From: Rhea pennata
Lineage: Eukaryota; Chordata; Aves; Rheiformes; Rheidae
NCBI RefSeq assembly: GCF_028389875.1
Contig: NC_084678.1
Span: 17,204,899-17,268,898 of the forward strand
Length of the DNA: 64,000 bases
Reading direction: 5' to 3'
The position numbers and the translations under genes are program-made. The notes beneath the pieces are model-generated. The model made no database searches. It worked only from the letters and a program-made list of their open reading frames with translations, and had not been told where the DNA came from. Below, one piece after another: positions 1-64,000 of the stretch (the first letter of the stretch is position 1; every line of letters starts with the position of its first letter).

Positions 1-2440
1 GAGCGAGCGCGGCTCGCGAGCCTGCGCGAGCGAACGCCCGGGGCATCCTCCTCCTCCTTTTTCATTTTAGGAGGAAGAAAAAAACCACGGAAATATCTTC
101 TAGAATAAGTAACTGCTATTGCACTGCTGATATTTAGGGCTTCCAGCATAACAAATGGAGCTTCAGCTTCATTAGGTACCATGCCAACTTAATCCAAGAC
201 ATCCAGTACAGAAAGAGCTTAAATTAGTTTAGCTGATGTTAACTTGTAACAAACAACACGCTAACGCACGGACGGGAAAAGCGACCTTCGGCCAGCCGGC
301 GAGGAGCAGCAGCGGGAGCAGCCGAGCGGGACGTGCCCCGGGAAGAGGGGACGGGGCAGCCGCCCGTGTCGGGCGGCAGCTCCCCGCGGCGCGGCATGGC
401 ACGGCACGGCACGGCCCTGCAAACACCCGCGCGGGAACCCGGCGCTCGCTCGCGTCTTACCTGCCCGCTCGCCCCGGGCGCTGCTGTTGCTGTAGCCACC
501 GCGGCGGCACCGCGAGCACCTTGTAGCCAGGCAGGAGGCGGCGCCCAGCCGCGTCCTGATGGGGAGAGGCCCCCGGCTGCAACGAGCCGCAGGTGCTTCG
601 TTAAGGCCCCGGCGAACACGCTGTGACGGGCAGAGCAGGGACGAGCTGCGGGGAGGCCGCCGTCGCGCCAGCCGGGGCCGGCTCACGCCCCTGACGCCCC
701 TCGAAGGGCTTTCGCGGGGTGCTGCAGCCCCGACTGCTTCGTGGCGCCCTCCGGGCGAGGGAGGGCGGCCGCCCCGGCGCGGGCGGGCGGGGGGGAGCGC
801 GGGGGCACCCGACCGGCGCCGAAAACGGGGCAACTCGGCCGGGCTTCCTTAACGCCGTGTGCACGTTCCCCGACGGGGGAATTCCTAGCAGGCTGTGTCA
901 GAGCAGGAAAGGTGGTTTATATCCTGTGCCGAGGCCGGGGCCCGACCTGGAGGCGGTGGGAATTCGGGGGCGGACGGAGGGACTGCGGGATTCGGGACGA
1001 AACCGCTGACGCGGTGAGAAAAGCAGGCCGGGGAGGGCTGGGAGGCGACGGGCGCTGGCAGGGCGCCGCGGCGCTGGCGCCCGCAGCCCGGGCCCCTGCT
1101 CGGGAGGGCGTTTGCTCAGGTGCCGCCGGGGCTCGGGAGCCGGCGCTGACGGCTCGGCCCTCCTGGGAACCGGGTTAATTAAGAGGAGAAGCCGGAGCGG
1201 GACGATGCTGCGGAAGCCCTCGGAGCCCCCTCTGCAGCCCTGCGAGGACCACGCCGGGCGAGGAGTGACACCAGCTTGATTTTCTTTTGCTGCTTTCTTT
1301 TTTGTTTCTTTTTTTATAATCCCCTCAAAGTTCTTTGCTGATAGCAAATTGTTATCATGAAAGCGCATCCAGCGTTGCGACGGCAGATAACGCTCCGCTC
1401 GCTCCCGGGCCCGGCCGCTCCAGCTCGCCGCTGCCTGATAAACTCGCACGGCAGCTGCAGATGAAAACACAAGCGCCAGCGCTCAGGGATTTATCACGTT
1501 AAGCTATCTCAGCCCATCGCTTCCTGCTCGTCAGCGCTCTCGCTGCGGGCGCTGGCACCGCCGCGGGACGCTGAAGTCCAGCCTGCGCGGGGGCAGCTGC
1601 TCCGCGGGACGTGTTCTCGCCGCAGAGGCGGCAGCAGCAGGCGCCGGGGCCGGCGGAGCCGCCCCAGCCCCGCGCGGGGCCGGCCGCGGGGCCGGGCTCG
1701 GGCGCGAGCGCCGCCGCCACCGCGCTCGATCGCCCGCTGTTAGCAAAAGTGCCGAAAGATAGCAGCGTTGCTGGCAGCGGCGGCTTCGATAGAGGTTGTT
1801 TGTGAAAGCGCCGGGTGCGAGGCGGCGCGGCGGGAACGGAAAGCGTGCCGCGGCCGGGCTGCCGCGGGCGAGCTCGGCCCAGGCGGGCTCCGCGCGCTCC
1901 CGGCCTCGGGGCGCCCCGCGCGTGCCCGCCCGGGGGGCCGCGCACGTCCCCGCCGCCTGCCTCGGCGCTCGCTGCCCTCCGGGGACTGACCGCGCTGGCC
2001 CTGCCGCCGGGAACTCTTGCAAAATTGCTTCGGCGAGGCTTTTGCAATGTTTTATCATCAGTTTTTTTTTTTTTTTTTTTTTAAACAGTCCAAAGGGCAA
2101 CAAAAAGCACAAGGATTCATTCCCGCCCCCGACACCGTGCCCACGGTGCCCGCGTTGGTCCCCGGGTCTCTCCGCGCCGCGAAGCGCTGCCGCTCCGGGG
2201 CTCGGCCTCGCGGGCCGCGGGGCTGGCGCGGGGCTGGCGCGGGGCGGGGGCCGGGGCCGGGGGCCGCGCGGCGGTGCCGGGGCGCCCGAGGGGCCGGGCG
2301 GGGCGTGCGAGGCCGAGGAAGCATTGCCGGGGAGCATCTGTGCGCGGTGGGGACCTGCGGCGCCTGAGCTGAGATGCGTGGCGGTGCCAGCAGATACCTG
2401 CTAAGCGGAGGAGCGTGCACTAGCGTGCGGGAAGCCCATT
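1..2440. other. GC-rich flank without a supported gene
   Basis: This stretch is CpG-rich with a few AT-rich islands, for example 60-250 and 1290-1350, and a T-run at about 2060-2082. The open frames in it have biased Arg/Pro/Ala/Gly composition and resemble no protein I know, so I treat them as products of base composition. A good minus-strand splice donor (CAG then GTAAGA) lies at 455-463, so a first exon of a leftward gene is possible. Nothing else supports a gene here. Confidence 0.5.
393..416. repeat. short GGCAC pentamer repeat
   Basis: About four tandem copies of GGCAC follow a GGCAT unit. The same pentamer, on the opposite strand as GTGCC, recurs at 10189-10226 just upstream of the plus-strand SIRP-like gene. 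Confidence 0.6.
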
Positions 2441-2455
2441 TTGCAAGTGCAAGCA

Positions 2456-2785
2456 CCCGTGTGTGCATACGTGAGTGTGCATGTGTGTGCAGGCACCTGT
2501 GTGTGCATACATGTGTGTGCAGGCACCTGTGCATGTGTACATGTGTGCATGTGCATATGTGCAGTCACCTGCATGTGCATACATGTATGTGCATGTGTGT
2601 GCATGCTCCTGCGCATGGGTGCATGTACATGTGTGTGCATGCACCTGAGTGTGCATACATGTGTGTGCGTGTGTCTATGCATGTGTGTGCATGCACCTGT
2701 ATGTGCATACACATGTGTGTGCATGCATGTGTGTGCACATACTTGTGTGTGCATACATGTGTGTGTGCACGCGTGTGCAGCAGCA
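2456..2785. repeat. TG/CA-rich minisatellite
   Basis: The sequence is an irregular array of GTGTGCAT and CACCTGTGTG words with a loose period near 30 bases. It is alternating purine-pyrimidine over most of its length, a composition known to favour Z-DNA. Long Cys/His/Val or Thr/His open frames across it on both strands are products of the repeat. Confidence 0.8.
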
Positions 2786-3089
2786 TTCAGCCCCCCGAGC
2801 CAGAGCTCTGGGCCCAAACGGGGCCGCTGGCCCGGGCCGCCATGGGACCCGCAGGGCCCTCGCCGCCGCCGCCGGGTGCTTGGCGAGGAGATCGCCCTGC
2901 GTCTCGGGCTGCTGTGCCCGGATAAAAAGCGTTTTTGTCCCTTGGCCCGCGCACAAGTGCCGCTGGCTGGCATGTGCGCTGGGGCGCAGCGAGAGCCTCC
3001 CCGGGGCTCGCTCGGCGGCTCGCTGCGCCCGTCGCGCCGGGGAGGCGGCAGGGAGGCCGCGGGGGCCGGTGGCAAAGCGATTGCCCCGC

Positions 3090-3310
3090 AGCGCGCGCGA
3101 CGGAGACAAATTCAATCGTCTCTTGCTCGGATGAAACGCTCGAGCGAGCCTCATGCTGCAGCCCTCCAGCAGCAGCTCCTGACCGCGAGCGCTAACGACA
3201 TCCACCCAATTAGCTGCTGCGAACTCCGCGTCGCCCGGAGGATTGGCAGATGAAACCATCATCGCGAGGCGCGAGCAGTTAATGCTGCTAATTAGCCGTC
3301 CCGCGAATCC
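3090..3310. promoter_or_regulatory. AT-rich island with homeodomain-type core sites
   Basis: Within very GC-rich flanks this block carries CAATTAGC near 3208-3214, then TTAATGCTGCTAATTAGC near 3279-3295. TAATTA-type cores are the known binding sites of homeodomain factors. It reads like a conserved non-coding element, but conservation cannot be judged from one sequence. The regulatory role is inference. Confidence 0.3.
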
Positions 3311-3529
3311 TCACCCAAACGCTACCCCTTCCCCACGCGCAGGCGCCGGAGCCGTGCCGGGCTCCCGCGGCGGCGGCGGCGGCGGTTTCCCACGCGGCCG
3401 GGGTGGGGGGGTCCCCGTTCCCCGCGGCCGCCCGCTCGCCGGCCCCTTCCCGGCGCGGCGCTCGCCCCGCTCCTCCGCGCTCCTCCGGCCGGGGCCGCCC
3501 GCGGCCTCGCTCCTCCGCTCCTGGAAACC

Positions 3530-3670
3530 AGAGATGTTTACCGAGAATTCGCCTGGCCCGGGGATATGTTATTTTTACGCGTTGCTATAGTTACCGATAC
3601 CATTATAAAATTAAGCCTGAACCTCGTGGAAGAAATGGATCTGTCAGAAGCAATTATTTAAAGGAGCGAG
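3530..3670. promoter_or_regulatory. AT-rich island in CpG-rich DNA
   Basis: A moderately AT-rich segment with ATTATAAAATTAAG and CAATTATTTAAAGG words sits between GC-rich blocks. It has no coding features. It could be an enhancer or a core promoter (the TATAAAA-like word is near 3604), but nothing around it fixes either role. Confidence 0.25.
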
Positions 3671-4093
3671 CTGTTTATCCGGCGGCCGGCGCGGGGAGCC
3701 CCCGGAGCCGCCGGCGGCAGCCGCGGGGCCGCGCCAGCCGGCCGGGCTGAGGCGGCGCTTTCAGCCCTCTCCTCGGCTTCCTCCCGCAGCTTCTGGTTTT
3801 CCCATTCACCCGGCTCGCGAAATATTTTTTCCTTTCCCTCGCACTTCTCGTCAGAGGGGCAGTTGTGCCGGGCTCGGCGCGGCTGCCAGCTCCCGGGGCC
3901 GGCGGCCAAGCGGAGCGCGGCGTTAAGGTCGCGCCGCGCGCCCGGCGGGCAGCGCGCCCGGCTCGGCGCCCCGGCGCGGCTCGGCGCCCCGCGGGAAGCA
4001 GAGCCGGCGGCGTTCCCACGGGCCGGCCTCAGCTCCCGCCTCGTCCCGGGCCGCTGCCGAAAGCCCCTTTGCACCCGGCGGGGCGGGGGGGGG

Positions 4094-4142
4094 GAAACCA
4101 AAGTGAAGTAAAAGTTTCCAAAACTGGTGCGAGTTTGGTTTC
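4094..4142. repeat. 9-bp perfect inverted repeat
   Basis: GAAACCAAA at 4094-4102 is repeated in inverted form as TTTGGTTTC at 4134-4142, with a 31-base spacer that contains AGTTTCCAAAACT, itself nearly symmetric. It could be a protein-binding element or chance. No gene is attached to it. Confidence 0.5.
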
Positions 4143-4369
4143 GCCTCCCTCGTCCTGCTGACGCCGGGGGTTTCGTGCGAGCGGGGCCGGCCAGCGGGCA
4201 GGAGTCGCGGCGGCGGAGCTGCAGCGCCCTCGGCGCAGCCTCCCGGGAGCCGCCCGAGAAGCCGCGGGCAGGTGCCGCAGGAGCGGAGCCCCTCGCGCCG
4301 CCTCCCGCGCCGCGGCGCCTCGCTCCCCACGCGTGGCTTTTCGCTCAAGCTGTGCTTGCGGGGCTGGAA

Positions 4370-4590
4370 AAATATCTGTTGGGCTGGAAAGAGCTGAGCC
4401 CTCGCTACGTCGGGAAACCAGGGGGAATAATAACGCCGCAAGCGAGGCCACAGCACAAAAGCAGTTCCTATGACAACCCCAAATCCCCAAACTGTTTATC
4501 CTCTTTAATAAAAATCTACAATAACCGTGAAGCCGGGGAATAAGATTCAATAAATACAACATGAAATAAATCAGTAACAGCACAAAGCGC
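4370..4590. promoter_or_regulatory. AT-rich island, possible non-coding element
   Basis: About 200 bases of AT-rich DNA (AATATCTGTTGGGC, CTTTAATAAAAATC, TTCAATAAATACAAC) are embedded in a region of very high GC. No open frame or splice pattern points to an exon. It could be a conserved regulatory element or a 3' end of an unseen transcript, since AATAAA words are present. Confidence 0.25.
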
Positions 4591-4882
4591 GTAAGCGTTT
4601 TGCTTCCGCTCCGTCCCTTGCCTCCCGGAGAAAACGCCGCCCTGGTAAAGGGGCCCGCTCCCGGCCGGCGGCGACCTCGGGACGGCCCGCGGGACGCCAG
4701 CGCGGGCCCGGGTGATGCCACGCGGCCCGGCGTGGGGCCTGCAGGGCTTCTCCTGGGGGCAGCGGAAGGGTCCCTGGGACCCTCTCTGCCCCCCCGCAGA
4801 GCATCGCCGCCGTTCCTCCAGCGCCCGCGCGGAGCCTTGCCGGTGCCTCCGGACACCGGTGCTGCTCCCCGTCAGTGCCCTG

Positions 4883-5697
4883 GCACCGGGAACCCTGTGG
4901 CACTGCGGGGTCCCCATGGTGTTGCAGGGCCCCTCTGGCATCTCAGAGTCCCTGTGGCATTGCAGGGTCCCCGTGGCACCGCAGGGTCCCGATGGCACTG
5001 CAGGGTCCCTGTGGCACAGCAGGATGTTTGTAGCATTGCAGGGTCCCTGTGGCATGACAGGGTCCCCGGAGCACTGCAGGGTCCCTGTGGCATGGCAGGA
5101 TGTTTGTGGCATTGCAGGGTCCCCATGGCACCACAGGGTCCCGATGGCACTGCAGGGTTCCCGTGGCATTGCAGGGTCCCTGTGGCACCACAGGATCCCC
5201 GGAGCACTGCAGGGTCCCTGTGGCACAGCAGGATGTTTGTAGCATTGCAGGGTCCCTGCGGCACTGCAGGGTCCCTGGAGCACTGCAGGGTCCCTGTGGC
5301 ATGGCAGGATGTTTGTGGCATTGCAGGGTCCCCGTTGCACCGCAGGGTCCCCGTTGCACCGCAGGGTCCCTGTGGCATGGCAGGATGTTTGTGGCATTGC
5401 AGGGTCCCCGTGGCACCGCAGGGTTCCTGAGGCTCTCCAGGGTGCCAGGGCACTGCACGGTCCCCTGGCACTGCAGGTTACCCGTGGCACCGCAGGGTCC
5501 CCACGGCATGACAGGGTCCCTGTGGCATGACAGGGTCCCTGCAGCAGTGCAGGGTCCCCATGGCACCGCAGGGTCCCCGTGGCATCTCAGTGTCCCTGTG
5601 GCACCGCAGGGTCCCCGTGGCACCGCAGGGTCCCCGTGGCATCTCAGTGTCCCCGTGGCACCGCAGGGTCCGAATGGCACCGCAGGGTCCTGTTGCT
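4883..5697. repeat. 19-bp minisatellite, about 42 copies
   Basis: The array repeats a 19-base unit close to GCAGGGTCCCCGTGGCACC, with a recurrent variant GCAGGATGTTTGTGGCATT spaced through it. Variants occur in mixed order, indicating an old, diverging array. Three units make 57 bases, so all six frames stay open for long distances and give false protein predictions on both strands. Confidence 0.92.
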
Positions 5698-7271
5698 CCA
5701 GCCAGCACAAGGCCGGTGGCCACGTGGATGGTGCCGAGGCGCGGAGGGACCCGCCGGCGCGCGCGGAGCCGCCTCCCGGGGCCGGGCTCCCGGCTGCCTC
5801 GGGAGCTGCCGCGGCGAGGGGGACGGGGATGGGGATGGGGGGCAGCACGGGTGCGGCCCGGGGGGGGGGGATCCGAGCGTGGGGGCATCCCAGACAGACA
5901 CCAGCGCCCGAGGACGGAGGCGGCCGCCAGAGCAGGCTGGAGCAGCGCGGCGCCCCGGCCGGCGGGCTGGCCGCTCCGCTCGCTCTGCCTCGGCTCCGGC
6001 ACGAGCTCCGGCTCCTCGGCCCCTGCCCGGCGCGTGCTGCCGGCCGTGCCGCCCCCCCCCCCTTTTCCGGGGAAGTTTCCCGCCCGCAGGGGTTGCGAAG
6101 GGTAAATTGGGCTGCCCCGGGCCCGGCCGCGTCCCCCCCGCTCGCAGTGCCGCGCGGAGCCGCGCTCGCCCGCACCCCCCGGCCGCGCTCCTACCTGCCG
6201 GCCGCGCTCGGCGCTCGCTCGGGCTTTCCCCGCCGGCGCGGCCCGGGCTGCCGGCTTAAAGGATTTTCCCACAATAACCACCAAATCCCTCTCCTGGGCG
6301 GTAAGCCGCGGACCTGGCCCTTCCCTAGGTGCACGGCGCTCCCGGCGCTCCGCGGCCGCTCGCTCGCTCGCCACCTCGCATATGCTTTTCTCAAAGTGGA
6401 TTTTCCCCCTCCCAGCCCAGCCCGATGCTTAAAAAGCCCTGAAATCCCTTCAAATCTGATTTCATTCCCCCTCGCCCGCGAGGTCTCTCTCCCCGCTCCG
6501 GGTCTCACCCACGTGTTTTACGTACGCTGCTCGCCGTCCCCGCGCGGGCTCCTCGCGCCGCGGCTGTCCCGGCGTCCTCGGCTCCCGCGTCCCGCCGGCG
6601 GGGACGGGGCCGCCGGCGCCGCCCGCGGCCGGGGCGCTGGGTGCTGCGCGCCGGGCCCTGAGCCGCTGCCGAAAAGGAAATGTCCCCAAACTGTCCCCAA
6701 GCCTTGAGCCGCGTCCCCCGGGGCGGCTCATGCAAACGCGTTTCCGAAGCGGCTCCCCCCCGCCCCAGCAGCGAGGTGCCCGCGCGGAGGAGCGCGGCCC
6801 CGCGCCCCACGCACGGGCGCGGATGTTGCGTGCTACCTTGTTTCACTTCTCTATTTCGATTTCGCAGAAAAAAAGAAAAAGCCCCAGATAAAGGAAATTG
6901 GAGGCTGGCATCTGCAAACAGCCTTCAAGGGCTCCGGCGGCGGCCGAAGCGCGAGGTTCCTCCGCCGGGACGCGCGCGCTCAGCTGACGCCTTCGGCGGG
7001 CGCGCGGTGCCGGGCGCTGCGGGGGCCCGCGAGCGCTCGGAGCTGCCCGGCGGCTCCGGCGGCCGCTCCCGGCGGCGCGGGTGCCCAGACCTCCGCGTGC
7101 TTTACGGGCCGCGAAGCGCGCGCCGGCGGGCCGCTGAGCGCGGCGGGCCGGGAGCGTGGCGGGCTGCGCCCCGCTAGCGCCTCTGCTTCTTCTTTCCCAC
7201 GCCTCGCAGGAAGAGCCCCGCTTCCGCCCCCAGGACGGGGCTGGCGGCCGGGTCCGCGGCGGTGCCCCGCT
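5698..7271. other. CpG-rich DNA between minisatellite and receptor gene
   Basis: Very GC-rich sequence with poly-C and poly-G runs (for example near 5855-5870 and 6050-6062). A minus-strand donor-like sequence (CAG then GTAGGA) lies at 6189-6197. The part just left of 7272 should hold the 3' UTR of the minus-strand SIRP-like gene, but I see no AATAAA on that strand close by. I recognise no coding exon. Confidence 0.4.
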
Positions 7272-9103
7272 TTACCGGGCCGCTCCGCGGATGCTGGCGT
7301 ACTCGGAGGCGCCGGGGCCGGGAGCCCGGCGCGGGGCCGCGGGCAGGGGCTGCAGGACAGCGTAGTGAAGGTCCGCGTCGGCCGCGCCGTGCCGCTGCGA
7401 GGGCGAGAGCCGGAGCCGCGCGTGGGCCAGGGCGCCAGGAGGACGGCGCCGGCGCGGCCGCCCCTCTCCCGCGAGCCCCCCCGGGAGCCTCGCGAAACGC
7501 CCGCCGGCGCCCGCCGCCCCGCGCTCCTACCTGCTCGGGCGCAGCGGAGGCCTCCGGGTCCGGCCCGCCGGGGCTGGGGGAGAAGAAGCGTCGTTAGAGC
7601 GGCCAGGAGCAGATCCCGCTCGCCGGGCGGCACGGTGCCGCGCGGACGCGCCCCGGCTTTCCGCCCTGCAGCGGCGCTGGGCTCGGCGGCGCCGCGCCGC
7701 CCGGCCCTGCCCGCGTGCGAACTCCCCGGCTCGGCAGCCCGTGCCGGAGGCGACGCAGCCCCCGACCGAAAGCTCTGTCTTTCCCTGGGGGAAAAGCTCC
7801 GGCTTTTCCAGAGCGGGCGGGAGGGCGGACAAGGCTCGCGGCGGGGAGCGGAGGCGGCGGGTACCCACCTGGGGCTGCTGGCGCTGCCACCTGCAAAGCG
7901 GAGGAGAGCAGGGTGAGCGGGGCGCGCGCGGCCCCCCGCGCCCGCCCGCCCGCCCGCCGGCGCCCTGCTCACCTCCCCTCGTCCGCCGGTAGACGCAGAG
8001 GGTGACGAAGGCGACGAGGAGGAGGACGGCGAGCACGGCGGCCGGCACGGCCACGCCGGCAAACGGGGCGCTCTCTGCGGGGACGCGGGGCTCAGCGCCG
8101 GCGCGCGGCGCCCGCGGGGCCGGGCCGGCGCGCCGCCCGCTGCCCCGACTCACCGTGCACCGACACGGTCGTGCCGGGGCCCCGCTGGTAAACCTGCTCG
8201 CCGGAGCCCGCCTGGAGCTTCACGCAGTAATAGGTGCCGGCGTCCTCGGGGCGGGCGTCGCTGATGCGGATGGTGAAGTCCGTGTTGGAGCCGTTCGCCG
8301 CCCGCCTGACCCGGGGGAAGCGGCCTTTCTGATCGTAGACGGTCTGATTGCCGCCGCCCGAGAGCTTCAGCCACTTGACGGGTCCCGCCGGAGCATCCGC
8401 GGAGACCTCGCAGCGCAGCGTGAGCGCCTGCCCCACGGACACGGCCGCCGCCGCCGGCTGCCACAGCTGGAAGCGCCCGTCCGCCCCGGCGCCGGCACCT
8501 GTGGGCGACGCCGGGTGACGGGCCCAAGGCCGGCGCCGCCCGGGGGCCCTGCGGCACCGTGCCCGCGCGGGGCCGCCGGACCCCGAGGACGACCCGCCGG
8601 CAGCCAGGCCCAAAGCGGGGAAGGGTTCAGGCGGGAGCTGCCCGCCGCCGCGGGGTCCCCGAGGCTGCAGCGGTGCAGAAAGAGGCCAGTTCCCGGGAGG
8701 AAAAGCCCGTAAGCGTTAGCAGGACTCTCGCAGCGCACCAGGCGTTCCCCGCGGCGGGGGCCAGGCTCCCCGGCTGCTCCGAGCCCCGGCCGCCCCCCCG
8801 GCCCCGGGGCGTCGCGGCGCCTGCACGCCGAGCACCGCTTCCCGGCACGGCGCGGAGATGCTGCAGCCGGGGATCGCCAGGACGCCGGGGAAAAAAGAAA
8901 TCCCGCGCTTGCCACGGCCCTGGGGACCGCGCGCAGCCCCCGGCGGCGGCTCGGGCCGCGGCCGCGGGAGCAGGAGCGGTCCGTCGGGACGGACGGGGCC
9001 GAGCCGCGGCGCCGCCGCCGCCCTACTCACCGGCGAGCGGGGCCAGGCAGAGGCTGAGCAGCCGGACGAGGAGCGGAGCGGCGGCGGCCGCCGGCAGAGC
9101 CAT
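7272..9103 (-). CDS. SIRP-like inhibitory receptor with one V domain and two ITIMs
   Basis: Six coding exons on the minus strand: 9031-9103, 8154-8498, 7973-8074, 7869-7890, 7531-7573 and 7272-7394. All have GT-AG borders and matching phases, giving 235 residues. Exon 1 encodes a signal peptide. Exon 2 encodes one V-set Ig domain (LRC, VKWLK, EDAGTYYCVK) that closely resembles SIRP-alpha domain 1. Exon 3 encodes a membrane segment and an Arg-rich stop-transfer. Exon 4 encodes GGSASSPR-like residues, matching the GSTSSTR micro-exon of SIRPA. The last exon carries LHYAVL and SEYASI, which fit the ITIM pattern and resemble the SIRPA tail. The intron between V and membrane exons is only 79 bases, so no constant domains fit. 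Two sequons (NQT, NGS) lie in the V domain. By family, it should recruit SHP-1/SHP-2; the ligand is unknown, and CD47 is only a guess. Confidence 0.88.
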
Positions 9104-9649
9104 CGGCGCCGCCGAAAGTTTGAGCTCCGACTTCGGGAGAAGGAAAACGAGAAGCTGCGCAGGAAGCGGAGGCGAGCGGCCGCGGTGCTGTTAACGCTTG
9201 TGGCGCCCGCCCGGCCGCGCGCCGGGGCTTAACCCCCGCGACGCAGCGCCCGGGGCCGCAGCGCCGAGCTGCCCGCCCGGGGCTGGCTGCCGGGGCCGGG
9301 CTGCGCCTCCGCTGCGGGCGCTGGGGCCCGCAGGCGCGGCGGGGCGCGAGCAAGGCGCGCGCTCTGGGGAAGGCTGCGCGTTTCGGAGCTGCGCGCGAGG
9401 TTCTCCAGCCTGCGGGGAGGGGCGGCGCGGGGAGGCGAAGCTCGGACGCCGCCGCCGCCGCCGCCGCCGCGCAGGCCCCGGGCACGGGGCCAGGGGGCTG
9501 GGAACGCCGCGCTGCGCCTCCCTTCCCGCTCTGAACGACGGGGACGGTCCCGTGCGGCTGGGGCGCAGCGTGCTGGGCTGGCGGCGCAGGGTTCGTGCTC
9601 CCGCTGCCCGTGGCGGTGCAGACATCGGGAGCAGCGGGCATAGGACAGC

Positions 9650-10012
9650 CCGTGGGGCTGCAAACCCTCCGCGGGGCTGTGAACCCTCCATGGGGCTGCA
9701 AACCCTCCGCAGGGCTGCAAACCCTCCGCGGGGCTGTGAACCCTCCATGGGGCTGCAAACCCTCCGCAGGGCTGCAAACCCTCCGCGGGGCTGTGAACCC
9801 TCCATGGGGCTGCAAACCCTCCGCAGGGCTGCAAACCCTCCGCGGGGCTGTGAACCCTCCATGGGGCTGCAAACCCTCCGCGGGGCTGTGAACCCTCCGC
9901 GGGGCTGTGAACCTGCTGTTGGGCTGCAAACCCTCTACAGGGCTGTAAACCCTCCACGGGGCTGCAAACCTGCCGTGGAGCTGCAAACGTGTCGCAGGGC
10001 TGCAAACCCGCC
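9650..10012. repeat. 19-bp minisatellite between the two receptors, about 19 copies
   Basis: The monomer is close to GGGCTGCAAACCCTCCGCA. In the left two thirds, three monomer types (CAAACCCTCCGCA, CAAACCCTCCGCG, TGAACCCTCCATG) alternate to make a 57-base higher-order unit. The right end is more diverged. The period equals that of the array at 4883-5697, although the core sequence differs. Confidence 0.92.
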
Positions 10013-10188
10013 GCAGCACCACCTCGCAGGACAGCAGCTCAGCGGCCTTCAGGGCCGGCAAGGATATGGTCCCGTGATGCACCGTGGCAGAAATGGTTTG
10101 GAAATCCTCTGGGCTTATGTGCATGAGAGAGGAACTTGTCCAGCTGCCGTGCCTTTCCTTCCCCATTTGCAACGAGTCCACCTCAGAG

Positions 10189-10226
10189 CCGTGCCGTGCC
10201 GTGCCGTGCCATGCCGTGCCGTGCCG
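10189..10226 (+). repeat. GTGCC pentamer repeat in likely 5' UTR
   Basis: Seven to eight tandem pentamers, GTGCC with one ATGCC variant, end 26 bases before the start codon of the plus-strand receptor. They would lie in its 5' leader or core promoter. Confidence 0.75.
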
Positions 10227-10252
10227 GTGGGCAGCGGGACGCAGCTCTCAGC

Positions 10253-12824
10253 ATGGCTCCGGCAGCGCGGGCGCCGGCTCTCGCCTGCCTGCTGCTGCTG
10301 CTGCTCGGCGGAGCCCCAGGTGAGTGCAGGGCACGGGGCCGCCCGGGCGCCGCGCTCTCCCGCGCCCTTCCCTCGCTGCTGCCAGGACCGTCCTGCCCCC
10401 AGCCTGAGCACACGCCGGGCTCTTCCCTCCCCTTCTCTTCTTGCTCCCTGCTTCCATCCCCGGTGGGAGAGTTGGCTTCACTCCGGCCGGCCCCGGGGAG
10501 CCCCTATCCCCGCGGGCCGTGCAGCCCCGGGGGTCCCCGCGCGGGTGGTGCCCGTGCCGCGGGACCCTCGCAGCCCCCCTGCTCTCGCTGTGCAGGCGCC
10601 GGTGCTCAGGGGACCTGGAGCTTGTTTGCACAGGCAAGGGGACATTCGGGCACACTAGCCGGCCAGGCACTGCGTGTTTCTATTTCCACTGCAGAGCACA
10701 ACACAGTCGGCTGGATTTGGAAGCTATGTTATTGAGATGCTTCAAAGGGAACCACTTTCCTCTACTGGTGACAAGTAGCAATAACTTTTGCTTAACTGGT
10801 GTAGGCTTCAGCTTCTAACTGTGCTCTGATAGAGCAAATCAGCCCTGGAGTTCAAAGGAAATTAGAGCGATTAAGTGCAGAAAATGTGGTATTATATCCT
10901 CATCTGTGAAGAGAGCTTGCTTTAGGAGAGTTTTGTGTTTTATAACCTTGTTCCCTCCTGATTGATCAAGAAGGATGGCCCATGACATGGGACATAGCAG
11001 GGCATGCCAGTACGATTCAGCAGCTGGGATTTGTTTGATGTTTTGGCTGTACGGAGTACTAGGCGCTGTCATTCAGTAAAGATGCAGCTGTCTCAACCTC
11101 GCTGCTGAGGCCTGCAGTCGAACTGAGCTCTGTGCCTGCTCATATAAGCTGAACCTCTACCACAGGCTCACCTGCTTTGGAGTGCTGGCCCGGGACTTTG
11201 GGCCAGTCCTGCTGCCCGCAATCCCTGCTAACAACCTTGTGCATGCCTGTAAATTTGGCCCCGCTGCACTGCAGTAGGCCCGAGCATGGCAGTGGGAGCT
11301 TTGCAGGGCTCTGATCCTCCAGGTGACCCTGCTGAGCAGGGGGGTTGGCCTAGATGATCTCCAGAGGTCCCTTCCAACCTTGCTGGTTCTATGCTGGAGA
11401 GGGCTCTGAAGGCAAGCGAAGAGCCTGACACTTGGGTGGGCAATTACTGAGGGAGAATTCTACTGAGATCAGGGCCACAGAGCCCCTCCTGCGTTTGGGG
11501 GGTACGTAACGGGTTTTGGTTTTGCTCCAGGTGCCGATGCTCAGAACGAGCTGCAGCAGCCCCAGCGGGAGGTGACAGTATCCGTGGGGCAGACGCTCAC
11601 CCTGAACTGCACCGTGTCTGGAGCCACTGTAGTAGGACCTGTGAAGTGGCTGAAGGCTGAGGACAAGGTGAATCGGACCGTTTATGAAGATAAAGGCTCC
11701 TTCTCCCGCGTAACGAGGGTGGTGAATCCGTCCAACACGGATTACAGCATCCGCATCAGCAACGTTCAAATCGAGGATGCTGGGACCTATTACTGTGTGA
11801 AGTTTCAGAAAGGAGAGCAGGATAAGGTGTATATGTCGGGACAGGGCACGAACGTGCTTGTGCATGGTGAGTGGCGCTCTCAGCCCTGTCGCTCCCTGAG
11901 CAGCTCCCACCTGGGAACCAGCCCTGCCGAGCACAGCTGCCCCGTCGTGGCCAGCTGTGGTCCTGGGATGAGCGGGGGCCAGGGGCGGGCCCCTGCGTAC
12001 CCCTCCCCTGCCCAGGCCACGTTCCCTGCTGACAACAGGAGCAAGCAGGTGCCCCAGGCAGATCAGGGGATCCCCCCGGAGAGCTGCCTGGCAGCCAGGG
12101 GCACAGGCTGTGCAAAGCCGAGTAACCAGTCCACCGCGAACAAGGGTGAGCGTGAGCTTGCCGCTGGCCGTGGAGGCGCGGTCCCTGAGGAGGCGGTTGT
12201 TTGCTCTTGTCCTCCTGAGAAAGCTCAGTCCCACCAGAACCCTGCACGGGACGATAAGAGCCTGCCCAGCTTCAAACGTGCCCCGCTTCCTGCTCTCTCA
12301 GCCTCATCCTGAGCTGCTCCTTGCCCTGCTCCCGTTACGACGCAGGCTAGGCAAGATCTGGCACCCGTGCAGGATGCAGCCGTCGGGAGCAGAGCTCCCA
12401 CCAGGCTGAGCCCTTCTCCCAAGCGTGCCCTTCATCCTGCTGTCCTAAGAGCAGCACAGAGCCCGCCCCGTGCTCACTAAGGCCTGGCTCCTCAGGGCCC
12501 GCAGGCTTGTTGAATTCAAGAGGTGGCAACCAGGCCTTGTGAGTGCTGAGTCCTGGGCCTGGGCGCCGTGGCTCTAACCTGGCAGGACCAGCCCATCCCA
12601 CCCACCGCCAGCAGATTTAAGGACGTAAAACCTGTTTCCGTATGGGGGTGGATGCTGCTGGGACCAGAATTCCCATCCCTAGCAGGCAAGGTGTCACACA
12701 CCCCCCTCTCCCCACCGCAGATCAGCACCTCTCGTCCCTCCTCGGCCTCCTGATCGGGCTCCTGCTGGAGAAGGGGGTCATCGGCCTCGTCCTCTTCTAC
12801 CTCTTCAAGCGCAGGATGGTGTGA
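10253..12824 (+). CDS. SIRP-like activating receptor with one V domain and a membrane lysine
   Basis: Three coding exons, 10253-10319, 11531-11866 and 12721-12824, all phase 1, give about 168 residues. Exon 1 encodes a signal peptide with a Leu run. Exon 2 encodes a V-set domain with LNC, GPVKWLK, EDAGTYYCVKF and GQGT, much like SIRP-alpha domain 1 and the neighbouring minus-strand receptor; NCT and NRT are possible glycosylation sites. Exon 3 encodes a hydrophobic segment interrupted by adjacent Glu-Lys (LLEKGVIGL), then FKRRMV and the stop. A membrane lysine with a tail of a few residues is the known pattern of SIRP-beta receptors that signal through DAP12 (TYROBP). The 854-base intron before the membrane exon contains no constant-domain exon that I can see. 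The adaptor and ligand are inferred, not shown. Confidence 0.87.
11320..11393 (+). mobile_element. CR1 LINE 3' end fragment
   Basis: The text GGTTGGCCTAGATGATCTCC followed by AGAGGTCCCTTCCAACC and a TTCTATG tail is the classic 3' end of an avian CR1 element in sense orientation. Only the last 75 bases or so are recognisable. It lies in the first intron of the plus-strand receptor gene. Confidence 0.85.
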
Positions 12825-12949
12825 GCAGGTGAAGGCCGCCGTGTGGCGGGAGCCCCCCGGCCGGTCAGAGCAGCGTCCCCGCCTCCAGAGAACCTTCCCG
12901 GGGCGGGGGCTCTGCCTTTGCAGGGCCCCGGAGCTGTTTCCAGGCTTCT

Positions 12950-13950
12950 TCACATCCTCGCATCGTCCCGCCCGGCCCTCCCGCAGCGGGAGGCGACGCT
13001 CGCGCGGCCGCGGCCCCCCGGACGGACATCGGCCCGCGCGCGGCCCCCGGGCCGGGCGTGCCGGCGGGAAGGGCCGCGCTCCGTGGTCTTTGCTGTTTCT
13101 CCCTGGAAATAAACGGCACGGAAACGCACGCGGCGGCTCGGGGTGCTCGGCTGCGGCCCGCGCCGTCGGCCCCCAGCCCTTCCCGGCTCCCTCCGCCGCG
13201 CTGGGCGGCCCTGGGCGGGAAGGGGGACGCTGCGTTCCCCGGGCAGGGCGGCTCCCGCACGGATCTGCCCGGCATGGACCGGGACGGCAGGTCCGGGACC
13301 TATCCAGACGGGCGGGCGCCGCCGGATTCGGCTGCCATCCGAGGCGGGAAACGCCGGCTCCCTTCGGAGCCGCGGGCTCCGCTCCTCGGCCCGCGCGCGA
13401 GGCCGAAGCCGCGAGGATGCTGGTGCCGGGGGCGGGGGGGAGCTGCCTCGGGGGCCGCAGGCCTTAGGGCGCCTCCCGTCCCCGCTCCGCCGCCGCCGCC
13501 GCCGCGCCGCTTCGCCCCGCACCCACCCCCGCGGCGGTGCTCGGCGCTGCGCACCACGCTGCGCACGCGCGCCGCCAAGCCGCCAGGGGCCGCTGTGGCG
13601 CAGCGCCGCTGTTTCCGCCCGGCGCGGTTTGTGCGGGCGCGCGGGGCGGGGCCAGGCGGGGCGGGGCGGGGCCAGGCGGGGCGGGGGCACCCGGCGGGCT
13701 TTGGGCGCTGCACCGCGGCAAGATGGCGGACAGGGAGGAGGCGCTGAGGGAGTTCGTGGCCGTGACCGGCGTCGAGGAGGAGCGAGCGCGCTTCTTCCTC
13801 GAGTCCGCCGGCTGGGACCTGCAGGTACCCCGCGCCGCCGCGGGACCCACCGCCGGCCCCGCCGCCCGGGCCGGCCCCGCCGCCCGCAGGCCCCAGGCCC
13901 GACCCGGCTCGGCCCGGCCGGGCCCCGCCGCCGCCGCCCCCTTCGCTGGG
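12950..13950 (+). promoter_or_regulatory. CpG island and promoter of NSFL1C
   Basis: The island covers the intergenic gap, exon 1 and the start of intron 1. GGGGCGGGGC-type Sp1 words are repeated at 13644-13690. CAAGATGGCGGA spans the start codon at 13720-13731; this matches the YY1/TISU consensus in 11 of 12 positions. TATA is absent, as usual for housekeeping promoters. Confidence 0.75.
13108..13113 (+). terminator. polyadenylation signal of the plus-strand SIRP-like gene
   Basis: AATAAA lies 284 bases after the stop codon and about 600 bases before the NSFL1C start. It is the first canonical signal downstream and gives a short 3' UTR. Confidence 0.7.
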
Positions 13951-16900
13951 CTGCGAGCGTCGGGGCCAGCTGCAGCCGTGGTGATTTGGGCTATAACCTG
14001 CCCTGTTTATCGCATCGATCCGGAAACGGTTCAATTCTCGGTGCCAGACACGGAATTCGGAGTTTGCCGGATTTACATTGTTTTTTCCCTAAAAGCCGGT
14101 GGGGTGTGTGGGGGGGTGAGATCGCTGTTGATCGTAGCAGTGGTCAGAATGCCCCCAAATCAGGTGAGCTGTCAGGCACCTGGTGTCTTCCCCTACTCAA
14201 GTATTCTGGGCTTGCCTAATTAATTACTGGCCGCTACCCTTGGGTGTCACAGATGCAGCTGTTTCAGAATATGAATTTTAGTGTAACCCCTGCAAAAATG
14301 ATGTGGTATAAGGGTCTCTGTTCAGGGAGGTCATTCAGGAATAACTATTCTGGTAAATGTCCTGCATAAAAAAGCCAAGCACTAAAAACTGGCATTAGGA
14401 GCTTGGCTTTACTAGGGCTTCTGTAGGGAAGGAGAAATCATGTAAAATATCTTTCATGTTGGTGTGGTTCAGGAGTTCTAATGTGGTAAAAACTTTAGAT
14501 ATATCATTACTGTTTGCTTGTTTTTTTTTTTATTTTTTGTGGGGCTGCTTGCTCTCACCCTGAAAAGACGCTGTGGTGTCTCTTTTCAGATTGCCCTTGC
14601 CAGTTTCTATGAGGACGGAGGTGATGACGACATCCTGACTCTTCCCCAGCCGACACCCAGCTCTATATCCAGAGGCACTGCGCCCAGGTGCGGTGAGAGC
14701 ATCATAGAATCAGTAAGGTTGGAAGGGACCCCTGGAGATCATCTGGTCCAACCACCCTGCTCAAGCAGGGTCACCTAGAGCATGTTAGACAGGGTTGCAT
14801 CCAGGTGGGCCTTGGATATCTCCAGAGAAGGAGACTCCACAACCTCTCTGGGCAACCTGGTCCAGTGCTCCGTCACTCTCACGATGAAGAAATTCCCCCT
14901 CACGCTCAGGCAGAACTTCCTGTGCTTCAATTTCTGCCCATTGCCTCTTGTCCTGTTGATCTGCTTGTCAAGAGTTTGTAAACCTGCAAGTGGAAATTAC
15001 TTATTTAAAAGTACATGCTAAATCTAAAGTATTGATGTATGATATTTATTAGAGTAGACATCTTTGCATTTTGATCTGCTTCACCTTATATGACTCTTGA
15101 GAAATTGTGGAAACGTCAGCATTTATACATCTTGGACTCTGATGTTGTTGCACAACTCATCTAACGATCAGTTAGGATAACTTGTCTCATTGCTCAGGAA
15201 AAACTTGATTTGTGTTTTGAGGCTAGAAGACAATCAATAGGTAACTGTCTTAGTTTTTATAGGCAGCCCTTTCATTTAAGCAGATTAGATCTCCCCAGGA
15301 AAAATATCTTGTAATTCTGTATGATGCCTTATCTGATCAGGGTCTAGCATTTTACAAGAAGTTGATTTGGCCTTAACAAATCCCTGTGCAGTCAGGAAGT
15401 ACTATCCCATTTTAAGGAGGAAAGAGTATGGAGAAGAGGCTTACTGACTGTATAGCGAAGGATCTGTGTGGAAAAGTGGTCTCAGTTGAATAAATTCCAT
15501 ATTGCAGAAATACCCTTCATCTCAGTTTAGATCGCAGGTAACAGCCTCAGCAGAAATAACAAGAGTGAAAGGAAGTAGGGGCTGGACTTGCTTGGGGCCT
15601 GGAAGGGTGACCTGAGTTTGTGTGGATTCGATAATGGCTGTTCTCTGAAAAAGGGAACAAAATTTAGTATGTTAACAGAAGATGACTGAGGATTTACTGC
15701 TTTTGCTGTACTTGCAACCACCTTCTGAGTCTCCTCCTGTGCATCTGCTATTCTTTTTTATTGATATAATTGGAACAGATGTCTCAGGAGCTCAGTTCAC
15801 CGCTCAGTTACCCCAGTGCTGACCTATGATTTCATAGAAAAAGGAATTGGACCCTGAAAGTAGAAAAGAGACAAACTAGCATGTTATGTATGTTCAGGAG
15901 CTTTTTTTTTATGCGGTTGAAATGTGTCCTGAGGCTGATGTGCTTTGACTCTGATTTGCAGTGACCATCGGGTAACATCGTTCAGAGACCTTGTTCATGC
16001 ACAGGAGGATGATGAGGAAGAGGAAGAGGGACAGCGGTAAGTTTTCAGTTAAAGACTTAGGCTTGTGGTTTTGCCTCTGTCCTCATGCAATGATTTGCCA
16101 CTTGTATACATTTTTTTTAAAAAAAAAAAGACAGTGTAAGTGGATATGAAACTCCTGTCCTTGAAATCTCAGATTTGACACAGAAAAGTTGGTCAGTGCA
16201 AAGTCTGTGTGCAAGCATGTGCTCAGCACTTCTGTATGAACACCAGTGTTCATCACTGAACTGCCTTGAAAGAGGGGAAAATCTGAGGTAGCATGTGGAA
16301 GCCCTAGATTTGGAAAAAGGTTATGAGTAACATTTCTCTCTGTAGAGAACACAAGTGTGGGAACATTAGAGGGATTGATTGTTCTTTTTGCTTGTTTGTT
16401 TTCCTTTGAAGTGCGGTTTAAGGGGAATGTAATGGCTAAGGAGATGGAAAGGAAAAATGTAGGTCCCTTTTCAACAGGGTCTTTCCCTCTAAGGAATACT
16501 AGTGGGGAAGTTTTCTACAGTATCAGCTGCAAGTAGTTAAATACACTCAAGGTTAACATACAAGGTAAATTGAATGAAGCTGATGCACCTTAAGGTGGCT
16601 GAGATAGGTGGGCTGCATGGTCTCCTGCAATGAGATGTGAGCTTGCTCGTGTTACAAGCCAGCTGGAAAGTATGAAGTGCTCCTGAAAAAAGACTGGGTT
16701 TAATTGCGCTGTGTTGGCTGTGGATTTATTGCTTTCAGTTCAGTCCTGTGCGTGGTGATCTTTAAGTGTAGAATGAATGTGTGTCTTCCTTCAAAATACT
16801 GTTTGGATGTGGCCTATATTCTTTCATCTCAGAGAAGAGCTAAAAAAGGTATCAGACAAGTCAGACCTGCTGAAATTCATGTTAGGAGTTAGCAATGCAG

Positions 16901-19900
16901 CTGGTGCTAGAATTTGAAACTGAGCTCTGTCAGTCTAGACTCTCTCTCTTGCTCAACCTGAGGGAGTTGAAGGTCTGGGATTACTTCATGATTATTGATC
17001 AGTGGATAACTTTACAAATTCATGCACTGTTGGGACTGTTTCCCAAAATTCTGTAATTGCCACCTACTATAAGTGGCTGCAGTAGAAGATACACTAGTAA
17101 TAGCTGATATTTGTGCATCTAAGCTGTTTCATTAAGCTTTACAAAAATGAACAACCAAGTCCTGGTATAAATCTGCTGGGTCCTCTCACATGCATCTCCT
17201 GGAGAAGCACAAGTCCATGTGAAGGAACTGCAGTCTTAGCCAGAAGATGTGCACTTTCTGTCTAGGTTTTATGCTGGAGGCTCCGAGAGAAGTGGACAGC
17301 AGATCGTTGGCCCTCCAAGGAAGAAGAGTCCCAATGAGCTGGTGGAAGATCTATTCAAAGGAGCAAAGGAACATGGAGCAGTGGCGGTGGACCGGACAGC
17401 CAAGAGCAGTGGCGAGACTAGCAAGCCTAAAGTGAGGAGCAATGAGTTCTTTCTTCCTTTCCCTGTTTCAGTTTTTCTCTGCTGACAGAATCTGCTCATC
17501 ATTGCCACTATGATGGCTCTGTAGTGCTTCTGAGCCCTTGAATTTTCTTAAAACAGCTGTGTCTCGGTTCCTCTGTTAGTGCAGCTCTAGCTTATGTGTC
17601 ACAGTGGCAAGAAAAGCCACTTCGCTGTGTCAACTTGTTCAAGCTGGTCACTGTATTTGTGGGATAATACATGAAATTGCCACTTATTCAGAGTGGTATT
17701 GGGGAAAGGGTTCCCTGGGTGTATGTTCTATAAACTCTTTGCCTGCCTCTCTCTCGCAGCCTTTTGCAGGAGGAGGGTATCGGCTTGGGGCTACTCCAGA
17801 GGAGGAGTCTGCATATGTGGCAGGAGAGAGGAGACAGAACTCTGCTCAGGATGTGAGTATCTCTGGCTGTTCTGTTTGGTAAGTGTCACCTGAGGGATTT
17901 CTGTATTACAGCTGCAAAGCTTGAGAGCACAGAGAGCTATAAAGCCTGACGGGTGCATCTTGCTTCCTGTAGGATTTCTGATGAGAAAATAATAGGTGCT
18001 TGGGCCTTAAATAGTTTTCTGATGAATTTCTAATGAAGAACCTGGGTGCTCCTTAGGAGTGCAGGAATCTTTACTCTTTGCACACTATTTGCATGATCAA
18101 TATAGTCAGACTAAAGAAGCTGAGAAAAGTCCTCAGCTGTTGAAGACTCATGGAGCTTAGAGCACCACTGCAAGATGCTCTCTTGCTTGGCTTGTGAGCA
18201 AATGTCCACCTTGACCTTGGTGGGAGCTTGGCTTAAGCTTCTAGCCTAATACACTTTTGACTCTTCAACTATATTTATCAAAAAGGGGACAGTGGTGCTG
18301 TCTGCGATGTCACCTTCTAGGAATTGATGTGATAGCCAATGCCTGGGTGTTTTGGGTTTTTTTTGTTTTTTGTTTTTTTTTTTCCCTGTTGATTATACCA
18401 GCTCAGAGGAATCTTGCTGGAACTTTGTCTGCAGCTTGAAACCCCTCTGTTGGTCATCAGCTTTTCACTTTGCTTCTGGTTATTGTTCTTACTAAGATGT
18501 TTCAGTGGAGCTGATTTTTTTTTTTTTGGGTGGGGGCAATTGCAGGTGCATGTTGTACTGAAGCTGTGGAAGAGTGGGTTCAGTCTGGACAGTGGAGAAC
18601 TGAGGAGCTACCAAGATCCATCCAATGCCCAGTTTCTTGACGATATCCGTAGAGGGTAAGAGGGGAGAGAAAGAATTGACTGCATGGTGAAACGCAGGTG
18701 TTTGTGAAACCAGGAGCACTGAACCAGTAGCATGTTTCACTTGCTCTTTCTTAAGAGGGCTGAGCTCTTAATATTGAAACTGCTGGGGGGAAAATGTGGA
18801 TATTTATTTTAGATGAATGGGGAAGCAGCCTTGGTTTGTGTGGGGCCTTGAGCATTCAAAATGAGCAAACGGACTGTCAAATTTGGGGTGACAATTTCTG
18901 ATGCATCACAGAAAGGCATGCTCTAGCTCTAAGCTAGAGCATGGGAAAAGTAGCCTTTAATTTGTTTCTGGGGAGGTACGTGTCTACCTTGTTAATTAAG
19001 CAAGAATATCCTGTGATTCCTGAAAGTCCAGAGGTCTGTGTTTGCACCAGATTCTGTGGATGGCACTTCTTCACTATCCAGACTTGTTTCTTCTTCAGGC
19101 AGACTTCTTAGAATACCCTCTGTCTTTGCAGGGAGGTCCCAGCAGAGCTGCGCAGGTTAGCACGGGGTGGTCAAGTGAACTTGGATATGGAGGATCACCG
19201 TGATGAGGATTATGTGAAACCTAAAAGTGTCTTCAGAGCCTTTACTGGAGAAGGACAGAAGCTGGGCAGGTGAGGAGGACTGGTGTGTCAGTGATCTGTG
19301 AAAATCGCTTGAGAGTTTTAGTGGGATGATTGATTCACCTTTCTGAGGAGAAGATGCTTAGTGTGTGTGGTATGTGAGGTGTTCCTCCGAGAGAGGAAAT
19401 GGGGCTCGCTGTTGTATACTGTGGGATGGCTCAGCCTTTTAGTGGCAAGAGGCAGATCTCTGGTTTGAAACCATCGCATTAGGTAATGTAGAAGCAGTTT
19501 TTCATAGTCATAAGACCCTGTTCCTATTGGTGTATGAAGACCCATGATGAGGTACTCTAATGGGAGATGGTAGAATTGAAGTTTATGGACAGGTGCCTAC
19601 TTACCTGTGAGCTTACTAGCTGGTTCCTGAAATCTTATTCTTGGACCTTTCCAGTTTGCATTGGTGTCTCTTGCCTAGGAACCCTCGTAGCCAGGCCCAG
19701 TAGGCAATAAGTTTGTATGCGTGACTCCTGGCATCTTGCAGCCTGGTGATTCAGTTGGTTTATAACAGCTCTCCTTGTGTCTTTCTGTTCTCAGCACTGT
19801 CCCCCAGGTGATGGGCACCAGTTCACCAGCCCAGCAGGCAGAGAATGAAGCCAAAGCCAGTTCTGCCATCAGTATTGATGAGTCGGAGCCCATCACCAAC

Positions 19901-20987
19901 ATTCAAATCCGGCTCGCTGACGGCGGGCGACTGGTCCAGAAATTTAACCACAATCACAGGTACAAAGGCAGCAGGAAACACAGGTTACTAACTGGGAAGG
20001 CCTGAATGACACTGCGAACTGTGCACAGCTGGAGCAGATGTTAAAATCCTGGCTAGCCTGCTAAAGGGAGCTCTGGGGATCCTTCTGTATAGGTGAATAG
20101 GAATAAACTTATTGTGGGGTTTTAAGGCAGTCATTAACTGTTCAAAGGATAGAATTTGCTTTCCAGACAGTGATGGATCATAGTTGGTGATAACTGTATC
20201 TGAGAGGTTCAATATTATTAGCGTAGCTTTTTTTAATGTCAACTATAGAAAAAGAAGCTGTCAGGTAATTAGGAGCTTGGTTCAGTTGTTATGACTTTCA
20301 ACTGAATCTTTTCTACTGGGCTATTCCCTGAGCTGATTGGAGCACAGTTTAAAATAGTTCAGTTCCCTTGGCTGAGCAAAGCTGGCTGTATAATCCATTG
20401 CTTCGTTAGACTTCTGTCCTGAAGTTCTTCTCATCTAGCTGATCTTAGAGAGCCTGAGCATGCTCCAGTTCTTATAGGAGAATAAAGCATGCTACAGAGT
20501 TACAAAAACATTCTTCCAGGCTCAGGTGCAGGAAATAGATCCAATGTTGCTGTTGGACAGTGAAAGGAATATTTAGTTGAAAAAAAATAAGTTGGAAATT
20601 CTTAAACTAATAAAGCAGCCTGCGTTATTTCACTGAGCAGGAGCCCATGGAGGAGCAGCTGAAACTGTAGATTTGTCTGGCTGTGGCCTCTGCTGTTAGT
20701 TGGGAAGCAAGTGCAGCAACTGTAGGATTGCATGCTCTGGGAAGGGTGAATTTAGGCTGTTGCCATGGACTTCTGCAGGGTGTGAAACAACAATGTCACC
20801 CTTGTGTTTGATCCCTTTGGACAGGATCCGTGACATCCGGCTCTTCATAGTAGATGCCCGGCCAGCAATGGCTGCCACCAGTTTCATCCTCATGACCACC
20901 TTCCCAAATAAAGAGCTGACTGATGAGAACCAAACCCTGAAGGAAGCCAACCTGCTCAACGCTGTCATTGTTCAGCGGTTAATATAA
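13723..20987 (+). CDS. NSFL1C: NSFL1 cofactor p47, p97/VCP adaptor
   Basis: Nine coding exons: 13723-13824, 14590-14687, 15962-16036, 17266-17431, 17760-17852, 18546-18655, 19132-19269, 19795-19959 and 20825-20987. Phases join without a break to give 369 residues, against 370 in human. An N-terminal UBA domain (exons 1-2) binds ubiquitin. An acidic stretch, then KKSPNEL, precedes the SEP domain (exons 6-7, from [14 protein letters not shown]). FTGEGQKLG, a SHP-box motif for p97 binding, ends exon 7. The UBX domain fills exons 8-9 and contains TTFPNKEL at the p97-contact loop. By family knowledge p47 directs p97 to Golgi and ER membrane fusion. The exon 2 donor is GTGCGG with a better-looking GTGAGA five bases downstream that would break the frame. 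A CR1 fragment begins just beyond it. Confidence 0.97.
14700..14970 (-). mobile_element. CR1 LINE 3' fragment in NSFL1C intron 2
   Basis: The sequence starts ATCATAGAATCAGTAAGG and GGAAGGGACCCCTGGAGATC, and continues through the end of the CR1 second reading frame (text near GAAGAAATTCCCCCTCACGC). It is the terminal 270 bases of a CR1 element in antisense orientation to NSFL1C. The element is 5'-truncated as is typical. Its 3' tail lies 12 bases past the exon 2 boundary. Confidence 0.93.
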
Positions 20988-21181
20988 AGGAACTCATCTC
21001 TCGCCACACGCCTGCCTGCAGTGCGCATGTGCCGTCTCGTCCTGTGCGTGCACCTGTGCCGTGCAGCACAGGCTCACATCTACTCGTAGCGCTGGGTTCT
21101 TAGGTCTTGGTTGGACTTTTTTCTCTTTAGTTGCATTTCCCATGTTTTTTTTTTTTTTTTGTGATGATCAGTGGACTTTAA

Positions 21182-21191
21182 AATAAATAAA
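21182..21191 (+). terminator. polyadenylation signals of NSFL1C
   Basis: Two overlapping AATAAA words lie about 195 bases after the NSFL1C stop codon, just after a T-run at 21145-21160. This would give a 3' UTR of about 220 bases. Longer 3' ends cannot be excluded. Confidence 0.65.
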
Positions 21192-21209
21192 ATGAACCAG
21201 TTTTGAAAG

Positions 21210-24200
21210 GAGCTGCAGCCTATTGTGCCACATTCTCCCATGGGAATGTAGCTACCTTTGTGGATTACATTACTGCACCCTTTAGAGGGGAGGAAGGTAA
21301 AGATGAAGGGAACTCCCAGGGAGCCGTTTCTGTCCATGCTAACTAACTGCTTATACCAATCTATTACTTTTTCCTCTTCTCCAAGGACTGCTACAAAATA
21401 CTCTTTATTTTTGCACATTAAGTATAGACTACACCAGAACGGGTGATCTGATTGCCAGACTAATAATGACACTATCGTACGGGCATTGTGGGGGGAAATC
21501 TTTGTGAAACAGCTGTTGTTTTTTAGAGTGTGGGGAGAGCTTGGATGTGTCTTGCTAGCCTTTTCTGGAGAGAAAGTTTTGACTCTCCTTCCCTCTGCAG
21601 AACTTGTATGGGCTTCATTGCAGTATCCACCTACTCTCTCTGCACTTTCTCCGGTAGTCCAGATGGACTGTTTGCAGTTTTAACTTGCTGTATTGCTTTT
21701 CTTTGAGAAATACAACTTGCTGTTGACTTGTTCTCTCCAAGAAGGCACAAAGCTGAATCAGTGAGAAGTGATTAAAAGGCAAGCAGTGTATCTTACTGGA
21801 AAGCTAAAGGTTTTATTTTAAAAGATGAACTACCAAGATGTTGGGAACAGCTCAGGTTTAAAAACTCAAGGTTGTAGTACCCATTGACTTATTTCCTCTC
21901 CTCTGCTGAGTACCAGCATAGCTGGACACCTGGAATTTCCCAGCTTTGGTCTGTTGCACTGTTCCTGTTTTGAGCTCAGGTCTCCATTTCTTTGAACATA
22001 ACCCTGTGGGTGAATTCATTGCTCCTAGGCATGAGGGACTGTTGGCACTGGCTTGGTTCCGGCATGGTGTAGCGCGTGCTAGTTGCCACCTAGTGTTGTG
22101 CCACGGCACTTTGCGCTGACCCGCGGCGTGCTTGCTGTTCTAGCCCTGGGCTCCGGAGCGGAACTTCCGAGCTGTGCTGAACTCTAAGGTTCCAGACTTC
22201 AGCTAAGTAGGAGCTGCGCTAAGACCAGCAAATGCCTCTTTGAAAGAAGCTGGATTGTGGCTATGCAAAGTGTTAGAGCATGCACCATGTTTCCTGTGTT
22301 ACAGGACCCAGGGCTGTAAGGTGACTAAGTTTACCCCCCTCAGTGCTCTGGAGCTTTCAGATCCTCGCCTTGGTATGAGCAGAGAACAAACTAGATAGGT
22401 GTAGTCTGGGGGAGGACCAGCAGGTTGGACAGGTTCAGCATGAGGAACTCGCTTGGCTGGATGTATTAATGCAAAAGTGCAGGCGTAGATACTGGACCTA
22501 AGTTAGGGCATTTTTTATAGCAGTTTCTCTACAGAGAGTTGAATTAACTCACATTTTTCATTGCTAACTGGATATATAATGTGCATAACAGCGAATTTGT
22601 AAATTGTGAAAACAATCATTAAAAACGGGCGAAATAGGAACATGGCGTTTGACCATTTCTAATAGTGGCTGCCATCTATTGTATTTTGGGTGATATGTAT
22701 CTCAATGTCTACTGTTACCGCTTTGGAGTGCGGTGCTTGCAGGCTTCCGAAAGATAAACTGTCTTCAGCTAAATGAGATCAAAAATCTTGGCAGCATTTT
22801 TAAAGATTTGTTCTGATGGGTGAACTTGGGGTTTGCCTGCATCATTTGACGTTCTAGGTTGTGACCGCTTAGTTGTCTCTGTGAACCAGTACACAGAGAA
22901 TCCAGAAAAGGAATTTCCCTCAAAGCTAAGAATAGTCACAACTGCCGTGTGGGAGGACACTTATTTTAAGTTTGCTCATTAGAGGAGGTTTTGCATCCTT
23001 GTTTCCTGACTTTGCTCTCCTCACATGCCATTTTGGGGGCCTGGGAGAACATCTTCCAGAGTGCTGGACAGGATGTGGCCCTAGAGCCAGAAAGAAAGTG
23101 TATCTAACGGACAAGAAATCGTTTGTCTCTTGTTTTTGCCTTGGTTAGTTGGTGGTATCAGAGGATCGAGGAGGTGTCTAGTTGGCATTTGTGATCTTTG
23201 GCTGGATGAGCTGGCTGCATCGGTGCCCCCACATTAAATGGGAATTGGCTGCTAAGCAGGCAACAGCCCCATTGAGGATTTTGTTGCACAGACGCTGCTC
23301 TCTGATGGGAAGTTTCACAGCCAGGTTTTCTATCAGATAGCTCCTTGGGAGTGGGATGGAAAGGTGGTAGCTCAGGACCAGGAGTCCTTCTGAAGTTGTT
23401 TCTCTGCCATGAAAAGTGAATTTTACCCCCTAAGCCGGAGGGTGGCAGTGCTGCAGAGAAGCCACTCTTCGCAGGGAGGTTCCTGCTGGGAAGTTTGCTG
23501 CAAGCTCCGAGCTGTCTGCAGGGAGCTGCACCTTGTGCTCATGTGCCTTTCCGAGCTGGCTGGGATGCTGCTGCTGGTTCCTTCTTCCTCTGATTCTTCC
23601 CTTGTTTTTTGTTTTTGTAAGTAATGAGAAGTCCTTATCTCCTGGCGAGCAGGATCAGCTCCGTCCTGCCGCCAAGCTATCTAAAGTTTATCTGAGTGAA
23701 GCACTGAAGTGGTATCAGTAACCGAGATAGGCATATCTTCTTCCAAAGCTGACAAAAGAGCCTGTGGTGCCAACTGAAATTAATACACATGGAATCTGCT
23801 GTATTAAGTTTGTCTCCTTTCATACAAAATAAGCTGTAAAGCAAAAAACCCACCTAGGCTTACTATTTGGGAAAAATAAATACACTAGACCACACAAAAG
23901 GAAGGGCTGGAACGAGACACACTGCTTCTATAAAGGCTATGAGCAGCCTCGCTTGTGCAGCTCCTGGATGTTTCTTTCTAACTTGCCCTGGCAGGAAGGT
24001 AAATGTGCATTTCTGACTCTCCTATAGTTTGTAATTGTTGTTAGTGAGTTTATTTGGCTTTCTCTATAGTTAAGATCTCCCCCCCCTTTTTTTTTTATCA
24101 TTTTCTGTGTTCTAGCAGTCATAGTATGAGATTGGGCTCTTCTAAAACTGACATGTACACGCTGTTCAGCCTACAGAGAAGTGCCCTTTCCTCCTCCTGT

Positions 24201-27200
24201 GCCTGGGAAACTGTCTTTCTTTGGAATTTTTCTTTTTTGATCATTCTCTTACAGTGGTATTCTGCCCGTCTTTCTGTTCTTTCATACCCTCTCGTGTTAT
24301 GGCAGTGCTTGAGGTCTCAAGCAAAAACTCGTTTTTTTTTTTTAATTTCTGCATGCCAAGATGCAGCTCGAAGTTTTACTACTGAGCTGTTTTGTCTGTG
24401 GCTGATGTCTTTCACTGCATGTGAGTGTTTTTCTTTGAATATTGTACTTCAGCAGTTTTCCTTCTCCCAAACTGCCAGTTGCAGGGCTGCTTCAGCTTTC
24501 TTTCACTCATATATAGTTCATTGTTTCCTCCTCTTCCTTTTTGTGTGTTCTCCTTGCTAAAATTTAGCTCCTGTGTTTTCTGATAGCGTTTCCTCAAAAA
24601 GGTTGGTTTGTACCGTTTCCTGTGAACTTTTCCTCCCCTCTGTAATGCTGCTTTTGCTGTTGGTTGTTTCCTGGTTCAGTATCTCCTGCAGTGTGAGGGG
24701 TCTGTCTGCCTCAGGAGTCCTGCTCTTCCAGTAGCTTTGGTCAAATAGTTTTTCAGTGATCCTGGTACAGGTACATCCCTTTCCAGGCACAGCTATACCT
24801 TCAGCTGCTTGTCCTTCCTCCTCCTGTTTGCCACTGGAGTTGCCACCGGAGCTGCTCACGTAACACCCCTGCATACGCGCGTGCATCCTGCTCCATTTGG
24901 GTCAAACAAGGTTAACAGCAGAGATCAGCTAGCTGGTTGCCTTGTTCTGGCACAGAGCACAGCTAGCTCAGCTGGCAGATGAAGCTGTGACAAGAAACAG
25001 AGAGCAAGTAATCTCAGTGAGCACACCTGCAGCTAGGAGAGGATGACTGTTAATTTTGGCCTAATTCTTTTTTTTATTGTTTATAAAATAACATGGTGGT
25101 TTTTGTTGTCTTTTGTTATAATCAGTCATATTTGACTTGGCCATTGCTTCTTAGCACTGGATGACAATAAATTGTTCAAGAACTAGAAAGTGACCTTGGT
25201 GCTGTGGCTTATTCTTGGGTGGGTCTTCGGCTTCCCTGATGTATTTAGTCAGAGAAATGACTAAATGACTGATGTCAGTCTGCTCCTGGGATGCTTTTCT
25301 GAAGTTCAGTGAGTTACTCAGTTTTATTTCAAAAGCAGCTCTGCTTCACAGACCCTTTGTCCCTTCTTATCAAGGTAAAGGACCTTGAGTCGATGTCTCT
25401 CTTGACTCTGTAGTTACAGAGGAAAGCCGGCTTGAGGGATGGGTGTCATAGCCACGTAACACAAGATGCTTATGGTCTTCTTCAGAGCCTCCCTCCCTGT
25501 GAAGGGAGGATCTACGGTACCTACACTGAAGCCTCGGACAAGGACTGGCATCTGTTTCGGAGTTTGTTTCTCTGTGTAGCCCTATATGAAGAACTGCTGT
25601 AGTCTGAAAGCAAGACGGTGCTACCCCCTTACAGTTTCTAAATGGTCTTGTTTCTGTTGGTGAACCAGAATGTTTACAGATGGAGACTGGTAGTTTAAAA
25701 TGACAGATTAATTAAAACAACAAAGTTGTTTTTCTTACCAGGTTGTGGTTTTCCATTGGTGCTTTTATCATAAACACTTGGCATCATCCAAGGAAAGCTG
25801 ACGGAGTCATTCGAGGCAAAGCTGGGAGGCAGGAGCCCTCAGTTCTCAGCAGTGCGTGTTGCCAGGTGCAGTGTCCTGGCGACCGAGCAGCACCCCAATG
25901 AACGAAAAGCCTTTCAGCTCCTCTCACACGTGGAGGCTCGAACCAGGCTTCTCAGAACCGTGCACTTCTGTACCTGTCCTCCCGGCACAGTGGTGACAAA
26001 TGGGTGCACCAGTTCTCTGCTTGGTGGGAAGGGAATTAACCACTGTACAGGCTCATTTGCTGAATCATATAGAGCTGCATCTTCTCATCTACAGTCCTTA
26101 TTGATGAGGTATGATCTCCCTACCAGCTTTTTGGTTTGTTTTAGATAGTTTCAGTTTACTTGAGGAAGAAGAAAAGCTTAAAGTTAGTTGACTTTTGCTG
26201 ACGAACCAGCTGCAAGTCCTGTTCTTGCTCTGGTAAATAACGCATATGCTGTACCATAACGTACACAGCAGGCGTAACAACTCTGGGAGCTGGGATGTGT
26301 TTCTCCAAAAGCTGCTTATGGACTTATATATGTAGTTGCTGCTGTCGAAGTGCTAACCAGGCTCCTTCTGCAATACTGATCGGACAAGTAAGCAAATGTA
26401 CACTGCATCTAGACCAAGGTAGCTGCTTATTGCAGTTGCTGGCCAGGTAATCAGTGTAGCTGTCAGCAGGAATCATGCATGCTTAAACAGAAATAGGAAT
26501 AGAAATCCTTTCTAAATACTTATTAGTAGAAGTTTTTCCGAATGAATCCCATATTTTCCAATTATACACTTCTGCAGCCAGTTGTGTACTACTGATTATG
26601 CAATAGGCCTATATCTTTGGCAGCTGAACAGTTCCTGTGTCAAGCACCTCCAGATTCACTAATTTATCATTTTCTGACTTACTTGCTACATTCCTAAATG
26701 TTTATCTGATTTGCTGTTCTGTCATGTCTGCACTGAACCTGTCTGTCCCAGTGCTGTGAGTTCCTGAATAGATTCCAGATGCTCTTATTTACTCAGGTAC
26801 ATTTCACTACTCTCCATTAGATTTAGCTCTTTATTGGCTACGGGGGCTACAGCAGCAACTGCCCTTCCTCCCCCTCCTCATCTGTCACGATAGCTAGCAT
26901 AGTCCTGTTCTGCCAAGAGAAGGCAGCTGTGGTAAGGGGAGAATGGGAGCTGCTGGCCATGTCTAGAGCAGTCGAGGAGCAGTAACCCTTCAGGGGACTT
27001 GCTAGTAGAACGTATCCAAATGGGTTTGGTGCCAAAAAATTCCGCTCTGTGGGTTTTAAACATTTTCCTCAGTGGGGCTCCCTTGCGTGAATATCCCCTC
27101 TTCAGGCCATAGTACCCCGAGAAAAGCTGTTTAATTAGTGCAGCTTGGATTGGAATTGGTTGAATCATGCATTCCTGGACCCAGGGTGTCTTGAGAGATA

Positions 27201-30200
27201 AGATCTCGCTCTCCACTGAGAGTGCACTAGATCTTGGGGAAGGGACTTTTTTTGGCAGTGAGTAATTTCCAGCATGACCTTGTTTCTTAAACTGCAGCGC
27301 TTTGGCTTTGCTGGCCCTTTTGCTGAGTATTTGTGCAACAGAAAAATGGGTGTAGCTGCAGCATTACTGTGACTTCTTTTCCTGCTCAAAACCTACTTCT
27401 AAGCAACCAACAGAGAAAGGTCAGTGTAGAGAAGGAAAAGGCAACGTCCCTTGGCTCTGGGACCCTTGGTGCGTGCAGTGTATGATGACTTGCTTTGGTT
27501 AGATTTCAGACTCGGGCACGAGGCGTTATTAGAAAGTTCGTTGCCTGTGACAGTAGTCCAGTGTATATTAATGGCAAGCAGCTGGGTGAGAGCGGTGCTC
27601 TGCACTGAAATCCATCTCTGGCACGAAGCTGAGCCACGCTGTCATGCAGAGGCAGCTTGCAAGTTCCCCGTGCTGCGCTGGCAGTCGTGACATCCTGTCT
27701 AGACCTGGTGGGTAACGCGGTTTGCGTAAGGCACTGAGAAACATGACCAAAGGTTTCAGGAGAATCTGAGCAGAGTAAAAATAAAGCTTTCCTCTGTTGA
27801 AGGGAATTGCCCTGAACTAGCCAGGCAGCAATAGGCACAGCTGCCCTGGGAGGTATCTCTTGGTCATCTGTTAGCTCTCTGCTACATGTGCAGAAAATGC
27901 AGCTATCTGCACCTGGAGAGTAAATGAGTGCCAAAGCTGCAGAGGATTAAGTGCTGAGTACTGTTTCAAAAAGTACCATGTGTCTGTCCAAACATTGTAG
28001 TTACATGCAGTGAGTCAGTACAAAATAGCATATAAAAATTAAAAATCAGGTTTTTTGTTTTCTTCTGAGTTCTCCTTTCCCCTTGGGTAGGTAGAGATGT
28101 ATTTTGCTTTCTTACAGAAATATATGCTTCAATATGCTGGAGGGAGACAGCAATTCGGCTCCTAATGCACTGGCTGTGGTCCAGCATGAATGATATTTGT
28201 TATCTGAGATGTCAGTAAAATAGCAGTGAAAAGAGATGCCACTGACTCAGTTGCACTGTGGCTTATTAAATAAGTTCTGACTCAGCCTGTGATTTTTTTT
28301 TTTTTTTAGATTAACCCCTGCTGAGCAAGACTGAGCTGAAGATAACACATTTTTAACAATGTTGTGATCAGCTTTGCAGGTGGTGGTGCAGAGACAGTAA
28401 CGCAGATTTGATGCTCCCAGGAGCTGCTGGTAAGCTGGGAGAAGAGCACGGAGAGGCTGCTGTTTTCAGCAGTGCTGCTCTGTGTCAGGTCAGACTTGGA
28501 GACCGTGTTTGGTACGACTAGAGAGGCTTGTCTGAGAACAGCCGAGTGATTAGAGGCCACGTAAAAACGAACGGTTAGTGGGAAGAGTGGCCATGACATC
28601 CCTTTTCTGACAGCCTTTCGCTGTGCGCTTCTGCCCGCGGAAGCAGATTTCTCTGTCTGCATTTGCTTGCCAAGTGCTTTTAGCTGTGCCTGGCTGCGTG
28701 TGGTGTGTACCACTACCTCGGGAGCTGCACCATTCCCACACAGCCAGCAGTGAGTAACTGAGCTCCTACTGCTGTTAATGTGGGAGTAATTTTTGATTTG
28801 TGATCCCAAGACTGCTGGGATCTATGGGCTATAAAGGGTCTGTGAAAGGTGACTAAGAAAAGCAAGTTTCTTGTCACAAGGCTAAAACATGGCGTGTGGG
28901 CTTTGCATTACCACGAGAGAGCTCTCAGGAGTCCACAGGCCAGAAGAAGCTGATAATTACTGATCTTGCCTAATAGCAAAAGGGAAAATGTCTCTGCCCA
29001 TTTCCTATCCTAAGTGCCACGGCCAGGTCAGCACCAGCCTCTTGAGCCCGCTAAGGAGAGGGCAAAGCAAAGGGATGGCGTTTTGCGCAGCCCCCAACAA
29101 GGTGCCAGGGCTGGGCACCTGGTGTACCCGAACTGCCTTGTGGAGGAAGGGCCTTTGCCGGAGGTGACCCAGGGCGGACATCTCCCCGGCCCTGCTGCCC
29201 TCTCCCCGGCTGCTCCGGCTGCCGCTGTGGCCCTCTCTGGGCTTTGCACTTTTGTTCTGTGCAGTTCGTGGCTGTGCTACCAAGACACAAGTCCCGGCTT
29301 GGCTCAGGAGTGCTCCTGGGGTAGTTTAGAGCTCGGGTGAACGTGTTCTCCTCCGTACCCCTAGGATCCCAGTGTGGCAGCTGCCCTGGGAGGGGGATAA
29401 AGCACTGGACCCAGTTTGGCATTTGAAGAGCCCTGGGTTGCTCCACTTAGCTGCAGAAAACCTTGGAGCAACTGCCCTGGGTGCACGCAGCCAGCGTGGT
29501 GAGCCCCACCAGGTTTCCTGCCTGGGTGGGCAGGATCTGGCCTGGCTCCTCCCTCAGGGCTGGTCACTTCTCCTCTGTCAGCTCTTCCTGGGGCCTTGGA
29601 GACGTTGCATCTTCTCTTGTCAAATCTCACTCCAGCTCCGATCAGTGCCTGCGGTGCTCTCTTTGAACCGCACTTCTTCTGGGCCAGGAAGCCTCTGCTT
29701 CCCTGCCACGTGTCAGTGAAGGATGCTGTCTGCAAGGATGCTTCCAGGTGGCCAAGGCGATGCTGAGCTGCCCAGATTAACCCAAGAGGGAGCTCTCCCA
29801 CAGAGGAGAGCGGTCCACGGCAAGGTAAGATCAGTGTCCAAGGGTGCTTCTTTCTCACGCGCAAAAATGCCTTTCACACGTGCCCGCTAACCCTGGCGAG
29901 TGCGCACACCCACGCAGAGCCTGCCGGATCGAACAGCCACAGGCTGTGGGGGTGTTCCTAAGTGTTCATGACTCAAGCTTGAGAACACTTTGCTTAAAGG
30001 AAGGCTCTGCACTTTTGTTGTTGTTGTTGACTTGCAAGTGAAATGGGCAGAGCCTTGCAGAGCTCTGTCCTGCCTGCTGAGAACATGAAGGGAACAAAAG
30101 CTGCCACAAAACCCTGCAGTCTAGAGAAATGTCTTTGTAATTTTAGAAGCAGAGCTGCTGTGGAAACAGTATGTTGCATGAGTAAGTGCTTCACAGTGGT

Positions 30201-32300
30201 GGTGCAAACCTAATGCTTCAGCCAGCCCTGCGGGACAAGGTTGATCTGTGCCTTGAAATACAAGGGACCTGCCGCACTGTGCGGTAAAAGGCAGGAAGGA
30301 AAGTGAGACCACAAGCTGAGAGAAACATGCAGCCTGCTGGAGTTACCTAGCGAGGGAAATGCAGGTGCTCTTCTCCCCCGCGTTTACAGGGCGGGACTGC
30401 CCCCGATCCCGGGCTCTTCAGCCGGGTGGGCGCAGCGGCGTCCGTGCTTTCTCTGCAGCGTGTGTTGTGGAGGAGTGATCGCTAACCACTGCGTGATGGA
30501 AAGGCACTTGGTGTCTTTTGGAAGGCAGCTATCTGCGACTGTGCCCGTGTCTTTGGAGGCTGCTTCCTGGTGCCGTTACAGGGAAGGTCTGTCTTCCCTC
30601 AAAGATACCGTCACTCGAGCTGACGGCCAGCAGCACGGCCCGTGTCTTTAGCCCCGACAGGCTGGGGAACCTGCACGTTGCCCTTTCACCGTATGGCAGT
30701 GAAAGTGGCAGTGAAGCAATCCTTAACTTGATTTCTCTACTCTCCTGTCTCTTGATGGGATCCTGCAGTTTGCTCAACCTCTTGCACAACTACCTCTGCA
30801 CCAAATATTTGTATCTTGTCACTCTGTGCTCTTCTGCAACACTTCTGCTGTAGGAGCCTGAAGCCTTTTATAGCCATGTCTGGGCAAGACCTGCCACTTG
30901 GAAGGGCTATTTGCACTGCATGAGTGGAGGAGCCTTGCAACATGTTTTTGGAAAGGGTTGTGTATTTTTGGGTGCAGGACAGCAGCCTGCCTGCAGCTCT
31001 CTGGGCTACAGTGGAGCTGTTCAGTGACTTGACAAAGCAGAAACACGGTGTAAGCCAGGAATCCAAGTCCCTTTTTGAGTAGCTTAGTCCCAGTACATTA
31101 ACCAAGCCAGCCTGTGGTGAGATGGGAGGTGAACTTTGGTCTCCAAGTGTCTAGTTCTGCACTGCAGCTCCACCAATGCTCTTCCTATTGCAACTGAATG
31201 GCCTCTAATGATGGTCTGCTCACTGGAGAGCTAGCTATCAGGCCAAGTCAATGCACCCTGTTCAGCCAAATGCCAATGAAAATCATAGCCTTGACTGGCT
31301 ATCTGTTTTCTGTGTAGTCTAATCCTGCATTTTACTGTATATTCTTGCTCTTGGATGATGCAGAAGTGTATCATGCTAGATAGCAAGTTCATTTTGGGGC
31401 TGGGAGCATGTCAATCCTGTAGGTTGCCTCTGGGAACTTGCTAGATGTTTGAGGCTTGATAGAGTATTTACTAAACTAACCATATTCAGATAAAACAGAG
31501 ACTTTGCCATCAGCCCTTTCCCTGTGCACTGAAGCATTCCTTGTTCCTCTGTTGCTCTGCAGAAATCCCTTGGATTCAGGCCTTTGCAGTCTGTCTATGC
31601 TTGGACTGCCCTCATTACAGTCACTTTAAGCTTGATACACTTTGTGCTTTTTAATACCGAAAACATGAACTACAGAACCATGGCTCAAAAACAGAGGAGA
31701 AACACATTAGAACAGCTCAGCAGATAGCTCTGGGTTTGGAATTAGATGAGTATCTCATTTATGTTAGTGGCCTGTGACCTCATGCAAACATACCTCCAAG
31801 GAAAATCACGGTGAAACACGAGAAATGTGTCCCTGATAATGAGCACTTGCCAGAGATGAGGAGACAAGGCGGAAGCCCCCTGAACAGCATTTGTCTTTGA
31901 GCTGTGGGTGGTCAAGGACTGAATGTGTGCTGGTGGGTTGGAGTGAGGAGAGATGCTGTAAGTGTGCCTAGCTCCTAGGAGCAGTTCTTCAAAGATGACC
32001 TGAAGGCTTATGAAGGATACAAAATTCTGCAGAGTAGGACCTCACCAGCCAGGCTGCGGGCCTTAGGGCAGGTTACATGCTAGCATGCTAGGTTCACGTC
32101 ACACCAATCCATCGAGTTTACCAGCAAAGGGGGAGCACCCCAACTGCCTCGTCCATCTTGCTCGTGGGAACTGGGTGGACTCATGTCCAGCCAAAGGAAA
32201 GGTATATGTGTCTTGGCAGGGGAAAGACATGATTCAGGGTTTAAACTGGTCTCACAGAACCCTGCAGGTAACATAAGCAAAGGCTGGAGGTTAACTGTCA
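21210..32300. other. intergenic gap of about 11 kb with no recognisable gene
   Basis: Base composition is near neutral and lower in CpG than the flanks. Open frames are short and unlike known proteins. Several AATAAA words occur, for example near 23875 and 25166, so an extended NSFL1C 3' UTR or a non-coding transcript is possible. The 5' exon of the MFSD2-like gene should lie in the right part; a GC-richer patch at 30370-30460 is a candidate promoter area, but I could not identify the exon. Confidence 0.5.
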
Positions 32301-32382
32301 GCCAGGGGTTTGTATCTGTTCTCAGACCAGCTTGTTCCTTGGTGTCTCAGTTCCAGGAGAATTCAGGACTGCCGCTCTGCAG

Positions 32383-35300
32383 AAAGGTTTGCTATGCTGC
32401 TGGGGGCATTCCCTACCAGATGACAGGAAACGCGCTTGGGTTTTTCCTCCAAATTTTCCTTCTGGATGTTGTGCAGGTGAGTGGGCATGTGAGATGGGGT
32501 TAATCTGCAAAAGGGCTTAGCATGAACTAGGCAGACTGGAGCAAGAGTGGAATGTGATGGGTGGCCAAAACCCTCAGAAATGCTCATCAGAATTAGGCAC
32601 TAAAACGAACAACCGGATTGCTGGTGGGAATACAGTAGATGTTTCCAGGTCATTTCAAGGCTTAGAGTGGTCCCCAAGGGATGCAGCTGAAATATTGGCT
32701 AGAGCAAGCTGCATCGTACTGACTGCTCATAGCTTTTTGCCAGGACTTCTTTCCTTTTTGAGCTGTGATTTCCGTTTCCCTACACATAGCTGGAGCCGTT
32801 CCATGCCTCTCTGATCCTCTTCCTTGGAAGAGCTTGGGATGCAGTTACTGACCCTGCCATTGGCTTCCTAGTCAGCAAGAGCCCAAGGAGAAAATATGGC
32901 AAGCTAGTCCCATGGTGAGTGTCCAGGCTGGAGCCTCAGGAGGGTCTGTGTTGGGCTCAAATTCCTTCAGTGTTAGCACAAGGAGACAGTTGGGATGCCT
33001 CGTTATGTAGCTTGCAGTGGGGTCCATATGTCATGGTAATGAAAGAGGAGGAGAGTATTTCAAACTCGTACACTTGTTGTTTCCCTGAGTCTTACATTTC
33101 TGGGGCTGTGGGGTTTGGTGCTCCCTGACTGCTGGCCTGGTGGCTCATGCAGAGTTTGGCAGTCAGCTGTGTCAGGACCTCTTCAGCAGTCTCTAACCAT
33201 GGGCAAATCTTGTACTTAGAGGGTTATTGCTGCCCACAAGGCTCTGCTGCAGGGCTTGGACCTTAAGTATTTAAATAAGAGAATAAGTAATTTGGGGTAA
33301 TTTAGACATTCATTTTTATCTCAACATTTGTGTTTAATCCCCACCTCCAGGCACTCACTTGAGCAAATCTTCCTCTTGCAGACCTTGCCCTTGCAGTAGC
33401 CGAGCTGTGGTTTGGAGGTCAGGGGAAGGAGCTGTGCTGTGTTGCTCAGGTTCTGCACTGAGAAATCTGACCTCCTTATCTGAGGATCATATCTGACCAG
33501 CTCTGCTTCCTCTCCAGGATTGCATGCTCCACACCGTTTGGAGTGCTTTTCTACTGCATGATGTGGTTCACCCTCCCAGATACCACCCCTGTCTCCTTGA
33601 AGTTCCTGTGGTACCTGTTCATGTACAGCTTCTTCCAGACTTGCATGACTGTAAGGAACATGGTGCCCAGGGCTGACTGTACTACACATCATCTCCCACA
33701 AGGAACTGGAACGCGGTCAGCTGAGGAGTCCCAGGGGCCTGGAGCTGGGAGCTCCAGCTGGGAGGAGGGAGCAGGATGCAAGCTCTCCCTGCTGCAGACC
33801 ATGCCAGCAGGGGATGGGGAGATGAAACAGTGCATTTTAATGCTGGGATTTGGGTGGGCTGCCTGTAAGTGGTGATGTGAACTTCTCCATCACTGGTTTG
33901 TGAGAAAAAAGCAAACCACAGAAGAAGATGTCGAAAAGCTGCCTGTGTGCAGGGGTGTTATGGAAGGCAGCACTATCTTCTGTGTTTGGGAATGAGGGGG
34001 TCATAACAGGCAAAGCAAAGAAGCAGTAGTCAGAGGTGTGTTTGAACTGTGCTCTTCCCCAGTGCTACCATGTGCCGTACTCTTCCCTGACAATGTTCCT
34101 GGGAGGAACCCAGAGAGATCGTGATTTAGCCACCGCCTACAGTAAGTGATTGTGCCCCTACAGCTCCAGGGCTGCCTGCATTCCTACAAGACCCTCCTTG
34201 GAGGAGACAGGGATAAGTTCCTCTGGCTTTGGCCAGGCTAAAGTTGCACACTCAATCTCACCCAAAGAAAGTATGAACAAATCTGCTTGGGGTCCATATG
34301 TCATTGCAGTGAAAGAGGAGGCTGGGTGGAGTGAGCCAGGAATATGAGACCAGTGGCAGCTTCTGGAAAGAATTCACCTGCAGAAGCATTTGTTAAATGT
34401 AGATGCTCCCTAGGGGCCTGCGAATAAGCAGTCTTATTCGCTCCAAACACTAGAGTGTTTGCTGCTGGAGCCAGAGGAGAAGAATCAAAGCAGGTAGAAA
34501 TAGCAGGTCTCATCTCCTTCTAGGGCAGCTCTTAGATGTTGGTGCCTCCAATCACATACCCAAAACTGGTCTCTTACCCTTACTGAGGGATGTTTCTCTG
34601 TAGCCGGAAAGTGGGACTAAAGTCTCGCTCATGGCTGTCCTGGCAGGAATGGGAATGGAGGTGTTCAGCACACTCCTTGGATCAGGAATTCAGGGGCAGA
34701 TTGTGGGCAGTTACCATGTCCATATGATGAACAGCTGTTACGTGTTGAATGGGACCCTGCCCAACACCAGCTCCTCCAGCCTCACAGACTCACTGGAGAA
34801 CACGGTAAGGGCTGGCCCATCTGCTTTCTGCTTGTCCCCGAAGCTCGGGGGCCAGCGCTGCTGGCCGTGCTCCTAGCTGTGTGTGTGGTACCTGCATTGT
34901 GATTTTGCACTCTCTGTTGTCTGCCAGCGTAGGGCCTATGCATTTGCATCCCTGGTTCTGGGCTCAATCTATTGCCTGTCCTGTCTGATTCTCATCTTTG
35001 GAGTAAGGGAACAGCCTGGTAAGGTCCATTTTGATGCAGTTTGGATGGCGCCAAGTGGTGGTGGATGGTGAGGATGGGCTTGTAGGGGGGGCATGAGGCA
35101 GAGGGAGCTAGGCCCCTGCAGACTGGATGACTTTCAGTGTGAGGCACAGAGACACAGCACCTGCTTGGATACCAAGGCTCCCGCCTTCCTGGCTCTCTGG
35201 GAATAGCTGTCAGCTTTGCAGCCTCCTCAGTTTTTGCTGGCAGCATCTTGCTCCAACAGAGGACTGGAGAGACCTTCATGAGAAGGGAAGGTCTGGGCTG

Positions 35301-38300
35301 TCTGAGAGCTCCTGCTAGGAGATGGTAGTCTGTGGCAAGGTTTGCAGCTTATCACTCTGCTGTGCTGAGTGAGTCTTGCAAACACTTAGCCTGATAGAGT
35401 GGCCAGCCTGAGTGTGCCGTGCAAAGAGGTAAAATGGCTGTTTCTGCACTGAGACATCAGACTCGCTTCAGGTGCAGCTCAGCTGAGCATAACAGCACTA
35501 TCCCCCTGTACCTCCCACCCTAATCTTGTTTGTTCTGGCAGTTCCAGTGCAGACCTTTCTGTCTCTCTTCTCAGGGCCCCTCAGCCCCCTGGGGAAGGTT
35601 GAGCTGCCCTTCAGTAGCTGCCTGAGGATGATCATGGAACACAAGCCCTACACCCAGCTGCTGTGTGGCTTCCTCTTTGCATCCCTGGCCTTCCAGGTGT
35701 GAGACCTGCCTCAGCAGGAGGAGAGCTTGGGAGATGAGATGCTCCAGGCAGCTTCTCTAGTGATACACAGTGAATGTGGGACCCCAGCCGTGAATGTCTC
35801 CATGTTCCCTTCCTAGATTGCACAGGGGATCTTCGCTGTCTTCTGTACTCATGCTGCAGGTCTGGCCGGGAAGTTCCAGCATTTGGTGCTTATCATGTTG
35901 GTAAGAGAGCCCAAGAGAGACATTCTGTCCCTGCCTGCTTTGGCAGATGCCTGGATTGCCACAGCCCTACAGGATCGTGACAGCTCAGGCCACACTTGGG
36001 GCACTGGATTTTGTGGAGTCAGCACTGCTGCTTCTTCCTATCAGCAAAGATGTCACCCAGGCAGATACTGGCGGAAACTGGAAGGCCTTGCTGAGAGTCC
36101 TCTCTGGTTCTCTCCTCAGGTCACAGCTTCCCTCTCTATTCCATTCTGGCAATGGCTTTTGGGGAAATTTGGGAAGAAAACGGCCGTGTCCTTAGGCCTG
36201 GTGGTAAGTTTGCCCTTGGTCTTGGCTACAAACTAAGAAGCCCTGTGGGCAGTGTCCTGCTCCCAGCTACTCATGCTGTCTAAGGGGAAGAGCTGGCTGC
36301 TAAACAGCGTGACCAGCCATGCAGGCGTTTTATTTCTCCTAGCCAGCCAGCTCGGAGGCAGGTGGCCCTGAGCAGTGTCTTCCATGCTATAGGTGAACAG
36401 GAATAGGGTGGTAGCTGATCACAGTTCTGCATTTCAATTTGTCTGGCCACTGCTCATATCAGTGACCACAGCTTTGCAGAGCTTTGCAGTAATGTTTGGG
36501 GAGGCTAAGGGCCTGTCTGTGAGATGGTGGATGAGTGAGGATGTTTGCAGTATCGCCCAACCTGGCTTATGCTCTTGGACTCCATGGCTGCTGGGTCTTG
36601 TGAGCAGTGCGTGGTTAGATGCTGTCCTAATGCACTGATCTCATGTGCACTCCCAGCAGCCTCTTTCCTGCTCCAGGATCTTGCATGCTCAATGCAGGTG
36701 ACCTGAGTTCTGCCAGCCAGCTCTGTGTGGGGAGGGAAGTAAGGGCCAGGGTACCATGCTGGGAATGAGCCTGCTCATCAAACACACTTGAGCTGCTGCC
36801 TGGCTATGCAAGTCAGCAAGAAAGTCCCATTTGGCTTTGGAGCATTAGGTACTCAAATTCCTTTGCAGATCTGCCTCGAGTTTGCCTTTCTCACAGACAT
36901 TTGGGGCACCCATAGCAAATGCAGCTTTCTAGTTTAACCATTCAGCCCCATTGCCCTCTATAACAGGCCTTTCTTTACCACGAGGAAGACTTTGATTCCA
37001 ATATCTTGTTGCCCTCTGTCCAGGGTCTTCAGGCTACACTGCACAGGGGAAGGAAGCAGCCTTTGTGCCACGAATCAGCTGTTCAGACCTTTCCTAGAGC
37101 CCCAGAACATAACATCCAGGGTCCGTGTACTGGTGGTGGTGGGGTGTCCTCTGGCCTTGCCCCTCTGAGCAGGGTGATGCAGGGCGGCTGGGCAGATGTG
37201 AGGTTTTTGCTATTGTCTATGAATGTGTGGGGAGGAGGAGCCCAGCCTTTGGTACACCAGGCCAGTGTAAGATGTCCGTGAGCAGCAGAAGGGGCTCATA
37301 TGCTCTTCTTTCTCTTCTCTACCCCAGCTGATTATCCCAGCCCTCATAGGGATCACCCAGGTGAGGCACAATTTCCTGGCCTTCATCTTCCTGATGATCA
37401 TGGCAGGCTGCAGCATGGCTGTGCTCTATCTGTTACCGTGGTGAGTGGAGGCATCTCAAAGATGGTTGTTAGGTAGCGAGGAGGGGAAAGTTATGGGGAA
37501 AACGCCAGGCCAGGGCTTCACTGCAACAGCTATTGGGATGCACAGGGACATGGGGCTGGGAAGAGATGTGGATGTGATCCTGGTAAGTGATGGTCTTGCT
37601 GGAGCATAATTCAGTCTGCATTCAAGACTCCCTTCAGCAGTGGGATGCTGTGCAAAATACTGTTTTTTTTCCTGCCTTTCTCAAAGTAGCTGCTACATGC
37701 TGTCTGTGAAACATTCTGTCCTGATTGCCTAAGGCAAAGGACATGCTAAACAGTCTCCAGAGGGGAGTTCAAGTGGTTTCCACCTCTTTCTACTGGTTGA
37801 AGAGGCCTGGGAGTAGTTGCAGCTGAGTTTGGTCAGTGCTGGAGTGGGTTTCATGAATGCCTCTGTGGGGCTGTCTGTCCCCAGGTCCATGCTGCCAGAT
37901 GCAGTGGATGATTTCAGGCTGAGGAACCCCAACTGCCTGAACCTGGAGGCTCTCTTCTACTCATTTTATGTCATCTTCAACAAGTTTGCAGGTGGTCTTG
38001 CCGTGGGGATATCGACACTGAGTTTACAGTAAGCCCCAAATGCTATCCTCCCTATTTTGCCAGCCTAGCATGGATCTTTTTTACTGCTCCTTTCTGGGTT
38101 GTCTGATGAGAGATGCTGTAATGGGTTGCAGGTATATTCAAATTTGTCTTTCCAACATCTACTGAGAGCAAGAGGAGCAGGAGGGAATGGGATTTCTATG
38201 AAGTTGGGCCTTTGATTCCAGCCTCTAGAGGAGACCCACAGAAGTGCCAGCTTGCCTTTTGGCAATGGCTCCGTGGGGCTGGGGAAAGTGTGACCATTCT

Positions 38301-40673
38301 TCATGACTAAAAGCCTGCCAGTGTTCTCCAGTGGAGGTCCCTAGGCTGACAGCAGTGTCTTTCATCTGTGTTCCTCTAGTTTTGCAGGTTACCGTGCTGG
38401 AGACTGCACACACAACCCCTCTGTCATCCTTGCCCTACAGCTGCTCATGGCCCCAGTCCCAATAAGTCTGCTGCTTGTTGCTATAATCATCTTTTCCCTC
38501 TACCCCATCAATCAGAAGAGGAGGAAACAGATGAAAATGGAGATGGAGGCAATCAGGTAAATTCAGGCTCCCTCAAAGAGCCAGGTCTTCTCTTATTTCT
38601 GGATGCCCGCACTGCAACTAGCCCAAGGCAGAAACGCTGCACAGGGAGGGACTGCGTATGTCCAGCCTGGTTCCCTGCGCTTGTGCTATGATCCCTTCCA
38701 GAGGCACGTTCTCTAAGGGCTTGAGGGAGTTCTGGGGACTGCAGGCTTCACATCGGATCTCAAGAGTGCTCGTGTTCCTTTTACCAGGCATCACATGCAG
38801 CATGGCAGCGCAGAGTAAAACAAGCACCGAACTGGGTGAGTTCCTGCAGGAAGAACCTAGACTTGCTGTGTGCTGTCAGGATGTGCTGCTGTCATGGAAA
38901 GTCTCCGTTTCCTGTTGTTTCCTGTTTCCGTGTTCCAAGGGGCTGTTTGTACCCCGGGTCCCCTCCCTCTCCTGGCAGGCATGCACAGGTCAGAGAGGGG
39001 ATCCTGCGCAGCAGCCCCAGCCCTGCCGCCTCGCTAGAGAGCTGCCTTCTCCAGGCTTGGCCTCACTGGTCCTTTGGCAGGTCCCGACAGACCTGTGCTC
39101 CTCTTTGGGGAGAGACAGCCCTGCCGGGGAGGAAGGGGCCCAAGCAAGCCTCGGGACAGTGCTCGCAAACAAGACGGGACGCGGAGGTGTCACTTAGCCA
39201 TGTGGGAAAACTTTTGCCTGAAGTATGCTGGGACTGTTTTAGAGGGAAACTGCAGCATTCTTGGCAGATTTTTTGAAAAGTATTTTCCTAGATAAGTGTG
39301 TGTCTATGTGCTTACGCTGTCCTTTCACAGGGGAAAGTTCAGAATTTCTTTGAAAAAGGGTGAAGTTTAAGCCAGTAGCGTAAAAGAAGAGTACGTGCAG
39401 AAATGATCACACTTGGCAGCACTGTAGCAAAAGCCAGCTATGTCTCTCTGCCTTGGTCTTGTTAGCTGAGTAACTTACAGGAAATGAGGAATTTTTCGGT
39501 AGAAGAGTTTGCAGGACTGGACTGAGCTGACTCAGTTCAGGCAGTCTTGGGTGTTTCTGGCAGCTTGTCCTGATTTTTGCCATGCCAGGAGGTTAGAGCA
39601 GAAATGTCACATGAATTTCCGGGATAGTTGAGTTGCTTTTAAATCATAGCCCACAGCTAGATCTACTACATCAGCATCTTGTGAAAGCTTCCCAGCCTCC
39701 TCACATCTCTCCTGGCAATGGTGAGGGGGCAGCGGGGGGAAGATAGGAGAAATAAGCCAGCTTGTTGCTGGTAGCACTGAGCTGTGTTCAGCCCTGTGCA
39801 GAGGAAAAGAGTGAGGCTGGTTATTTTTAGGGCTAGAGCTGTGTCTGACCGTTGGTTGACCTTGCAGCACTCCAGTCTGGTGCACATTGGCAGGATCTGA
39901 GCAAATTACTCCCCAGTTGTGCACTAACTTAATTTGAACCCTTCAGTCTTGTGATGCCACTTTAAGAAGAATGGGGAAGATCATGTGTCAGAGTATCTGC
40001 AGGATCATCACATCAATCGAGATTCGGCGTGATTTCTCAGCAGCACGGAGGGCTTCCCTTTTTTGCTGAGGCGTAAAGGATGTTCCTTAGGAGTGCCTGA
40101 CTAAGGCTGTGGTCGGTGCTGCAACACACTGCCCTCTGCCACTGTGCATTGCTTTCAGCCTTGCTTCCTGTGGATTTATGAACGAACAAGTACCTTTGAA
40201 CACTGAGGAAACACTCTGAGAGCTCGGAGTTTTAAGTCCTACAGAAGACATGAATTATGTTCAGAGGCATGCGCTCTTTGGGACAGAGGGGTGGACTTCC
40301 TCTGGAGCTTCTACTCTGCCGCACGTGCTGTGAACGGGCCATAGACCACTCTAGAGTGGGACCTGTCCCACTGCAGAGCAGGGAAACACTTCTGGTGTTT
40401 GTGGTGTCTTCTAGCCCTGCTATTATCCACGATGGTACTTCTGTATATCAAAAAAAGTCCTGTATATTTCTTACACTATTAAATCTGAATATTCACACTT
40501 TTTCCTCTTGGCATTTATTTTGCAAGTTCTACTAGCAAATGATCCACAAAGTAGGAAGAAATGTCTGTAGAATTTGTTTGTTCTGAGGCTGTTTTACTTT
40601 CTCCAGGGTTGAGACACTGAAATCTGACCTGAGACCTTTTGTGGTTCTGGACCAGCTGGACCCTGAGCAGTGA
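32383..40673 (+). CDS. MFSD2-family lysolipid transporter, MFSD2A-like (first exon not found)
   Basis: Thirteen exons: 32383-32476, 32790-32914, 33518-33650, 34063-34141, 34647-34804, 34928-35018, 35542-35696, 35817-35900, 36120-36203, 37328-37440, 37885-38028, 38380-38556 and 40607-40673. All phases agree and give 500 residues plus an unseen start. Family landmarks of MFSD2A (sodium-dependent lysophosphatidylcholine symporter) are present: KVCYAAGGIPYQ, GRAWDAVTDP with both Asp residues, YSSLTMF, GIQGQIVG, the FGKKTA loop, LPDAVDDF, and a membrane Lys in FNKFAGG. The luminal loop has NGT and NTS sequons and a Cys; a second Cys in GDCTHNP could pair with it. There are about twelve membrane segments. 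The tail lacks the Ser-rich end of human MFSD2A. By homology it moves lysolipids or related lipids across the plasma membrane; MFSD2B-like substrates are an alternative. Confidence 0.9.
33019..33050 (+). repeat. intronic 32-bp repeat, copy 1
   Basis: This copy lies 105 bases after the exon ending at 32914. It matches the copy at 34289-34320 in 29 of 32 bases, sharing GGGGTCCATATGTCAT and GAAAGAGGAG. The surrounding sequence is not alike. Confidence 0.75.
34289..34320 (+). repeat. intronic 32-bp repeat, copy 2
   Basis: This copy lies 148 bases after the exon ending at 34141 of the same transporter gene, in the same orientation as copy 1 at 33019-33050. It may be part of a dispersed repeat family or a duplicated intronic element. 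Confidence 0.75.
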
Positions 40674-41700
40674 CGGGAGATCAAACCTGGCTGAGTTTCT
40701 CTCTTCTGTTAGAGTATTAGTTTTGCCAGAGGCTTGTCATTGGTGTGGCGCTGCTTGCTGGTAAGATGAGCAGGTTCTAGTAGGGATTAAAAAAAATGAA
40801 AAAACAAACAAACAAAAAAAAAAAAAAAAAAAAACCCCAAAACTGCCATCCCCCAGGGTGAGCGCTCTGAGGAGGTTAAAGTGCCTGATGAGCGCTCCTG
40901 GGCTTGTGTGACATAGGTTCTAGTATGTATATAAATAGAGTGGTATTCTTCTCTTCCAGCTCCCTGTTTATTGCTGGCTGTTGTGGGGAAGGCAGACTCA
41001 ATTCCTTCATGAGGATACTATTAATCAGAAGGGATGAGAGTATGCCTGTTTTCTCCCCTGCTTTTTTTTTTTTTTTTTTTTTTTTCTTCCATCTTGACTC
41101 TGGGATGACACTCTGGGGACACGGGTCTGTTTGAGGAAAAACAGGTACTACAGGCAGGCAGAAACTATGGCTTGCAGGTTTAATGTAAAAAAAATAATGC
41201 TAAAGTAGTAAAGGAGGGGGGAAAACGGTATTTCAGTATTTAAAAGATGCAAGCAAAGAACAGGTGCAATTAAATCTTGCTTTATCCCGTTATCTGTTAT
41301 TTTAAGTCTCCTCTTTTGTCCCATTTTAATGCACTTGCTGAAAATACTGGCTTTTTATTAGTCTCTTGGCTGTCCTTGGAACTTCTCTATTCCCGTGTGG
41401 ACACTCAAATTCATCTACTTCAAGTAAGAAAATAGGACACTTTGATGCAAAAATTCTGTGCCTGGAAAGATCTTTTGGGGTTAAAAATAATAGAAAAGAG
41501 AAAGGTAGCTGCTCATGTTCCAGAAAGAAAGTCATTTTGAACGCTGAATTGTTCAAATCTGCATCTCTTCTGGGATTGCAACTGCCAAGAAACCTGCCCT
41601 GGTAAATTGTGGCAGGCATTGACCCTTCACCAGCTTGGTGAGAAGCAGTAACAGGAGCAGAGCTAACAGCGATCTCTGAGACAACACCTCCTCCGCTTGC
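40674..41700 (+). other. transporter 3' UTR and short intergenic gap
   Basis: After the stop at 40671-40673 there is an A-rich repeat, a T-run at 41062-41085 and a possible ATTAAA polyadenylation word at 41269-41274. No canonical AATAAA is obvious. No gene is seen before the FKBP1A CpG island. Confidence 0.5.
40784..40835. repeat. A-rich simple repeat
   Basis: A-runs and AAAC words end in about 22 A residues. It lies 110 bases after the transporter stop codon. It could be an old insertion tail or simple slippage; no repeat body is recognisable before it. Confidence 0.7.
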
Positions 41701-42269
41701 AGTCCGCAGTCATCGCACGTGCCTGGGGCTTTCAGTTGAGGCAGGGCCGATTGCTGGGAACCGTGAGGACGATCAGAAAGCAAAGCGGCGGGCGAGCCGC
41801 GCTTGGCCTGGGCGCGGGGTCCGGGACGAGCCCCCTCCGGGCCTGCCCGGCCCCGGGACTCCACAAACGGCACTGCTGGGGCAAGGCCGTGGCTCGCTTC
41901 AGCCCGCGGTGGATGAACGGGAAAAGCCCCTTGGTTTTGGCCAGGCGGAGGCGGCAGCAGGCGAAGGCCCGAGGAGGAGAGGTGGGGACAGGCCGAGAGG
42001 GTCCCCTCCGGACCGCCGCGCTCCCGCCGCTCGCGCCCGGTACGGCGCACGGGCCGCCCCCGCCGGGTCTCCACGGCAACCGAGCGGTGCCAAGATGGCG
42101 GGCAGGAAGGAGGAGGAGGGAGCGGAGGGAAGATGGCGGCGGCCGGAGCCGAGGGCGGGGCGCGTCTAGGCGGCGCGGCGGGCGGGCTCTATGGCGGGGC
42201 CGAGGCTGCGCACACGTGGCCCCTCCTCCGTCGGCTGCGGGCGCTGCGGGAGCGCGAGCGGCACCGGGA

Positions 42270-42270
<1 letters not shown>

Positions 42271-42300
<30 letters not shown>
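42271..42300 (+). repeat. CGG trinucleotide repeat before the FKBP1A start codon
   Basis: Ten uninterrupted CGG units end one base before the FKBP1A ATG at 42302. In the FKBP1A frame they read as glycine codons. Confidence 0.9.
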
Positions 42301-54520
<12,220 letters not shown>

Positions 54521-54807
54521 CCTACCCCAACCCCCTGTCCTTGGGTAAGATGGGAGAAGCAGCTGATGGGGCCAAGGGAACACTTCTTAAGGCCCCTCTG
54601 CTTGGCCTCAGGCCAGCGTGGGGAGGCGAGATGGAGATAATGGTGGTTGGGATGCATGAGAAGGATGGGGCAGGTTTCTAGCTGCGGAGAGAAGGGCTGT
54701 TGTTCTCAGGACACTGGTGATTTGGGGAACATTGTGGTGATAGGAGCAGAGTGCCCTGCCTGGCAGGCTCTTGCCACAGAGGCTTCGCAGTGCTGGCTGG
54801 ACCTGTG

Positions 54808-54900
54808 TCAGGACCACAGAACGATGTTGGAAGGGACCTCAAGTCTGCTGCACTATGTGCTTCCACAGCAGGGCCGGGCTGCCCACTCCCCCTCATGATG
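54808..54900 (-). mobile_element. possible diverged CR1 fragment in FKBP1A 3' UTR
   Basis: The words CCACAGAACGATG and TTGGAAGGGACCTCAAG resemble the antisense 3' end of CR1 elements. The following sequence matches poorly, so this is either an old copy or a chance likeness. Confidence 0.4.
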
Positions 54901-56152
54901 GCCCTGATGCTTCTCTCGCCTGGCTGACGGCCCATTCCTCCTCCATAATTGGGGCTTGAGTTCTGCTTTGAGGGCACCATGCGGTTTCTAATGAAACTGT
55001 GTTATGAACACACTTCCTCCTTGGCTGTAGCTTTCTCCTGAAGGCTGTCGGGTTCTCTGCCAGCGGCTTCGTTACGGTGCCTCTCTTCTCTCCCAAACAG
55101 GTTTGGCACATGGAGGAATCCAAAATCTCAGCTTCAAGAAGAATGCACATGACTTTGTACGGAGCTTTTCCTGATATTCCACTACACTCATTGTATAACC
55201 TTACACCTTGATTGAATGCCTTTGGTCACTAAGCTTTGCGTCTGACTCTTCCTCCTTGTATCGTGTTTTTATGTCTTTTTAAACTATACGCCGTAAACCT
55301 CAACTCTTTTTGGGTCAAATTCTTATTTTTGTTCCAGGTATAGACTACGTTTTACCAGTAGTACGCAGATGGCCTGACCTTAGATAGGAGTCATTTGAAC
55401 AAAAGGAAACCCGTTAGTTAGTTGTTTTGGTGCCGATCTCTATGGTGCATTAAAACCATAAATTGCTGCTGCTGCAAAAGCCATAGCAGAGTGAGGCTGT
55501 CGAGGTTGAATGGATGTGGAGAGCAAAGTAGCGCTAGGATTGTGTGTTAGTTACCCTGCCTGGAACCGGGGCAACGAGGAAGCAGTTTGTCCTTTCCTTG
55601 CTTTCTGGGGAGAGGACAGCATCACTGCCTGCACAGTGTTTTTACTCCTGGGAAGCTGGGGCTGCTGTACCCTTCCTTCCTCTCCCAGCTGTTGACTTTT
55701 CCATCTCACGGTGGACCTTCCACCTACCTGCCTTTGGATTTATGGAGATCATTTTCTCTTTAGCCATCGGAGCTCCGCAACTACTTAGAAATTCAACTCG
55801 CATTGAGCTTTCTTTAAAAAGGAAAACGAGGCAAAAGGAAGGTGCTGGCTACAGGGGAGGTGGCAGGGCTGGTGGGGAGTCAACTCAGAAGAAAATGCCT
55901 CCCTTCTAATCTCTCCCCCCTTGAAAGGAAACATCAGATCCCAGTTGTCCCCAGTCTGAACATACCTGACCGTTCCCTCCTGACACCTGATGCTGGTCAT
56001 CGCTGCTTATCTGGTCTCACTCGATGCATAGCTTCCCCCTGCTGCTGTCCTATCTGCCCCCTCCTTCCGCCCTGCGTAGTGATTTGGTAAGAGAAATTGC
56101 CGCCGTTCACGTCCTTCTCCACCGCATAAAGGTATCAAGTTTTATTATTGCA

Positions 56153-56158
56153 ATAAAA
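56153..56158 (+). terminator. polyadenylation signal of FKBP1A
   Basis: AATAAA lies about 1.63 kb after the stop codon, followed by a TTTT and GTGTGT-like stretch at 56170-56200. A 3' UTR over 1 kb fits the known long FKBP1A mRNA. This is probably the main 3' end. Confidence 0.6.
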
Positions 56159-56199
56159 ATGCTTTATGCTGGCTTTTCTCAGTTCTGTGTGTCGGAGGT

Positions 56200-58780
56200 T
56201 TTTCCCTCGCCTGTGTGCCGCTTAGCGCCGCTGCTCTCCTGGGAGGCAGCCCTCGCCCGGGGTGCTGACGCCGCTTCCGTGGCTGGAGGGTGCTCTGGAG
56301 GTGAGGAAGGGCTCGCTTTGCGGCGAGGCTCTTGAGCTTGGACCTTCAGGCACGGAGGGACGGCTGCGGCTCGCAGGTGATTTGGAGCGGGGGAAGCGCG
56401 CGCGGGTCTTGCTGCGGCTCCCGATCGCGGCAGGGAGAGCTGGCTGTGCGCGGAGGGGCGGGTACCCGGTCTCGCGGGACGGCGCCTGCGCTCGCAAGCA
56501 GCCGGAGGCCTGGCTGAACCGCTCCTTCCCGCAGGCCGTGGCGGGCAGCGTGGGAAATGCTCGGTGCCACGGGCACGGGCCCAACTAGTTCTCTGCTCCT
56601 TGGAGCGATTTTTGACTGCTGTTATTGTTGTGTGTAGTAATTGGCTGGGATTTGTATATACATATTTCTATCCGGTGGTTAGAGGAGGCTGGATGTTGCT
56701 ACGTGTGCAGCATTGCTCTTCCAGCAGCTGCTATTCACAGGTCAGATCAGCCTGGACCTTAAAAACCTGGGGTGTTTCAGCACCTTTCTTGGTGTCCCGG
56801 GTGCAGACGCTTTCCTAGATTTGCAGGGCCTTTTTTTTCCTTAGAAACCCTTGCTAGGACAGCGGCATTGGCCGTGTCTGTGCTCTCACCTAGCCAGGAC
56901 AGCAGGGGCTGCTGCGTCTGTGGCTTTTGGACTGCCGTGCTGAAGCTTGCACGGTTGCTGGTGGCGCCCAGGGAATGCTCTGTGGCTCGTGGTGTAGATG
57001 CCCCTGGGTCATTGCTGCTCTGAGTGTCCACGTCAGGGTTAGGGGAATCCAGTCTGGTGCCCGGGGCTTTGCACCGTGCCAGTGTTCCCACCTGCGGGGA
57101 ATGGGCTGCATGTTTTGCGTTAAAGGTTCCAGTTCCCAAACCTGGTACTTGGATGTGTCGGAGTAATTCTGCTGCTGCCCCCAGGGAATTGGGGTCTGCA
57201 GCCCCGGCGGCGATAGCTCTGTGCGCCGTGTCCGGTTCTGCTGCTCGCCCTCCGAGGACGTGGCGAATCCAAGCGCCCGAGCCTCGGCGAGTTTGCTGGG
57301 AGCAGGGGTTGCACTTAAAGGAGGATGTGGTGAGGCTGAAAAACGAGCTGCCTGGACTAGCCCTCTGATGGGTCTTTAGAAGCGATATGAGAAGACTTAA
57401 AAGCTTCTGCAGGTTGGACTGCCACCACCTGGGCTCCCGGGGCTGAGCCCTCCGCTGGCACTTGCCGGGGTTGTTGCATGCGCGCAGCTCTGGGTGCCTC
57501 GGGCTCGCCGTGCCGGAGTTGGGTGAACGTTCCCGGGTGTCCCGGCCCTGCGGCGTGTGCGGCACCCGCCGCTGAGAGGTGTAAAGCACTTCCCTTAGCT
57601 GCTCTGTTTGAGGCCCGGCTCCCCCCGGGCGCTGGCGCCGGCGGGGCTCGGCTGGCTCTCCCGTGCTCCGGGGCACGGCGGCGGCAGGAGCGCCGGGACG
57701 GCTGCGCGCGGCGCGGGCCCTCGTGCCGGGCTATCGTTCGCCGCCGGCTGGGAGAGGGCGGCGTGGGGCCGATGCTCTCGGCCACGCTCCCCTGGCCAGT
57801 CTCGACGTCCCCGCGCCCGGGGCGCCGGCACGGGGAAGGACGGACCCGCAACGTGGCCATGGGCACTTTGGTGCGCGCTGCCGGCCGTGGCCACCGGCGA
57901 TGGGTGGAAACTCGAGGCCGGCATGTGAGTTAATTCCCTTTTTCCTAAAGGAAAATTAATGAGGTTTAATTATTAAGCAGCGCCAGGCTGGGCCGGGGCT
58001 CTCCGTGCTGGCGGTGAGCTGGAGGCCGGGCGGAGGCAGGAGGGCGGCGGGAGCCGGCGCCGCGGCCGGCGGCCGCTCCGCTGCCCTGGGCGCCTGGCTC
58101 CCGTCCTCGTCCTCTCCTCGCCGACCTTCGTCTCGGGGCCGTTTGCCAGCGGTCGGGGTGCAGCGTGCGCGTGAGGCGCGGGCCCCGGAGCACACGCGTG
58201 CCGGCGCAGGACCGTGCGTGTGGCACGGGGGCAGCGCCGGGAGCCCCCTCGGTGGCGAGGCCCGTGCAGGGCGTTTTCTCACGGCCACGCAGCGGGGCAC
58301 CGGGGGGCTAGAAATAGCACGAGTAGATAAATCGTTTCCTCCCGGCCCGGCACGCCGGAGCGGCGGCACAGGGTGAGCCCGGGGCCGGGACATGCCCGGC
58401 CGCGCGCCCTCCGCCCGCGGGGCCCTGGCTCTGTTTTTCCGCTGCGGCGTGGGACTCGTCTCATCGCCCCGCACGCCCGGGAGGCAGCAGGGGCTGGAAC
58501 AGAGGCATCAGCTGGCAGCGGCGGAGCTGGGTTGTGGAGCCGCTGGCGGGGAGGGGGAGATGCCTCGGGGTGGAGGGGGGCGCTGGGGGCCGCCGCGGAG
58601 CACCGGGGTCCGGGAAAACCATCCCCATCCCCATCCCCATCCCCATCCCCATCCCCATCTCCATCCCCATCCCCATCCCCATCCCCATCCTGCCTGTGCT
58701 CCTCGACGGGGCCAGGCCTCTTCCCGCTGCCCCTGCCTGCCTTCCTCTTCCTCCTCCTCTTCCTCACCTGTGCGGCAGCA
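56200..58780. other. CpG-rich intergenic DNA between FKBP1A and SDCBP2
   Basis: Two CpG-dense blocks (about 56210-56580 and 57480-58600) flank a more neutral stretch. Open frames have composition-driven Arg/Pro/Ala/Gly content and show no family likeness. I see no supported gene. Confidence 0.45.
58617..58690. repeat. hexamer repeat (CATCCC)n
   Basis: About twelve tandem units of CATCCC, with one CATCTC variant, lie about 170 bases upstream of the likely SDCBP2 transcription start. The minus strand is a run of GGGATG, which could fold as a G-quadruplex. Confidence 0.93.
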
Positions 58781-58823
58781 GTCAGCTGAGCGGGCCAGGC
58801 CCCTCCCCGGGCCGCTGCGCCCG

Positions 58824-58880
58824 GATAAAACCCCGGGGTTCGGGGCAAAGGGCAGCGCCGGAGCCGGGAGCTGCCTGCAG
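58824..58880 (+). promoter_or_regulatory. SDCBP2 core promoter and non-coding exon 1
   Basis: A TATA-like GATAAAA at 58824-58830 is followed by a GC-rich leader that ends at a strong donor (CTGCAG then GTGAGT) at 58880. The next acceptor is at 59193, giving an exon from 59194 that carries the start codon. This describes a TATA-type promoter with one untranslated exon. The start site near 58855 is inferred. Confidence 0.55.
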
Positions 58881-59214
58881 GTGAGTCCTGCGGGGGAGGG
58901 CTGGGGTCCCCGTGCCCCCGCCCCCGCGGTGCCTTGCAGACCGGCTCTGTCGGGCAGGCACCGGGTATCCCTCACCCCCCTTCCCGGAGCATCCCGGCCC
59001 TCGGGGCGACGCGCGCCGGCGGGGAGCAGCGACGGGAGGGTTTCGCCCGGGGCGGCACCTCCCGCCCGGCGCAGCCCCCGCGGCTCCCCAGCCCCCTCGC
59101 CGGGGCCGGCGGCGATTCCCGGCCGCTTCCCGCGAGGAGCCGCGTCCCGGCCCGCTCGCGGGTGGCTCCGAAACGCCCCGGCCTCGTCCGCAGGCGCAGC
59201 CGCGGGAGGCAGCG

Positions 59215-60789
59215 ATGGCAGCTCTGTACCCCTCCCTCGAGGACTTGAAAATTCACCAAATCCTGGAGGTGAGCGTCGGCGCCCCGAGCCGCCGCCGAGC
59301 CGGCCCCGCTGCCGGGGGGCGAGGGGGGCGGCCCGGGGCTCCCCGGGGCCGCCGTGAGCCCACGCCGTCTCTCCGCAGGCGCAGGCGAGCGCCGGCGCCC
59401 GGACCCCCCCCCACGGCGCCCGTCGGGGAGGAGCCGAACCTCCCCCCCGGCGCCGGTGAGCGGGTTGCGCTCGGGTCCCCGCGGGAGGGCACTGCCGGGG
59501 CGGGGGGGGGGGGGGACACGGGCCGTGCACCGCGCTCGGCTGAGACCCTGCAACTCGGTACACGGGCTGGGCTGCCGCTTGGGGGGGGGTTTCTCCTCCT
59601 TCCCCCCCCCCCCAACCCCGCCCGTTCCCTCGAGCCGGTCACCGGCTCCCTGTCCCCAAAGGTGGTGGGGGGGGTTCCCAGGGGGAAGGGGGGGCGACAT
59701 GGGGGGGGGGGGGTCCCGGCAGCGCCGCCGCCGAGCTGAGCCCGGCCTCGCCATGCCCCCCCCCCGCCGCCCGCAGCGGTGCCCGCGCTCTACCCCGACC
59801 TGGCCGCGCTGGAGGAGCGCGCGGGGCCGCGGCGGGCGGGCGGGCGGCCGGGGCTGCGCGAGATCCACCTCCGCAAGGACGAGCGCGGCGACACGGGGCT
59901 GCGGCTGAGGAACGTCGACCAGGTGAGGCCGTGGCCGGCGGGCGGGCGGGCGTCCCCGTGCCCCCCCCCCGGCGCCCCCCATGCACCGCTCCCCTTGCCC
60001 GTGCCCGTCCCCAGGGCCTCTTCGTGCGGCTGGTGGAGGCCGGCTCGCCGGCGGCGCTGGCGGGGCTGCGCTTCGGCGACCAGGTGCTGCAGCTCGACGG
60101 GCGCAGCTGCGCCGGCTGGAGCAGCGGCAGGGCCCGCCGGGCGCTCAGGAAGGCGTCCGCCGAGAAGCTGGTGCTGGTGGTGCGGGACAGGTGAGGCCGG
60201 CGGGATGGGTGGGGGGCGCTGGGGGCCGCGCCGACCCCCGTCACCGTCACCTCCATCACCGTCACCCCCCTCACCATCACCACCACCATCACCCTCATCA
60301 CCGTCATCATTCCCCCCACCCTCACGCCCCTCACCCTCACGCCCCCCCCCACCACCCCCATCACCCCCCCCACCACCATCACCCCCCACCATCACCACCA
60401 CCTTTGCCCCCCCCACCCCGCTCTGCTCCCCGCAGCCCCTTCCAGTGCACCGTGACCGTGCACAAGGACAGCGCCGGGCGCCTGGGCTTCGTCCTCAAGA
60501 AGGGGCAGATCGTGTCGCTGGCCCAGGACGGCTCCGCCGCCCGCAACGGCCTCCTCACCCGCCACCGCGTCTGCGAGGTGAACGGCCAGGACGTCGTCGG
60601 CCTCCAGGTAGGGCCGGGGCCGCGGTGGAGCGGGGCTCGGCCCCGGGCGGCCGCCGCTCGCCCCCCACCCCGCTCCTTCGCCCCCCACCCCAGGACAAGC
60701 AGCTCACGGAGGTGCTGGCCGCGGCCGGGCGCGCCGTCACGCTCGCCGTCATCCCCGCCGTCATCTACAAGCGCGTGGCCAAGCGGTGA
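59215..60789 (+). CDS. SDCBP2: syntenin-2, tandem PDZ adaptor
   Basis: Coding exons 59215-59268, 59379-59455, 59777-59922, 60015-60190, 60436-60607 and 60694-60789. The N-terminus starts [12 protein letters not shown] and a second LYPDL opens exon 3; LYPxL motifs in syntenins bind ALIX. PDZ1 begins at [17 protein letters not shown], with [16 protein letters not shown]2 follows from [10 protein letters not shown], with LGFVLKKG as its carboxylate loop. By family it binds PIP2 and syndecan-type tails at membranes and in the nucleus. Exon 2 is one base too long for the frame. It contains runs of nine and seven C; one C fewer gives about 239 residues. The linker before PDZ1 is much shorter than in human. 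The stop follows VAKR directly, so the C-terminal LMDHSIP-like tail of the family is not found. Confidence 0.88.
60238..60420. repeat. CAC/CATCAC simple repeat in SDCBP2 intron
   Basis: The intron between the PDZ1 and PDZ2 exons is filled by irregular CACC, CATCAC and CCCCA repeats on the plus strand. The open frames over it are His/Pro/Ser or Gly/Asp/Val strings caused by the repeat. Confidence 0.85.
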
Positions 60790-60871
60790 GTCCGCGTCCC
60801 CCCCGCCGCGCACCCGCTCCGGCAGGCGCCCGACGCCGGCTCCAGCGAAAGCAGACACGGACCCAGCGACG

Positions 60872-60877
60872 TTTATT
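60872..60877 (-). terminator. polyadenylation signal of SNPH
   Basis: TTTATT on the plus strand is AATAAA on the minus strand, about 1.18 kb beyond the SNPH stop codon. A second copy lies at 61001-61006. The downstream end of the transcript would fall about 60 bases from the SDCBP2 stop codon. Confidence 0.55.
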
Positions 60878-62059
60878 ACAGCCACCACAGACAGCGGTTA
60901 CAGGACAGCGGAAACGACAGAAGGGGGGGGGTACAGCTTTTTAAGTTCTGTATTTAAAAAATATATTATATAGATTTGTCTTTCAAATATAGTCGTTACA
61001 TTTATTTCCTGGCAAAGCTTTGGATAGTCTGGCAGACGCGTACGCACACCCACAAACACATTGCACGAGAGGCTGGCGTCCCAGCGCCGCGCTGCTGCCG
61101 TTTCTCCCCAAACCTCTCCGACGGCAGTCACCTCCTCCTCCTCCTCCTCCTCCTCCTGCTCCTGCTCCGCGCGGCCGGGAGGCGGCTGCCGCGACGGCGC
61201 GGGGACGGCGGCACCAGCGCCGCGCGGGCAGCGGGAACGCTCCTGGCTCGAGCCGCCAAGAAGCTGCAGACATTCAGGTGCGGGGCCGGGGCCCAGGGAG
61301 GGCGCAGGGGGCCCCAGATCGCGCGCTCCCCGGCTGATCAATCTTTGCTGTCTTTGCTTGTTTAAAAAAAAAGAAAAAAAAAAAAGGCATTTTTGTCTTT
61401 TTTCCTGGCAGGCAAGAGCGGCTCGGCTCTGCCCAGGGCAGGCGGGGCCGCCTGCCGATGCCTCCCCCCTGCTGCCTCCATGCAACAGGGCTCCAGTCTT
61501 TACCAAAAAAAAAAGAAAAAAAAAAAGTGAATATAGTGCACAGCAAAAAATGAAGGGTCTCGACCACGAGGCTCCATCCCAGGGCCGCGGCGGCTCCGGC
61601 TTGCGTGAGGTATATCCGATTGCTGCGCGGCCCCGGGGAAACGTCTCCCGAGCAGCTCGCAGGGGGCCGGGCGGGACGAGGAGGGTGCAGGAGCGGCGGG
61701 GAGGGACCCTCCGGTCCCCTTTTCTCCTGGCAGCTTTCCTTCAGCCGCCGAGCTGCAGCCAGCCCTGTTCCTGTGCCCGGAGAGAGGAGCTTGGTGCCCC
61801 GCTCCTGCCTCGGCTGGTGCACGGGCCCGGGGCGCACAAGGAAGGGGGGAAAAAAAATGCAAAGAAAAGCGAGTGCAACGAGCGGAGGCGAGTCCCCGCG
61901 GCACCGCGCGGCTGCCTGCGTGGTCGCCCCTCTTCCAGAAATGGTCTTTTTTTGTTGTTGCTTTCCGAGGCGCCCCGCTCCTCCTCCCAGCCCTCCCGGC
62001 GGTGGGGCGCCCCGCGGCGCTCGGGGGGCTTTGCGCGGCCGGTCGGGGGCGGCGGGCGC
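60878..62059 (-). other. SNPH 3' UTR
   Basis: The region between the SNPH stop and its polyadenylation signals contains T-runs on the minus strand complementary to A-runs at 61363-61385 and 61505-61528, and a CTC repeat at 61132-61155. Reading frames here, on either strand, are not supported as proteins. Confidence 0.6.
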
Positions 62060-63476
62060 CTAGGGCTGGGAGGCGCCCGGGGCGCCGACGGAGCGGCAGC
62101 CGATCCGGCGGATGGAGTGCAGGGCCACGGTGCAGCAGCCGCGCAGCAGCGAGCTGATGTTGTAGACGGGCTGGCCCTGCCGGCGCTGCGAGCGGCACAG
62201 CCAGGCCACCGTGGGCACCGCCGGCACCACCACCGCCAGCAGATCCACCAGGAAGTGGCGGCTCCAGTAGCTCTTGGACGGGGCCGCGTCGCGGCTCGTC
62301 TCCGCCGCCGCCTCCTCGTCCGCGCCGCACGCGATGGCCACGGGCTGGCTGCCGCCGCGGGGCTGGTGCACGGCCGGGTTGCGGCAGGCCGGTCCCGGGC
62401 CGTCCTGCTTGCCGGCCCCCGCCTCGGCCCCGGCGTCCAGGGCCGCCAGGTCTGCGGCCCCGGGGAAGTTTGGCGGCTCGGCGCCGGGCGGGAGGTCTTC
62501 CATTTCGGACACCCAGGCTGAAGTGGGGCTCCCCAAGCTGCAAGCCTGGGACTTCATCACCTTCTCCAGGAGGGTGTCCAGGTCGGGCTGGTAGTGCAGC
62601 AAGTCCGTCTGGATGGCGCGCTCCTGCATGCAGCTGGCCTGCACGCCGGCCTCCACGCCGGCCCGCGCGCCCAGCAGCTTCTCGTAGGTGCCGCTGGCGG
62701 GGAGCCGGGCGGGGGGCTCGCGGGGCCCGGCCCCCTCGGCGCGGGGCTCCGGCCAGTCCGTGCGGCTCGGCGCCTCGTCGGCGTTGGCGAAGCCGCTGTC
62801 GGCCCCCTCGTCCGCCGAGATGGTCTGCGAGCCGCCGTTGCGGTCGCCGGCCGCCTGGTCGCTCAGCTTGGTGTAGGTGGAGCTGCGGGTGAGGGAGCGG
62901 GCGGGCGAGCCCCCCGCCGACTCGCCGGCCCCCTCCTCCTTCGGCGCCCCGTTCTGCGCCAGCTCCATGCTGTGCAGCAGCGTCTCCAGCTTCTTGTTCT
63001 GGATGTTGATGTCCACGAAGTACTTCTGGAGCCCCTTGTCCTTCTCCATCAGGTTGTTCTTCACCGTGTCGATGACCTGCTTCAGCTGCTTGATCTCCTT
63101 GCGGGCCTCCTTCAGCGCCAGCTGGGCCTCCACGCGGTGGCACTCCTCCTCGATCCAGTCCTCCTGCATCCGCGACAGCTGCGTTTTCAGGTCCTCGATC
63201 TCGGCATCTCTGCAACAGACGGACAGGTCGGGGGATCGGCGGGAGAGGGGAGGCGCGCCGGAGGCCCCGCGGCAAGGGAGAGCCTACGGCGCCCACGACC
63301 CGCGGCCCCCCCGGGCCAGCGCTCACCTGTCCTGCAGCCGCTCCTGCGTGTCCTTCAGCCGGGCCTTCAGGTGCCTAATGCAGACCTCCTTCTGCTGCAG
63401 GGGCGTGAGGTACTGCTCCGGCGTCGGGGGCTTGATGCCGTGGTTGTCGCTGCACAGGTTGTACTTGGCAGGCCGC
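62060..63476 (-). CDS. SNPH: syntaphilin, C-terminal exons (partial)
   Basis: Two exons on the minus strand: 63327-63476 and the terminal exon 62060-63209, joined in phase. They encode all but the N-terminal part, about 430 residues. The first starts in RPAKYNLCSDNHGIKPP and includes YLTPLQQKEVCIRHLKARLK. The second carries a coiled coil (EEECHRVEAQLALKEARKE, YFVDINIQNKKLETLLHSME), the SSTYTKLSD motif, ASCMQERAIQTD, and a C-terminal hydrophobic anchor DLLAVVVPAVPTVAWLC followed by NISSLLRGCC. Syntaphilin docks mitochondria to axonal microtubules; the C-terminal anchor inserts in the outer mitochondrial membrane. The middle linker is Ala/Gly/Pro-rich compared with mammals, in keeping with the high GC. 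Upstream exons and the start codon lie beyond the right edge. Confidence 0.96.
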
Positions 63477-63834
63477 CTGCGGAGACACGGCGGTCACGGC
63501 CCCCTCCAGCCGCGGGGGGGGGGGGGGGGCTCGCTGCCCCGCGTGCGCGTGGACCGCAGGGGACCGGAGGGGCCGAATTCCCCTCGGAGCATCCCGGAGG
63601 GGAAGCACAGAAGCTGCCCTGGACGCCTGGAGACGCGGGGACTCGCGCCCAGGGAGAGCAGGGCAGGTGGGGGCTGCACCGGCACAGCTCACGTCTCTGG
63701 CCCAATGCCCGGGGCAGCGCAACAGGCGCAGGGTGCCCAGGGATGGGTGGAAGAGCTGCTGCTCCAGGGCCACACGTCCGGGCTGGGCCGGCAGCAGTGC
63801 GGGGCACACGGAGAGCTGCAGGAAGCCTGAAACC

Positions 63835-64000
63835 TTCGTGCATCGTGGCGGGGAGGCCCAAGCCCCGCCGTGCGTCGCGGCGGGGCGTCCTTAAACCCCG
63901 TGCGGCGCGGCAGGAAGGCACAAACCTCCTGCGCGCCACGGCAGGGGAGCCCCCGAGCCCGCACACCGCGGGCGGGCAGCCCCGAGCCCCGTGCGCTGCA
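63835..64000. repeat. degenerate GC-rich tandem repeat at the right edge
   Basis: Units of about 31-33 bases with GAGCCCCGTGCG, GCGCGGCAGG and similar words recur five times and run off the window. The array lies in an upstream intron of SNPH. Confidence 0.55.

What the first reader, a model, noticed from the sequence alone, without database searches (positions are those of the whole stretch)
7272..12824. Head-to-head pair of single-V SIRP-like receptors with opposite signalling parts
Seen: two genes start 1149 bases apart and diverge. Each has one signal exon, one V exon and one membrane exon, all phase 1. The V domains are clear relatives (GPVKWLK, SNTD, EDAGTYYCVK in both). One has a tail with LHYAVL and SEYASI; the other has a membrane Glu-Lys and a six-residue tail. 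Known: SIRP-alpha inhibits via ITIMs and SIRP-beta activates through DAP12. Inference: this is a minimal paired-receptor unit, compact and possibly co-regulated, lacking the C1 domains of mammalian SIRPs. That architecture may be close to an ancestral state or a bird-specific reduction, and I do not know a description of it.
Basis: partly seen in the sequence, partly recalled or inferred. Interest (0 to 1): 0.85.

Follow-up and report, generated by a model that had tools for sequence, protein, structure and literature searches.

The report
Rhea SIRP inhibitory–activating receptor pair
Two neighbouring rhea genes encode an off-switch and an on-switch immune receptor of the SIRP family; the family is known, but here the two receptors' binding domains have drifted apart instead of staying alike as in many other birds.

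Summary
Confirmed. Two divergent single-V SIRP genes lie at 7272-12824 of a Rhea pennata window. The minus-gene model equals an NCBI prediction (235 aa); the plus gene matches one over V and membrane exons. Both V domains are SIRP by sequence and predicted fold, beside NSFL1C-FKBP1A-SDCBP2-SNPH, the human SIRP neighbourhood (order recalled). The minus gene has two ITIM-like motifs; the plus gene has the Glu-Lys membrane segment of bird activating SIRPs.

The evolutionary reading needs changing. The single-V inhibitory form is widespread in birds (57 of 58 records checked carry its tail), but birds also have V-C1-C1 SIRPs, in 21 neognath species and emu on a same-length contig. The rhea activator groups with emu and tinamou genes that have C1 domains, so it most likely lost them; none was found in the window.

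Most interesting: inhibitory and C1-bearing V domains group by species in 13 of 21 neognaths; in palaeognaths they form two clades by type, 56-61% identical in rhea and emu against a neognath median of 83%. Ligands may be split. Expression, co-regulation and CD47 binding are untested.

The parts
9031..9103 (-). inhibitory gene exon 1: signal peptide
   Evidence: identical to NCBI protein P0002
8154..8498 (-). inhibitory gene exon 2: V-set domain
   Evidence: (PF07686 9.7e-13)
7973..8074 (-). inhibitory gene exon 3: uncharged membrane segment
   Evidence: helix 145-172 in the model
7869..7890 (-). inhibitory gene exon 4 (22 bases), tail
   Evidence: P0002
7531..7573 (-). inhibitory gene exon 5 (43 bases), tail
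   Evidence: P0002
7272..7394 (-). inhibitory gene exon 6: LHYAVL and SEYASI motifs, stop
   Evidence: this pair of motifs, with variants, in 57 of 58 records
9655..10014 (.). minisatellite (57/19-base unit) between the two starts
10253..10319 (+). activating gene exon 1: signal peptide
   Evidence: leader plus first mature residues 20/27 identical to Mergus
11286..11322 (+). first exon used by NCBI's model (MAVGALQGSDPP), no evident leader; probably wrong or alternative
11531..11866 (+). activating gene exon 2: V-set domain
   Evidence: (PF07686 1.5e-14)
11867..12720 (+). intron at the point where the emu relative's protein has two C1 domains; no C1 exon found
12721..12824 (+). activating gene exon 3: membrane segment with Glu-Lys, very short tail, stop
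   Evidence: 25/34 identical to emu
13108..13113 (+). AATAAA, likely poly(A) signal of the activating gene
13723..13824 (+). first exon of NSFL1C ([16 protein letters not shown]...), syntenic anchor (gene named from recalled sequence; exon end by eye)

Best explanation
The locus holds the NSFL1C-proximal end of the bird SIRP cluster: a single-V inhibitory SIRP of a kind widespread in birds and an activating SIRP whose C1 exons have been lost in the rhea line (or in this gene copy). Inferred working: the minus-strand receptor binds a ligand with its V domain, its two tail tyrosines are phosphorylated and recruit SHP-1/SHP-2, damping activation of myeloid cells. The plus-strand receptor has no tail to signal with; its membrane lysine, preceded by a glutamate, pairs with an aspartate-bearing adaptor such as DAP12 (ITAM) to activate. 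Because the V domains have been separate since early palaeognath history and differ at most positions that match the CD47-binding face of human SIRP-alpha, the two probably no longer read the same ligand.
For: Shown: exon structure; SIRP V domains by sequence and by predicted fold, whose first 46 and 44 listed PDB matches are SIRP chains; gene neighbourhood; the two-tyrosine tail in 57 of 58 records; the acid-Lys membrane segment in 41 of the 43 records of 380-440 aa first listed, the other two ending before it; emu relative P0270 with V plus two C1 domains and membrane stretch 25/34 identical; V tree with palaeognath activating clade 98/92 and inhibitory clade 100/97 (61); no C1 exon found in the window; contact positions 10/23 identical between partners in rhea and in emu. 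Inferred from the named families: myeloid expression, SHP recruitment, adaptor pairing, ligand split.
Against: Single-V genes with the same membrane segment exist in alligator and merganser (39, 46), so the rhea gene could be a surviving single-V copy. By plain identity the plus V is nearest emu (64.2%), but a barn-owl inhibitory V (61.5%) ranks just above the tinamou (61.1%) (49). The V tree has only 110 columns, and its Rhea+Tinamus fork is weak (SH-aLRT 69). The contact face changes faster than the rest in neognath pairs too (median 75% against 85% identical, 56), and the excess is not significant within rhea or emu (Fisher p 0.24 and 0.09, 70). The tinamou record is a partial model. No expression data.
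Confidence: 0.75

Rival explanations
1. The single-V activating gene is an old single-V form kept from before birds, and C1-bearing activating SIRPs are separate paralogues.
For: Single V plus Glu-Lys segment in alligator (P0063, 179 aa, no C1 family in Pfam), whose longest contig has the same length as that of a C1-bearing SIRP (P0177), and in merganser (P0066), other ducks having C1-bearing SIRPs; a lizard single-V record (P0086) has Asn-Lys instead.
Against: The rhea V domain groups with emu (V-C1-C1) and tinamou (V-C1), not with alligator, lizard or duck single-V genes; the membrane stretch is closer to emu (25/34) than to merganser (19/34). The alligator and lizard V domains sit on long branches, so their place is unsure.
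Confidence: 0.25
2. The two genes share a bidirectional promoter and are co-regulated as one unit.
For: Head-to-head, 1149 bases between start codons.
Against: CpG-rich sequence (observed/expected about 1) covers the inhibitory gene's side up to about 9.5 kb; around the activating start it is 0.6-0.7, and a 360-base minisatellite lies between. The arrangement could not be checked in other birds.
Confidence: 0.2
3. The plus gene does not activate: the Glu beside the Lys cancels it, so the receptor signals with no adaptor or acts as a decoy.
For: The acidic neighbour is not seen in the mammalian records with a membrane lysine: the residue before the lysine there is mostly Pro, else Gly, Ser, Leu, His or Thr.
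Against: Of 90 of the 287 held proteins in which a lysine lies in a membrane-like segment near the end, 54 have Glu or Asp before it; those I could name are birds, alligator and one turtle. Such conservation suggests a working segment.
Confidence: 0.1
4. One gene is a pseudogene or a modelling artefact.
For: No transcript seen here; NCBI's first exon for the plus gene lacks an evident leader.
Against: Open frames, consensus splice sites, no N in the window, and leader, V, membrane and tail sequences conserved in other birds.
Confidence: 0.05

Closest known systems
Avian single-V inhibitory SIRP ('SHPS1', 'PTPN substrate 1-like', 'SIRPD-like' predictions; emu P0003, cassowary P0006, kiwi P0004)
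   Same: One V domain, uncharged membrane segment, two-tyrosine tail; V 69-72% identical to emu, cassowary and kiwi
   Different: Rhea has LHYAVL where the other 56 records with this tail have IHYADL (50) or LHYADL (6)
Avian activating SIRP (SIRPB1-like, about 390-400 aa; emu P0270)
   Same: Same V clade as emu and tinamou, same Glu-Lys membrane segment, short tail
   Different: Emu has two C1 domains and the partial tinamou model one; rhea none
Mammalian SIRP-alpha / SIRP-beta1
   Same: V-set domain, ITIM tail versus membrane lysine, gene neighbourhood (recalled)
   Different: Mammalian SIRP-alpha has V-C1-C1 and four tail tyrosines (recalled); this tail has one pair; the bird V domains printed lack residues aligned with human 66-68; the bird lysine is preceded by Glu/Asp
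Mammalian single-V SIRP forms (SIRPA short isoforms of about 291 aa, SIRPB1-like of about 180 aa)
   Same: Single V with SIRP names and, in those of about 180 aa that I read, a membrane lysine
   Different: Several are named as isoforms, of genes that I recall to have C1 exons; here no C1 exon was found between V and membrane exons

Membership tests
SIRP family | SIRP-type V-set domain | tested here: met
   Best PDB sequence hit is SIRP for the plus V; for the minus V SIRP-beta1 is second at 2.2e-24, just below an antibody construct that sums several stretches; the first 46 and 44 fold matches are SIRPs
SIRP family | Two membrane-proximal C1 domains (mammalian SIRP-alpha, -beta1, -gamma; recalled) | tested here: not met
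   No C1 exon found in the window. None of the 57 inhibitory records lists a C1-set family (precomputed Pfam). Not treated as excluding, since single-V members such as SIRPD are accepted (recalled)
SIRP family | Chromosomal place beside NSFL1C and FKBP1A | tested here: met
   human order and most gene names recalled
Inhibitory SIRP (SIRPA type) | Tail ITIMs | tested here: met
   LHYAVL and SEYASI fit [SILV]xYxx[ILV] (recalled consensus)
Inhibitory SIRP (SIRPA type) | Binds CD47 | not testable with these tools
   Only 3 of 9 (minus) and 4 of 9 (plus) human hot-spot residues are shared (residues from PMC10304963 passages); rhea CD47 not examined
Activating SIRP (SIRPB1 type) | Basic residue in membrane, short tail | tested here: met
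   LLGLLIGLLLEKGVIGLVLFYLFKRRMV
Activating SIRP (SIRPB1 type) | Association with DAP12 | not testable with these tools
   Needs co-expression
Paired receptors | Closely similar ligand-binding domains in the two partners | tested here: not met
   55.6% in rhea, 60.6% in emu, against a median 82.7% in 24 neognath comparisons; 81.8% in the 7 of those whose C1-bearing partner has the activating segment
TREM or CD300 families | Closest V domain | tested here: not met
   No TREM or CD300 receptor chain among the 60 sequence hits listed in each or the 50 fold matches listed in each; after the SIRPs come mostly antibodies. Not compared directly

The most novel reading that the evidence does not exclude
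In ratites and tinamous the inhibitory and activating SIRPs have escaped the V-exon homogenisation seen in many other birds, and each partner has kept its own ligand face since before the palaeognath radiation. The activator is then not a copy-cat of the inhibitor but a receptor with its own ligand, a natural experiment on what the paired-receptor design needs.
Probability: 0.45. Interest if true: 0.55.

Novelty: new member of a known kind. Interest (0 to 1): 0.38.

Why it matters
Paired SIRPs are hypothesised to be decoy systems in which activating copies mimic the inhibitory receptor to punish pathogens that target it (stated in a passage of PMC5413580). A lineage in which the partners' binding domains stay distinct, next to many where they are kept alike, lets that idea be tested by binding assays. 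It also shows how C1 domains can be dropped from an activating SIRP, and gives a compact bird locus for work on the CD47 checkpoint outside mammals.

Tried and rejected
Rejected: C1 exons hidden in the window. Five C1 queries from three birds gave a best E of 0.003, against the minisatellite at 4893-5690. Rejected: a second SIRP in the left 7 kb; a bird V query had only the two known places at E under 0.2, and the four long open frames scanned there gave no Pfam family. Rejected: one clade of all single-V inhibitory V domains; AU test p 9e-06 (the group was named after seeing the tree).

Led nowhere: search of the window's own genome (not completed), so the rest of the rhea cluster left of base 1 was not seen, and whether rhea has C1-bearing SIRPs elsewhere is unknown. 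Rfam (gathering threshold) and tRNA scans: nothing. Paper searches on bird SIRPs showed, in listings and the passages that I read, no description of this pair; they cover open-licence papers only. One search on gene conversion in paired SIRPs listed two papers, neither on birds. Enrichment of differences at the contact face: not significant.

Limits: the species pairs were chosen because a single-V inhibitory record and a C1-bearing record among the best 120 of 1926 share species and longest-contig length; all others were dropped. 'Same contig' is inferred from equal length. Strigops, only, has no contig evidence. In 13 of the 24 neognath comparisons the C1-bearing record ends before its membrane segment, so its type is unknown, and in 4 it has an ITIM tail. 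Many records are partial predictions. In one search I left out P0053 (cat), P0058 (kiwi isoform with another tail) and P0059-P0063.
Full report
What is there. The window is from Rhea pennata: the minus-strand model translates to a protein identical over 235 residues to an NCBI prediction, and the plus-strand V and membrane exons to a second prediction whose longest contig has the same length, 18,738,069 bases. The two V domains are 55% identical (63 of 114 columns).

Family. Sequence search places both V domains with SIRP chains. Predicted structures (mean pLDDT 86.6 for the plus gene in NCBI's 158-aa form; 70.0 for the minus gene, whose tail is of low confidence) match SIRP chains best: ranks 1-46 and 1-44 of the 50 listed. 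The neighbours on the right are NSFL1C, an MFSD2-like transporter, FKBP1A, an SDCBP2-like gene and SNPH (the names NSFL1C, FKBP1A and SDCBP2 rest on my recall of their sequences, SNPH and the transporter family on Pfam). Apart from the transporter this is the order next to the human SIRP cluster as I recall it.

Signalling parts. The minus gene has an uncharged membrane segment and a tail with LHYAVL and SEYASI. Of 58 related records checked, 57 have this pair of motifs, most often IHYADL and SEYASI (36); the exception is a duck record of the activating kind. The plus gene ends in LLGLLIGLLLEKGVIGLVLFYLFKRRMV. Of the 43 records of 380-440 residues first listed, 41 have Glu or Asp before a membrane lysine and the other two end before that segment. 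Over all 287 proteins then held, 90 have a lysine in a membrane-like segment near the end: 54 with Glu or Asp before it, and 36 with another residue, nearly all mammalian where named. SHP recruitment and DAP12-type pairing are inferred from the mammalian family.

C1 domains. Birds do have V-C1-C1 SIRPs, some with the Glu-Lys segment and some, of about 500 residues, with a four-tyrosine tail. In 21 neognath species, and in emu, such a record has a longest contig of the same length as that of the single-V inhibitory record; in Glareola and Sagittarius that contig is only about 40 kb. The emu relative of the rhea plus gene (P0270) has two C1 domains and the partial tinamou model (P0071) one; their V domains form one clade with rhea's (98/87, 98/92), and the emu membrane stretch is 25/34 identical from the first residue of the rhea exon (emu exon borders were not seen). 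The rhea intron of 854 bases between V and membrane exons has no C1 trace. Loss of C1 exons in the rhea gene is therefore the best reading, though single-V genes with the Glu-Lys segment in alligator and merganser leave room for a retained old form.

Two modes of V evolution. In a tree of 53 bird V domains and two outgroups, inhibitory and C1-bearing V domains of the same species form one clade in 13 of 21 neognath species (11 at starred support, counting Pluvialis, where the starred fork joins one of its two C1-bearing records), are unresolved in 3 (Dromas, Burhinus, Steatornis) and are apart in 5 (Numida, Cyrtonyx, Arenaria, Thinocorus, Rostratula). A single clade of all inhibitory V domains is rejected (p-AU 9e-06; group named after the first tree). 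Within-species identity is 82.7% at the median over 24 neognath comparisons from 22 species (67.3-97.3; one, Strigops, without contig evidence), above the 71.8% between species for the same type (91 pairs of 14 records, 60.9-83.6). Taking only the 7 comparisons whose C1-bearing partner has the activating segment, the median is 81.8%. This is the mark of homogenisation by gene conversion or recent exon exchange. In palaeognaths the pattern is reversed: 55.6% (rhea) and 60.6% (emu) within species, 71.6% at the median between species for the inhibitory type (15 pairs), and two clades by type. The two galliforms (67-68%) are intermediate and also group by type.

Ligand face. At positions aligned with the human SIRP-alpha residues that touch CD47 (list from Table 1 of PMC10304963, seen as a passage; the bonds tabulated in a passage of PMC9457805 overlap with it), the two rhea partners share 10 of 23, as do the two emu partners, below all 23 neognath comparisons made there (58-96%). 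Inhibitory V domains of five palaeognaths share 14-23 of 23 with each other; the three activating ones 13 to 16 of 23-24; across types 8-12 of 23. Against the reading: the face is also the less similar part in neognath pairs (median 75% against 85%), and its excess of change over the rest is not significant in rhea (p 0.24) or emu (p 0.09). Only 3 and 4 of 9 human hot-spot residues are shared, and the bird V domains printed lack residues 66-68, so CD47 binding cannot be predicted from this.

Promoter. CpG-rich sequence covers the inhibitory side up to about 9.5 kb but not the activating start, and a minisatellite separates them. Head-to-head placement alone is weak evidence for co-regulation.

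What is known. PMC9652883 (passages read) states that putative SIRP clusters are seen in Gallus and Anolis; PMC4788293 (passages) states that chicken SIRP was characterised, citing work that includes Viertlboeck 2006, which is not held; PMC4473062 (passages) notes several bird genes co-orthologous to mammalian SIRPs. The pair is thus a new member of a known kind, already predicted by NCBI gene by gene. The divergence of the partners in palaeognaths is the part I found no description of, in the searches named in Tried and rejected.

Noticed in passing
window 37817-38557, plus strand (further exons likely upstream): Two open frames of an MFSD2-like transporter (PF13347) between NSFL1C and FKBP1A, where I recall no such gene in human.
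   Followed up: partly
window 42400-63300: FKBP1A exons (about 42.4, 53.5, 54.5 kb, plus), SDCBP2-like exons (about 59.2-60.8 kb, plus), SNPH (62063-63283, minus; PF15290 1.8e-87): gene order as I recall it for human 20p13.
   Followed up: partly
window 4893-5690, 9655-10014, 42530-42949: Three minisatellites; the first two share a 19-base period.
   Followed up: no
P0171, P0172, P0174, P0007 (plover, gull, ducks): Predicted SIRPs with two or three V domains and one Glu/Asp-Lys membrane segment at the end, with or without C1 domains: either fused gene models or real multi-V receptors.
   Followed up: partly
window 7272-7394: Rhea has Val at Tyr+2 (LHYAVL) where the other 56 records with this tail have LHYADL or IHYADL; possible change in SHP affinity.
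   Followed up: partly
window 1-7272, minus strand: The only AATAAA/ATTAAA on the inhibitory gene's strand downstream of its stop is one ATTAAA near 4509, so its poly(A) site is unclear.
   Followed up: no
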